Shown: piece after piece, positions 1 to 48,027 of the stretch
Position numbering within the stretch: the stretch's first letter is position 1
Layout: the number at the start of each line of letters is the position of its first letter
Assembly (NCBI GenBank): GCA_031292655.1
Contig: JARLGO010000006.1
Location: 1 to 48,027, forward strand
Reading direction: 5' to 3'
Origin: Geothrix sp.
GTDB taxonomy: Bacteria; Acidobacteriota; Holophagae; Holophagales; Holophagaceae
Length of the DNA stretch: 48,027 bases
Notes under the pieces: model-generated
What the model was told of the DNA's origin: nothing
The model's input: only the letters and a program-made list of their open reading frames with translations
The model's database searches: none
Program-made: the position numbers and the translations under genes

Positions 1-828
1 AAAATCGATTATCCCCGCTTCTTCATCCTGGTGGGCCTGGCCCAGCAGGAGTACCTCCGGGCCTGGCGGCACCAGGTCGCCTTCGCCATCGCCGCGATCC
101 TGGGCTTGGTCTCCCTGACCTTGGCCCTGGGCTGGCAGGTACGATCCTCCTGGATCCGCCAGCTGGCCGACCAGGACCGCCTGGCAGCCCAGGAGGCGAA
201 GTACCGGCTGCTGGCCGAGAACGCCACGGATCTCATCTGGTCCATGGATCCGGACGGCCGGCTCACCTACGTCAGCCCCTCCATCTACCGCCAGCGGGGC
301 TGGACCCCGGAAGAATTCATGGCCCTGAGCCCCGAGCACCGGGCGCTCTCCAGAAAGGGCAGCGAAGTCGCCCGGGAACGAATGGCCAAGGCCCGCCAGC
401 TTCCTCCCGGCTCTCAGCCCTTCGAGCAGGACCTGCTGCAATCGACCGTGACGTGCAAGGATGGCCGGGAGATCCAAGTGGAGGCTCAATGGCGGATCGT
501 CTGGGGCCAGGAGGGCAGCCTGCTCGGCTTCCAGGGCGTCACCCGGGATGTCACCGAACGGAGGCGCATGGAGGTGGAGCGCGAGCGCCTGATCCAGGAT
601 CTCACCCGTGCATTGGCCGACGTGAAGCAGCTCAGCGGCATGCTCCCCATCTGCAGCAGCTGCAAGAAGGTGCGTGACGACCATGGCTACTGGAGCCAGA
701 TCGAGACCTACCTTTCGGAACACACGGAAGCCACCTTCACCCACGGCGTCTGTCCCGAATGCGCCCAGAAATTCCGAGAAGAAATCCAGGCACGCCACAC
801 CCGAACGGAAGATGAGGCCGGCTCTTGA
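1..828 (+). CDS. PAS-domain membrane sensor with Cys-rich C-terminal tail (5' truncated)
   Basis: The reading frame is open at base 1, so the N-terminus lies outside the window. About 275 codons are visible. One transmembrane segment lies near the visible start (AFAIAAILGLVSLTLALGW). It is followed by a PAS domain (from about LLAENATDLIWSMD to the GVTRDVTERRRM PAC end) and a short coiled coil. The tail has CSSCKK and, about 40 residues on, CPEC, a likely zinc-binding arrangement. That tail is common at the ends of PAS and PAS-kinase proteins in this kind of genome, but no kinase, GGDEF or EAL domain follows here. I infer a membrane-bound sensor of unknown output; upstream sequence could add sensory domains. 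The stop is TGA at 826-828. Confidence 0.8.
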   Translation, partial: KIDYPRFFILVGLAQQEYLRAWRHQVAFAIAAILGLVSLTLALGWQVRSSWIRQLADQDRLAAQEAKYRLLAENATDLIWSMDPDGRLTYVSPSIYRQRGWTPEEFMALSPEHRALSRKGSEVARERMAKARQLPPGSQPFEQDLLQSTVTCKDGREIQVEAQWRIVWGQEGSLLGFQGVTRDVTERRRMEVERERLIQDLTRALADVKQLSGMLPICSSCKKVRDDHGYWSQIETYLSEHTEATFTHGVCPECAQKFREEIQARHTRTEDEAGS

Positions 829-1039
829 GCCCGAAGCAGGAGCGAAGGGCCGCTTTGCCGAAGGCGAAGCCCGGAGGGTGGGGCACAGGAGGTGCCCCAT
901 GAGCCCGCAGCAGGAGCAGAGGCTCCATGTCCACGAGCGGAGGCGAGTGGGAGGACAGCGCCGTGCGCTGTCCGATACATGGAGGGCCACCGCGCAAAGC
1001 GCGGCCCCGCAGGGGTGGGGCACAGGAGGTGCCCCATGA
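826..1039. repeat. Two diverged tandem units ending in an RBS-loop hairpin
   Basis: Two units begin alike (TGAGCCCG, A or C, AGCAGGAGC at 826 and 900) and end alike in a hairpin followed by ATGA. In the hairpins GGGGCAC pairs with GTGCCCC (arms 880-886/892-898, and again just before 1036), and the loop is AGGAG, a ribosome-binding sequence. The second unit also holds a GGACAGCGC/GCGCTGTCC hairpin near 951-972; a close relative of it (GACAGCGC/GCGCTGTC) recurs near 38850. The first ATG (899) opens a 46-codon frame ending in TGA on the start codon at 1036. No protein family is recognised in it, so it is listed as repeat rather than gene. Confidence 0.7.
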
Positions 1040-1584
1040 AGATCGCCTTCATCGGCACCCACGGCGTCGGCAAGACCACCCTCTGCTACGAGCTGGCCGC
1101 GGCCCTCAAGCGGGAGGGCATCCACGTCGACATCGTGAAGGAGGTGGCAAGGCTCTCGCCGCTGCCCATCAACCAGAAGACCTCCCTGGAGGCCCAGACC
1201 TGGATCTTCCTCACCCAGATGGCCGAGGAGATCCGTTCCAGCAGCCAGCATGACGTGCTGGTCTGCGACCGCAGCGTCCTGGACAACTACGCCTACATGC
1301 GGCTGGCCTGCGGGCGCCAGCCACCCATCGAGCGGTTCATGTACCACTGGATGAAGAGCTACGACCTGCTCTTCAAGGTGCCCTACGGTGGCCAGCTCTC
1401 CGCCGACGGGGTGCGGGACACCGATACCTCCTTTGCGGAGGCCGTGGACCACCTGGTGGACCAGCTGCTGGAGGAACGGGCCCTGCCCCACCAGCGACTG
1501 GAGGTGGGGGCCCGCTCCACCTGGATCGAACGGGTCAAGCAGGTGGTGCTGAACCACCCCAAGGGGCAGAAACGGCTTGTTTGA
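1036..1584 (+). CDS. P-loop NTPase / nucleoside-kinase-like protein (AAA_28 type)
   Basis: This is a 182-residue cytoplasmic protein. A Walker A motif (GTHGVGKTT) sits at residues 7-15, and a DRSVLDN segment around residue 80 fits the acidic Walker B-like position of the NadR-kinase/AAA_28 group. The family phosphorylates small nucleosides or has unknown substrates; the substrate cannot be read here. The start at 1036 is chosen because AGGAG lies just upstream, inside a hairpin loop. The frame is open further upstream to 892, but that extension runs through the repeat and resembles no protein. It is followed after 71 bases by a PAS protein gene, so it may belong to the signalling cluster. P-loop assignment is firm, substrate unknown. 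Confidence 0.8.
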   Translation: MKIAFIGTHGVGKTTLCYELAAALKREGIHVDIVKEVARLSPLPINQKTSLEAQTWIFLTQMAEEIRSSSQHDVLVCDRSVLDNYAYMRLACGRQPPIERFMYHWMKSYDLLFKVPYGGQLSADGVRDTDTSFAEAVDHLVDQLLEERALPHQRLEVGARSTWIERVKQVVLNHPKGQKRLV

Positions 1585-1655
1585 CCGGCCCACCGTCACC
1601 GAAATTCAGGCTCTGACCGGTTTCGACCCGATACCAGTGGGGTGGAGACCCCCCC

Positions 1656-2177
1656 ATGAGCACCCGGCCCCAGCCCACCCAGCAGGAGAAGGTCCTGGGC
1701 GATGATGACTTCATCGTTTCCAAGACGGACCTGAAGGGCATCATCACCTACGGCAACCGCATCTTCATCCAGATCTCGGGCTACTCCGAATCCGAGCTGC
1801 TGGGCGCGCCCCACAACATCCTGCGCCATCCGGACATGCCCAGGGTCGTCTTCAAGCTCCTCTGGGACACGATCCAGGCCCGGCGGGAGATCTGCGCCTA
1901 CGTGAAGAACCTGGCCAAGGACGGGAGCTTTTACTGGGTCTGGGCCAACGTCACCCCCTCCCTCGACCGGGCCGGGAACCTCATCGGCTACTACTCCGTG
2001 CGAAGGAAACCGCGACCCGAGGCCATCCAGGTCGTGGGCGGGCTGTACCGGACCCTGCTCGAGGCCGAGCGTCGGGCCGGCGATGGCCAGGCCGGCATGC
2101 AGGCCTCCATGGCCCTCCTCAACCAGGTTCTCGAACAGAAGGACATGAGCTATGAAGAATTTGTCTTTGGGCTCTAA
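1656..2177 (+). CDS. Soluble PAS-domain protein, Aer-like sensor module
   Basis: This 173-residue protein is nearly all one PAS domain (residues about 15-115). It has the Aer-type signature region [21 protein letters not shown] and a [14 protein letters not shown] segment. PAS domains of this subgroup in aerotaxis receptors bind FAD and sense redox state. There is no transmembrane segment and no output domain. The 3' end overlaps the next gene by 26 bases, and that gene is a chemoreceptor lacking its own PAS domain. I infer that the two proteins form a split Aer-like receptor. RBS-like GGTGGAG lies upstream of the ATG. FAD binding is inferred from the subgroup, not shown. Confidence 0.82.
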
Positions 2178-3606
2178 GGTCAAGTACCTGGTCGGCTCTT
2201 GCCTGGGCCTGCTCCTGCTGTTCGGCGCCCTGCAGGCCGGCCCGGGCATGCCCGCCAGCCGCTGGGCGATCCTGATCCTCCTCTTCCTGTTGCTGGGACT
2301 GACCTTTTACACCGTCCACCGGATCCTGAGGGCCATCTCCAAGCTCACGGAAAACCTCCAGTCCGCGGCCCGGGGCGACCTCGACCAGAGGATCACCGGC
2401 ATCCGGCGGGGGGGCGCGACCGAAGAACTGGCCTGGGCCCTCAACGACCTCCTCGACCAGCAGGAGGCCTACTTCCGCGAAGTCTTCTCGGCCTTCGACC
2501 ACGCCACCCGCGGCCAGACCTTCCGGCTGGCCATGGACCAGGGCCTGCACGGCGCCTTCAAGGACGCCATGGTCCGCGTGAATGTCTCGGTGGAGAGCCT
2601 GGGCCAGGTCCAGCAGATGGCCCTGAAGGAAAAGCTGATCTCCCGCATCACGGACCTCAATTCCGGGAACCTCATCCGGAACCTGAAATCCATCCAGGAA
2701 TACCTGATGGACATGACCCAGGAGCTCGCCATCGTGGGGCAGATCTCGTCCGAGACCGCCAAGGATGCGGACGGCAGCCGGGCCACCATCGAGAACCTGG
2801 TGGCCAACCTCAACCAGGTTGCGGAAATGGTGGCCCAGACCAACGCCCAGATCACCCTCCTGCATGAAAAGGGCGAGGAGATCGGCCAGATCGTCCAGGT
2901 GATCACGGACGTGGCCGACCGCACCAACCTCCTGGCCTTGAACGCCGCCATCGAAGCCGCCCATGCCGGGGACGTCGGCAAGGGCTTTGCCGTGGTGGCC
3001 GAGGAGGTGCGCACCCTGTCGGAAAACACCAAGGATGCGGCCGCCAGCATCGCCGCCACCATCGATTCCTTCGGCCAGGCCACGGGCCGGATGATCGAGG
3101 ATTCCGAGCAGGTGAAGGAACTCGCGGAAGGCAGCCGGAATGCCGTCACCGATTTCCGTTCCCAGATCCTGAAGTTCGCCGACTCCGCCAAGGCCTCCCT
3201 CGGCCAGGTCAGCAAGGCCCAGGACTTCAGCTTCGCGTCCCTGGTGAAGGTGGACCACTTCCTCTTCAAGCAGAATGGCTACCGCGTCCTGCACCAGGGC
3301 TCCGGTTCACCGGAGGCGCAGGCCGTCCAGACGGACCACAAGGGCTGCCGCCTGGGCACCTGGTACTACGAGGGCCAGGGGGCCGAGATGTTCTCCCACG
3401 TGCCGTCCTTCCGCCAGCTGGAGGCGCCCCACGCGGGGGTGCACCAGAACATCCAGGAGGCCGTCCACCTGCTGGGGACCAGCTGGGACCGGAATCAGGA
3501 GACCCAGACCCGGATCTACGGCTACTTCGAGGCGGCCGAGCGGGCCAGCGAGGACGTGGTCCAGGTCATCGATCGGATGGTCGTGGAGCGCCACCGCCCG
3601 GCCTGA
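2152..3606 (+). CDS. Methyl-accepting chemotaxis protein with C-terminal CZB zinc domain
   Basis: This 484-residue receptor has two closely spaced hydrophobic segments (about residues 8-26 and 34-56) and almost no periplasmic loop, so it senses from inside the cell. A HAMP-like stretch precedes the signalling domain. The MCP tip contains [25 protein letters not shown] near residues 262-286. From about residue 365 a CZB domain is visible: VDHFLFK, then GCRLGTWYY, then HAGVHQN, giving the His/Cys zinc ligands. CZB receptors sense zinc-linked oxidants such as hypochlorous acid. The start overlaps the upstream PAS gene by 26 bases, suggesting coupled expression. The stop abuts the stop of the convergent methyltransferase gene. 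Confidence 0.9.
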
Positions 3607-4299
3607 TCACTTGATCCCCAGATGCAGGGCCACGATGCCCCCCGTGAGGTTCGTCCAGCGGACCTCCCGGAACCCTGCGGATTCCAGCTCCGCCGCCAGG
3701 GACCGCTGGTCCGGGAAGCCGCGGATGCTTTCGGGCAGGTAGGTGTAGGCCGAGCCGTCGCCGCTGATCCAGGCTCCGATGCGCGGCAGCACCCGGAGGC
3801 TGTACCAGTCATAGAAGGCCTTGAGCCCCGGGAACACCGGTGTGCTGAACTCCAGGATGGTGAGCCGTCCGCCGGGCCGCAGCACCCGCAGGAACTCCCC
3901 GTAGGCCAAGGCCCGGTCCTCCACGTTGCGGATGCCGTAGCAGATGGTGAGGCCGTCGAAGCTGGCATCGCGGAAGGGCAGGGCTTGGGCATCGGCATCA
4001 CTGGAGGCCCAGATCCGGTCCGAGAGCCCCTTCCGGCGGAACTTCGCGGGCCCCAGGCGCAGCATGGCGTGCGTGAAGTCCGTGCTGACCACGTCCGCGC
4101 CCCGACGGGCCAGGGCCAGGCTGGAGTCCCCCGTGCCCGCCGCCACGTCCAGAAACCGCATTCCCGGGCCCGCGCCGCTCGCCCGGGCCATGCGCCACCA
4201 CCACCAGAAATCCACGCCTCCGGAAAGCACGTGGTTCAAGACGTCGTACCTTCCGGCGATGGCCGAAAACATCTGCTGCACTTGCCTGCCTTCCGGCAT
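3607..4299 (-). CDS. menG: Demethylmenaquinone/ubiquinone C-methyltransferase (UbiE/MenG family)
   Basis: This 230-residue class I SAM methyltransferase has the SAM-binding motif LDVAAGTGDSS near residues 46-56. The YDVLNHVLSGGVDFWW segment near the N-terminus and the CYGIRNVEDRALAYGEFLRVLRPGG stretch are both typical of UbiE/MenG. It would methylate the quinone ring in the last or penultimate step of menaquinone synthesis. Start 4299 is chosen because GGAGGT lies 5 bases upstream; the longer open frame to 4386 adds residues unlike the family. It is divergent from the acyl-CoA dehydrogenase gene. The menG name rests on the presumed menaquinone use of such organisms; ubiE would be the equivalent label. 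Confidence 0.88.
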   Translation of the reverse strand: MPEGRQVQQMFSAIAGRYDVLNHVLSGGVDFWWWWRMARASGAGPGMRFLDVAAGTGDSSLALARRGADVVSTDFTHAMLRLGPAKFRRKGLSDRIWASSDADAQALPFRDASFDGLTICYGIRNVEDRALAYGEFLRVLRPGGRLTILEFSTPVFPGLKAFYDWYSLRVLPRIGAWISGDGSAYTYLPESIRGFPDQRSLAAELESAGFREVRWTNLTGGIVALHLGIK

Positions 4300-4435
4300 C
4301 CGACCTCCGCGGGACCTTCCATTGAAGCAGACCGGAGGCTTTACCCGAAGTATGCGGGCCGTTGACCAGAGGTAGAGGCTAGCCAAGAGCCGCGGCGGCC
4401 CCCATCTTGAACCCTACCCAATCTGGAGGACATAG

Positions 4436-6220
4436 ATGAGCACCGCCGCCGTCGAGCAGGTCAAGGGGGGCAGTTTCCTGCTGACCCCCATCGGGGCCAT
4501 GCCCCAGTTCACGCCCGAGGAATTCGGCGATGATGCCAAGGAATTCGCCCGCGCCGCCAAGGACTTCATCCAGGGCGAGGTGCTGCCCCGGGACGAACAG
4601 ATCGACAAGCTGGACCTCCCCCTCACCGTCGAGCTCATGAAGAAGGCCGGTGAACTGGGTCTGCTGGGCCTGGAGGTCCCCGAGGCCTACGAAGGCATGG
4701 ACGTGGACAAGCGCACCGCCATGCTCGTGCTGGAGGAGATGAGCAAGCAGGGCAGCTTCGCCGTGAGCTACAGCGCCAACACCGGCATCGGGACCCTGCC
4801 CATCGTCTACTTCGGCACCGAGGCCCAGAAGCAGGCCTACCTGCCCAAGCTGGCCACCGGGGCCTGGCTGGCGGCCTACGCCCTCACGGAGGCGGGCAGC
4901 GGATCCGATGCCCTGGGCGCCAAGGCCACGGCCGTGCTTGACGGGGACAGCTGGGTGCTGAACGGCACCAAGATGTGGATCACGAACGCCGGTTTCGCCG
5001 ATGTCTTCGTCATCTTCGCCAAGGTGGACGGCCAGCACTTCAGCGCCTTCATCGTCGAGAAGACCGATCCCGGCATCAGCACCGGCGCGGAAGAGAAGAA
5101 GCTCGGCATCAAGGGCAGCTCCACCCGCACGGTGATCCTGGAGAACTGCCGCATCCCCAAGGACCGCCTCCTGGGCGAGATCGGCAAGGGGCACAAGATC
5201 GCCTTCGGCATCCTCAACATCGGCCGCTTCAAGCTGGGCGTGGGCAGCCAGGGCGGCATGAAGCGGATCCTGGAGTACGTCATCCGCTACACCTCCGAGC
5301 GCCAGCAGTTCGGCAAGCCCATCAACAGCTTCGGCCTCATCCAGCAGAAGCTGGCGGACATGGCCACCAAGATCTTCGTGTGCGAGGCGCTCAACTTCCG
5401 CACGGTCGGCTACATCGACGAGGCCCTGCACGCCACCAGTTGGGAGAGCCCCACGGCGGGGGCCGACAAGATGGCCGCCATTGATGAGTACACCATCGAG
5501 TGCAGCATCTCCAAGGTCTGGGCCAGCGAGGCCCTCTTCTTCGTGGCCGACGAGGCCGTGCAGGCCTTCGGCGGCTACGGCTTCAGCGCCGAGTACCCGC
5601 CCGAGAAGGCCCTGCGCGACTGCCGCATCAACCGGATCTTCGAAGGCACCAACGAGATCAACCGCCTCCTCATCGCCGGCACGCTGCTCAAGCGCGCCAT
5701 GAAGGGCGATCTGCCCCTCATGCAGTTCGGCCAGCAGGTGGCCAAGGAAATCTCGAATCCCATCAAGGCCGAGACCTTCACGGGCCCCCTGGCCCGCCTC
5801 AAGCACGGCGTGGAGCTGAGCAAGCGCCAGTGCATGCTGGCTGCGGGCCTGGCCGTGCAGGTGCTGGGCCAGAAGCTCATCGACAACCAGGAAGTCATGG
5901 CCCGCATGAGCAACATGCTGATGGAGATCTACGCCATGGAGAGCGCCATCGTGCGCGCGGAGCGCATGGTGGAGACCAGCCATCGCTGGGCCCAGATCGC
6001 CCGGGACATGACCGAGCTCTACGTCAACGAGAGCTGGCACAAGGTTCATGGGGACGCCCGCATGCTCTGCGCGGACGTGGTCGAGGGCGAGGCCCTCCGC
6101 CATGCCCTGGCCGGCGTGAAGGCCTTCACGGAGTTCCACCCCACCAGCAGTGCCCGTCTGCGGGGACGCATCGCCTCGGAGCTGATCCAGAGGGGCATCT
6201 ATCCCGTCGAAGTGGCGTAA
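4436..6220 (+). CDS. Acyl-CoA dehydrogenase, long form with C-terminal extension
   Basis: This 594-residue FAD-dependent acyl-CoA dehydrogenase would catalyse the first oxidation of fatty-acid beta-oxidation. The flavin/substrate loop YALTEAGSGSDALGAKA, WITNAG, and the C-terminal RIFEGTNEINR with the probable catalytic glutamate are all visible. A further 190 residues follow the core, as in the approximately 600-residue FadE/VLCAD-like bacterial group. RBS GGAGGA sits 6 bases before the ATG. The gene stands alone and ends in a strong hairpin 3 bases after the stop. The island boundary begins 32 bases past the stop and the gene is intact. Chain-length preference cannot be read from the sequence. 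Confidence 0.93.
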   Translation: MSTAAVEQVKGGSFLLTPIGAMPQFTPEEFGDDAKEFARAAKDFIQGEVLPRDEQIDKLDLPLTVELMKKAGELGLLGLEVPEAYEGMDVDKRTAMLVLEEMSKQGSFAVSYSANTGIGTLPIVYFGTEAQKQAYLPKLATGAWLAAYALTEAGSGSDALGAKATAVLDGDSWVLNGTKMWITNAGFADVFVIFAKVDGQHFSAFIVEKTDPGISTGAEEKKLGIKGSSTRTVILENCRIPKDRLLGEIGKGHKIAFGILNIGRFKLGVGSQGGMKRILEYVIRYTSERQQFGKPINSFGLIQQKLADMATKIFVCEALNFRTVGYIDEALHATSWESPTAGADKMAAIDEYTIECSISKVWASEALFFVADEAVQAFGGYGFSAEYPPEKALRDCRINRIFEGTNEINRLLIAGTLLKRAMKGDLPLMQFGQQVAKEISNPIKAETFTGPLARLKHGVELSKRQCMLAAGLAVQVLGQKLIDNQEVMARMSNMLMEIYAMESAIVRAERMVETSHRWAQIARDMTELYVNESWHKVHGDARMLCADVVEGEALRHALAGVKAFTEFHPTSSARLRGRIASELIQRGIYPVEVA

Positions 6221-6222
6221 GA

Positions 6223-6243
6223 GCCGCGCCGCCACGGCGCGGC
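6223..6243 (+). terminator. Hairpin after acyl-CoA dehydrogenase gene
   Basis: An 8-bp perfect GC stem (GCCGCGCC / GGCGCGGC, loop GCCAC) starts two bases after the stop codon. It lacks a T-run, so termination would depend on the stem or on Rho. Confidence 0.55.
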
Positions 6244-6251
6244 GTCATCAA

Positions 6252-6289
6252 CGAAAGGGCCCCGAACGGGGTAATGCCGTTCACTTAAG
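6252..6289 (+). repeat. Left 38-bp inverted repeat (IS4-type end)
   Basis: It begins CGAAAGGGCCCC and ends TTCACTTAAG. It matches the right copy at 36 of 38 positions in inverted orientation. It contains the palindromic core CCCCGAACGGGG. The outer flanks of the two copies do not match. Confidence 0.8.
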
Positions 6290-6304
6290 AGGCCAAGTTA
6301 AGAA

Positions 6305-6328
6305 AGCGTGGGTGTTAACACCCACGCT
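6305..6328. repeat. Perfect 24-bp palindrome inside the left island end
   Basis: Twelve-base arms (AGCGTGGGTGTT and its complement) meet with no loop, centred on GTTAAC. It may be a dyad operator or a resolved terminus of an old element; as RNA it would need a small loop to fold. It lies 16 bases inside the left terminal repeat. Confidence 0.7.
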
Positions 6329-6395
6329 CTGGAGTTTGGACCTATTGATACCCGGGGAGCATTGACCTCCAAGGACTTCCAGCGGCCCTTCACTG

Positions 6396-6436
6396 AAAAA
6401 CCCAGGAACGTGTCCCTGTACGCGTCCTGGGTTTTT
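6396..6436. terminator. Bidirectional intrinsic terminator
   Basis: AAAAACCCAGGA (6396-6407) pairs with TCCTGGGTTTTT (6425-6436) around a 17-base loop. The A-run on one side and T-run on the other make it a terminator in both directions. It could stop transcription from the left border and from the ubiquitin-like operon. Confidence 0.75.
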
Positions 6437-6745
6437 CGCGTCCCCACTCCGGTTCAGGTCCCAACCAGCACCTACGACGTCCCCAGGATGGTCGTCGAGC
6501 CGGGAGGTGGAGAGCCCCGATGGCGCTTCAACCCATACGCGCCGAAACTCCCCTGGCCCCGAACTGGGGCGATGGGGAGGTCACAGGTTGTGAGCGGTTG
6601 GGATCAGGCGGCCTGGTTGGTCTCCCGATGGTTAAGGACCCACTTCCGCCTGCGAGGCTTCGGGAGGCGGCCGCGTAGCAATTTCTCAGACTTTTGTGAT
6701 CGGCATATCCCCACCGGGTCGGAGCGACTGTTCACCTAGTACAGG
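6437..6745. other. Gap at the left end of the island, no gene supported
   Basis: About 310 bases lie between the terminator and the stop of the DUF6527 gene. A plus-strand frame (6308-6739) is open through it, but its product has no recognisable domain, low complexity and no ribosome-binding site. I see only weak inverted repeats and no gene. Confidence 0.5.
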
Positions 6746-7285
6746 TCAGGTATTCCTTGCGAATGAGCCCTGAGCCTCCCCCCCGCCCTCTGTAACCCGG
6801 CCTTCGCGAACTAACCTCCTACACACGACGAGGACATCCCAGGGAATTTCGCCTAGCTCGTCTGCTATTTCCTCGTACGAACGGAAACAATTGGTGGGTA
6901 ATGCCTGAATCACTGCATTGAGGAGATATCCGAATTCATCCACGTGAGGAGGATATTCCATGAAGTTGTCGTAGCGACCTAGAAGGAGGATTCTGTTTCG
7001 CCAAACGATATAGTGGCTCCGGCATCCACTTCCCATCCAGATGGATGGGAACACAGAAAACCCTGTGGCAGGGCTCCCAAAAAGCCTCCAGGCCGAACCA
7101 GCCCGATGGTCCAGGTTGATTGGGAAAATTTCGCCACACCCGCATGGGCACATTAGGAGCAACCACCTAGGAGGTCCGCGTTGGATCAATACGGCATCCC
7201 CGGGTTGCTCTAGCAGGGGCGTGGCCTCCATCCGAGTCTCAACCGTCCCCCGGAACCTGAGTTCAAGACTACCTCTCCGCTTCAC
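6746..7285 (-). CDS. DUF6527 family protein of the ubiquitin-like operon
   Basis: This 179-residue protein shows the DUF6527 pattern. A CPCGCGE cluster lies near residues 46-52, followed by a WRLFGSPATGFSVFPSIW strand and then GCRSHYIVWRNRI. The clustered cysteines and the C-x-x-H further on suggest a zinc site. DUF6527 genes recur beside bacterial ubiquitin-like, E1, E2 and JAB genes; the biochemical role is not something I can assert. It is last in the operon, 25 bases after the kinase gene. Start is GTG at 7285; ATG at 7228 is an alternative. The N-terminal half of the frame has no other recognised domain. The family call is good, the function unknown. Confidence 0.75.
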   Translation of the reverse strand: MKRRGSLELRFRGTVETRMEATPLLEQPGDAVLIQRGPPRWLLLMCPCGCGEIFPINLDHRAGSAWRLFGSPATGFSVFPSIWMGSGCRSHYIVWRNRILLLGRYDNFMEYPPHVDEFGYLLNAVIQALPTNCFRSYEEIADELGEIPWDVLVVCRRLVREGRVTEGGGEAQGSFARNT

Positions 7286-7310
7286 TACGCACTCCGAGTT
7301 TTAGAAAAAA

Positions 7311-8864
7311 TTAGAGTCTGTCCAGAATCCTCTCGGCGATGAGGTATGCAAGCACGCGCTTAGAGGCTAGGGGTTCTTCTAGAGTGGAGTCCATCCGAGA
7401 CTTCATTAGCAGCGCGGCGGCGAGGGCTCGCGCGTACTGATCATTTGAGGTCTGCATCTGTGCTGCATACAATCTGACCTGACGCACGCAGGCATGAAAC
7501 CAGCACGATGGATTTTTGGGGTCAGGAGGAATTGGTGCTCTGGCGATTGGAAGGTGGTCATACAAGTTCATTGTTTGTTCGAGGATCTGTTCGGCGGTGG
7601 GCTCAGCGCCCGTGAACCCTTCTACTAGAAGGCTAGTCTCCAAGCACGCTGCGTCCCCTACTAAAGGGGCAGGTCTGCTGGAGTAAAAATCGATAATAAT
7701 CGCTTCATTGCCGCGAACCCGAATATTCGCTCCATGCAGGTCACCGTGAATTTGCCCGACCAGTAAGCGCTCCGCCTTGTAGGCCGTTAACTTGGCCCAA
7801 AGCTCCGCTGGGGATTTTTTTGCGCCTAGTGTCTGGGCTTGTTGAAACCGAGCCTTAGGGTATTCAGCAGGATTGAACCGGAAATGGTCCATCAGAACTG
7901 CGGTTTGCATTCTCGATGAGCGGTACCAGCCATTAAGGGTCCTATCAAATAGACAGGCGATGGCTGGTGTGGATCTACCTGCAGAAGCACACTCTAAAAA
8001 CTCCTCTGATTCCTCTACAAAATCTCCAACAAGCACCCCTTTTCGTGCGCCGAGGCAGCACCGATCACGAATAAGATGGGGCCCAAGGTGGAAGGGTACA
8101 AATGGGTCAACAGCATCTTCGTAGTTACGATATTCTCTAACAATTTTTGTGCGCTTATCCATCTTAACTAAATATGGAAGAGGCCACTGCCCAATAGGTC
8201 TCCCATCTAAGGTAGCGTACGCGCTGAATACCCTAGCCGAGGTACGCCCTCCGGATAGGGGTCGAAGAGTTAACTCAGAGCAATCGTGGAACGCTCTCTT
8301 GAGGAGAAGGTTCTCCTCTTCATTAAAGTTAGAATGCTCAACCCCGGGATTTGTCAGGAGGATGTGTATTCTAAGGCTACGATTGGGAGGCTGTGAGTTA
8401 AAATTGAAACAAAGAAAATCAAAATTCTTCTCAATTGGATACACAGCATCTATTAGGAAGACTGTTGGCGAAATCGCACGGCCGTTTATGTCACTCTTGG
8501 CTCCAAGGACATCAGCTGATTCCTCTTCAGGGATAAGGATTGGAACTTTTAACCGCTTGAGCAAGTTCAGGATCATTTCCCGGTTCAGATTAGTAGTGAT
8601 TATTACCAGTATTGAGCCGTTATTCAAAATAGACGGAATAACCTTTTCCAAGGCCGATATATAACTAGATAACTTGGAACTGCCTGGTTCGCATATGACT
8701 CCAGCAACACCTTGTAGTTCCAACAAGACATCTGAGTCTTCTGTGAATGTCTTAACAAATAGCCCACGGCTTGCAAGCACCTCTGAGATCCTTTCAGGAA
8801 TCGGAGGCCTAAACCAAGCAACCCCCTTGCTAGTTTCCCTGGGTCGCAACTCAGTTATGGGCAT
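7311..8864 (-). CDS. Kinase-fold (APH/protein-kinase-like) protein in the ubiquitin-like operon
   Basis: This is a 517-residue protein. Residues about 1-200 form an alpha/beta region of unknown type, with LVIITTN and VFLIDA strands reminiscent of a receiver-like or Rossmann-like fold. From about 200 a kinase lobe is visible: GGRTSA (205-210) as a glycine-rich turn, LVKMD with K234 as the likely ATP-contacting lysine, and E244 in REYRNYE. The catalytic loop is HGDLHGAN (373-380) and the metal site IDF (391-393). All key residues are kept, so it should be active. It resembles the kinase-like ternary-complex-associated (TCAD9-type) proteins of bacterial conflict systems; that label is from memory. 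It starts 3 bases after the E1 gene (TGATAAATG), so translation is probably coupled. Substrate unknown. Confidence 0.75.
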   Translation of the reverse strand: MPITELRPRETSKGVAWFRPPIPERISEVLASRGLFVKTFTEDSDVLLELQGVAGVICEPGSSKLSSYISALEKVIPSILNNGSILVIITTNLNREMILNLLKRLKVPILIPEEESADVLGAKSDINGRAISPTVFLIDAVYPIEKNFDFLCFNFNSQPPNRSLRIHILLTNPGVEHSNFNEEENLLLKRAFHDCSELTLRPLSGGRTSARVFSAYATLDGRPIGQWPLPYLVKMDKRTKIVREYRNYEDAVDPFVPFHLGPHLIRDRCCLGARKGVLVGDFVEESEEFLECASAGRSTPAIACLFDRTLNGWYRSSRMQTAVLMDHFRFNPAEYPKARFQQAQTLGAKKSPAELWAKLTAYKAERLLVGQIHGDLHGANIRVRGNEAIIIDFYSSRPAPLVGDAACLETSLLVEGFTGAEPTAEQILEQTMNLYDHLPIARAPIPPDPKNPSCWFHACVRQVRLYAAQMQTSNDQYARALAAALLMKSRMDSTLEEPLASKRVLAYLIAERILDRL

Positions 8865-8867
8865 TTA

Positions 8868-10214
8868 TCAGTCCTGTCTCGCCATTAATCGCCACTGGTC
8901 TCCACGACCCATCGCCCCACTTCGAGAGCATATAAAGCAGGCTGGGTCGGGTTTAGCAGTAACTGGTCGGGCACTCGAGTTCATCATATTCTGAAGGACG
9001 TAGCGGGCCTCTACAGGAAATCCGGCAACCACACCCAAGAACATAGTCACTGCTATCGACGAAACCGACCCGTTTAGTGAGATGACCGCAGGCGCTGGGA
9101 CCCGAGCGCCGCGAAAGTACGGATCAGCCTTCCGCTCAAACTGGGTCATCATGTCTTGGCGAACCTCATCGTAGTTTAGAAGCCCACTGCAGGTGAAACA
9201 TGCTAAACCGGGGGATAGCAACTGGACTCGTCCGTAAATATGGGCGACCCGTCCTTTTTTCGCAGAAATTACTGTTCCCATATCTATGCAAGGAATGAAA
9301 TATTGATACACTATTTGTTGAATTACTGCGCGACTTCCATGTGAATCCGTACAAGAGAAAATAAAATCAGTTTCTAAAAGGTGTCTCGCGATTTTTGCTT
9401 TGGTTACATCTCCTAAAATGGCCGCTACTTTTGAGAACTTATTTATTTTTCGAATATAGGCTTTTGCAATCGAAACTTTTGATTTTCCTACATCTTTATT
9501 TGAAGCATTGGGGATACGATTTAAATTCGAAATCTCAAGAGAGTCAGGGTCGATTAAAATAAAATTATGTACCCCCAAATGGACAAGTTGCTGAGCAACC
9601 AGCGAACCCGTCCCTCCAAGGCCAACTATTCCAATGCATAAATCCTGAATGGCGCGTTGTCCAAGTTCGCCAAATGCTCTGACCTGCCGGTCATAGATGT
9701 TCTCCTCGAAACCGTCTGTTGGCCCGACCTCCGCACATGGATCAAACAGTATCTCGCGCCTGTGACCCAACGAAATCACCCGAGCCTCAGTCTTAGTTCC
9801 AAGCTGACGGGCCCTCAGCCCACCGGTGCTGATCACCAGCGCTGCATGATACTGCCCTGGGATTCTCTTCTCCAGGAAGGTTCTCAAGTGAACTTCACCA
9901 CCGTCGTCGACGATCGAAAATAGCGGAGGCTTGGGGGCAACATGAGAATGAACGAAGATCACACTTTGTGAGCTAATTTTTGCCTTTTTAACTACGTTGG
10001 CAACGAAACTTGGTCGAAGGGTCACTCCACAGGGTCCCTTTTCTTGGTAATCGCCCTGCTGAGGGATTTCAATGTTCTGGACAATAAGCCGAACAAGCCC
10101 AGATTTCTTTGAGATGGAGGAGGCAAGAAGGACGGCACACCGCTCCTCATCCGGATTCAGTATCTCGGACTTGACCTTCCCTAAATCGTCTTCACTGATG
10201 GCGATCTCAATCAT
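8868..10214 (-). CDS. JAB peptidase - ThiF/E1-like fusion protein
   Basis: This is a 448-residue fusion. The N-terminal JAB/JAMM metalloprotease domain (about 1-150) has E23/E24, H89-S-H91, S100 and D103, the zinc and catalytic set. The C-terminal E1 domain (about 170-448) has the ATP-binding GLGGTGS (198-204), LIDPDSLEISNLNR (220-233) and two CxxC pairs (339/342 and 426/429) for structural zinc. C288 and C309 are candidates for a thioester cysteine. The protein should adenylate the ubiquitin-like protein encoded upstream and trim or remove it through the JAB domain. The start is ATG 10214, overlapping the E2 stop as ATGA. The frame is open to 10475, but that part overlaps the E2 gene and is unlike any domain. 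This section is markedly AT-rich for the window. Confidence 0.9.
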   Translation of the reverse strand: MIEIAISEDDLGKVKSEILNPDEERCAVLLASSISKKSGLVRLIVQNIEIPQQGDYQEKGPCGVTLRPSFVANVVKKAKISSQSVIFVHSHVAPKPPLFSIVDDGGEVHLRTFLEKRIPGQYHAALVISTGGLRARQLGTKTEARVISLGHRREILFDPCAEVGPTDGFEENIYDRQVRAFGELGQRAIQDLCIGIVGLGGTGSLVAQQLVHLGVHNFILIDPDSLEISNLNRIPNASNKDVGKSKVSIAKAYIRKINKFSKVAAILGDVTKAKIARHLLETDFIFSCTDSHGSRAVIQQIVYQYFIPCIDMGTVISAKKGRVAHIYGRVQLLSPGLACFTCSGLLNYDEVRQDMMTQFERKADPYFRGARVPAPAVISLNGSVSSIAVTMFLGVVAGFPVEARYVLQNMMNSSARPVTAKPDPACFICSRSGAMGRGDQWRLMARQD

Positions 10215-10591
10215 CTGGGTGGATCTAGACGACGAATGATGACGTTGATATATCTTAAAAGAGAGTCCTGATTTGGGTTCCAACCTTGCAGGTGCCATGA
10301 AAACCAAGTTCCCCTCTGGCCAAAATCGGGGATTGGATTGGAATCGTTCGACGCATGAGGAGTCTCCTCGTTCGCAAGGCGCACTCCACCAGGCTCTAGC
10401 CAAAAGCAATCTGGCTGAGCCGCCGGGTACCCCGGAGGCGCCACAAACAAAATCGTTGAGGTCTTCCTGTTCCAACCTGGTGGAAGGACGAAATCAGGGA
10501 TCTCAATTAGATGAGATCCACTCGGTGCCGGGGTGATCTTCGCGCTTGAATATTTCTCCTTCAATTCCAGAAATTGTTGCTCGATTAGCAT
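10211..10591 (-). CDS. E2-like protein (prokaryotic E2 family E type)
   Basis: This 126-residue protein has the E2/UBC-like pattern VLPPGW, PPGYPAAQPDCFWLEPG and a C-terminal W-x2-W-H-x3-W helix region, as in prokaryotic E2 family E proteins. The only cysteine is C62, inside the strand after the GYP motif. That is earlier than the catalytic position of canonical E2 enzymes, and no cysteine follows. Transfer would have to use C62, use a hydroxyl residue, or be structural only. It overlaps the modifier gene by 7 bases (ATGCTAA) and the E1 gene by 4 (ATGA). Identity as an E2-like protein is supported by sequence and by the neighbours; activity is open. Confidence 0.8.
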   Translation of the reverse strand: MLIEQQFLELKEKYSSAKITPAPSGSHLIEIPDFVLPPGWNRKTSTILFVAPPGYPAAQPDCFWLEPGGVRLANEETPHASNDSNPIPDFGQRGTWFSWHLQGWNPNQDSLLRYINVIIRRLDPPR

Positions 10592-10833
10592 TGCTGGGTC
10601 CCAAAAGTAGCTGGTGGGACAGCGTAGAAATGCTTCTCTCCGCCGCTCAAGACAATGCCTTCTCCATCGGAGATCGCCTGGTCGGCACCGCCACCGTGCG
10701 TCTCCAGAAACAGTTGGTAAGCGGGCGGGACCCCCGCGATCGACTTGATCGTTGCCCCGGTGACAGATTCAGTTGGTGAGGAGTACTTCTTCCCATCCAC
10801 GAAGAAGTGGAACTCTTTCTGGTGTTCCCCCAT
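10585..10833 (-). CDS. Ubiquitin-like modifier (Multi_ubiq-type domain)
   Basis: This 82-residue single-domain protein has the pattern FFVDGKKYSSPTESVTGATIK, AGVPPAYQLFLE, ISDGEGI and HFYAVPPATFG. That is the Multi_ubiq beta-grasp family, often found as tandem domains but here single. The conserved glycine at residue 78 is followed by TQQC, so a four-residue tail with a terminal cysteine would need trimming by the JAB domain before glycine could be activated; alternatively the cysteine itself matters. RBS GGAGG lies 5 bases upstream of the ATG. It is the first gene of the operon and overlaps the E2 gene by 7 bases. It would be joined to unknown targets. Confidence 0.88.
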   Translation of the reverse strand: MGEHQKEFHFFVDGKKYSSPTESVTGATIKSIAGVPPAYQLFLETHGGGADQAISDGEGIVLSGGEKHFYAVPPATFGTQQC

Positions 10834-10848
10834 AAGTCCTCCAATTAT

Positions 10849-10863
10849 AGTGTAATTGACACT
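10849..10863. promoter_or_regulatory. AGTGT-N5-ACACT dyad upstream of the modifier gene
   Basis: Five-base inverted arms lie 16-30 bases before the start codon of the operon's first gene, next to a TATAAT sequence on the minus strand. The TATAAT is only a few bases from the ribosome-binding site, so it may not be the real -10 box. It is a candidate operator or promoter only. Confidence 0.3.
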
Positions 10864-11281
10864 AGCACGCTTCAGGTTCTGTCTTCATTCCTGTTCGTCC
10901 GAGCGGCTCCGCCCCGCCTCTCATTTCTCTCGTAGTTCAAAGGTAAGGAATCTGACCTCTAATCCGCCCCAGTTATTCTAACGCAGGTTCATTGTTGAAG
11001 ATCAGACCTCTGAGATGCCCCTAGGCCTGTGCTTCCGGTCTTGAGAGCGGGTTGGTCGAATCAGGATACGCCCTTGCGCAATCCGGGTGAATCAGGATCG
11101 AGAAGGTCCGCCCCGAGGGACGGGCCTTCTTCCGCGAGCCCCGGGCTCTGAGCCGCCAATGGAACCGGTGTCTGGTCGTTCATAGACCTGGGTGGTGGGC
11201 CTCACGACCCGCCACTTGTTCACCCCAACCGGATTCCAGTGCCACTTCTCACGGTCGCCACTGGAACCATCAGGAGTTTCT
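10864..11281. other. Gap with hairpin and tRNA-like fragment
   Basis: No gene is supported. A hairpin at about 11100-11128 (GAAGGTCCG with CGGGCCTTC, one G-U pair, 10-base loop, then TT) may be a terminator. Around 10933-10966 there is a tRNA-like string (TAGTTCAAAGG then CCTCTAATCCG), but it does not fold into a cloverleaf. Confidence 0.4.
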
Positions 11282-11383
11282 ATGTCCCAAATTATACCTG
11301 CCCAGGAAGGGCAAATCTTCGCCGAGGAGAGGTCCGGGAAAGAAGAGCCTTGCTCACCGATAGGTTTACAACCTATTGTTTGA
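11282..11383 (+). CDS. Possible 33-residue small protein
   Basis: AGGAG sits 6 bases before ATG 11282, a good ribosome-binding site, and the frame gives 33 residues beginning MSQIIPAQEGQIF. No family is recognised. It may be a leader peptide, the start of a decayed gene or chance. It stands 63 bases before the next gene on the same strand. Confidence 0.25.
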   Translation: MSQIIPAQEGQIFAEERSGKEEPCSPIGLQPIV

Positions 11384-11446
11384 TAGCCACTTCCACCTTC
11401 TCCTGGCCCATGAGACTCTGGGACATCCTGATCCGAAGAGGTGTTG

Positions 11447-12421
11447 ATGCATTTTCCAGAGGCATTCAGTCACCAACTTCCAGGCATGATCAACGTCGAT
11501 AAGGCCGTAAGGTATTTTGATGCCGGGCATCTCACTGACCGAAATGCGTTCGAATGCCCAGATACCCACTGCTCAGCGCCCTTGATCCTGAAGGCACTGC
11601 CAGTCAATACGGCAGGCCAGGGTCCGGTCACTGGGAAATGTGACCCCTACTTTTCCACGAGTGGAGATAAGTCCAGCCACGACCCTGCCTGCGAGTTTCT
11701 GCGTGCAGAGATCATTGGTCCGACCTTCATCCGAACCAGACCGAACTGGAAGGATGATCTCAAGAACATCAACCTTGATGATGTATTCGATTTGATGCGC
11801 CCAACCATCGTACGCCCACAGATAGCAGGATCAGGCTCAAGTTCCTCTTCCAGTGCCGCTCATCGTTCTGTCATCGCCGTACAGAAAGCACAACGGAAGA
11901 ACCTGAGCCACTACTCTGTGCTTGAATCCGTCGTGGATCGGTACTTGGGTTTACCGGCTCGTCTGGCCGCAAAGAAGTGTCTTCGAATTGCAGGACGGCG
12001 CCTGACATACACAGACACCTTCATTGAGATGAAGGACATTGGTCCCAAGGGACTGGGGCCAAACGATATTCGAATCTACACGGGGGAAGCACTGCTTAAA
12101 CCAAACCCCAAGGTCGGTGGTGGATACGGTTTCTACCTTCTGGATGACACATCAATCGCGGGTGTGATTCACCGCGGTGCCTACAAGATTTGGGCAAGTT
12201 TCCTGCAACCGAAACCAGGGAGTGCGCTTGGTCCTGGAATCACTCGAATGGCCAGACGCCTTTCGAATGCCATCGGGACAGTCAACAACGGAAAGGTCAA
12301 GGTCAGGTTGTATATCCTTGGTGGGTACAAAATATCATCCCAGCATATAAATGGTGCCCAACAGGAGTGGCTGAATTTTCAGGTGGCCAATCTTGATCAT
12401 GTCCACTTCGAGATCATCTGA
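11447..12421 (+). CDS. Uncharacterised protein with N-terminal Cys/His cluster
   Basis: This roughly 324-residue protein has no family I can name. The N-terminal part has CPDTHC (about residues 37-42), then CDPYF and HDPAC, a possible zinc-binding module. A serine run (GSGSSSSSSAA, about residue 130) separates it from a longer C-terminal domain rich in beta-type strands (YGFYLLDDTS, VKVRLYILGG). Start ATG 11447 is chosen because GAAGAGG lies 6 bases upstream; GTG 11441 and ATG 11486 are alternatives. The two-part structure with an N-terminal zinc module resembles CoiA-like or restriction-associated proteins, but that is only an impression. It converges with the next gene, overlapping by 8 bases. 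Confidence 0.6.
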   Translation: MHFPEAFSHQLPGMINVDKAVRYFDAGHLTDRNAFECPDTHCSAPLILKALPVNTAGQGPVTGKCDPYFSTSGDKSSHDPACEFLRAEIIGPTFIRTRPNWKDDLKNINLDDVFDLMRPTIVRPQIAGSGSSSSSSAAHRSVIAVQKAQRKNLSHYSVLESVVDRYLGLPARLAAKKCLRIAGRRLTYTDTFIEMKDIGPKGLGPNDIRIYTGEALLKPNPKVGGGYGFYLLDDTSIAGVIHRGAYKIWASFLQPKPGSALGPGITRMARRLSNAIGTVNNGKVKVRLYILGGYKISSQHINGAQQEWLNFQVANLDHVHFEII

Positions 12422-12863
12422 CGGGTTTGTCTCTCCTTGTGGTCATCTGGACCTTGTATGGCGCAAGTAGCCGAAGGATTGCGATCGCGAAGATAGTGGC
12501 AAGCTCATAGGGGATCTGTAACGAGATCCGATCGGTATCCTTCTCGACCACGACGGGATCATCCACTCCAATGAAGATAACCGACAGGTGAACCCCTCCA
12601 CCGCCGCGCAGGGTGGCGACATATTCGGCCGAAGCATGCTGGAGGGCCGCATCCCGATACATAGCGAGGCGTTCCGAACGGTCTTCCGACCAATAAAGCA
12701 AGGAAGGGGGTAGTTCGGCACGCAGTTCATCCACGATCGCGGTACTGGTCAGCCTTGTCCTTCTAAACGATTGGCGTAGCCACCGGGACATCGAGGCTTC
12801 GTCCCGGTTAAGTTCGTGGTTCTCGCACTCGGATTCCAAGTCGGGTGGGATTTCAGATGTCAT
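12414..12863 (-). CDS. Uncharacterised small protein
   Basis: This 149-residue protein starts at ATG 12863, with AAGGGG about 9 bases upstream; the frame also opens at 12920 without a site. It is acidic at the N-terminus (EIPPDLESECENHEL), then basic (WLRQSFRRTRL). Its C-terminal third contains a hydrophobic stretch (ELATIFAIAILRLLAP) that could be a buried helix or membrane segment. No family is recognised. It is convergent with the Cys/His-cluster gene and the two stop regions overlap by 8 bases. Confidence 0.5.
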   Translation of the reverse strand: MTSEIPPDLESECENHELNRDEASMSRWLRQSFRRTRLTSTAIVDELRAELPPSLLYWSEDRSERLAMYRDAALQHASAEYVATLRGGGGVHLSVIFIGVDDPVVVEKDTDRISLQIPYELATIFAIAILRLLAPYKVQMTTRRDKPVR

Positions 12864-13321
12864 GGAATACCCCTTGATGTGGTCCGGATTCTGGCCCCAA
12901 GTCCGGCCGCCTAGCCTCAAATGTCACGGAGCGTCAGTGACGCTCACGGTTGTCTGGACAGGAGACAACACCACTTTGGGCGCTGATCCGGTCATCGGGT
13001 TTTGTTCGGGACCATCTAGATTGGGTGTGTGCATATTCATGGGATCTTCCGGCGCCACCAAAGGGCTACCGAGATCATCAACCCGAAGTATTTTTTCTCT
13101 CGATCTCAGATGTTCCATTTTTTATTCGACCAAAGGGCCTGAAAAAGTCGAATGATTCGATGTTCTATTCGACGCGTAAATACAGTGTGCAAGCGCGTTT
13201 CGATGGATTACATTGGTCGTCCGGAGAGACTTATCACGAGTCGTTTCACGCGAGGGGTAATGGCGCATGCACAAGATGGATCCTCCTCATCTCCTTCCCT
13301 CTCCAGGGGGAGGGACCCTCC
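12864..13321. other. 458-base gap with repeated ATTCGAC motifs
   Basis: A plus-strand frame spans 12950-13489, but only its C-terminal end looks like protein. ATTCGAC occurs at 13134-13140 and 13167-13173, and its complement GTCGAAT at 13147-13153; the last two form an inverted pair 13 bases apart. These may be regulator sites or relics. An AT-rich run (13090-13135) could hold a promoter. Confidence 0.4.
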
Positions 13322-13489
13322 ATGTCGGACCTTGTGAACCAGGACCGGGATGCGCCTGCCCTGGAGGTGATTCGCCTATCCGTGGAAGACCAGGAGGCGT
13401 TCGCCAAGGCTCTGCTGGATCCACCGCCGGTGACACCAGCTCTGGCTAGGGCTTTCCAACGCCGCCGAAAGCGCCTGAGGCCTGGCTGA
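13322..13489 (+). pseudogene. Truncated DUF1778 (TacA-type) antitoxin remnant
   Basis: The 55-residue product contains RLSVEDQEAFAKALLDPPP, the C-terminal toxin-binding signature of DUF1778 antitoxins. The usual N-terminal ribbon-helix-helix DNA-binding part is missing; full proteins are about 90 residues. GGGAGGG precedes the ATG. No GNAT toxin gene follows; the next gene is a metallophosphoesterase. I read it as a decayed antitoxin, although a short antitoxin that protects against a toxin encoded elsewhere is possible. Confidence 0.6.
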
Positions 13490-13542
13490 CGGGGTGAAGC
13501 TGCTCCTGGGCACCCGTCATCAACCTCCCACGAAAGAGATCC

Positions 13543-14484
13543 ATGCGCCTGGTTTGCATCTCCGACACTCACAACACCCACAGGGCCCTGCATCTTCCAG
13601 ATGGGGACGTTCTCATTCACGCGGGAGATGCCACCGGGCAGGGGCTCAGTCTGGAGGTGGAGCGCTTCTTCGCCTGGTTTGCATCCCAACCCCATCAGCA
13701 CAAGATCCTCGTCGCCGGGAACCACGACTGGCTCTTTCAGCGGCATCCCGATATGGCCGCCCAGCTTCTGGCAGCCCACCCTGGCATCACCTACCTTCAG
13801 GACTCCGGGATCGAGATCGAAGGCGTCAAGTTCTGGGGTTCTCCCTGGCAGCCCTGGTTCTGCGACTGGGCCTTCAACCTTCCGCGCGGAGGCGAGGCCC
13901 TCCGCGAGACCTGGAACAAGATCCCGTTGGGTACCGAGGTCCTAATCACCCATGGGCCGCCCTGGGGGGTGCTCGATCAGGTGCATGGCTGCATTCACCT
14001 GGGTTGTGAGGCACTGAAGATTCGTCTTGCCGCCGTCCGTCCTCGTGTCCATGTTTTCGGGCACATCCATGGCTCATACGGAGTGGCTCGGTCCAAGGCC
14101 ACCGCCTATGTGAACGCGTGTAGTTGTGATGAGGACTATCGGCCCACGCACAAACCCGTCGTCCTTGATCTTCGCCCCAAATCCATCAAGGTCCATGGAA
14201 TCGAACCCAACGTGCGGTTGGAACGCCTGGAGCGTCTGCAGGAGGCCCTCATGCACACAGAGAAGGATGTCCGCGAGAAAGTGTTGTACGAATTGCCTCC
14301 ACACCAGATTGATGGGCTCCACGAGATGGCAGAAATCCGAGGGATGAGGACGGAGGCTCTGCTCCAGGATTATGTAGAGCGTGGCCTGCACTTCGACTTG
14401 GCGAAGCACCTTCGAGTCGAGAAGAAGCCGAGCAAGCGACCCATCCCGTTCACCAAACTGGAGGATGGTCGTGCCGAAACCTAA
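13543..14484 (+). CDS. Metallophosphoesterase with C-terminal helical extension
   Basis: This 313-residue protein is a calcineurin-like phosphoesterase of the MPPED/UPF0046 kind. Metal-binding motifs run in order: SDTHN (7-11), GDAT (28-31), AGNHDW (58-63), THGPPWG and GHIHG. All ligands are present, so a two-metal hydrolase acting on phosphodiesters or nucleotides is expected. After about residue 220 there is a helical extension with MRTEALLQDYVERGLHFDLAKHL, which resembles a small regulatory domain and is unusual for the family. The 3' end overlaps the next gene by 20 bases, implying co-translation with two antitoxin-like proteins. It could be the active component of a toxin-antitoxin-like trio. 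Confidence 0.85.
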   Translation: MRLVCISDTHNTHRALHLPDGDVLIHAGDATGQGLSLEVERFFAWFASQPHQHKILVAGNHDWLFQRHPDMAAQLLAAHPGITYLQDSGIEIEGVKFWGSPWQPWFCDWAFNLPRGGEALRETWNKIPLGTEVLITHGPPWGVLDQVHGCIHLGCEALKIRLAAVRPRVHVFGHIHGSYGVARSKATAYVNACSCDEDYRPTHKPVVLDLRPKSIKVHGIEPNVRLERLERLQEALMHTEKDVREKVLYELPPHQIDGLHEMAEIRGMRTEALLQDYVERGLHFDLAKHLRVEKKPSKRPIPFTKLEDGRAET

Positions 14485-15088
14485 GCCCCGGAGGACCCTC
14501 TACCCCAAATTGAAGAAGGCCCTCCAGGAGTTGGACCCATCCTGGTCGGGCGAGATCCCCGAGTTGCCAAAGCCCATAAGTTTGCCGGAAGAGGGCCGGA
14601 AGCGGCTCCGGGCAGTCTTATCCCGGGCCGACGATCCTGATGAGGCATACGGGCGAATGGCTGCTGCCGCCCTGCGTATGTTCTACATGATCTCCATGAA
14701 GTGGGGCCTTTCTGAAGAGGATCAGAAGGCGATTCTGGGGGTGGACGAAGATCTCTCGATTGAGGCCCTGGTAGATAGGGGAGCCACTTCTCTCGACATG
14801 GAGGCCATGGAATGCTTCTCCCACATCCTTGGCATCTACAGAGCACTTAACACGCTCTTCCCCACTGACTCTCAGGCGGATGCTTGGATCAAAAAGCCCA
14901 ATTACGCGCCCTTGTTCATCGGGAGGACAGCCCTTCAGATGATGAGGGAAGGAATCGTCGGGCTCCGTGCGGTGAGGGCATACCTTGAAGCCGAAGCTCC
15001 CAGTTCCCACCCTCACCGGAGAAGTAAGGGGCTCGATATGGGCCCCTGGGATCAGGGCTTGAGTCCGAAGGGAGGGGGGGAGCCGTGA
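14465..15088 (+). CDS. Xre/MbcA/ParS-like antitoxin-type protein, first of two
   Basis: This 207-residue protein has a helical central region (about 50-125) that may be a divergent Xre-type DNA-binding part. It is followed by LNTLFPTDSQADAWI, then GRTALQMMREGIVGLRAVRAYLEAE, the DUF2384 toxin-binding fold of MbcA/ParS antitoxins. These normally neutralise RES-domain toxins, but no RES gene is present. It overlaps the metallophosphoesterase gene by 20 bases and meets the next gene as TGATG. Start ATG 14465 is chosen; GTG 14471 is also possible. The pairing with a phosphoesterase is unusual. Confidence 0.7.
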   Translation: MVVPKPKPRRTLYPKLKKALQELDPSWSGEIPELPKPISLPEEGRKRLRAVLSRADDPDEAYGRMAAAALRMFYMISMKWGLSEEDQKAILGVDEDLSIEALVDRGATSLDMEAMECFSHILGIYRALNTLFPTDSQADAWIKKPNYAPLFIGRTALQMMREGIVGLRAVRAYLEAEAPSSHPHRRSKGLDMGPWDQGLSPKGGGEP

Positions 15089-15618
15089 TGAACGAGGGGC
15101 TGCCCGTGATTCAGATCGAGAGCATCCATCGGGCCCTGCTCTCCATCCCTGATTCATCTACGAGGATGGCGGCAGTTCGGTACCTGGATTTCCTGCGAAC
15201 CGTTCTGGGGGTCCAGAGTGCTCGCATTGTCCAACTGAACCGAATGATCCCGCCCGACATGCAATTGCACGATGCCCATAGGGTGAGTGTCGCCTTCCGG
15301 GCATTCTTGAACCTGGCCAAAGTTCTAGGTCTAACTTGGGCCCAAAAAAGTTCCCTGCTCGATGTCCCGGAACGGACCCTGCGCCGTTGGGCTGTGAAGG
15401 AACCTCGCCTTGACGCAGAGAAGCAAAAACGGATGGGTATCGTCCTGGCTATTTACTACCTGGCAGGAAAGGCATTCCAAGACGATCCCAAGGGATGGCT
15501 ACTGCGGCCGAATTCTCACCCTAAACTGGAAGGACGACCGCCCCTCGCTCGAATGCTTGATGGCCGGTATCGAGATTTGGCCTTGGTTTACGCAATCGCG
15601 AGGTCCTTCGAGCCTTAA
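15088..15618 (+). CDS. Xre/ParS-like protein, second of two
   Basis: This 176-residue protein has a helix-turn-helix-like stretch (LTWAQKSSLLDVPERTLRRWA, about residues 90-110). A DUF2384-like C-terminus follows, with GWLLRPNSH, then PLARMLDGRYRDLALVYAIARSF. It is a clearer Xre-ParS architecture than the gene before it. Its start codon overlaps the preceding stop (TGATG) behind a G-rich ribosome-binding site (GGAGGGGGGG). Having two ParS-like proteins in tandem suggests a heteromeric antitoxin or a repressor plus an antitoxin. A partner toxin other than the phosphoesterase is not visible. Confidence 0.65.
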   Translation: MNEGLPVIQIESIHRALLSIPDSSTRMAAVRYLDFLRTVLGVQSARIVQLNRMIPPDMQLHDAHRVSVAFRAFLNLAKVLGLTWAQKSSLLDVPERTLRRWAVKEPRLDAEKQKRMGIVLAIYYLAGKAFQDDPKGWLLRPNSHPKLEGRPPLARMLDGRYRDLALVYAIARSFEP

Positions 15619-15679
15619 TGGAATATCTACTTGGGATGTGTAAGCTCCTCCAGGGGTTTAGACCACACCCCGAGTCACG

Positions 15680-15693
15680 TTCCCGATCGGGAA
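15680..15693. promoter_or_regulatory. HipB operator 1
   Basis: TTCCCGATCGGGAA is a perfect 14-bp palindrome, 55 bases before the hipB-like start. An identical copy lies 49 bases downstream. Confidence 0.75.
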
Positions 15694-15728
15694 TAAATGC
15701 ATCAAAAGGCCTCACAAACATGAAATTA

Positions 15729-15742
15729 TTCCCGATCGGGAA
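15729..15742. promoter_or_regulatory. HipB operator 2
   Basis: A second identical TTCCCGATCGGGAA ends 5 bases before the start codon, covering where the ribosome-binding site should be. Together with operator 1 it suggests cooperative autorepression by the HipB-like protein. Confidence 0.75.
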
Positions 15743-15747
15743 CAAAA

Positions 15748-16047
15748 ATGAACACACTCCCCGCGCTCTTTCGTCTGTTGAGGTTTCCTCTGTTGAGTCT
15801 GGAGGAGGTCGGGACTACCGTCCGACGACTCCGTAAGGAGCAAGGCCTGCGTCAGGATGAGCTGGCCGGAGTTGCAAATGTCGGTCTGCGCTTCATCGTG
15901 GACTTGGAGGCCGGGAAAGACACAATTCAGATGGGTAAGGCCCTGAAGGTGCTGGAGGCACTTGGGTGTGTGCTTACATTCTCGACGCGCTCGGATCTGT
16001 ACAGGGCACTGATGGGAACGGACCAAGTGCCAGGCTCGGAAGACTGA
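15748..16047 (+). CDS. HipB-like Xre regulator, orphan antitoxin
   Basis: This 99-residue protein has an Xre helix-turn-helix (VRRLRKEQGLRQDELAGVANVGLRFIVDLE, about residues 24-53) and the GKDTIQMGKALKVLEALG continuation typical of HipB/y4mF antitoxins. HipB binds its own promoter and inhibits the kinase toxin HipA. Two perfect palindromic operators sit in front of the gene. No hipA follows: the next 236 bases are non-coding and then a gene on the other strand ends. It may be a leftover antitoxin or a repressor of other island genes. Confidence 0.85.
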   Translation: MNTLPALFRLLRFPLLSLEEVGTTVRRLRKEQGLRQDELAGVANVGLRFIVDLEAGKDTIQMGKALKVLEALGCVLTFSTRSDLYRALMGTDQVPGSED

Positions 16048-16283
16048 AGGGAGAATGGCTGAACCTCGAGCTGTTCCATTCCAACGCAGAGGGCATGGGT
16101 AAATTGGTCGCCTGAAAATACGACTGCCTGTGTGGTCAGCTTGTCGGATTTCTGCCTTCGCTTGGCATAGGATTTCGGTAACTCGAAAGCCACCTCCGCC
16201 TGGAAATCCAGTCAAGGGTCGTAGAGCCCAGGATTGAGAGGAATCGAGCGTGATCAATATTCAATTTTGCTCGACAAGACATA

Positions 16284-17801
16284 TCAAACCTTCCATTTGT
16301 CGTCGACGTGCCCGAGGTTGATCGGGGCCGTTAGGTGGTTGCTTCTCGCCAGCCTCTTCTTCCGGACCTCATGCGTCTGCACGGCTAAGCTGAGGTAGAG
16401 GAGGGCGGACCGTGAAAGCTGCATCAGCTTGATCGCCTTGGCGACAAATTCTTTCTTTGTCTGGATGTTTGAAAGCTTGTCGCCCAGAAAGGACTCAAAC
16501 TGGGGTCTGCCCTCCGACCTGAATGAGAAGTCCACCAGTTTCAGAAAACGATGCTCGGAGCATTGCCGGAGATAATCGATTTCCTGGGCTTCTGGCTCCA
16601 TGGCGTCCCTGAAGCCGGGCCGATTCTCGGACAAATCCTTGCTAAGCCAGTAGAGGCCGCGCAGGGCATTGTTCTCCAGGTCCGTGAACAGTGGATTGAT
16701 TCCCTTTTTCTTCTCACGTTGCGTGTACCAGATCGTCTTAATCGAAACGAATTTGATAGGGATACCAACCTTGATGTACTCGTTCACGAAGTAAGCGACC
16801 TTGTCGAACAGGCTGTAGGCGGCCCGGAAGGCGATGATGATCTTTTGGGTGTGGATGGTATGTGAGGAGTAGTCTAGGGTGTTCACGATCGAGACGTCCT
16901 TGTCCGAGTAGTGGAGCCCTCTATTGTGGATGCCTTCGTAGAGCAGAAACCTCGCCGAAACATATTCCTGCTTCAGCTGGTTAAAAAAGCTGAGGGCCCA
17001 TGGCCCTTCGTGGAGGTCCGTGGTGATAGTAGGCAGGTGGAGAACATCCGCTGCCGCGACCGCAAGACTTCCCAAATCGTTCAACGGGTTCAGAAACAGC
17101 CGCTGATTGAGGCACCACCTCCTGTATTGCCTCTCTCCATGGGTTTTGCCTAGTGAATAGGTGTTCAGGTCGAAGTCCTTGTCCACGAAGTCGCCCAAAT
17201 TAGATCGAATGAATGCCATCGCATCGGCAAAGATATCCGTGGAGCCTGGTTCCAGGTCTATCGGGTGCTCCAACGCCGTCGCCATGTCGCGGTAGGCCCG
17301 ATGAGCGATGAGATTTTTGTGTGAGGGATCAGGGACGAAGCGGCTGTAGTGGAGAAGCCCGTAGCCCCGGTTTGCCATCGCCATACCGAATGGAAGCGCC
17401 TCCAATGCTTTATCCCAGTAGTAAATTGCCTCAACGGGCCTACCAACTAGGCTCAGAGCGTTCCCGAGGTTGGTCGAAGCCTGACAGTACCGGACCTTCC
17501 CTGTCTGGGACCTTGAGCCCTCAAGGAGCTTGTGTGCGACTCTCAAGTTGAATATTTCGGCCTCAATATCTTCGTCTTCCCAGTTCTCCAACGTATTCTT
17601 GCCAGGCTGGCATGCCCTCTTTCCGGAATGGGCGTTGGCGAGAAAGTAGTACAGGGCGCCGTTCCGCTTAGCGTCGCCGTCTTCCTGCAGCTGGTCCTTG
17701 ATCAGGTCGATGCATTCCTGAAGCTTCGACATGTCGCGAGAGAACCAGGCCTCATCGACCTTGTTCGCGAGCTCTTTTACGGAGGGCTTGGATCCTGCCA
17801 T
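16284..17801 (-). CDS. TPR-like protein with LA2681-type HEPN domain
   Basis: This is a 505-residue protein. The N-terminal half (about 1-180) has repeated helix pairs resembling TPRs (ASTNLGNALSLVGRPVEAIYYWDKALEALP). The C-terminal part (about 225-505) matches the LA2681-like HEPN group. The HEPN motif R-x4-H is at R412/H417 (LRQCSEHRF). HEPN domains with this motif are usually ribonucleases in defence and toxin systems. The gene stands alone; no partner nucleotidyltransferase is adjacent. Start is ATG 17801. The RNase role is inference from the motif; the family is reasonably sure. Confidence 0.78.
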   Translation of the reverse strand: MAGSKPSVKELANKVDEAWFSRDMSKLQECIDLIKDQLQEDGDAKRNGALYYFLANAHSGKRACQPGKNTLENWEDEDIEAEIFNLRVAHKLLEGSRSQTGKVRYCQASTNLGNALSLVGRPVEAIYYWDKALEALPFGMAMANRGYGLLHYSRFVPDPSHKNLIAHRAYRDMATALEHPIDLEPGSTDIFADAMAFIRSNLGDFVDKDFDLNTYSLGKTHGERQYRRWCLNQRLFLNPLNDLGSLAVAAADVLHLPTITTDLHEGPWALSFFNQLKQEYVSARFLLYEGIHNRGLHYSDKDVSIVNTLDYSSHTIHTQKIIIAFRAAYSLFDKVAYFVNEYIKVGIPIKFVSIKTIWYTQREKKKGINPLFTDLENNALRGLYWLSKDLSENRPGFRDAMEPEAQEIDYLRQCSEHRFLKLVDFSFRSEGRPQFESFLGDKLSNIQTKKEFVAKAIKLMQLSRSALLYLSLAVQTHEVRKKRLARSNHLTAPINLGHVDDKWKV

Positions 17802-18325
17802 GGGTCGACTCCCGGACTCGGAAATTTCAAGGCATGCAAGGATTATCAGCGGGAAGACGCCGGCGTAAGCATTGCATCATTGTCGGGGCCTCAGGCATGA
17901 GATCGTTTATCTGGCGTCCCGAAGCCGAACCAGGAGTGAGGAGTATGACCTTCTATCTGGGTTTCTAGGCCTGACCAGCTAACTGGACCTAAACCGCCCT
18001 CTTATGGTTTCGCCAGCCTGTCAGATTGGCCATTTTCACCACTTAAATGAGGCCAAATCGGAGTGGAATCGGACAAATTGTGCTCCCTACCCCGAACGTC
18101 ATTTCGTTCACGACACAGCCTGCTAGGGGAGGTGGTGGGACCTGAAGCAAGCCCTACAAGACTTCCATGACCTCTACAACCGCCACTGACTCATCGAGCG
18201 CCACAACCACCGGTCTCCCGCCAAGGCCCGTCAGGATCTCCTTGGCCGCAGGGTTGCCGCGTGAATACACTAGACCCACTGTCCAAGAAATTTCGGGCGG
18301 TTCACATTGGCGATATGGAGACGAC
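17802..18325. other. Non-coding region between HEPN and ATPase genes
   Basis: It holds the divergent start regions of both genes and the first copy of a 74-bp direct repeat (17930-18003). An open frame runs through 18167-18325 in phase with the ATPase gene, but I treat it as non-coding because a better ribosome-binding site is at 18326. Confidence 0.5.
17930..18003. repeat. Direct repeat copy 1; broken 3' end of an Xre gene
   Basis: It matches 20580-20653 at 67 of 74 bases. In copy 2 the segment is the end of the Xre gene and its downstream flank. In copy 1 the same minus-strand frame still reads QLAGQA-stop but has no gene body, so it is a gene-end fragment. The similarity stops just after GCCCTCTT. 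Confidence 0.85.
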
Positions 18326-20407
18326 ATGGAATATTCCATTGAGAAGTTTTGGCGCCCGCGATTTGCTTCAGTCGCGGCTCAAACCCCTCCGAGACAGCTG
18401 CCCGGCTGGAACCCTTCCGCTGAGCACGCAAGTTCCTTCGTTGAAGCCAGCCTTTCGCTTCGCCGCGACTTCAATGACCTCTCCCAGAGTGTGTGGCTAA
18501 TCGCAGCCCCCGGCGCTGTGGGTAAGTCAACCTTGGCGCGCGAGATTTGTGCGGCAACCAATGCTATCTACTTGGATCTCGCCGCAGCGGCTACAGTAGC
18601 TGGCAACTACCTAGTCGGTGGCATGGTGAATGGCCGCCTATGGGACGCGTGGCAACACGGCTCATCGACTCTGCTCATAGATGCTCTAGACGAGGCGCGC
18701 TTGCGCGTAACCCAAACATCGTTCGAAGACTTCCTAGCAGATGTCGCCAACGTAGCAGGAAGTCATAAAGTTCCGCTTGTTCTGCTTGGTCGAGTTGGAA
18801 TAATCGAGGAGGCTTGGGCGATCCTTAACGACAAGTCGGGACTCAATCCGCCGATCTTCGACATCGAACTCTTCGACGCGGACCAGGCTAAAGCGTTCGT
18901 ATTGGTCGCCCTCAATCGCCTCGCCCTTACGAAAGATTCAATTTCAGGAATGAAGATCTATCCGCATTTGGCAGAGGCACTTAGTAATCACTGCTCCGTG
19001 TACGAGGAAGCTGCGCAGTTCCTAGTGGACCACTTGACCACTGCGACAAGCGCTGATGGTCGCCAGTTCGTGGGTTACGCACCCGTGCTGGATGCAGTAG
19101 CGACAGTCATTGCATCGGAATCCAATCCCATCAAGATTGGCGAGGCTATGAAGTCGATCCTTCAGGGTCAGATCCTAGGGCGCGTAACGTCTGAAGTGAT
19201 GATTCGTGAATCCAGCAAGTTGGCAGCTCAATTAGCAGTAAGTCTCCCCGGGGTTAGCACCTACGGGCTCTATGGGTCGGCCGAACAGCTATCGAGACTT
19301 GCGTCGCTAGTTCTTAGGACTGGTACGCCTCAAATGCCTGCTGGTCTTCCCCAGCATGCGGTTGCAACATACGAGGATGCAGTTCAGAGTCTCTTGCCAC
19401 AGCATCCTTTCCTTGACAGCAAGGAACCCAAACCCTCGGGAGCGGTATTCGCAGCCAGTATTCTCGCTGCTGCACTCACGGGGGACGATACGCAGCTCGT
19501 GAGAGCAGCCGAACGGATGGCCGGCAGCGGCCCAAACACACCCAATCCGTTTCTGCTTGAATTCTATCGCGAAGCATCAGGCAAAACAAAGAAGAGCCCT
19601 GCAGAGCATGTGGGCCTCTTGTACGCTTCGCTTGAGGCCACTGCGGGTGTGGGCGATGTGGTGCGGCTATCAGCCGAGGGCGAAGAATCGCTGGAAGTGG
19701 AAATGACTGTTATCCGGCAGGACGGAGTCGAGAAGCGCTACGACTTCGAAACGACTAGTGGCAGCACTCTTCGTTTGGGCCGACGGGTAAGCGGCGTCAA
19801 TGTTGACGCAGAAGCAACCGATGTTGAGCTTGGCGAAGGAGGCCAATTGGAACTGGTCGCACCTGTTGCCATCCACTCTCGCACATTGGCAATCAATTGT
19901 TCCGAGTTAGTAGTCAAACCTGATCACGCCGGGGCAGTGGATCAGACCGTGTATCTTGAAGCCGCAGAGGCCTTGGCTGATCCAGGCCTTCGTCCTCCAA
20001 TTGTCCGCACGGGAGCGAAGCTACAACTTGCCTGGCCCGAATCCAAGGTTTACCCATGGACTCCGTTCTCTTCTGATGCCAGTGAGGACTCCGATCCTCG
20101 CATGGCCGAAGTCCAGCGTGGGCTCCGCCGCCTCTGCATCTCTTTCCGTTCCCACAGCAAGGGCAGGCTTGCACGGTACAAGGGGAAGGTGGAGCACTTC
20201 CGAATGACAAAGGGAGCTATTGGTATTGCACTTCGCGAGCGCCTCTTGGCCGACAAGGTGATTTCCCTAGAAGGGTCCATGTATTATCTCGAACCGGATG
20301 CCCTTGGAAGGGTCGTAGGCGTTGGGTTCCAGGACCTAAAGTTCAAGCACTACCCATCGAAGTCGCGCGTATACCTCCAAGAGGTTCTCAACAGCCTGGA
20401 CGTCTAG
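18326..20407 (+). CDS. NACHT/STAND-like P-loop ATPase
   Basis: This 693-residue protein has Walker A PGAVGKST (62-69) and Walker B LLIDALDEAR (116-125), the DE arrangement of NACHT-type STAND ATPases. After the ATPase and helical arm (to about 330) the protein continues with a helical region. A beta-rich stretch (about 460-560) and a basic C-terminal domain follow (SFRSHSKGRLARYKGKVEHF, about 620-640). No known effector such as a nuclease, TIR or protease is recognised. It is short for the Avs group. Start ATG 18326 has GGAG 6 bases upstream; the longer frame from 18167 adds 53 low-complexity residues. It is likely a sensor or defence protein. Confidence 0.7.
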   Translation: MEYSIEKFWRPRFASVAAQTPPRQLPGWNPSAEHASSFVEASLSLRRDFNDLSQSVWLIAAPGAVGKSTLAREICAATNAIYLDLAAAATVAGNYLVGGMVNGRLWDAWQHGSSTLLIDALDEARLRVTQTSFEDFLADVANVAGSHKVPLVLLGRVGIIEEAWAILNDKSGLNPPIFDIELFDADQAKAFVLVALNRLALTKDSISGMKIYPHLAEALSNHCSVYEEAAQFLVDHLTTATSADGRQFVGYAPVLDAVATVIASESNPIKIGEAMKSILQGQILGRVTSEVMIRESSKLAAQLAVSLPGVSTYGLYGSAEQLSRLASLVLRTGTPQMPAGLPQHAVATYEDAVQSLLPQHPFLDSKEPKPSGAVFAASILAAALTGDDTQLVRAAERMAGSGPNTPNPFLLEFYREASGKTKKSPAEHVGLLYASLEATAGVGDVVRLSAEGEESLEVEMTVIRQDGVEKRYDFETTSGSTLRLGRRVSGVNVDAEATDVELGEGGQLELVAPVAIHSRTLAINCSELVVKPDHAGAVDQTVYLEAAEALADPGLRPPIVRTGAKLQLAWPESKVYPWTPFSSDASEDSDPRMAEVQRGLRRLCISFRSHSKGRLARYKGKVEHFRMTKGAIGIALRERLLADKVISLEGSMYYLEPDALGRVVGVGFQDLKFKHYPSKSRVYLQEVLNSLDV

Positions 20408-20579
20408 GTAATGTTGTCCACCCGAAACCGACAAACCAAAAACAAGTTCTCGACACTTGATACTGGGAGATATAGGGTCCCCTTGGGAGCACACTGGTCA
20501 TTCGGAATTTGGGCAGAGAACCCAAAAGGGTAATCCAACCTGAAGCCAAGATTCACCCCCCCCCAGTATTAAAGCTGAC
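20408..20579. other. Short gap with poly-C tract
   Basis: About 170 bases between the ATPase stop and the second direct repeat, including a run of ten C residues at about 20556-20565. No gene is seen. The C-run is prone to slippage. Confidence 0.4.
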
Positions 20580-20653
20580 CCAGGAGTGAGGAGTATGACC
20601 TTCTGGCTGGGTTTTTAGGCCTGACCAGCTAACTGGGCCTGGACAGCCCTCTT
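20580..20653. repeat. Direct repeat copy 2
   Basis: This partner of 17930-18003 overlaps the last 13 codons of the Xre gene (stop at 20615-20617, minus strand) and the flank beyond it. The two copies bracket the ATPase gene. Confidence 0.85.
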
Positions 20654-21049
20654 GCCCAACTTTCTGATGGCCGCTATGGCAGCCAGCTGCTGCTGCCGTG
20701 GCCGAGACTTCCCTGCCTCCCAGTTGTAGATGGTCTGCGCTGACACACCCAGTAGAGTCCCCATATCCCCAGCAGACACCCCAAGCTTTTCCCTGTGGGC
20801 GGCGAGCCTCTTAGCACTGAACCGGAAGCGGGCAGTCCCATCTCCTTCCGGCTCTACGGACACCTTCTTGGATCCCTTCTTCTCAAGCCGGGCATGCTGC
20901 TTCTCTAAAACAACCACCCGTCGCTTCAGTTCCGCGATGTCAGATCGATACTGGGCTGAAGCCTTCTTGAGCCCCTCTAGTTCCCTGCGGACTTCCTTCC
21001 GAGCTAGGCGTAGAACCTCATCCTTCATGGCAGAGACAAAGTTTGGCAT
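20615..21049 (-). CDS. Coiled-coil plus Xre helix-turn-helix regulator
   Basis: This is a 144-residue DNA-binding protein. Residues about 10-60 form a charged coiled coil (LEGLKKASAQYRSDIAELKRRVVVLEKQ). The C-terminal part is an Xre domain (FSAKRLAAHREKLGVSAGDMGTLLGVSAQTIYNWEAGKSRPRQQQL, about 77-125). This layout is common in environmental bacteria as a stand-alone regulator. AGGAGATTC before the ATG is a good ribosome-binding site. It is divergent from the HU/IHF gene with about 195 bases between them, so it may control that gene and itself. Confidence 0.85.
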   Translation of the reverse strand: MPNFVSAMKDEVLRLARKEVRRELEGLKKASAQYRSDIAELKRRVVVLEKQHARLEKKGSKKVSVEPEGDGTARFRFSAKRLAAHREKLGVSAGDMGTLLGVSAQTIYNWEAGKSRPRQQQLAAIAAIRKLGKRAVQAQLAGQA

Positions 21050-21202
21050 TTTGAATCTCCTGATAACAGGATCGTCCGGACGTGACGTCCCTCTTCATAC
21101 TAGATTAGAACATCTTAGATAAATGCTAGTTGAACTCCAACTCCCCCTTGTTAAAGGCTTAGGGCAGCAAATTCCTTGCTTCTTGAACCAGAATAGCCTT
21201 TC

Positions 21203-21228
21203 ATGGGTTTCCTACCCATTTCGTTTTT
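21203..21228 (+). terminator. Hairpin with T-run in the HU leader
   Basis: ATGGGT pairs with ACCCAT around TTCCT, followed by TTCGTTTTT. It ends 17 bases before the HU/IHF start codon, so it may be an attenuator or stop read-through from upstream. Confidence 0.45.
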
Positions 21229-21245
21229 ACGCCCAGGAGCCTCCC

Positions 21246-21542
21246 ATGAATACACCGGAGACACTCACCAAAGCCGACCTGTCCCGTCACCTCATGGAGC
21301 ATTTGGAGATGGGTAAAAAGGATGCTGGCCTTCTGGTGAGCACCTTCTTGGAGAGCATCATCGAGTCCCTCCGGACCGGTGGTGGCGTCGAGTTGCGTGG
21401 GTTCGGCAGTTTCCGTCTGCGGGAGCGAAAAGCTCGTCAGGGCCGTAACCCCCGCAATGGTGAGAGAATAGTGATTCCAGCCAAGCGGGTGGCCTACTTT
21501 AAATTAGGCAAGGAACTGCACACCAAGCTCATCGATGGATGA
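21246..21542 (+). CDS. HU/IHF family DNA-binding protein (island copy)
   Basis: This 98-residue histone-like protein has the family signature GFGSFRLRERKARQGRNPRNGERI (about 57-80), including the arm that bends DNA. It has no lysine-rich tail, unlike the HU at 39142. AGGAG sits 7 bases before the ATG; the frame is open further upstream but without similarity. HU/IHF proteins are frequent passengers of mobile elements, where they help recombination and transposition. It is divergent from the Xre regulator. Confidence 0.9.
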   Translation: MNTPETLTKADLSRHLMEHLEMGKKDAGLLVSTFLESIIESLRTGGGVELRGFGSFRLRERKARQGRNPRNGERIVIPAKRVAYFKLGKELHTKLIDG

Positions 21543-21632
21543 CGAGGAGGAGTTCATAGGGCCCAGCCACGTGAGCCGAGGAAGCGAGAAGAGGAGGAGG
21601 ATCGGAAGGCAATGCCGGAGGAGGCGGAAAAG

Positions 21633-22031
21633 TCAGGATCTGACAAATTCTGACGAGACCAGCCATCCCCATAATTCCGCCATGGTCCTGAAGATGCGAA
21701 TGTTCAATGCTGGTAAAGCATTGTAACCCTCATACATTCGAACTAACCCGAACTGAACATCTTCAGGGGCGGCCACAGCCAAAACGCGAATCCCGATTAG
21801 CAAATCAAGCTGGTTCTTGTTGATCTCTACCAGCTGTTGAATGTCGACTGAGGACACATCGAATTTAGTGACGCCTTCTAGGTTCAGGATGAAGTGAGTG
21901 ATCAGACTCCAGTTGAGGTCTAAATCCCTGTTCTTTAGCCCGGCTTCGATCATTTCCTTCCCGGTGATATCCCCGTTCCAAGTTCGCAGGATACCGGTGC
22001 CACCATTTATCAATTCTGTGTCATAGGGCAT
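21633..22031 (-). CDS. Hypothetical protein, possible SpoIIAA/STAS-like fold
   Basis: This 132-residue protein begins MPYDTELINGGTGILRTW and contains VTGKEMIEAG-like and WSLITHFILNLEGVTKFDVSS segments. The alternating strands and helices and the N-terminal pattern resemble small SpoIIAA/STAS-like proteins. I know no experimental function for this group, and the assignment is by pattern memory only. It is a single gene without operon neighbours, and the start at ATG 22031 lacks an obvious strong ribosome-binding site. Confidence 0.55.
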   Translation of the reverse strand: MPYDTELINGGTGILRTWNGDITGKEMIEAGLKNRDLDLNWSLITHFILNLEGVTKFDVSSVDIQQLVEINKNQLDLLIGIRVLAVAAPEDVQFGLVRMYEGYNALPALNIRIFRTMAELWGWLVSSEFVRS

Positions 22032-22252
22032 GCGTGTAACCTCGATGGCTCATTCGCTGTCATCAATCCGGGAAGTACACTTTCAGGGTGGATGCCTACA
22101 ATTGTATCTAAATCCCTCCAGGTCAACAACCCTTGTGGCACAACAGTAATGACCGACGGAGCTGGCATCCAGGCTAGCAATTCGATCCCCAGGTCAATCC
22201 CTCTATAGCGACAACTCTAAGGTCAGCAGATCGCCTCCCCTCGCGAGTTCTT

Positions 22253-22783
22253 ATGGTTTTCATGGTCAATTGCGGCAGGGTGGATAATCGAGGGATGATC
22301 CCCGCCGAGAATGATCCCCTCCTTAGTCATTCTGAATCTCTTGACTATGGAACCAGTGGCCACGAGGACCTCCATGATCAGGATTTGATCCAATGGCTTG
22401 CTGCTAATGGCGTTCGTCCACCGAATTGGTCTATTGATCCTTGCGTATTCGACCTTGGAGAACGTCAAATCACAGGCGAGAAGAACCCATTCAAGCTTCC
22501 GGATCAGTCAGTCGTTTCTGGCGTGTACCTTTTTTACAGTCGATCCAAAAACGGAATCGTTGCCCTGTATGTAGGGAAAGCTGCGAATCTATGGAATCGT
22601 ATGCAGACGCACTGGTGCCGCCCTGGAGAACGCGGTTGGATCAATAGCTATTTAGAAGATATTGATAAAGGAACTCTTGATGATGTTGTTATGGCATGTG
22701 CTTGGAACGAGGAAGAGCGAGCTGGTATGGAGGCGCAATTGATAAAATCTTTAAAGCCAAGGTACTGCCGCAGACAGGAATGA
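22253..22783 (+). CDS. GIY-YIG nuclease-like protein
   Basis: This protein has up to 176 residues, or 162 if it starts at ATG 22295. The C-terminal half has GVYLFYSRSKNGIVALYVGKAANLWNRM, the GIY-YIG core with its catalytic tyrosines and arginine. A glutamate follows in MEAQLIKSLKPRYC, as expected for metal binding. The N-terminal 80 residues are unassigned (HDQDLIQWLAANGVRPPNW may be a small helical module). GIY-YIG domains cut DNA in homing, repair and restriction. The gene is alone and converges on the transposase-like gene. Confidence 0.8.
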   Translation: MVFMVNCGRVDNRGMIPAENDPLLSHSESLDYGTSGHEDLHDQDLIQWLAANGVRPPNWSIDPCVFDLGERQITGEKNPFKLPDQSVVSGVYLFYSRSKNGIVALYVGKAANLWNRMQTHWCRPGERGWINSYLEDIDKGTLDDVVMACAWNEEERAGMEAQLIKSLKPRYCRRQE

Positions 22784-22837
22784 ACGAGAATTGGATTTGA
22801 CGCTCGAGTCCCGTGTTTTCGGGTTGAAAGAAGATGC

Positions 22838-23560
22838 CTAGGCATACATCAAGGCGATCACATGCCTAAAGAGGCGAACCGTGGGTAAATCCCGAAAAGC
22901 CCATCGGAGTTCGACCTCACGTACACGTGGGAGAAAATTGATGTTTCGCACGCCTCGTGCGGCCTTCATCTCCGACCGGATGCGATCCCAAATGAGATAA
23001 AGATTCGGTTTCTCTTTTTTGGTTTCCCAGTCCCACATGAGTTCCTCGGGACTCTTCTGAACCAGGTCTGGATATCCATCCTTTCGCAGGCCCGTGTACA
23101 CCTTTGATTTGTTGGTAATGATCTTTGTTCCTCGCTCAACATGCATCTTGATTAAGGGATAGATCTCCGCACGGCTCCTGCTCGAGATCATAAAAAGGCG
23201 AAGTTGGTCTTCTGCGCTCAACATCCCCAGGAGCAAGGGGCGTTTCGGTGGATAAGAGCGTTTGGGAGGGGGCAGATTCAACCTCGGCTTGTAGACCCAT
23301 GCGTCCACGTGCACTACACCGGCCAATCGACCTGTATATGCCGGCGCTGACTCTCCGATCCGGGTTCTGAGACGTCGTAGATATCCAGCTACCGTTCGAG
23401 TTGATAGCTCCATCTCTTTAGCTATGTGATTGATACTGAATTCTTTAGACCATAGCCAATAGATCAATAGGAAAGTTTCCTCCGCCCTTTGAAATGGTCT
23501 CGGAGGTGAATCAAGCTTTCGTGGTTTGTTTTTTTTGGGCATGACTTTGAATATACCCAT
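22838..23560 (-). CDS. IS1595-like transposase-derived protein, probably inactive
   Basis: This 240-residue protein begins with a helix-turn-helix (FSINHIAKEMELSTRTVAGYLRRLR, about 40-64). A DDE-like core follows with VVHVDAW, RPLLLGMLSAEDQLRLFMISS, and GTKIITNKSKVYTGLRKDGYPDLV. In IS1595 transposases the second acidic residue lies in a TDEWRAY-like segment; here it is TNKSKVY, with asparagine in place of aspartate. The ending lacks a clear final acidic motif. I infer a catalytically dead or domesticated relative, possibly a DNA-binding protein. Terminal repeats for an IS1595 element were not found around it. Confidence 0.6.
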   Translation of the reverse strand: MGIFKVMPKKNKPRKLDSPPRPFQRAEETFLLIYWLWSKEFSINHIAKEMELSTRTVAGYLRRLRTRIGESAPAYTGRLAGVVHVDAWVYKPRLNLPPPKRSYPPKRPLLLGMLSAEDQLRLFMISSRSRAEIYPLIKMHVERGTKIITNKSKVYTGLRKDGYPDLVQKSPEELMWDWETKKEKPNLYLIWDRIRSEMKAARGVRNINFLPRVREVELRWAFRDLPTVRLFRHVIALMYA

Positions 23561-23670
23561 TTCCTATTAACTCTCTCAGCTATGGGCAAAATTGGCCTAT
23601 AAAAACTAACGAGAGCTTTTCAAACTGTTCAAGTCTGCGGACCCCTGCTCACTTCTCGAAAGATCTGCAC

Positions 23671-23910
23671 ATGCCTGCACACCCTCCCTGGTCTCCCGAG
23701 GACATCGGTCTGGCCCTCAGTGCCAAGGGCTGGTCCCTGCGTCGGCTCGCAGAGGACCTTGGTATGTCCCCCAGCGGGGTGTCCTATGGACTAAGGACAG
23801 GAAGCTCGCTTCGGCTTCGGGAGCGAGTGGCGGAAATCCTCAACACCAGCTGGACCTATTTGTGGCCAGAACGCTGCCCTCCGCAGTGGAGGGATGGTGA
23901 TCCACCCTAA
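23671..23910 (+). CDS. Ner-like small DNA-binding protein
   Basis: This 79-residue protein is built as one helix-turn-helix: WSPEDIGLALSAKGWSLRRLAEDLGMSPSGVSYGLR, then a WPERCP ending. That is the pattern of phage Mu Ner and the Nlp/SfsB regulators, which repress early transposition genes. It lies just before the IS4-type transposase gene, with a terminator between. It may be a phage or transposon remnant. Confidence 0.85.
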   Translation: MPAHPPWSPEDIGLALSAKGWSLRRLAEDLGMSPSGVSYGLRTGSSLRLRERVAEILNTSWTYLWPERCPPQWRDGDPP

Positions 23911-23915
23911 ACGAG

Positions 23916-23943
23916 TCGAGGACGGGCAGGCACCCGTCCTCGA
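23916..23943 (+). terminator. Terminator after the Ner-like gene
   Basis: An 11-bp perfect stem (TCGAGGACGGG with CCCGTCCTCGA, loop CAGGCA) lies 6 bases past the stop codon. No T-run follows. Confidence 0.6.
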
Positions 23944-24130
23944 TCACTACATGGAAGGGAATCCAGGTCATGAACTCCGAACCCCAAGATATCCCCCTTA
24001 TGGGGGGTAGGCAAGGTTCTAGCGTAAATATCCCCAGCCCAGTCGCTGGGGAAGCTAGGGAAACCACGACGGGCCCAGGGGTGGTCGTTACATACCCCTT
24101 CCGGGGCCAAGCCTATTTCCTCAAAGAATC
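23944..24130. other. Leader of the IS4-type transposase gene
   Basis: This is the region where the left end of a normal IS4 element should be. It has a palindrome-like ACCCCTTCCGGGG at about 24094 and a CCCCAGC/GCTGGGG hairpin near 24032, but no copy of the 38-bp terminal repeat in the needed orientation. Confidence 0.5.
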
Positions 24131-25495
24131 GTGAGCGCTCTGGGCCACCTGGGAGTCCATCTACCGATGGAGTGGATCCTGCAAGTCCTAGGCGATACAG
24201 GCAAAACCACCATCCGCCGGCGCCGCCTGCCAGCGGATATCGTGGTCTGGATCGTCATCTGCCTCTCAATCTTCCGGGGAAGGTCAATCTCTGGGGTTGT
24301 CGAGGCCCTCGACTTGGCTCTTCCAAGTAGCACGGGCGGCTTCGCCTCCAAGAGCGCAATCGCCCAGGCTCGACAAAGAGCTGGTGTTGCCCCATTCCAA
24401 GAGCTGTTTCGTAGATCGGCCGCCGCATGGACCGCGAATCAGTCCCCCGATCAGGCCTGGAAAGGCCTGACCCTCTGGGCTGTAGACGGGACCACGATAA
24501 AGACCCCAGACACGCCCGAGATGCTGAGGAAATTTGGGGCCCAGGCATTCGAGAGCGGCAAACGGTCTTCCTACCCGCAGGTCCGAGGCGTAACATTAAC
24601 ATACCTTCCTACAAGAATTATGGCGGACGCGGCCTTTGGAAGCTACAACATCAACGAAATGCGCTACGTCGCAGACCTGATCCCAAGAATCCCCGGTCAT
24701 TCCCTCACCATATTCGACAAGGGATTCATTTCAGCAGCCATCCTTCTTGGGCTGTCAACCGTGGGGGAATCGCGGCATTTCCTAATCCCAGCGCGAAGTA
24801 ATCATCGCTGGGAGGTCATCTCGGGAACCGATGAGGATGCCCTGGTCGAAATGACGGTATCGAGACAAGCCAGACTTAAATCACCCAACCTCCCCAAGAA
24901 ATGGATAGCGCGAGCCATCAGAACCTACGACTTGGACGACAACCCTCGAGTCTTGCTCACATCTCTGCTGGACGAGCAGGAATACCCTGCGCACGAGATT
25001 TGCTCGCTTTATACCCAGCGATGGGAAGTGGAGACCAGTTACCTTGAGGTCAAGGTTCGAATGTTCCTGAACTCCCTGACCCTGCGGTCCCTCACCGTGG
25101 AGGGGATCAAGCAAGAGGTATGGGGTGCATTCATCGGTTACAACCTTGTGAGGTTGTCGATGGTGGAATCGGCGGCCTTAAGAGACGTCTCTCCGAGGAG
25201 GTTGAGTTTCAAGAGGGCACTGGAGCTTCTACAAGACGAGCTGATAGTTGAAGCTGTTGCCCCAGGCACAACTGAAATCCCTGGCGGACTCATCCATCGC
25301 CGTCGCATCCAGCTTGCCAAGGAACTACTCCCGGAACGGGAAGGTCGTCGCTTCCCCCGCGTGATCAAGTCGAGGCCAAACAAGTACGATGTCCGCTACT
25401 CATTCGTCAATTCAAAAGGTGTGAAGAAGGATCGTGGCTCGAAGAAGGTTCGCAAAAAAAAGAAACAGGGGCGGTTGGGCCCCTGTTCTCCTTAA
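24131..25495 (+). CDS. IS4-family transposase
   Basis: This 454-residue DDE transposase appears complete. WAVDGTTIKTPDTPE carries the first aspartate, IFDKGFIS the second, and YTQRWEVETSYLEVK is the IS4 Y-R-E-K signature with the catalytic glutamate. The N-terminus (GHLGVHLPMEWI) and the basic C-terminus (KKVRKKKKQG) fit the family. Start is GTG 24131. The stop codon lies at the inner edge of the right 38-bp repeat. It appears intact and could move DNA carrying its ends; its only visible left end is at 6252. Confidence 0.93.
   Translation: MSALGHLGVHLPMEWILQVLGDTGKTTIRRRRLPADIVVWIVICLSIFRGRSISGVVEALDLALPSSTGGFASKSAIAQARQRAGVAPFQELFRRSAAAWTANQSPDQAWKGLTLWAVDGTTIKTPDTPEMLRKFGAQAFESGKRSSYPQVRGVTLTYLPTRIMADAAFGSYNINEMRYVADLIPRIPGHSLTIFDKGFISAAILLGLSTVGESRHFLIPARSNHRWEVISGTDEDALVEMTVSRQARLKSPNLPKKWIARAIRTYDLDDNPRVLLTSLLDEQEYPAHEICSLYTQRWEVETSYLEVKVRMFLNSLTLRSLTVEGIKQEVWGAFIGYNLVRLSMVESAALRDVSPRRLSFKRALELLQDELIVEAVAPGTTEIPGGLIHRRRIQLAKELLPEREGRRFPRVIKSRPNKYDVRYSFVNSKGVKKDRGSKKVRKKKKQGRLGPCSP
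25465..25486 (+). terminator. Hairpin within the 3' end of the transposase gene
   Basis: ACAGGGGC pairs with GCCCCTGT around GGTTGG, followed by TCTCCTT. It lies inside the last codons, as is common in insertion sequences that stop outward or inward transcription. Confidence 0.6.
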
Positions 25496-25528
25496 GTGAA
25501 CGGCATTACCCCGAACGGGGCCCTTTCG
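25491..25528 (-). repeat. Right 38-bp inverted repeat (IS4-type end)
   Basis: Reverse-complement partner of 6252-6289. It starts over the transposase stop codon and ends 18 bases before the stop codon of the FecR gene. Confidence 0.8.
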
Positions 25529-25545
25529 CATGATTTCAGTGGCTT

Positions 25546-27411
25546 CTAGTCGCGCTTCTTCTCCTCGTGGGGCTTTTCCCGGGCCGGCTCCGGCCTTTGA
25601 ACGGGCCGAGCCTCCCTCTCCGGTGCCTTCGGGGGGTCCGGGCGGCGCTCATCGATCCTGGGACGCGAGTCCGCAGGTCGGGCGGGCGCCGGATCGGGGC
25701 GCCGATCCTCCATGCGGGAACGGGGATCCACGGGCCGGGCGGGCGCCGGATCCGGGCGCCGGTCCTCGAAGCGGGAACGGGGATCCACGGGTCGGGCGGG
25801 CGCCGGATCGGGGCGCCGGTCCTCGATGCGGGAGCGGGGATCCACGGGTCGGGCGGGCGCCGGATCGGGGCGCCGGTCCTCGATGCGGGAACGGGGATCC
25901 ACGGGCCGGTCCCGGGGCGCGATCGGGTGTTCGGTGGAGATGGTTCGGCGGCGGTCCTCGAAGGGGACCCTCGCCGGGCCGCCATCTCCCAGGGGACGGG
26001 GGCCCCGGCTGGGCGGGGGGGTCATGTCATGGCGGAGGATGGTCCGTCCCGTGGCGGCCTGGGCCTGGCGCTCGTAGGCGACCAGCCGCTCCCGGCCCAC
26101 GTCCCGACGGAAGGCGGTCTGGACCTGGACGGGATTGCGGAATTCCCCATTCGACACCATCAGCGGAGACCGCCGCCAGGGGGCCCGGAGGTCGCGACCA
26201 CCCCCTGGGCCATTAAAGGCCCCGAGGACATGGGCATCCGAATAGATCCGCGTCCGGACGTTGGGCGCATTGATGAAGTTGATGGACACCACGTTCCAGG
26301 CATACCCTCCTCTCCAGGCCCCGTAGCCCCAGGTGCAGGGGGTGTTGTAGTAGCCGAGGGGCGCCCACCCACAGTAGCCCGGCGTGTTGTTCCAGGCCAC
26401 CCAGGCCGGGCTGTAGTTGACCCCGGGGATCCAGCACCAGCCCAGTCCCGCGCCCCAGTGCCAGCGGCCATGGTGGTAGGCGACGTAGGCCCAGGGCTCG
26501 TCGGACACCCAGGTCATGCCCCCCGGGTAGGGCGCCCAGCGCCCGTCGGCGTAGGGGCGCCAATCCTCGGCCACGCCGGCGGGCTGCCAGACCCATCCGA
26601 ACTCGTCGGACTCGATCCAGCGGCCGTGACCGTCCAGCTCGTCCGCGTAGTAGCGGAGCTCGGGCGGGACGCGGTCCCAGCTCTCGCCGCGCGGAATCAC
26701 CACGGCACGGTCGCTCCAGCGGTCGAAGTCATCGCCATCGTAGGTATTGAAGTCGCGCACCCGGTCGAGGCTGTCCTGGGCGCTGTACACCGTCAACCGC
26801 TCTCCCGCGTTGATCCGCCCCTCGGTCCGGGCGTTGGCGAAGGCCACGCGTCCGCTGAGGACCTTCAGCCGCACGACCTGGTCCCGGTCCACCTCCAGGG
26901 TGAAGGCGCCCATGTCGTAGCAGGTGGTTGAGCCGGACGGGGTGTCCACCCGGAACCGGGCATCGGACTGTCCCCCCAGCAGCACGCGGAGCCGGCCGTA
27001 GTCCAGCCGGAGGAGCACCTGCTTCTCGCCCTTCAGGTCGGTGAAGAGGGCGGCCACGGTGAAGCGGGTGGCGCCGCCAAAAACCACGCGAGTGCCGTCG
27101 CCCAGTTGCAGAACGCCACGGCCGCGGCTTTCCACGACATCGCCCTCGGCAATGGGTGTGCCCCGGCTCAGCAGCTCGTCCAGCTCGCCCTTGCGGATAT
27201 GAACTTCCCCCTCCACGATCCGCACCATGGCATAGCGATCGGGCGCTTCTCCCTGGTAGGTGTCCTCCTCATCCTGGTCTGGATCCGGCAGCTGGGACGG
27301 CGGTGGAGGCGGAATCCGGGCGGGCGGCGGCGGAACCTGGGGACCCGCCATGAGGAGAACCGCCGGAAGCAGCAGTACAGCGAGTCGGGCGTGGGTGAAG
27401 GTCGGGTTCAT
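25546..27411 (-). CDS. FecR / DUF6600 secreted protein with Pro-Arg repeats
   Basis: This is a 621-residue exported protein. A signal peptide (about 1-22) and a proline-rich linker come first. A FecR-type domain follows (about 60-185: VRIVEGEVHIRKGELDELLSRGTPIAEGDVVE). Then comes a Trp/Tyr/Gly-rich DUF6600 region (about 230-330: YHHGRWHWGAGLGWCWIPG). The end has five 19-residue repeats (RPVDPRSRIEDRRPDPAPA type) and a basic tail. No TonB receptor or ECF sigma gene adjoins, so classic iron signalling is unlikely; it is probably an envelope protein. Start ATG 27411 has GGAGGG upstream. It is convergent with the island's right border. Confidence 0.85.
   Translation of the reverse strand: MNPTFTHARLAVLLLPAVLLMAGPQVPPPPARIPPPPPSQLPDPDQDEEDTYQGEAPDRYAMVRIVEGEVHIRKGELDELLSRGTPIAEGDVVESRGRGVLQLGDGTRVVFGGATRFTVAALFTDLKGEKQVLLRLDYGRLRVLLGGQSDARFRVDTPSGSTTCYDMGAFTLEVDRDQVVRLKVLSGRVAFANARTEGRINAGERLTVYSAQDSLDRVRDFNTYDGDDFDRWSDRAVVIPRGESWDRVPPELRYYADELDGHGRWIESDEFGWVWQPAGVAEDWRPYADGRWAPYPGGMTWVSDEPWAYVAYHHGRWHWGAGLGWCWIPGVNYSPAWVAWNNTPGYCGWAPLGYYNTPCTWGYGAWRGGYAWNVVSINFINAPNVRTRIYSDAHVLGAFNGPGGGRDLRAPWRRSPLMVSNGEFRNPVQVQTAFRRDVGRERLVAYERQAQAATGRTILRHDMTPPPSRGPRPLGDGGPARVPFEDRRRTISTEHPIAPRDRPVDPRSRIEDRRPDPAPARPVDPRSRIEDRRPDPAPARPVDPRSRFEDRRPDPAPARPVDPRSRMEDRRPDPAPARPADSRPRIDERRPDPPKAPEREARPVQRPEPAREKPHEEKKRD
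25622..25906 (-). repeat. Five tandem 57-bp coding repeats
   Basis: The string GGGGATCCACGGG recurs at 25722, 25779, 25836 and 25893, exactly 57 bases apart; the fifth unit is more diverged. The repeats encode 19-residue units rich in Pro, Arg and Asp. They are in-frame and coding, so this is not a CRISPR array. Confidence 0.85.
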
Positions 27412-27496
27412 GAGCCCTCCGCAGGAAAGGATGCCAGATCCCCGGGGACCGGGTTCCGGACGAGAACAGCGAGGGTCGTGCCAGGGTTCGGCCTTT

Positions 27497-27549
27497 AGAG
27501 TGCCTAACGAAACCCCACGGCGCCTCGTCGGGGTTTCGTTAGGCACTCT
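27497..27549. terminator. 20-bp perfect hairpin after the small secreted protein gene
   Basis: Arms 27497-27516 and 27530-27549 pair without mismatch around a 13-base loop (CTAACGAAACCCC in the left arm). It touches the stop codon of the gene at 27549 on the minus strand. It is unusually long for a terminator and may be a dispersed palindromic repeat. Confidence 0.65.
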
Positions 27550-28220
27550 TAGTCCTTCGGGAAGGGGATGAGGGCGGTTCCGGGCTTGCTGTGATCGGCC
27601 TGGGGTCCCAGGGCCGCCAGGCGAGGCAACAGGCCGATCCAGGGGATGGACCATTGCCGCGGGGCCCCCCGGTCCACATCTCCGGCCCCCACCTCAAGGC
27701 GGTCCGGAAGAAAGCGCAGGCTCAGGTCCCGCCCCGGCGGCAGGGGCAGTTGCAGGACCTGCGCCGTGGCTGGATGGACCACGGTGAGGACGGCCTCACC
27801 ATCCTCGAGGATCCAGAGCAGGCCCCGCAGGAAGGGGCGGAAGTCCTCCGCGACCCACTGGAGCCCGCCCAGCCCCTGGCTCAAGGGCGAATCCCCCGGA
27901 AACAGCCAGGTGCCGAAAGGCGGTGCCAGCGGGACGCCCCCGTCCCGCCAGGCCTTCAAGGGGCGCCCCGGAAGGCCGGTCTTCAGCCGGATGATCCCGC
28001 GGGCGTCCAGGAGGCTGAGGGTGCCGTCCCCCGCAAGCCGGACCTGCAACGGGCCGCTGGAAGGCACCGGGTCCGAAGGCGCTTCGGCTCGACCTGAGCC
28101 TGAGCCGACCTGCCAGTCCAGGGGGGCGAGCCGCTCCCAGGGCAGGGCCTGATGCCCCTGGGCGGCGAGGCTGGAGGCGGCCAGGGCCGCCCCCATCAGG
28201 AGGAAGGCGCCCAGCCGCAC
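27549..28220 (-). CDS. Secreted hypothetical protein
   Basis: This 223-residue protein has an N-terminal signal (LGAFLLMGAALAASSLAAQG) and a body rich in Gly, Pro and Leu with beta-type strands (LQVRLAGDGTLSLLDARG, LLWILEDGEAVLTVVHP). No family is recognised. The start is GTG 28220, with GGAGG 5 bases upstream, inside the end of tatD, giving a 25-base overlap. It is likely co-transcribed with tatD, and periplasmic or outer-membrane associated. Confidence 0.7.
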   Translation of the reverse strand: MRLGAFLLMGAALAASSLAAQGHQALPWERLAPLDWQVGSGSGRAEAPSDPVPSSGPLQVRLAGDGTLSLLDARGIIRLKTGLPGRPLKAWRDGGVPLAPPFGTWLFPGDSPLSQGLGGLQWVAEDFRPFLRGLLWILEDGEAVLTVVHPATAQVLQLPLPPGRDLSLRFLPDRLEVGAGDVDRGAPRQWSIPWIGLLPRLAALGPQADHSKPGTALIPFPKD

Positions 28221-28975
28221 AGGGCCTCCAGGTTGCGGGTGGTCCGTTCGGCCAGTTGCTCGGTGGAGATCCCCCGCAGCTCCGCCACGGCCGCGGCCGT
28301 GAACCGCACGAAGCCGGGCTCGTTGGGCTTCCCCCGGTAGGGCACCGGCGCCAGGAAGGGCGCGTCGGTCTCCACCAGGATGCGATCCTCGGGGGCCCAG
28401 GCCGCCACGTCACGCACCGCTTCGGCCTTCTTGAAGGTGGCGATGCCGGAGAAGCTCAGGTAGAACCCCAGGTCCAGCGCGCGCCCGGCGAAGGGCCGAT
28501 CTTCGCTGAAGCAGTGGATGATGCCCCGCACCGCCCCCGCCCCCTCTTCCTCCAGGATGCGGAGGGTGGCTTCCGGTGCCGACCGGGTGTGGATCATCAG
28601 GGGCTTGCGGAGGGCCTTGGCCAGGCGGATCTGGGCTCGAAACGCGGCCTCCTGGTCCTCCCTCGGGCTCAGGTCGTAGTGCCAGTCGAGTCCCGTCTCG
28701 CCGATGAAGCGCACCGAGGGGTCGGCCGCCATCAGCCGGAGGGCGGCTTCCGTTTCCGGCGACCAGCTCTTCGCCTCGTGGGGGTGCACACCCAGGCTGG
28801 CCTGGACGCCGGGCACCCGGGTGGCCAGATCCAGCACGGCCCGGGAATCCTCCAGGTCCGTCCCCACCGCGATGAAGCCGGTCACCCCGTGCTCCTTGGC
28901 CCGCAGGAGCGTGGCTTCCACCTGGTCCGCCGCCAGGTGGGATCCCGTGAGGTGACAGTGCGCGTCCACAAGCAT
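28196..28975 (-). CDS. tatD: TatD family metal-dependent hydrolase (DNase)
   Basis: This 259-residue TIM-barrel hydrolase has VDAHCHL (metal H-x-H), GVHPHEAKSW, GETGLDWHYD, MIHTRSA, IIHCFS and LVETDAP, which together hold the metal ligands of TatD/YcfH 3'-5' DNases. The role is DNA repair or degradation. It leads a two-gene unit with the small secreted protein, whose gene overlaps its end by 25 bases. Start ATG 28975. The family is certain; tatD is a generic symbol for a group of paralogues. Confidence 0.9.
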   Translation of the reverse strand: MLVDAHCHLTGSHLAADQVEATLLRAKEHGVTGFIAVGTDLEDSRAVLDLATRVPGVQASLGVHPHEAKSWSPETEAALRLMAADPSVRFIGETGLDWHYDLSPREDQEAAFRAQIRLAKALRKPLMIHTRSAPEATLRILEEEGAGAVRGIIHCFSEDRPFAGRALDLGFYLSFSGIATFKKAEAVRDVAAWAPEDRILVETDAPFLAPVPYRGKPNEPGFVRFTAAAVAELRGISTEQLAERTTRNLEALCGWAPSS

Positions 28976-29010
28976 GGCCCCATGGTCTCACGGCCAAGGG
29001 CCACGCGGGA

Positions 29011-29388
29011 TCAGCCCAGCCGCTTCCTCACCAGGCGCTCCACGGGCACACCGCCCTTGAGATGGCTCTCGATGATCTCGGGTACGTCCGCCGGCGTCAC
29101 ATGGGCGTACCAGATGCCGTCCGGATAGACCAGCACGGCCGGGCCGATGGCGCAGAACCCCACCGAGCCGCAGTGGCAACACTGCACCTCCCCCTCCCGA
29201 TTGCCCTTGTAGAACAGGAGGTTCTCCTCGATCAGCCGGGCCTTGAAGGCCTCCAGGACGGCTTCCGAGCCGTTGGCCGCGCAGCTTTTCGCGGTGCAGA
29301 CCAGCACCTGCCGCCGGAGGAAGTCGCCCATGATCGGGGTCAGGGCGGCGTCCTGATCCGGCGTGGGCAGCCGTCTTGTCTCGTCCAT
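29011..29388 (-). CDS. Thioredoxin-like [2Fe-2S] ferredoxin
   Basis: This 125-residue protein shows CTAKSCAANGSE (first cysteine pair, 9 bases into the fold), then CHCGSVGFCAIGPAVLVYPDGIWY and VTPADVPEIIESHLKGG. That is the pattern of thioredoxin-fold 2Fe-2S ferredoxins, as in NuoE-like and cyanobacterial sucrose/Shethna-type proteins. It would carry single electrons in the cytoplasm. Start ATG 29388 has GAGGTGG upstream; the frame is open to 29430 without a site. The partner enzyme is unknown. Confidence 0.85.
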   Translation of the reverse strand: MDETRRLPTPDQDAALTPIMGDFLRRQVLVCTAKSCAANGSEAVLEAFKARLIEENLLFYKGNREGEVQCCHCGSVGFCAIGPAVLVYPDGIWYAHVTPADVPEIIESHLKGGVPVERLVRKRLG

Positions 29389-29677
29389 GGGGGCCACCTC
29401 GGACCCCCACCATACCAGCCCTTCCTCCACCTAAATGGAGGGCCCCAGATTCGTGCCAATCCGGCGATCAAAATCAAATTACTGTGTGGTTATTTAATTA
29501 ATAGTGATGATAGTCACGAACGACTTGATCTTGTTAACAACCTAATCATCATCAATCGCGAGGTCCCATCACGCCTGCCTCTTACCAGGTCGGGCGGATC
29601 CCGGGATCCCAGCATCCTCCCGTCCCGCGGGCTGGCTGCGCCCTGTCTCCAACTCCCTTCCAGAAAGGAACCGCTCC
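29389..29677. promoter_or_regulatory. AT-rich promoter region of the electron-transfer operon
   Basis: About 290 bases with a clearly AT-rich block at 29465-29560. TTGATCTTGTTAAC at 29525 resembles half of an FNR-type site (TTGAT-N4-ATCAA), but the second half does not match. No other gene or RNA is seen. Confidence 0.4.
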
Positions 29678-29995
29678 ATGCGCCACACACTGAAGGCCCT
29701 CGCCGTCATCACCCTGATCGGCCTGCCCCTCCTCGCCGAAGGCGGCAGCGACACCAAGGGCAAGTACTACTTCAAGAAGAGTTGCAAGTCCTGCCACGCG
29801 GCCGGTGGCGTGGGCAAGGAAGTCACGCCCCTCATCAAGACCCAGGCCCAGTGGAAGGCCTATTTCGCCGCCGGCAAGCACAACAAGGGCACCGAGCCCC
29901 TGAGCAAGGTCGCCAAGCCCGATCAGGTGAAGGACATCCAGACCTTCCTGACGGCCCACGCCTCCGATTCGCCCCAGCCCATGACCTGCGGCTGA
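29678..29995 (+). CDS. Small periplasmic c-type cytochrome (one haem)
   Basis: This 105-residue exported protein has a signal sequence (LKALAVITLIGLPLLAEG) and one haem motif, CKSCH, at about residues 36-40. A compact helical body follows, as in class I cytochromes c. An expected methionine axial ligand could be the M near the end (QPMTCG). It is the first gene of a four-gene operon and probably shuttles electrons between the octahaem protein and other carriers. Confidence 0.87.
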   Translation: MRHTLKALAVITLIGLPLLAEGGSDTKGKYYFKKSCKSCHAAGGVGKEVTPLIKTQAQWKAYFAAGKHNKGTEPLSKVAKPDQVKDIQTFLTAHASDSPQPMTCG

Positions 29996-30055
29996 GCCCG
30001 CCAGCAGCGGCCCCTCTCCCCCACCCCAACCACCCCTCAACCAGGAGAACACCCC

Positions 30056-31756
30056 ATGAACTCCCGCATCATGCTCGCCCTCGTCGCCATGCTGGCGCCC
30101 GTGGCCCTGAGCGCCCAGTCCAACCAGGACCTTCAGAAGGAGATCGAGAATCTGAAGATCCAGCTGAAGGCGGTTGAAGAAAAGGCCACCGCGGCCCAGG
30201 AAGTGGATACCCGCCTCGTGAAGGTCGAAACCAAGGTCGCCGGCGACAACATCCAGTGGGGCGGCGACCTCCGCACCCGCTTCGATGGCGCCCAGGAGCA
30301 CTTCAAGCCCTACCAGCAGTTCAACGGGTTCATGGCGACGCCTTCGGGCCCCGCGGCCGGCATGCCCATGCTGATTCCTCCCACCCAGGTGCCCGCCCAG
30401 GACTGGACGAACTCCGTCCAGTGGTCCACCCGGCTCCGCCTGAACATGGGCATCACCATCAACGAGAACGCCAAGATCATGGGCCGGCTCGTGATGTACA
30501 AGATCGCCGGCGGGGCGGACGTGCCCACCTTCAACGGCTCGCCCAACACCATCGCCACCTCCTTCACCGCCGGCCAGGTGCCCGCCACGGACGCCCTCCT
30601 GGTGGAGCGGGCCAGCCTGGTCTACCACTTCCCGGCGGTGGCCAGCATCCTCTCCATCGGCCGCCAGAACACCACGGATGGCCCGCCCCTCGAAGTCCGC
30701 GAAGGCAGCGAGCGCAACGCCACGCCCCAGGCCCTGGCCGTGAACGCCACCATCGACGGCATCGGCTGGAAGTTCCAGCTCGAGAAGATCGGCTTCCCCG
30801 ATGGCACCCTGCTCGGCTTCTGCTACGGCGTGGGCTACGAGAGCGGCTTCGGCGGCGGCGGTGCGGTCAAGCAGAACCAGACCGTCGTGGGCATGAACTT
30901 CACCGGCTTCAACGGGACCAATCCCTCCGCCATCACCCCGCAGGTGGGCACCATCGGCCCCCTGAAGGACACCACGGTGCTGGGTGCCATGTACGACATG
31001 CCCCTGCTCTTCCAGATCGGCGATACGGTCCAGAGCGCGAACCTCTACCTGGGCTACAACCGGCTCGGCAACATGACCGACATCCCCTTCGGCAGCACCA
31101 TCAACTTCCCGATCCCGGGGATGACGCCCTCCACCCAGTACGTCACCGCCACCGCCAACCTCGGCGACATGGACCAGGTGACCGCCACCTGGAAGCACAA
31201 GATCGGTGACCAGTTCACCTATTTCGTGAGCGGCGGCTACCTCAAGAGCCACCCGAACGGACAGTCCTCGCAGTACGGCGCCTACTGGAACTTCCCGAAC
31301 GCCATGCCCGCCGGGTACCCCACCGGCCTCCAGCAGCTCTCCGGCTTCGGCGGACTGATGGGCGACGCCAACCACAGCGAAACGGCCTCGGCCTACTATG
31401 CCGGCATGCGCTACGACCCCACCCCGACCCTCGGGTTCGGCCTGGAGTTCAACCACGGGTCACCGCGCTGGTTCACCTACACGCCCGCCACCGGCGAGTA
31501 CACCGACAAGCTCGGGGCCCGTGGGGACGTCTGGGAGGGCTACATCCAGTGGCAGTTCGCCCACAACGCCTCCTTCCGGGTGGGCTACATCGACTACAAC
31601 TACACCCACGCCTTCAGCGGCTGGCAGATCGACCCTGCGGCGATGCCCGGCCAGAGCTGGGAGGCCTCCTACAACCTGAACAACAACCCCCTGCTCCAGT
31701 ACTCCTACCCGTCCACGGTCAAGAACTACTACGCCGCCATCGAAGTGAAGTTCTGA
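30056..31756 (+). CDS. Outer-membrane beta-barrel, GSU2204/DUF3373-like
   Basis: This is a 566-residue exported protein. A signal peptide is followed by a coiled coil (LQKEIENLKIQLKAVEEKATAAQEVDTRLVKVETK, about 25-60). A long alternating strand pattern typical of a barrel then runs to an aromatic last strand (KNYYAAIEVKF). The layout fits the DUF3373/GSU2204-type proteins found with cytochromes in metal-respiring bacteria, where barrels form pores that house or feed cytochromes. RBS AGGAG precedes the ATG. The family name is from pattern memory; barrel topology is well supported. Confidence 0.8.
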   Translation: MNSRIMLALVAMLAPVALSAQSNQDLQKEIENLKIQLKAVEEKATAAQEVDTRLVKVETKVAGDNIQWGGDLRTRFDGAQEHFKPYQQFNGFMATPSGPAAGMPMLIPPTQVPAQDWTNSVQWSTRLRLNMGITINENAKIMGRLVMYKIAGGADVPTFNGSPNTIATSFTAGQVPATDALLVERASLVYHFPAVASILSIGRQNTTDGPPLEVREGSERNATPQALAVNATIDGIGWKFQLEKIGFPDGTLLGFCYGVGYESGFGGGGAVKQNQTVVGMNFTGFNGTNPSAITPQVGTIGPLKDTTVLGAMYDMPLLFQIGDTVQSANLYLGYNRLGNMTDIPFGSTINFPIPGMTPSTQYVTATANLGDMDQVTATWKHKIGDQFTYFVSGGYLKSHPNGQSSQYGAYWNFPNAMPAGYPTGLQQLSGFGGLMGDANHSETASAYYAGMRYDPTPTLGFGLEFNHGSPRWFTYTPATGEYTDKLGARGDVWEGYIQWQFAHNASFRVGYIDYNYTHAFSGWQIDPAAMPGQSWEASYNLNNNPLLQYSYPSTVKNYYAAIEVKF

Positions 31757-31806
31757 CCTTCCCCCTCCGGGAGCAGCCAGCCCGGAGGCACCACCCGGAA
31801 CCGAGT

Positions 31807-31838
31807 CCCTTCGCGGGCATCACCAAGCCCGCGAAGGG
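31807..31838 (+). terminator. 12-bp hairpin between barrel and octahaem genes
   Basis: CCCTTCGCGGGC pairs perfectly with GCCCGCGAAGGG around ATCACCAA. It has no T-run. It may lower expression of the downstream genes or stabilise the upstream mRNA rather than end the operon. Confidence 0.55.
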
Positions 31839-31904
31839 CGCCTTGGAGCCAACCCGGTCCAGCGGTTCCAGATCATCTTTGCCCTTTCTCGTCCAGGAGC
31901 GTCC

Positions 31905-33533
31905 ATGCCTCATCCCCCCCGAAAACCATCCCCGCCCCGGATGAGGCGGATTCTTCAGCTCCTTGCGGGCCTGCTCGTCCTGGTTCCCCTGTCGCTCGGC
32001 GCCCAGGAGCCCGCGACCTCGCCCGCGCCCAGTGGGCACGGTTCCTACCTGGGTGTCCATGCGAAGCAGGACAAGGCTCAGACGGCGGACCACAGCAAGT
32101 TCAAGATCCTCCAGGGTCCTTTCAAGGACGGCGATGGATCTGCCGTCACCCGGGCCTGCCTCAGCTGCCACACCAAGGCCGCCCAGCAGGTCATGGCCAC
32201 CCAGCACTGGCAGTGGCGCGTCCCGGAGAACGGGCTCGAAGGCTATGGCAAGGCCACGCATCTGGTCAACAACTTCTGCATTTCCACCATCGGTGGCAAC
32301 ACCGCCTCCTGCGCCCGCTGCCATGCGGGTTATGGATACAAGGACAAGACCTTCGATTTCTCCAACCCCGAGAACGTCGACTGCCTCGTCTGCCATGACA
32401 CCACCGGCGACTATGAGAAAGTCGACGCCGGCATGCCCAATCCCGCCGTCCCGCTGGCCGATGTGGCCCAGAAAGTGGGCCGCCCCAACCTGAAGAACTG
32501 CGGCGTCTGCCACTTCTTCGGCGGCGGCGCCGACGCCACCAAGCATGGCGACCTGGATGACACCATCCTCACCGCCCCGCGGGCCGAGGATGTGCACATG
32601 TCCCAGCAGGGCGCGGGCATGTATTGCGTCGACTGCCATGCCTCCAACAGCCACCAGGTGGGGGGACCGGACTACGTGATCCCCGCCGACAAGCGTGAGC
32701 AGCCCAAGTATCCCGGCGAAGAAGTGTCCCGCATGGCCTGCTCGGCCTGCCACACCGAAGCGCCCCACAAGTCCTACATCCTGAACCGCCACTACCAGAA
32801 GGTGGCCTGCCAGACCTGCCACATCCCGGCCTTCGCCCGCGGCACCCTCGGCAGCAACCTCTGGTGGGATTGGTCCACTTCCGGCCGCCTGAAGGATGGC
32901 AAGCCGTACAAGGAAGAGGACGCCAACGGCTTCGAGATCTACAACAGCATGCACGGCGAGATGACCTGGGGCCGGAACGTGGTTCCAAACTACGTCTGGT
33001 ACAACGGCAACATGAAGTTCACCCGCCTGACGGATACCATCACGCCCCCCAAGACCGCCAATGACTCCTACGTCCTGAATCCGGTCGAGGGTTCCTACGC
33101 GGATCCCAATGCGAAGATCTGGCCCTTCAAGTTCCACGAAGGAAAGCAGCCCTATGACCCCGTCCTGAACAAGCTGATCGCCCCCTATACCGCCGGCCCG
33201 GCCGGATCGGGCGCCTTCTGGGGTGACTGGAAGTGGGAACCGGCCATCAAGATGGGCATGGCCACCGCGGGCCTCCCCTATAGCGGCAAGTACGATTTCG
33301 TCCGCACCACCATGCTGTGGCCCATCACCCACATGGTCGCCCCCAAGGAGCAGGCCCTCACCTGCACCGAGTGCCATTCCAAGAAGGGCCGGCTTGCCAA
33401 TGTCCCGGGCTTCTACCTCATCGGTCGTGACCGCGGCAAAGGCGTCGATTTCATCGGCTTCGCCGTCATCATCCTGACCATCCTCGGCGTGGGTATCCAC
33501 GGCGTCATCCGCTACCTTCACGGGCGCCACTAG
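31905..33533 (+). CDS. Octahaem c-type cytochrome, tetrathionate-reductase (OTR) type
   Basis: This 542-residue protein has exactly eight CxxCH motifs: CLSCH (85), CARCH (136), CLVCH (160), CGVCH (199), CVDCH (241), CSACH (279), CQTCH (302) and CTECH near 485. The opening DHSKFKILQGPFKDG and the motif spacing fit the OTR family, which reduces tetrathionate, nitrite or hydroxylamine in vitro. A signal segment (about 14-33) and a C-terminal membrane helix (FIGFAVIILTILGVGIHGVI) anchor it, unlike the soluble Shewanella enzyme. RBS CAGGAG precedes the ATG. The physiological substrate is unknown. Confidence 0.9.
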   Translation: MPHPPRKPSPPRMRRILQLLAGLLVLVPLSLGAQEPATSPAPSGHGSYLGVHAKQDKAQTADHSKFKILQGPFKDGDGSAVTRACLSCHTKAAQQVMATQHWQWRVPENGLEGYGKATHLVNNFCISTIGGNTASCARCHAGYGYKDKTFDFSNPENVDCLVCHDTTGDYEKVDAGMPNPAVPLADVAQKVGRPNLKNCGVCHFFGGGADATKHGDLDDTILTAPRAEDVHMSQQGAGMYCVDCHASNSHQVGGPDYVIPADKREQPKYPGEEVSRMACSACHTEAPHKSYILNRHYQKVACQTCHIPAFARGTLGSNLWWDWSTSGRLKDGKPYKEEDANGFEIYNSMHGEMTWGRNVVPNYVWYNGNMKFTRLTDTITPPKTANDSYVLNPVEGSYADPNAKIWPFKFHEGKQPYDPVLNKLIAPYTAGPAGSGAFWGDWKWEPAIKMGMATAGLPYSGKYDFVRTTMLWPITHMVAPKEQALTCTECHSKKGRLANVPGFYLIGRDRGKGVDFIGFAVIILTILGVGIHGVIRYLHGRH

Positions 33534-33541
33534 GAGGCATC

Positions 33542-34168
33542 ATGCGACGCGTTGTCCTGTATGAAAAGTTCGAGCGTTTCTGGCACTGGGCCCAGGCCCT
33601 GATCATCATCACCATGATGCTGACGGGCTTTGAGATCCGGGGTCTCATGCCCCACATCTTCGGCTTCCAGCGGGCCGTCACGGTCCACAATGTCCTGGCC
33701 GTGGCCCTGGTGACCCTCATCGTCTTCGCCATCTTCTGGCACATCACCACGGGCGAATGGCGCCAGTACATCCCGACCCGGAAGTTCCTCAAGGAGATGG
33801 TGGCCTTCTACCTCACCGACATCTTCAAGGGGGCTCCCCACCCGGTGAAGAAGCACCGGATGGCCAAGTTGAATCCCCTGCAGCGCCTGGCCTACCTGGG
33901 CTTCAAGGTCATGATCATCCCGGTGCAGGTCACCACCGGCGCCCTCTTCTACTACTACCCGAACCTGCAGCACGCCTATGGCTGGTCTCCCTCCGCCCTC
34001 TGGTTCATCGCCGTGGTGCACGTCCTCGGCGCCTTCGGCCTGGTGGCCTTCCTGTTCGGGCACATCTACCTGACGACCACCGGCCACACACCCACGACCA
34101 ACATCAAGGCGATGATCCTGGGATGGGAAGACCTCGAAGATGAGGATTACTACGACGAGAACGCGTAG
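33542..34168 (+). CDS. Di-haem cytochrome b membrane subunit
   Basis: This 208-residue integral membrane protein has four hydrophobic helices and conserved histidines (FERFWHWAQ, VTVHNVLAV, FWHITTG, VVHVLG, GHIYLTTTGH) for b-type haems. It resembles the cytochrome b561/thiosulfate reductase gamma group. It starts 8 bases after the octahaem gene (AGGAGG between). It probably passes electrons from menaquinol to the octahaem protein, giving a complete quinone-to-periplasm route. Confidence 0.88.
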   Translation: MRRVVLYEKFERFWHWAQALIIITMMLTGFEIRGLMPHIFGFQRAVTVHNVLAVALVTLIVFAIFWHITTGEWRQYIPTRKFLKEMVAFYLTDIFKGAPHPVKKHRMAKLNPLQRLAYLGFKVMIIPVQVTTGALFYYYPNLQHAYGWSPSALWFIAVVHVLGAFGLVAFLFGHIYLTTTGHTPTTNIKAMILGWEDLEDEDYYDENA

Positions 34169-34208
34169 CTCCGGGTCTACCCAGCCACCATCGGAATTCC
34201 ATGTTTTT

Positions 34209-34232
34209 CGGGGGCCCCATCCTGGGGCTCCC
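34209..34232 (+). terminator. Terminator after the electron-transfer operon
   Basis: GGGGGCCCCA and TGGGGCTCCC pair with one mismatch around a very short loop, 40 bases after the cytochrome b stop. Confidence 0.5.
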
Positions 34233-34310
34233 GCCCTGTACGGCCGGGAAATCTGCCGAAAAACCATGGCGCGTTTTGGGCATAAGCTCATAATTGACTA
34301 AGAGGTGTCC

Positions 34311-35063
34311 ATGCCCCGCCCTTTCTGCTGCAAGAAGGTCCAGGCTTTGCCCGCCTGCCGCATCTTCAAGCCCCAGGGCATCCCCCTTTCCCAGCTAAAC
34401 GAGATCGTCCTCTCTCTGGAGGAACTGGAGGCCCTGCGCCTGGCTCACGGGATGGGGCTCTACCAGCAGGACGCCGCCGAGTGGATGGCCATCTCCCGCC
34501 AGACCTTCGGGCGGCTGCTGGATGGGGCCCACCGGAAGGTCACCCGGGCCCTGGTCGAAGGCCAGGCCTTGAGGATCGAGGGCGGCCCCTCCCGCCTGAA
34601 CCCGTCGGAGGAGGGGGCGGCCTCCTCAAACCGCCCATCCACCCAAGGAGATCCCATGAAAATCGCCATTCCCACCATGGACGAGCAGACCCTGTCCGCC
34701 CACTTCGGCCGCAGCAAGGCCTTCCTCGTGTTCGACATCGAAAACGGCCAGATCCGCCACCGCGAGGTCCGCCCCAACGTCCATGGCCATCAGGCCCACG
34801 GTCATCAGGAACACGGGCACGCCGGACATGGCCAAGGACACGGCCATCACGATCACGGCGGCTTCACCGCCCTGCTCCACGACTGCTCCGTGGTCCTCAG
34901 CCGGGGCATGGGCGCGGGCGCCTGGAATGCCCTGAGAAGCGCCGGGATGAAGGTCTACCTGATCCAGCAGGCCGTCTCCGCCGAGGAGGCCGTGGCCCTG
35001 TTCCTGGCCGGTGGGCTCACGGAAAGCGAGGAAGGGATCTGCCGGGCCCACGTCCACGCCTGA
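34311..35063 (+). CDS. DUF134 - NifX-type fusion with His-rich loop
   Basis: This is a 250-residue protein. Residues 1-90 are a DUF134/UPF0251 domain (PFCCKKVQALPACRIFKPQG, then a helix-turn-helix around YQQDAAEWMAISRQTFGRLL). Residues 116-250 are a dinitrogenase iron-molybdenum cofactor-type domain (MKIAIPTMDEQTLSAHFGRSKAF). It carries an inserted His/Gly/Asp run (about residues 155-185) that should bind metal ions. Start ATG 34311 follows AAGAGG. An internal AAGGAG followed by ATG 34656 could give the C-terminal domain alone (135 residues). The linker reads like translated intergenic sequence, so this looks like a fusion of two formerly separate genes. Confidence 0.85.
   Translation: MPRPFCCKKVQALPACRIFKPQGIPLSQLNEIVLSLEELEALRLAHGMGLYQQDAAEWMAISRQTFGRLLDGAHRKVTRALVEGQALRIEGGPSRLNPSEEGAASSNRPSTQGDPMKIAIPTMDEQTLSAHFGRSKAFLVFDIENGQIRHREVRPNVHGHQAHGHQEHGHAGHGQGHGHHDHGGFTALLHDCSVVLSRGMGAGAWNALRSAGMKVYLIQQAVSAEEAVALFLAGGLTESEEGICRAHVHA
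34656..35063 (+). other. Possible internal start giving the NifX-type domain alone
   Basis: AAGGAG lies 6 bases before an in-frame ATG at 34656, a ribosome-binding site as strong as those of real genes nearby. The 135-residue product would match the usual size of stand-alone proteins of that family. Confidence 0.5.
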
Positions 35064-35129
35064 TCCCCAGGAGACAGCCCATCCGCATCGGGCCCATCCC
35101 GGGCCCGGTGTCGGAGGCCCAGTCTTGAT

Positions 35130-36203
35130 TCAATGAATTGACGTGTAGGCCAGGCCACCGTCCGGAGCGAGGAAGACGGCCTCGGTATCGAGGAGCCCCA
35201 CCAGGCGATGGCCCTGGTCCAGGGAGGTGGGCAGCCACTCCACGGTGCCCCTCGCGAGATCGAACCGGGCCAGGAGGAGCCCCTTCGAGTCCGGCGCACC
35301 ACAGGAGCGGACTTGCTTCGGCGTGAAGACACCGAAGATCACGTCGCGGCCGGCCCAGGAGAGCATGGGACCGCGGCCGACGGGCCCGAGCACGGCGTGG
35401 TCAGAGGTGGCGTTCCGGGAAGTGAAGAAGAGCTGCCCGGGATCCTTCGGCCCTTTAATCGGGTCGAGCACCGTGAGGGCCAGGCTGGCGCCTTCCGCGA
35501 TGTAGATCGAATCGTCGGCCCCCAGAGCCATGCGGTTGATGGGCACCCGCAGAGGCTCGGTGGCGGCTTCCTTGACCTCGTTCTTGTCCCCGAAGGTCCA
35601 GAGGAGGGCGCCCGTCTTGAGGTCCCGCTTTTCCAGGTAGGGCTTCAGGGTGCGGTAGAGGAGGAGGATGCCGTCCCGCGCCACGGCCATGTCCTCCACG
35701 GGGCCCGGAATGGGAAGGATGTTCACCGGGGCCCCCTCCTTGCCGAGGACGGCCAGCCGGCCCTCGCAGACCATCCAGACTCGGTTGTAGGAGTCCAGCA
35801 CCCAGCGTTCGGGCACGGCGGTGCATTGGGAGGGGGTTGCCGAAGCGCCCTGCGAGGCGGGTTTGGCGGAAGCAGACGAAACCCGCTGGTGGTTGGGAAT
35901 CCCATAGAGGGTGGCCGCCGCGGCACTGTAGTCGGACACGACCTTCGGCGGGGCCGCCGAGAGCTTTGCCGCCGCTGATTTCTGGTCCGCCGGCAGGGCC
36001 ACCGGGAGAGAGGCCAGGAGACCGCCCCCCTTCATCCACGTGCGGAGGGAGCGGGCGGCGGGATCAAAGAACATGAAGGACCCGTCCACTTCCTGGAAGG
36101 CCCAGCCGGAGGCGTGTTTGCCCGCGTCCCAGCCCTGGGCGCGAAGTGGCGTGGCAGCGGCCGCACCGATGATCATGAGGACGACGAGGAATAGATGACT
36201 CAT
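35130..36203 (-). CDS. Secreted hypothetical protein, propeller-like
   Basis: This 357-residue protein has a signal peptide (LFLVVLMIIGAAAATPLRAQG). Repeated short strand motifs with aspartates follow (VEDMAVARDGILLLYR, MALGADDSIYIAEGASLAL, LLDTEAVFLAPDGGLAY), as in NHL/WD-like beta-propellers. Residues about 95-125 are a Ser/Ala-rich linker. No enzyme motif is seen. It stands alone on the minus strand. Location is periplasmic or outer membrane; function unknown. Confidence 0.7.
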   Translation of the reverse strand: MSHLFLVVLMIIGAAAATPLRAQGWDAGKHASGWAFQEVDGSFMFFDPAARSLRTWMKGGGLLASLPVALPADQKSAAAKLSAAPPKVVSDYSAAAATLYGIPNHQRVSSASAKPASQGASATPSQCTAVPERWVLDSYNRVWMVCEGRLAVLGKEGAPVNILPIPGPVEDMAVARDGILLLYRTLKPYLEKRDLKTGALLWTFGDKNEVKEAATEPLRVPINRMALGADDSIYIAEGASLALTVLDPIKGPKDPGQLFFTSRNATSDHAVLGPVGRGPMLSWAGRDVIFGVFTPKQVRSCGAPDSKGLLLARFDLARGTVEWLPTSLDQGHRLVGLLDTEAVFLAPDGGLAYTSIH

Positions 36204-36466
36204 TTATCACCTGCCTATATTTTATTATGCAAATAGACGCCTTCAGTTGAATGCCGAAGGCTGTGATCCAAGGCACGACATGGACCATGGACCTTCGTAT
36301 CCATTGATGTGAAAAGGCTAAGCAGGCCCTTGTCGGGGTGATCAGGCGGCGTGGACGCGAAGGGAGGAACCGACCTGAGCATCGGGCCAGGGATCGACAA
36401 GGCGCTCGCAAAAATCCTGGCAACCACCTGCTGGACAAAGGCTTGGCCCGCGCCCAGCATGGACTC
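36204..36466. other. Divergent regulatory gap, no gene seen
   Basis: AT-rich stretch (TATTTTATTATGCAAATAG near 36214) upstream of the secreted protein gene, suitable as its promoter. An in-frame extension of the NtrC-type gene to 36338 is open but looks non-coding. Confidence 0.4.
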
Positions 36467-37846
36467 ATGCGCGCCCCCACAACGATCCTCCTGGTGGACG
36501 ACGAGCCGGGCATCCGGCGGTCCCTGGGCGAAGCCCTGAAGGACGAGGGCCATCACGTGGTGAAGGCGGAACGCGGCGAACAGGCCATCGACCTGCTGCA
36601 CAACCCGGACGGGGAAGGAATCCAGCTCATGCTCCTGGATGTCTGGCTCCCGGGGCAGGACGGCCTCGAGACCCTGAAGCAGGCCAAGCAGATCCGCCCC
36701 GAACTGCCCGTGGTGATGATCTCGGGCCACGCCAGCATCGACACGGCCATGCAGGCCACCAAGCTCGGGGCCTTCGACTTCCTCGAGAAGCCCATCGATC
36801 TCGACCGGCTCCTCCTGGTGGTGGGCAATGCCCTGCGCCAGTCGCGGCTGGAGCAGGAGAACCAGCGCCTCCTCGCCGAGGTGGAGGGGGGCCGCTTCTT
36901 CCTGGCGGACAGCCCCGCCATGAAACGGCTCATGGCCGATGTGGCACTGGTGGCGCCCACGGAGGGCCGCGTCCTCCTCACCGGCGAGAACGGCAGCGGC
37001 AAGGAGGAGGTGGCCCGCCTCATCCACATGCAGAGCTCACGGAGGGGGGCCCCCTTCGTCGAAGTGAACTGCGCGGCCATTCCCGAGGAACTCATTGAAA
37101 GCGAGCTGTTCGGTCACCAGAAGGGGGCCTTCACCGGCGCCGTGCGCGACCAGAAGGGCAAGTTCCGCGAGGCGGACGGCGGCACCCTCTTCCTCGATGA
37201 AGTGGGCGACATGTCGCTCAAGACCCAGGCCAAGGTCCTACGCGCCCTCCAGGAGGGCCGGGTGGAGCCCGTGGGCGGGGGCGGCACCGTGGGCGTGGAT
37301 GTGCGGGTCATCACGGCCACCAACAAGGATCTGGCCGGCGAGATCACCCGGGGGCGCTTCCGGGAAGACCTCTACTTCCGCCTCGCGGTGGTGCCCCTGC
37401 GCGTCCCGCCCCTGCGGGAGCGCCCCGAGGACATCCTGCCCCTGGCCGAGGCCTTCATCACCCGCATCGCCCACCAGTACGGCCGCCCGCCCAGGCACCT
37501 CGGGCCCGAGGCCAAGGACACCCTGCTGCGCCACGACTGGCCCGGCAACGTGCGCGAGTTGAAGAACCTCATGGAGCGGGCCGTCATCCTGGGCCGCGGC
37601 AGCGAGATCGGTCCTCGCGACCTGGGTCCCCTGGCCGCCCGCCATCTCGCGGAGCAGGACCCCTTCTCCTTCCCCGAATTCGCCAGCCTCAAGGACGCCA
37701 AGGACTGGTTTGAGTCCCAGTACCTCCAGCGCGAGTTGCGCCTCCAGAACGGCAACATGACCCGCGTGGCCGAGCGGGTGGGCATGGACCGCTCCAACCT
37801 CTACAAGCGCCTCAAGACCCTGGGCATCGAGCCCCGGGAAAGCTGA
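36467..37846 (+). CDS. NtrC-family sigma-54-dependent response regulator
   Basis: This is a 459-residue protein. The receiver domain (1-120) has DDE, phospho-acceptor D in LLDVWLPG (about 55) and K in EKP. The AAA+ domain has GENGSGKE as Walker A, GAFTGA for sigma-54 contact and EVGDMSL after the Walker B region. The C-terminal Fis-type helix-turn-helix ends MTRVAERVGMDRSNLYKRLKTLG. Promoters with -24/-12 elements should be its targets; none was found with confidence in this window. A MerR-type gene follows after 4 bases. No histidine kinase gene adjoins. Confidence 0.93.
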   Translation: MRAPTTILLVDDEPGIRRSLGEALKDEGHHVVKAERGEQAIDLLHNPDGEGIQLMLLDVWLPGQDGLETLKQAKQIRPELPVVMISGHASIDTAMQATKLGAFDFLEKPIDLDRLLLVVGNALRQSRLEQENQRLLAEVEGGRFFLADSPAMKRLMADVALVAPTEGRVLLTGENGSGKEEVARLIHMQSSRRGAPFVEVNCAAIPEELIESELFGHQKGAFTGAVRDQKGKFREADGGTLFLDEVGDMSLKTQAKVLRALQEGRVEPVGGGGTVGVDVRVITATNKDLAGEITRGRFREDLYFRLAVVPLRVPPLRERPEDILPLAEAFITRIAHQYGRPPRHLGPEAKDTLLRHDWPGNVRELKNLMERAVILGRGSEIGPRDLGPLAARHLAEQDPFSFPEFASLKDAKDWFESQYLQRELRLQNGNMTRVAERVGMDRSNLYKRLKTLGIEPRES

Positions 37847-37850
37847 ACCT

Positions 37851-38255
37851 ATGACGGATCGCCGGTGGTTCAAAATTGGTGAAGCGGCCCAGTTGGTCGG
37901 TGTCAGCCCCAAGGACCTGCGCTACTGGGAAGATGTCATTCCCGACATCAAGCCCCGGCGCAGCAAGGGCAACCTGCGGTACTACCATGTGGACGAGCTG
38001 CCGCGCCTGAAGCGCATCAAGGGTTGGCTGGCGGAAGGCCTCACGGTGGCCGATTGCGCCGAGCTGCTGGCCCACGGGCACCTGGTTCAGCGCCTCGACC
38101 TGGGCCTCGAAGCAGAGGAGCTGCCGGCCCCCCCGATCCAGAAGGTCAAGTCCCCCTTCCCCAGGCTCCTCCGCACCAGCTCTGACCTGCAACCCATCCT
38201 GAAGTCCGTGCGGGCCCTCTACGAACGCCTATCCGCGCCACCAAAGAGCTCCTAA
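37851..38255 (+). CDS. MerR-type helix-turn-helix regulator
   Basis: This 134-residue protein begins WFKIGEAAQLVGVSPKDLRYWEDVIPDIKPRRSKGNLRYYHVDELPRL, the MerR winged-helix with its R-Y-W-E turn. The remainder is a helical tail without the usual cysteines of metal sensors. It starts 4 bases after the NtrC-type gene, so both are probably one transcript. The stop codon lies inside the left arm of a terminal inverted repeat. Confidence 0.9.
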   Translation: MTDRRWFKIGEAAQLVGVSPKDLRYWEDVIPDIKPRRSKGNLRYYHVDELPRLKRIKGWLAEGLTVADCAELLAHGHLVQRLDLGLEAEELPAPPIQKVKSPFPRLLRTSSDLQPILKSVRALYERLSAPPKSS

Positions 38256-38636
38256 CCGCACCCGACGGTGCCGCGATGAAGCCAGCCAGGATGCACCGCA
38301 AGGAAGGGCCCGCAGGGCAACGTGGCTCGTTGTCAAAGGGACCTGACGCCGCGGGGCGCCCGGCCGGCTTCATCCCTCCGGGCGAGGGGCGGCGGGGAGG
38401 CTCCGCCTCCGCGAACGCCAGTGAGCGGGAGGGCCCTGCGGGGCAGGGCCCGTCAGGCGGAGGGCGATCCAGCGTCACCTCCAGCGATCGCGGCGCAGTG
38501 CGCCGCTCCTGCTCGCCTCCGGCTCGCAGAGCTGGAGCCTCCGTCGCGCGTAGTGCCTGCTACGCTTTGACTCGCGTTCCTCGCCTCGCTCGCCCGGCAC
38601 CCCTCGCGCGGCGATGTGGGGTGCGGTTAGGAGCTC
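38246..38636. mobile_element. 391-bp MITE-like element with 18-bp terminal inverted repeats
   Basis: GAGCTCCTAACCGCACCC at 38246-38263 is the exact reverse complement of 38619-38636. The interior is GC-rich, has several nested hairpins (for example GGAGGCTCCGCCTCC near 38395) and no supported gene. Open frames in it have no recognisable domain. No target duplication is clear. The left end overlaps the stop codon of the MerR gene. Confidence 0.6.
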
Positions 38637-38681
38637 ATTGCCTTGACCTGAGTGCCCAGCCGTTCTACAGTCAAAGGTTCA

Positions 38682-38757
<76 letters not shown>

Positions 38758-38758
<1 letters not shown>

Positions 38759-38801
38759 AAACACCAGAAGGGCCCTCGCAAGAGGGCCTTTCTGGTGTTT
38801 T
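38758..38801 (+). terminator. Strong terminator after tRNA-Pro
   Basis: A 20-bp stem with one G-U pair and GCAA tetraloop, flanked by AAAA and TTTT, directly follows the CCA end. Confidence 0.85.
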
Positions 38802-39094
38802 GACCCATTGTTTCGAGAGGATTCGAACCTCCGAGTGGGATCGTGGAGACAGCGCGGGGCGCTGTCGGAGCGAGACCGGGGACGGCGAAGCCGGACCAGT
38901 TCGAATCCCGCCCCGGTGGGACGGCGCCAAATACGGAGAACACCCCGGGGTGGAGCCTCTGTGGCGCTGGAACAAGACCGGCGGCTGGCAAGGCCAGACG
39001 CGGTTCGAATCCCGCTCCGATGTGGCGGCGCTGAATACGGAGCATGGCCCGCCCCACCCCGGCATGCTGCTCCGCCAGACGCCCCTGGCGACCC
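38802..39094. repeat. tRNA-derived repeat debris downstream of tRNA-Pro
   Basis: 38814-38834 is the exact reverse complement of 38729-38749, 21 bases of the tRNA T-arm. Two direct units follow, each with GTTCGAATCCCG (38899 and 39003, 104 bases apart), then a C or T, CCG, and later AATACGGAG. A GACAGCGC/GCGCTGTC hairpin is near 38850. No gene is supported; frames here are not protein-like. Confidence 0.7.
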
Positions 39095-39123
39095 AAAAAA
39101 GAAGGGGCCGACGGCCCCTTCTT
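39095..39123 (-). terminator. Terminator of the HU gene
   Basis: GAAGGGGCC pairs with GGCCCCTTC around GAC; read on the minus strand it is followed by a T-run (AAAAAA on the plus strand). It ends 19 bases from the HU stop. Confidence 0.8.
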
Positions 39124-39141
39124 CTCATGGCATTTACGAGA

Positions 39142-39456
39142 CTACTTCTTCTTCGCGACCTTCTTCGGGGCGGCCTTCTTCGCGGCCTTGGCGGCCTTCG
39201 AGGCCTTGAAGCTCATGGACTTCGAGGCGGCGATCTTGATGGGGGCGCCGGTCTGGGGATTGCGGCCCGTGCGGGCCTTGCGGGTCTTCTGGCTGAAGGT
39301 GCCGAAGCCGACCAGCGTCACCTTCCCGCCCTTGCCGACATGGCCGGCGATGGATTCGAGGAGGCAGCCGATGGCAGCAGCGGCGGCGGCCTTGGTGATG
39401 TCGGCAGTCTTGGCGACGGCTTCGACGAGTTCAGCCTTGGTGAGGTTCTCGGCCAT
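39142..39456 (-). CDS. HU family nucleoid protein with lysine-rich tail
   Basis: This 104-residue protein begins with the HU fold (LTKAELVEAVAKTADITKAAAAAAIGCLLES). It contains GFGTFSQKTRKARTGRNPQTGAPIKI, the DNA-binding arm. It ends in an Ala/Lys-rich tail (AKAAKKAAPKKVAKKK) resembling histone H1, as in several high-GC bacteria. It compacts DNA. It has its own terminator and an AT-rich upstream region. This is probably the housekeeping HU, in contrast to the tail-less island copy at 21246. Confidence 0.92.
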   Translation of the reverse strand: MAENLTKAELVEAVAKTADITKAAAAAAIGCLLESIAGHVGKGGKVTLVGFGTFSQKTRKARTGRNPQTGAPIKIAASKSMSFKASKAAKAAKKAAPKKVAKKK

Positions 39457-39535
39457 GTGGTTGGCCTCCTGTATGAAAGCGCCGACGGGCGCTGAGTGAT
39501 GTACCGCTTGGATCTTGCCTCAAATCTGAAACAGA

Positions 39536-39718
39536 TCAAGCAAAGATAATCGTTATTTTTTTTTGCCGCACCCGCTTCTTCTCCAGGATCTGCGCGGCAT
39601 CGGGGATCCCGACCCCAGGGGACGATGCGGCCCGCTCCTGGATCCACCCTGGCTCCAGGACCCCGGAAATGAAGCCCCGGCGGGCCTTCCAGAGCCGGAC
39701 CAGCCCTTGGCCCCCCAT
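39536..39718 (-). CDS. Possible 60-residue protein after mobA
   Basis: The frame reads MGGQGLVRLWKARRGFISGV and later VGIPDAAQILEKKRVRQKK, with the GC-rich third positions seen in real genes of this region. There is no clear ribosome-binding site. It starts 34 bases after the mobA stop, on the same strand. It may be a small real gene or the remnant of a third molybdenum-cofactor gene; no family is recognised. Confidence 0.3.
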   Translation of the reverse strand: MGGQGLVRLWKARRGFISGVLEPGWIQERAASSPGVGIPDAAQILEKKRVRQKKITIIFA

Positions 39719-39751
39719 GCAGGTGCGCGGTCAGGCAGGGGGTTCCGTCGG

Positions 39752-40321
39752 TCAGGCGTCCTCGTCCTCGAAGGCCTTGCGGGCCTCTGGGGTATCCACA
39801 TCGCGCCAGCCGGGGAGGGCGTTGTCCAGGATGCAGTGGGGCAGGGACTCGGCCAGGGCCCGGAGAGACTGTGCCTGGGAGTCGGCCAGGGCCGAGCGGA
39901 GACCGTGGGGCAGCAGGCCCCCGAGGGGCTGGAGGTATCCATCCCGCCTCCCGATGACCCAATGGCGCTGCCCGGGGTCCGCCGCCTGGGCGAGGGCCAC
40001 CCAGGATCGGAAGTCCTCGTTCCGCCAGCGCACCTGGTCGCAGGCGACGACCCACCACAGGTCCACGGTGGGCGCCGGCGCCGCGGCCCAGTGTTTGAGG
40101 GCCACGGCGGGTCCCCGGCGGGGATCATCCATCACGGGCAGGTCCGGACGATCCGAGAGGGCCTCCCCCAGGACTTGCACGGGTCCATCCGGGAACACGG
40201 ATTGGAACACCGCGACCAGGTAGCTGCCCCAGGTGGTCCCGGAAGGGTGCCGCAGGTCATGCTTGGGTGCGCCCATGCGGGCGCCCCGGCCGCCGGTGAG
40301 GAGCAGCAACCCGACCTTCAT
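39752..40321 (-). CDS. mobA: Molybdenum cofactor guanylyltransferase (MobA-like)
   Basis: This 189-residue nucleotidyltransferase has LLLLTGGRGARMGAPKHDL, the MobA/GT-A nucleotide-binding loop with GG-x-x-x-RMG, and WWVVACDQVRW with the metal-binding aspartate. The enzyme joins GMP to molybdopterin. Start ATG 40321 overlaps the moaA stop as ATGA, so the two are co-translated. The sequence is more divergent than typical MobA (HDLRHPSGTTW in place of the usual lysine-containing segment); the related MobA-like CoxI types remain possible. Confidence 0.82.
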   Translation of the reverse strand: MKVGLLLLTGGRGARMGAPKHDLRHPSGTTWGSYLVAVFQSVFPDGPVQVLGEALSDRPDLPVMDDPRRGPAVALKHWAAAPAPTVDLWWVVACDQVRWRNEDFRSWVALAQAADPGQRHWVIGRRDGYLQPLGGLLPHGLRSALADSQAQSLRALAESLPHCILDNALPGWRDVDTPEARKAFEDEDA

Positions 40322-41364
40322 CCGCCGACCTGCCACATGCCGCGGGAAAGCATGGGTTGATCCCCGTGGCGCATGGGGTGGCAATCCAGTTTTTCATGCA
40401 TGGCCTGCCTGACCAGCCGGGTGAGATCCTCCGGAGAGGCATGGTTCCGCAGGGGTTCCAGGAGATCCACGGAGGCATTCCCGAAGAGGCAGGCCTTCAT
40501 CTCCCCGCGGCTGGTCAGGCGCACCCGGTTGCAGCGCTCGCAGAAACAGGCACTGAGAGTGGAAATGACGCCCACCTTGCCCGATGAGCCGGGGACGGCA
40601 AAGATCCGCGCGGGGCCTTCCTCCAGGTTGACGGTGGGTTCCTCCTGAAGCTCGACCCCCAGGCCCTCCTGCACCCGCCTGAGGATCTCCTCCGCCGGGA
40701 GGAACTGGTCCACATCCCAGCCGTTGTGCTTGTAGGGCATGAACTCGATGAAGCGCACCTGGAAGCCTTCGGCCACGGCCAGACGGGCCAGGGGCACGAT
40801 CTGATCGTCGTTCCAGCCCCGCATGACCACCGCATTGAGCTTGGTCTTCAGGCCCGCAGCACGGGCCCCGTGGATCCCGGCCATGACCCGGGAGAACCCG
40901 TCCTTTTGCGTGAGGCGCCGGAAGGAATCCCGTTCCGCCGCATCCAGGCTGATGTTGACGCCGAGGAGGCCCGCATCGTGAAGCCCCCGGGCGCGGCTGG
41001 CGAGGTGCATGCCATTGGTGGTGAGATGGACCCGGCCGTCCACTTCCGGGGCGATCATCGCCACGATGATTTCCAGATCCTTTCGCAGCATCGGCTCCCC
41101 GCCCGTCAGGCGCACCTTCCGGATGCCGAGCTGCGTGAACAGCCTCACCAGGGCCACCACTTCGTTGCGGCTCATGGCGGGGGATCCGGTGGGAGAGGGG
41201 GCGCCCGTGCGGGGGCGGCAGTAGATGCAGGACAGGTTGCACTGTTCCGTGATGGAGGCCCGCAGATAGGTGATGGGGCGGCCCAGGCCGTCCTTCAGGC
41301 AATCCTTCACCCGCAGCATCTGCGGAACATGATGTTCGCCTGATGGAGGTAGGGCGTCGGTCAC
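40318..41364 (-). CDS. moaA: GTP 3',8-cyclase, molybdopterin synthesis
   Basis: This 348-residue radical SAM enzyme catalyses the first step of molybdopterin synthesis. CNLSCIYC holds the N-terminal 4Fe-4S cluster, and CFCERCNRVRLTSRGEMKACLF carries the C-terminal cluster. The essential GG dipeptide ends the protein (MWQVGG). LTGGEPMLRKDL is the SAM-binding stretch. Start is GTG 41364 with GGAG upstream; ATG 41319 is an alternative. It is first in a two-gene unit with mobA. No moaC, moaD, moaE or molybdoenzyme gene is in view. Confidence 0.93.
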   Translation of the reverse strand: MTDALPPSGEHHVPQMLRVKDCLKDGLGRPITYLRASITEQCNLSCIYCRPRTGAPSPTGSPAMSRNEVVALVRLFTQLGIRKVRLTGGEPMLRKDLEIIVAMIAPEVDGRVHLTTNGMHLASRARGLHDAGLLGVNISLDAAERDSFRRLTQKDGFSRVMAGIHGARAAGLKTKLNAVVMRGWNDDQIVPLARLAVAEGFQVRFIEFMPYKHNGWDVDQFLPAEEILRRVQEGLGVELQEEPTVNLEEGPARIFAVPGSSGKVGVISTLSACFCERCNRVRLTSRGEMKACLFGNASVDLLEPLRNHASPEDLTRLVRQAMHEKLDCHPMRHGDQPMLSRGMWQVGG

Positions 41365-41640
41365 CGGGGGCTCCGCTCCCCTCAGGATCCTCGCTCTAAC
41401 CAGCCGGATCAGATGGTTTTGCCTTTCATCACATAGTCTCTGGAAGCAAGTTGAATCGCGTCTAAGTAATTTATTAAATAGCCATTAATATCAATATTTA
41501 AGATAAATCATTCCAGTCCGATGAAACCCTGGATGAACCCTTGACGGCCCGCCGGGAATTGAATGATCTATTTTATATAATTTTATTTATTTCAATATTT
41601 TAATGCCTCAGTTACCCCACCTGCTCTGCGGAACTCCGCC
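41365..41640. promoter_or_regulatory. Very AT-rich divergent promoter region
   Basis: 276 bases between moaA and the haem-sensor gene, with long AT runs at 41464-41506 and 41563-41603 in an otherwise GC-rich area. It surely carries promoters for one or both genes. I found no riboswitch motif I can support. Confidence 0.5.
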
Positions 41641-44157
41641 ATGACCCCTTGGTTCAAGGAACTGATGTCCGAGCTCCACCTGCGAAGGCAGGTGCTGCTG
41701 GGAGCCCTCATCTGGACCCTGGCCATATCGGCCTTCCTGGGCATCGGAGTCCACTACTCTCATCGGGAAAACCGCGATCTGGCCTTGACCCGGGCCCGGG
41801 AAAACTTCCAGAAAGAGGTGCTGATCAGCCTGATGATCACGCAGCCCGGAGGCGGCTATGCCCTGCCGGGCAGGGCCACTTTGGCGGAGGCGCCGGTCCG
41901 CCGCGGCATCACCTCTGGAGAAATGCCCTTTGCCAGGGGCATCCCGGCCCACCTGTCTCAGATCTCCCATGACCTGGGCCTCGAAGAGCCCCTCTTGAAG
42001 GGGCATATGACCAGCCTCAACCCCCTGCGTCCCGAAAACGCGGCGGACCCCTGGGAGCGGAAGGCCCTGCAGGAACTCCATGCGGGGCAGAGGGAATACT
42101 GGGAGGTGGTGACTTCGGCGGGGCGGCCCGAGCTTCGTTTCATGGGGGCGCTGGTCACCCTGGAGGGATGCCTGGGCTGCCACGCCGCCCAGGGCCACAA
42201 AGTCGGAGACATCCGCGGTGGCATCAGCTTCACCCTTCCCCTGAGTCAGGATTCAAGGGTGCTCGGCGGGTCCCACAACTTGGCCATGAGCGCGGGCCTG
42301 GGGATCGTCTGGATGATCGGTATCCTGGTGATCCTGCTCGCCGGCCGCTGGAACCTGAATCGGCGCGAGGAGCGCAGGCGTGCCAACGAGGCCTTGCGAG
42401 AGAGCGAGGAGCAGCTGAGGACCATCTTCGAGACCTCGGAAGCGGGCATCATCCTGGTCTCTCCGGATGGCAACATCCGCTTCGCGAACCACCGGATGGC
42501 GGAGATGTTCGGGACCACGCACCTGGATTTGATCGACACGCCCTACACGGACCATCTGCATGCTTCCGACCTGCAGGACGGCCGCGAGCGGCTGCATCAG
42601 ATTTTTGACGAGGAGATGAGATCGATCTACTGGGATCGCCGGTATGTCCGCGTGGACGGCACTGACTTCTGGGGGCACATCTCCGGGAGGCGATTGGACA
42701 ACCCCGACGGCAGCCCGAAAGCCTTCGTCGCCGTGATCACCGACATCACCGAGCGCAAGGACCACGAAAGGAGGCTGGAGCATCTCGCCCACTTCGACTC
42801 CTTGACCTCCCTGCCCAACCGCGTGCTGCTGGCCGACCGCCTGCGCCAGGACATCGCCCAGGCCCACCGGCGCGGGCAATGCCTGGCGGTGGTCTATCTC
42901 GACCTGGACAATTTCAAGCCCATCAACGACCACCATGGACACGAAATCGGGGATCAGCTGCTGATGACCCTGGCGACCCGGATGAAGCAGGCCCTGCGCG
43001 AAGGGGACACCCTGGCGAGGCTCGGAGGCGACGAGTTCGTCGCCGTGCTGCTGGACCTGTCCGGTGTCGAGAGCAGTGTGCCGATCCTCACCCGCCTGAT
43101 CGCCGCCGTGAACCAGCCGGCATGCATCAACAATACCGCGCTCCACATCTCCGCCAGCGTGGGGGTCACGTTCTATCCGCAGGAGGAGGAGGTGGGGGCG
43201 GAGCAGCTGTTGCGCCAGGCCGACCAGGCCATGTACCAGGCCAAGCTGGCCGGCAAGAACCGCTACCACATCTTCGACGCCGAGCTGGACCGCAACGTCC
43301 GGGGCCATCACGAAAGCCTCGACCGGATCCGCCAGGCCCTGGCCGAGCGGGAATTCATCGTGCACTACCAGCCCAAGGTGAACATGCGCACGGGGGCGGT
43401 CATCGGCGCGGAGGCCCTGATCCGCTGGCAACATCCCGAACGGGGCCTCCTCCTGCCGGCGGCGTTCCTGCCGGTGGTCGAGGATCACGCGGTGGCCATC
43501 GAGATCGACGAGTGGGTCATCGACACGGTCCTGGCCCAGATGGCCCTCTGGCGGAAGGCCGGATGCAACATTCCCGTCAGCGCCAATGTCGGCGCCCGCC
43601 AGCTGCAGCAGGCCGACTTCGTGCAGCGCCTGCGCGCCCGCCTGGCCGCCCACCCCGGTGTCGGGCCCGGCGATCTCGAACTGGAGGTGCTGGAGACCAG
43701 TGCGCTGAAGGACATGGCCCAGGCGGCCCAGGTCATCAAGGAGTGCCGGGACATCGGAGTGATGTTCGCCTTGGATGACTTCGGCACCGGCTATTCCTCG
43801 CTGACCTACCTCCGACAGCTGCCGGTGGCCCAGATCAAGATCGACAAGAGTTTCGTCCTCGGCATGCACGATCACCCGGATGACATGGCCATCCTGGAGG
43901 GCGTGGTCGGCCTGGCCATCGCCTTCCGCCGCAAGGTCATCGCGGAAGGCGTGCAGACCATGGAACAGGGCAAGATGCTGCTGCGGCTCGGCTGCGAGCT
44001 GGGCCAGGGCTTCGGCATCGCGCGCCCCATGCCGGCCCAGGAACTGCCGGGCTGGTCCGAGGCCTGGCGCCCCGACCCGGCCTGGGTGGACTGCCCTCCG
44101 GCCAGCCGCGATGAACTGCGGCGGCTGTTTGCCAGCCTCGAGTACCCCTCCATCTAA
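41641..44157 (+). CDS. Haem-binding Tll0287-like / PAS / GGDEF / EAL sensor
   Basis: This 838-residue membrane protein starts with a helix (about 17-38), then a periplasmic domain (40-210) of the DUF3365/Tll0287 kind. That domain contains CLGCH at 177-181, a covalent haem c site. A second helix (about 216-235) leads into PAS (about 255-370), GGDEF (ARLGGDEFVAVL, active motif kept) and EAL (GAEALIRWQHPE, then DDFGTGYSSLTYLRQLP). Both cyclic-di-GMP synthesis and breakdown sites look intact. It probably links periplasmic redox state, NO or O2 to cyclic-di-GMP. The gene converges on PCMT with a 4-base overlap. Confidence 0.9.
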   Translation: MTPWFKELMSELHLRRQVLLGALIWTLAISAFLGIGVHYSHRENRDLALTRARENFQKEVLISLMITQPGGGYALPGRATLAEAPVRRGITSGEMPFARGIPAHLSQISHDLGLEEPLLKGHMTSLNPLRPENAADPWERKALQELHAGQREYWEVVTSAGRPELRFMGALVTLEGCLGCHAAQGHKVGDIRGGISFTLPLSQDSRVLGGSHNLAMSAGLGIVWMIGILVILLAGRWNLNRREERRRANEALRESEEQLRTIFETSEAGIILVSPDGNIRFANHRMAEMFGTTHLDLIDTPYTDHLHASDLQDGRERLHQIFDEEMRSIYWDRRYVRVDGTDFWGHISGRRLDNPDGSPKAFVAVITDITERKDHERRLEHLAHFDSLTSLPNRVLLADRLRQDIAQAHRRGQCLAVVYLDLDNFKPINDHHGHEIGDQLLMTLATRMKQALREGDTLARLGGDEFVAVLLDLSGVESSVPILTRLIAAVNQPACINNTALHISASVGVTFYPQEEEVGAEQLLRQADQAMYQAKLAGKNRYHIFDAELDRNVRGHHESLDRIRQALAEREFIVHYQPKVNMRTGAVIGAEALIRWQHPERGLLLPAAFLPVVEDHAVAIEIDEWVIDTVLAQMALWRKAGCNIPVSANVGARQLQQADFVQRLRARLAAHPGVGPGDLELEVLETSALKDMAQAAQVIKECRDIGVMFALDDFGTGYSSLTYLRQLPVAQIKIDKSFVLGMHDHPDDMAILEGVVGLAIAFRRKVIAEGVQTMEQGKMLLRLGCELGQGFGIARPMPAQELPGWSEAWRPDPAWVDCPPASRDELRRLFASLEYPSI

Positions 44158-44867
44158 GGCGTCACCATCGGCACGAACCGCACCGGCAGCACGGCCTGGG
44201 TCTCCATCCCCTCCGGATGCCTGCGCAGCAGGTAGAGTTCCTGGACGCCTTCAGCGGGGCCTACGGGCACGATCATCCGGCCGCCCACCTTCAGCTGCTC
44301 CACCAGGGCCCGGGGAATCCGCTCGGGCGCGCAGGTGACGATGACCGCATCGAAGGGGGCCGCTCCGGGCCACCCGAGGGTGCCGTCGCCGAGGCGGACC
44401 TTCACGTTCCGGAAGCCCAGCCGCTGGAGGTCGGCCTCGGCCCGGCGGGCCAGGGGCCCCACGATCTCGATGCTGTAGACCTCCGCCACCAGCCGGGACA
44501 GCACCGCCGCCTGGTAGCCCGAGCCCGTGCCGATCTCCAGCACCCGATCCGTGGGCTTCGGATCCAGCGCGGCGGTCATGAAGGCCACGATGTAGGGCTG
44601 GGAGATGGTCTGACCGTGGCCGATGGGCAGGGGCCCGTCCTCGTAGGCCTGGGCGCGCTTGGAGGCCGGCACGAATTCGTGGCGGGGCACCTGAGCCATG
44701 GCCGCGAGCACGCGGTCTTCCCGGACGCCCCGGGCCGCGATCTGATCCCGCACCATGCGCGTCCGGGCCGCCTCGAAGGCGGCCTCCTCGGCGGCCTTCG
44801 GCGGCGCGGGTTCCGGGTCAAAGCCCCCCAAGGCGAGCATCAAGGCCACTCCCAGAGGCCATCGCAT
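44154..44867 (-). CDS. pcm: Protein-L-isoaspartate O-methyltransferase, exported form
   Basis: This 237-residue protein repairs isoaspartyl residues by SAM-dependent methylation. MVRDQIAARGVREDRVLAAMAQVPRHEFVP, GHGQTISQPYIVAFMTAAL and VLEIGTGSGYQAAVLSRLV are the PCMT motifs. The N-terminus (RWPLGVALMLALGGFDPEP) looks like a signal peptide, suggesting a periplasmic version. Start ATG 44867; the frame also opens at TTG 44876. Overlap with the convergent sensor gene is 4 bases. Confidence 0.9.
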   Translation of the reverse strand: MRWPLGVALMLALGGFDPEPAPPKAAEEAAFEAARTRMVRDQIAARGVREDRVLAAMAQVPRHEFVPASKRAQAYEDGPLPIGHGQTISQPYIVAFMTAALDPKPTDRVLEIGTGSGYQAAVLSRLVAEVYSIEIVGPLARRAEADLQRLGFRNVKVRLGDGTLGWPGAAPFDAVIVTCAPERIPRALVEQLKVGGRMIVPVGPAEGVQELYLLRRHPEGMETQAVLPVRFVPMVTP

Positions 44868-44899
44868 GGCAACCAAGGTACATCCTTCCCGGTCCTGCG

Positions 44900-44928
44900 C
44901 CAGCGCCTCCCAGGCGGGGAGGCGCTGG
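44900..44928 (-). terminator. Hairpin after the VIT-VWA gene
   Basis: CCAGCGCCTCCC and GGGAGGCGCTGG pair perfectly (12 bp) around AGGCG, between the PCMT start and the stop of the VIT-VWA gene on the minus strand. Confidence 0.6.
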
Positions 44929-44949
44929 CTGGCGGCGGGGTTCAGGCCT

Positions 44950-47304
44950 TCAACCGAGCGTCACTTCCATGCTGCCGGCCAGGCCGCCGGTCCAGCTTCG
45001 AAACCGCCAGGCGGCGATCAGGGCCTTGGCCTGGGCCGCCCCGGGGAAGGGCTGGCTGAAGGTGGCCGAGAGGACCTGTCCGGAGCCATCCACCTCCAAC
45101 GCCAGCGTCGTGCCCGAGGGCAGGGCCGACAGGGCGGCGGCCAGGGCCGGGTCCCTCAGGCGCGCGGCCAGCTCCCGGTGGAGGGAGGCGGGGTCCGAGG
45201 TGCCGGTGATGCCGGAGAAGGCCAGGATGCGCCGGCCTGGAGCCACCTTCGCCTTCTCCCGCCGTTCCAGCCGGTCCTGAGCCGCGGCTTCGGCGACCCT
45301 GGAGGCCCGGGTCGCCTGTTCCATCATGGGGGGAGGCGCACAGGCCACCATGCGGGACAAGGAACCGCCATGGGCGGCCACGGCCGCATCGGAAACCCCC
45401 TCGGGCAGGGGCAGGGGCTGGGTGATCGTGGTGGCGGAGCCGCCGGCGTGGCGCACCTGGGTATCCACGGCCACGAAGGAGGTGTAGGCGGTGAGCAGGT
45501 GGTAGGCGAGGCCCAGGCGGGTGACCTCGGCCTTGCGGTCCGCGTCCGGGCCGAACTGATCGTAGTCCGAGAGCATCTGGATGCGCTGGCGGGCCCAGAG
45601 CTGGCGCAGGGCGCCGTGATCGCGGTCCTTCACCTGGCCCACCTCGAAGGTCTGGCTCCAGGGTCCGGCGCCGCTCAGGCCGGACAGCGTGACCGTGCCC
45701 CGGGCCTCGCCCTTCCACTTGCCCAGGCAGACGACGGGCCGGTCCGCCAGCACGTCCGGCAGCTGCAGGGGCTCGAGGTCCTGGATGTGGAACCCATTGG
45801 TGGTGAGCTTGAGGTTGGTGAGCACCGGCGACGAGACGTAGGCCCGGAAGCGCTCGGCCTCAAGGGCGGCCTGCTCAGGCCGGGTGATGACGAAGGCCTC
45901 GCCCTGCCCGGCATGGGCCATGCCCTCGATGAGGTGGCGGTTCACGGAGGAGCCGATGCCGAAGGCAAAGAGGTTCGCCGAACCCAGATTCTTCCGGATG
46001 AGGTCGAAGACCTGACTGTCGGCGCTGATGTAGCCGTCCGTGGAGACCACGAAGGTGCGCGAGATGCCGGGCACCCGTGGCAGGCCCAGGGCCCGGCGCA
46101 TGGCGCTCCCCAGCTCCGTGCCGCCGCCGCCGTTCTGCTCGCGCACGAAAGCCAGGGCCTGCTGCAGGTGCTCGGGCGTGGCCTGCTGCGACGAGGGCGA
46201 CCACAGCGCGGAGCTGCCCTCGAAGACCATCACGTTGAAGAGGTCCTGGGGCCGCAGGCCCTGGATCATCTCCTGCATGAGCACCTTGGAGACCTCGATG
46301 GGAAAGCCCATCTGGCTGCCCGAGACATCCATGAGGAAGACGAACTCCCGGGGCGGCAGATCCTTGGGCGTCACGCGCTTGGGTGGCTGGGCCATGAGCA
46401 GGAACGTGTTCTCCTCCCGGCCCTGGTCCAGCAACAGCCCCGATCGGACGCCGCCGCCGGCCAGCTGGTACTTCACGATGACGTCGCGGTTGCCGCCGTG
46501 GGCCTCGCTGGGATCCAGGCGCAGCGTGGCCTCGGCCTTGCCGTCGAAGGCGATGTTCGTCTTGTGGGTGTCGCAGCTCATGCCCTGGATGGGCAGGCCC
46601 GCCGACAGCTTCAGTTCCAGGTCGAAGGTGGTGGCGGGCTTTTCGCCGGCATGGGTGTAGGGATTGGCCACCCAGGCCTCGCCGGTGCTGGACTCGGCGC
46701 CCGCCCGGCCGGCGTAGCGGGGACCCACCACCGTGGGATAGACGAAGGCGTAGGTGCCTTCGTTCGGAACCAGCAGTTCCGTGTAGGAGAGCTCCACCCG
46801 GATCTCATCGCCCGGCAGGATGTTCGCCACGTTCATCTGGAACACGTTGGGCCGCTCCTGTTCCAGCAGCGAGGCGCTGCGCCCTTCAGCCTTCGCCCGC
46901 TCGTAGTCCGCCCGGGCCTGACCCCGCTCCTTGATCTGCGCCTTCAGCACCCGCTCCCCGATGGTCATGGTCAGGCCGTAGACCGCGGAATGGGTGGAGC
47001 CCGGGAACACGTAGATGGCCTCCAGGGGCTTCGTGCCGGTGTTGCGGTAGACCTGGGTGACTTTCACGTCGGCGATGACCCCCGCGATGGCCACCCTGGC
47101 CGAGGTGGACTTCAGGGGCAGCTGGTCCAGGGCGCCCTCCCCGCCCTGCACGAAGAAGTAGGGAGAGAGCGTGGTGTCCGCCTCGCCTCCCTCGGCGGGG
47201 CCCTGAAGCAGGGGGCGGCTGCGGGCCTGGGCCTCGCCGGGGAAGGACACGGCGAGGCCGGCCCAGCAGGCGAACAGTAGGGTGGCGGAGCGGCGCAGCG
47301 ACAT
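44950..47304 (-). CDS. VIT and von Willebrand factor A domain protein
   Basis: This is a 784-residue exported protein. A signal peptide (ATLLFACWAGLAVSFPGEAQA) precedes a VIT domain (about 50-180: VTQVYRNTGTKPLEAIYVFPG, PNVFQMNVANILPGDEIRVEL). A VWA domain follows (about 310-480) with the MIDAS motif FLMDVSGSQMG and a VVSTDGYIS strand. The C-terminal 300 residues are less defined. Such proteins resemble inter-alpha-trypsin inhibitor heavy chains and are periplasmic or surface proteins of unknown role in bacteria. GGAGG lies 6 bases before ATG 47304. Confidence 0.88.
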   Translation of the reverse strand: MSLRRSATLLFACWAGLAVSFPGEAQARSRPLLQGPAEGGEADTTLSPYFFVQGGEGALDQLPLKSTSARVAIAGVIADVKVTQVYRNTGTKPLEAIYVFPGSTHSAVYGLTMTIGERVLKAQIKERGQARADYERAKAEGRSASLLEQERPNVFQMNVANILPGDEIRVELSYTELLVPNEGTYAFVYPTVVGPRYAGRAGAESSTGEAWVANPYTHAGEKPATTFDLELKLSAGLPIQGMSCDTHKTNIAFDGKAEATLRLDPSEAHGGNRDVIVKYQLAGGGVRSGLLLDQGREENTFLLMAQPPKRVTPKDLPPREFVFLMDVSGSQMGFPIEVSKVLMQEMIQGLRPQDLFNVMVFEGSSALWSPSSQQATPEHLQQALAFVREQNGGGGTELGSAMRRALGLPRVPGISRTFVVSTDGYISADSQVFDLIRKNLGSANLFAFGIGSSVNRHLIEGMAHAGQGEAFVITRPEQAALEAERFRAYVSSPVLTNLKLTTNGFHIQDLEPLQLPDVLADRPVVCLGKWKGEARGTVTLSGLSGAGPWSQTFEVGQVKDRDHGALRQLWARQRIQMLSDYDQFGPDADRKAEVTRLGLAYHLLTAYTSFVAVDTQVRHAGGSATTITQPLPLPEGVSDAAVAAHGGSLSRMVACAPPPMMEQATRASRVAEAAAQDRLERREKAKVAPGRRILAFSGITGTSDPASLHRELAARLRDPALAAALSALPSGTTLALEVDGSGQVLSATFSQPFPGAAQAKALIAAWRFRSWTGGLAGSMEVTLG

Positions 47305-47849
47305 GGGTTCCTCCGAAAGGGCCCGCGCCGGCATGGCGCGGTTCAGGAGGGAATGACCCGAGGAGCCGGATCCTTTCACGCCATCGAAAAAAGAAATCAA
47401 TCAGCTGAGGAGAGCGGAGGGGCGGAGGAAAGCAGAGAAGGAAAGGGGATCCAGGCCTTGAACGACCTTCCCCTGGAGTCGACAAGGCTCAACCGGAGTT
47501 CCTGGAAGAGCAAAAGCTGAAACCGCAGATGTCGCAGATGGGCGCCGACCCTCCCTGCATGGGCCCGCCGAAGGCGGCCTCCGGCCCTGCCGGAGGTCAA
47601 CGGGGGCGCCGGGTTCGCGCCTTTTGGGGGGCCCGTGCCCCGGCGCCCCCGCTGAGCCCATGCTCGAAGTGGCACCCCTGAAAACAGTCATCCACTCGCG
47701 TTGTCCAATCTGTGTGAATCAGTGGAATCTGTGGACCCAAGCCCTTTATCTGTGCCATCTGCGGTTGAGCACATGCATGGTTGTCCGTGGCCGATAATCG
47801 TGTTGTTTTTCTCCGCTCTCCTCGGCTCCTCTGCTTGCCTCCGCTTCGT
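47305..47849. repeat. Non-coding repeat-rich region
   Basis: AACCGCAGATG at 47521 recurs inverted at 47757 (CATCTGCGGTT). GAGGAGAGCGGAG near 47407 recurs inverted near 47813. Phrases such as GAATCAGTGGAATCTGTGG are of the kind seen as dispersed non-coding repeats in related phyla. No gene is supported here; open frames on both strands lack protein character. Confidence 0.55.
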
Positions 47850-48027
47850 TTATTTCTTTTCAGGTGGGTGGATCCTGACCCGATATCCATCCACGGGCCC
47901 CGTTTCCGGCAGCCGGGTCGGATCGGCCACGGGGGTGTCCAGCAGGTAGAGGTCGAGGATGTCCCCGGCCGCGAGGCGGACGTCGCCCTGCCACAGGACC
48001 AGGGCCTCATCGCCGGCTTTCCTGGCC
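47850..48027 (-). CDS. C-terminal part of an unknown gene (cut by the window edge)
   Basis: Fifty-eight codons of a minus-strand gene enter from the right edge and stop at TAA (47850-47852). The visible residues read GDEALVLWQGDVRLAAGDILD, then LYLLDTPVADPTRLPETG and RVRIHPPEKK. GC-rich third positions and sense-like composition support coding. The family is not recognisable from this tail. Confidence 0.65.
   Translation of the reverse strand, partial: ARKAGDEALVLWQGDVRLAAGDILDLYLLDTPVADPTRLPETGPVDGYRVRIHPPEKK

Follow-up and report, generated by a model that had tools for sequence, protein, structure and literature searches.

A candidate kinase-bearing subtype of the Bub ubiquitin-like conjugation operon on a genomic island of Geothrix

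A five-gene operon of Geothrix sp., located in a 48,027-nucleotide stretch of contig JARLGO010000006.1 (the whole stretch is called the window below), almost certainly represents, judging from its sequence, a distinct kinase-bearing subtype of the bacterial Bub pathway. Its ubiquitin-like protein (Ubl), cysteine-less E2, JAB-E1 fusion and DUF6527 protein are those of the already known Bub/type 6e pathway, of which hundreds of operons are known. The fifth gene encodes a kinase of the APH fold. The best overall explanation, which we hold with about even confidence, is that this kinase acts within the Bub pathway by phosphorylating one of its proteins or a tagged target.

The operon and its Bub core

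The operon comprises the following genes:

10585..10833, minus strand: Ubl (BubA-type, Multi_ubiq), 82 aa; Pfam PF14452, 36.1 bits
10211..10591, minus strand: E2-like protein (BubB-type), 126 aa; PF14462 (Prok-E2_E), 40.5 bits
8868..10214, minus strand: JAB-E1 fusion (BubCD-type), 448 aa from ATG 10214; PF00899 (ThiF), 129.1 bits
7311..8864, minus strand: APH/TCAD9 kinase, 517 aa; PF19974, 52.8 bits, and PF01636, 27.8 bits
6746..7285, minus strand: DUF6527 protein, 179 aa; PF20137, 51.0 bits

The Pfam assignments of all five genes score above the curated cut-offs (24.5 for Multi_ubiq). The layout proposed by the first-pass annotation, five minus-strand genes at 6746-10833 with two overlaps and a short gap, was confirmed on the sequence: the Ubl and E2 genes overlap by 7 bases and the E2 and JAB-E1 genes by 4 (ATGA at 10214-10211), while 3 bases separate the E1 gene (ending at 8868) from the kinase gene (starting at 8864) and 25 bases separate the latter from the DUF6527 gene. 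The JAB-E1 start codon is most plausibly ATG 10214, for which TTG 10475, the start given in a mechanical list of open reading frames, was set aside. Neither PADLOC nor NCBIfam assigned the Ubl, E2, kinase or DUF6527 genes to a named system, and none of the operon's five genes encodes a CD-NTase, the criterion for CBASS type II.

The window Ubl is a single beta-grasp domain that matches PDB structures of multi-ubiquitin and BilA proteins (including 9d5b and 8u38). Its C-terminus ends in PPATFG followed by a four-residue tail, TQQC, which would have to be removed. The C-terminal motif is PP[AT][TN]FG in much of the kinase clade described below, a part of which has PKANFG instead; outside the clade, most have INPG. 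The E2 matches PDB Citrobacter BubB (E 4e-4) and lacks a family-wide conserved cysteine: only D61, S98, H100 and W104 are invariant in an alignment of 25 diverse E2s, and C62, which sits in the PDCFW strand, is invariant only in kinase-bearing members. Ye and colleagues are said to have found that Bub conjugation proceeds through oxyester, not thioester, intermediates; the retention of S98 and H100 in a family with no common cysteine fits this chemistry.

The JAB-E1 protein matches PDB Citrobacter BubCD over residues 25-395 (E 1.8e-24), and its ThiF domain carries two CxxC pairs. Its JAB part gave no Pfam match, but ten homologues all retain the JAMM residues E24, H89, H91, S100 and D103 (448-aa numbering). 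According to its annotation, DUF6527 is also the gene that follows a related E1 on a Citrobacter freundii plasmid (L143). An assignment to the Bil system was rejected because the JAB domain is fused to E1 and the E2 has no family-wide cysteine.

The DUF6527 core carries the signature C46-x3-C50-x37-C88-x2-H91. C46, P47, W66, P80, S81 and H91 are invariant, S81 and H91 in 50 homologues, and the protein is a probable Ser-His protease, which we take to be the serine protease of the published Bub pathway. In its AlphaFold model (pLDDT 92), the C-terminal part (about 114-179) forms a winged helix of the winged-helix/Zalpha type (Z 10.4, rmsd 1.5 over 62 residues). The core had no PDB match by sequence profile, and the fold matches listed were taken up by the winged helix.

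The four-gene core corresponds to an operon type described earlier, type 6e, which combines one to three Ubl repeats, a cysteine-less E2/RWD-like protein, a JAB-E1 protein and a small cysteine-signature protein (Iyer 2006; PMC1779556). The first-pass annotation was right to see a Ubl-conjugation operon with a kinase-fold member; the gene set, which it did not match as a whole to any described system, has the core of type 6e and Bub. The antiviral role that it gave for such operons is only a possibility for Bub operons, for which no experiment has supported protection against phage (PMC13373217).

Inheritance of the kinase gene

An E1 alignment was used to scan 84,980 species genomes, of which the best 80 E1 loci were kept, so that the sampling is skewed towards close E1 relatives. 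Together with other loci they made up a set of 101 E1 loci, annotated by profile, in which the kinase was present in 52, absent from 37 and undecidable in 12. In a tree of 98 E1s, all 50 kinase-bearing rows fell into a single 58-row clade (SH-aLRT support 95), with none outside. The first-pass annotation had allowed that the kinase might prove a chance neighbour, absent from related operons; its presence in 52 of the 101 related loci, within one E1 clade, speaks otherwise. Kinase presence changes six times on the E1 tree, compared with 32.8 times with shuffled labels. The root was not inferred by the method, and the simplest reading of the kinase's history would be one gain and several losses. 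A strict kinase-only E1 clade was rejected (AU p about 4e-76), kinase-less members being nested inside.

The clade spans at least seven phyla (Pseudomonadota, Acidobacteriota, Gemmatimonadota, Armatimonadota, Verrucomicrobiota, Bacteroidota, Deinococcota, FCPU426). Eight of its 58 members have no kinase and most of these keep the rest of the operon, which indicates that the kinase is dispensable for the core reaction; tblastn found no kinase remnant in them. In other loci the kinase gene has been shifted behind DUF6527, the core being retained in either case: the order is Ubl-E2-E1-DUF6527-Ubl2-kinase in L090, L099, L104, L106 and L107. In the kinase-less members of this Ubl2 subclade (L094 and L096) Ubl2 is absent too. 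Ubl2 and the kinase, present or absent together, therefore behave as a pair in that subclade.

Where the kinase follows E1, the two genes are closely spaced and appear to have diverged together. In 45/45 loci the closest start codon for the kinase falls between -56 and +20 nt relative to the E1 stop (median -1). E1 and kinase distances correlate with r=0.85 (0.75 for distant pairs), above the E1-E2 values of 0.79 and 0.65, respectively. A plasmid search with E1 recovered the order Ubl-E2-E1-kinase-DUF6527 on Bradyrhizobium, Deinococcus, Rhizobium and Mesorhizobium plasmids; CBASS genes adjoin the operon on the Bradyrhizobium plasmids. The order is also seen in loci of many phyla, and the presence of the gene set in tens of unrelated loci lies well outside chance. 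Orthologous kinases were found in 13 plasmid records: in 12 the gene is part of the operon, and in the other it adjoins a remnant of DUF6527. Both strong kinase matches among 396 genomes of the phylum lie inside the operon. Single-sequence scans of genome contigs and viral contigs with the kinase or E1 gave no match. The kinase had none in 50,697 phage records either, among which the E1 matches listed were partial and covered the ThiF part.

Being co-inherited with the tagging enzyme across at least seven phyla, the kinase looks like a real working part, and in all likelihood it is a functional component of the Bub pathway. An opposite reading makes it a passenger of the mobile island, functionally unconnected with the Ubl pathway. 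The operon indeed lies within a strain-specific island:

6271..25550, no strand assigned: strain-specific island, about 19.3 kb, with an empty site in congeners

Homology to congeners ends at 6264-6271 and restarts at about 25550, with 65 bp between these points in the congener L155. Four congeners were read in detail, and all have an empty or almost empty site; in roughly a dozen congeners, the genes that flank it are separated by no more than 2.5-3 kb or so. The island has a GC content of 47-58%, against about 66%; the operon forms its left end, and it also holds antitoxin-like genes, a HEPN protein and two transposases. These comparisons indicate that the island DNA is a recent gain of this Geothrix sp. 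strain. This location, together with the kinase-less members counted above (8/58), is what a passenger would lead one to find. Set against it are the single clade over seven phyla, the closely spaced starts, the E1-kinase correlation and the lack of orthologues found elsewhere, and we consider a passenger highly improbable.

Fold and possible roles of the kinase

The kinase consists of an alpha/beta N-terminal domain (about 1-160) and a kinase domain (about 178-517). In an AlphaFold2 model built from a 40-sequence alignment (pLDDT 88.8, pTM 0.88), residues of about 178-517 adopt an APH/choline-kinase fold. VIA-align matched this domain to 3dxq with Z 17.1 (260 residues at an rmsd of 3.7), and further matches are 3tdv (aminoglycoside 2''-phosphotransferase, Z 15.8) and LxmK (lexapeptide dehydratase complex, Z 15.7). 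Profile and fold comparison thus uphold the kinase fold that had been read from the motifs of the 7311-8864 product, and these motifs lie where they had been placed (K234, E244, H373-G-D375, N380, D392). K234, E244, H373, D375, N380 and D392 do not vary among 8 homologues, and their conservation across 40 is at least 90%; with its catalytic residues conserved throughout, the protein very probably works as a phosphotransferase. Each of the 40 clade kinases matches the TCAD9 profile. A Hanks-type Ser/Thr protein kinase was rejected, PF00069 (Pkinase) being unmatched by the window protein and matched by one of 40 homologues at E 0.03. The N-terminal domain (about 14-155) has an alternating alpha/beta arrangement of no recognised family; the idea that it is a receiver domain, like that of the L114 REC-TCAD9 protein, found no support (hhalign probability 0.1%).

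The APH fold includes small-molecule kinases and a few peptide or protein kinases, and does not by itself decide the substrate. Because the fold is common to small-molecule kinases, we can only infer that the modifier, E1 or a target is phosphorylated. Our tentative preference is for a protein substrate, either a component of the pathway or a tagged target, over a small-molecule effector or a kinase/winged-helix switch. The Ubl would be processed and activated by JAB-E1 and handled by the cysteine-less E2, as in Bub, and DUF6527 would probably serve as a second (Ser-His) protease. The operon would be silent until stress, as suggested by the CapW-like or HTH+M78 regulators upstream in relatives. 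Proteins would then be tagged with Ubl, and the kinase would phosphorylate a pathway protein or a tagged target, thereby gating the tagging or altering its outcome.

Several observations bear on this preferred reading. Upstream of kinase-bearing operons we found 14 WYL (CapW-like) and 11 M78 (CapP-like) proteins among 50; none was seen beside the window operon. These regulators count in favour of the preferred reading, and DNA-damage regulators of the CapW/CapHP type control other Bub operons (PMC13373217). The LxmK match was likewise counted in favour of a kinase acting within the pathway. LxmK is an APH-like kinase that phosphorylates peptide side chains. On the other side, a conservation contrast over Ubl, E2, E1 and DUF6527 revealed no S, T or Y whose conservation is tied to the presence of the kinase. 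This absence of a candidate phosphosite, together with nearest folds that are mostly small-molecule kinases (choline, aminoglycoside, methylthioribose), counts against phosphorylation of a pathway protein. The clade members that lack the kinase yet mostly keep the other genes count against the preferred reading too. On balance the substrate may be a protein of the pathway or one tagged by it, a judgement that falls somewhat short of even; otherwise it would be a small molecule.

One specific form, a phospho-ubiquitin-like code, would have a dedicated, co-evolving APH-fold kinase phosphorylate the modifier, the conjugating enzymes or the conjugates, with Ubl2 dedicated to the kinase in one subclade. 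We consider this form unlikely; if true, it would be an independent parallel to eukaryotic PINK1/ubiquitin. More generally, a kinase acting on the modifier or its targets would mean that bacteria pair Ubl tagging with phosphorylation, a combination considered eukaryotic.

Alternatively, the kinase could be an effector arm, activated or localised by the Ubl pathway, that phosphorylates a small molecule, a nucleotide or a general cell component and so brings about growth arrest or defence. The fold neighbours of the kinase are consistent with such a role, and so is the fact that its gene can disappear, or shift to a place behind DUF6527, without loss of the core. The TCAD9 domain fits as well: it takes its name from ternary NTP-dependent conflict systems, in which active APH kinases were regarded as effectors presumed to have low-molecular-weight substrates (PMC7159879). 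The tight co-evolution with E1, however, exceeds what a swappable effector needs, and in the kinase-less clade members we recognised no other effector gene in the kinase's place. We regard an effector arm as rather unlikely.

Finally, the kinase and the DUF6527 winged helix could form a switch resembling CapK-CapS, in which phosphorylation of the DNA-binding partner derepresses or shuts off the operon. A kinase-repressor pair does control other Bub operons (PMC13373217), and a possible site lies directly upstream of the Ubl ATG:

10844..10864, minus strand: putative promoter/operator, palindrome TAGTGTCAATTACACTA (10848-10864) overlapping the TATAAT -10 element (10844-10849)

The overlap with the -10 element of the window operon fits a switch. 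The palindrome is weak (scan score 5; shuffled sequences average ~4), and no conserved operator was found upstream of Ubl among relatives, where the window palindrome is not kept. The distribution of the winged helix, judged by the length of DUF6527, is also double-edged. The extension is nearly confined to the kinase clade: 43/46 members with the kinase and 7/7 without it have the extension, and outside the clade it occurs at most once (L041, possibly produced by the motif search itself). Nevertheless, three kinase-bearing members, L052, L097 and L100, lack the full extension, which suggests that the kinase probably preceded the extension; since the converse also occurs, the two traits are not strictly paired. 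Moreover, CapW- or CapH/CapP-like regulators are already present in many members, and Zalpha-like winged helices can bind RNA or proteins as well. A GHKL-STAS kinase with a STAS-wHTH repressor (CapK-CapS) was not recognised upstream in the window. A switch of this kind thus appears quite unlikely. Sister operons with and without the kinase offer a natural comparison for finding the role of the Bub pathway.

Comparison with known systems

The closest characterised relative is Citrobacter Bub (BubA/B/CD; Ye et al., Gong et al.; PDB 9ea4, 9eae, 9eav). Both have a core of Ubl, E2 without a conserved cysteine and E1 with an N-terminal JAB domain; in both DUF6527 is the next gene, the operon lies on mobile DNA, and CapW/CapHP-type regulators stand upstream in relatives. 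The Citrobacter freundii operon differs in that it has no kinase, lists one 362-aa multiubiquitin protein and no separate E2 gene, and encodes a DUF6527 protein of 113 aa, too short for a winged helix. The C. freundii and window E1 proteins share only 26% identity, and the window E1 keeps a CxxC where the aligned Citrobacter BubCD has none. Type 6e shares the Ubl/E2/JAB-E1 set, and its cysteine-signature protein resembles DUF6527; its description makes no mention of a kinase, whereas the window operon has one (PMC1779556).

The kinase itself also has relatives in other settings. TCAD9 (PF19974) proteins of ternary conflict systems match the same profile as the clade kinases and occur in other gene contexts, and the REC-TCAD9-OmpR protein of L114 has lost the HGD motif that the window kinase keeps. 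CapK and CapS likewise tie a kinase gene and a winged-helix protein to Bub operons, but CapK is a GHKL/STAS kinase encoded upstream of the promoter, whereas the window kinase is of the APH fold and lies within the operon; the paper does not mention aminoglycoside, TCAD or phosphotransferase (PMC13373217).

Bil (BilABCD) is another bacterial system with Ubl, E1, E2 and JAB proteins; unlike the window operon, it has a separate JAB gene (BilC) and a cysteine E2 (BilB). CBASS type II (Cap2/Cap3) also has Ubl-type E1, E2 and JAB proteins, and has a cyclase where the window operon has none. Both systems have been reported to act against phage, and to our knowledge neither has a kinase of the window type. 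Provisionally, since novelty was judged without the primary Bub description, it is the kinase together with the winged helix of DUF6527 that sets this subtype apart.

The strain-specific island

Window positions 6271-25550 form a strain-specific island of 19.3 kb, whose GC content is 47-58% as against ~66% outside it. The island site is empty in congeners, the flanks being separated by 65 bp at the empty site L155.

6271-25550: besides the Bub operon, the island carries genes of the Xre/MbcA-ParS type and encodes a metallophosphatase, HEPN_LA2681, an AAA-like protein, and IS1595 and IS4 transposases

Repeated sequences in the window

The palindrome TTCCCGATCGGGAA occurs in two copies (15680-15697 and 15729-15746; spacing 49 nt), placed between the Xre-like antitoxin gene (15085-15618) and 15712-16257; the copies look like an operator pair. 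The AAA-like gene (18167-20407, 746 aa) is bracketed by an 82-nt direct repeat (17922-18003 and 20572-20653; copies 89% identical), possibly representing target sites or common regulatory DNA of a defence cassette. Tandem repeats with a 57-nt unit (25634-25918) lie within the DUF6600/FecR gene (25546-27654).

Related operons in other genomes

Among the loci compared with the window operon, L046 (G243, same genus as the window), L047 and L048 hold strongly diverged Ubl/E2/E1 operons with long branches, which group together weakly in the E1 tree; neither DUF6527 nor a kinase was recognisable in these operons. At L059 and L102, a tandem pair of DUF6527 genes lies downstream of the kinase.

Immediately 5' of multi-Ubl operons of Rhizobiales and Sphingomonads (L088, L091, L095, L098, L103 and L108), we observed a gene (~2250-5800) for a 1130-1147-aa protein, the L088 copy of which comprises M78 peptidase, UvrD helicase and PD-(D/E)XK nuclease domains. 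A ~1110-aa protein is encoded upstream of the kinase-bearing operon at two unrelated loci (L037:3139-6489 and L074:2643-5972; HEPN_Swt1 and DUF499 in the L074 copy). Finally, in a Chloroflexota genome, a Bub-like operon lies downstream of the gene for a REC-TCAD9-OmpR protein (L114:3272-5263), whose TCAD9 part, flanked by a receiver domain and a DNA-binding domain, is a pseudokinase in which the HGD motif has been lost.
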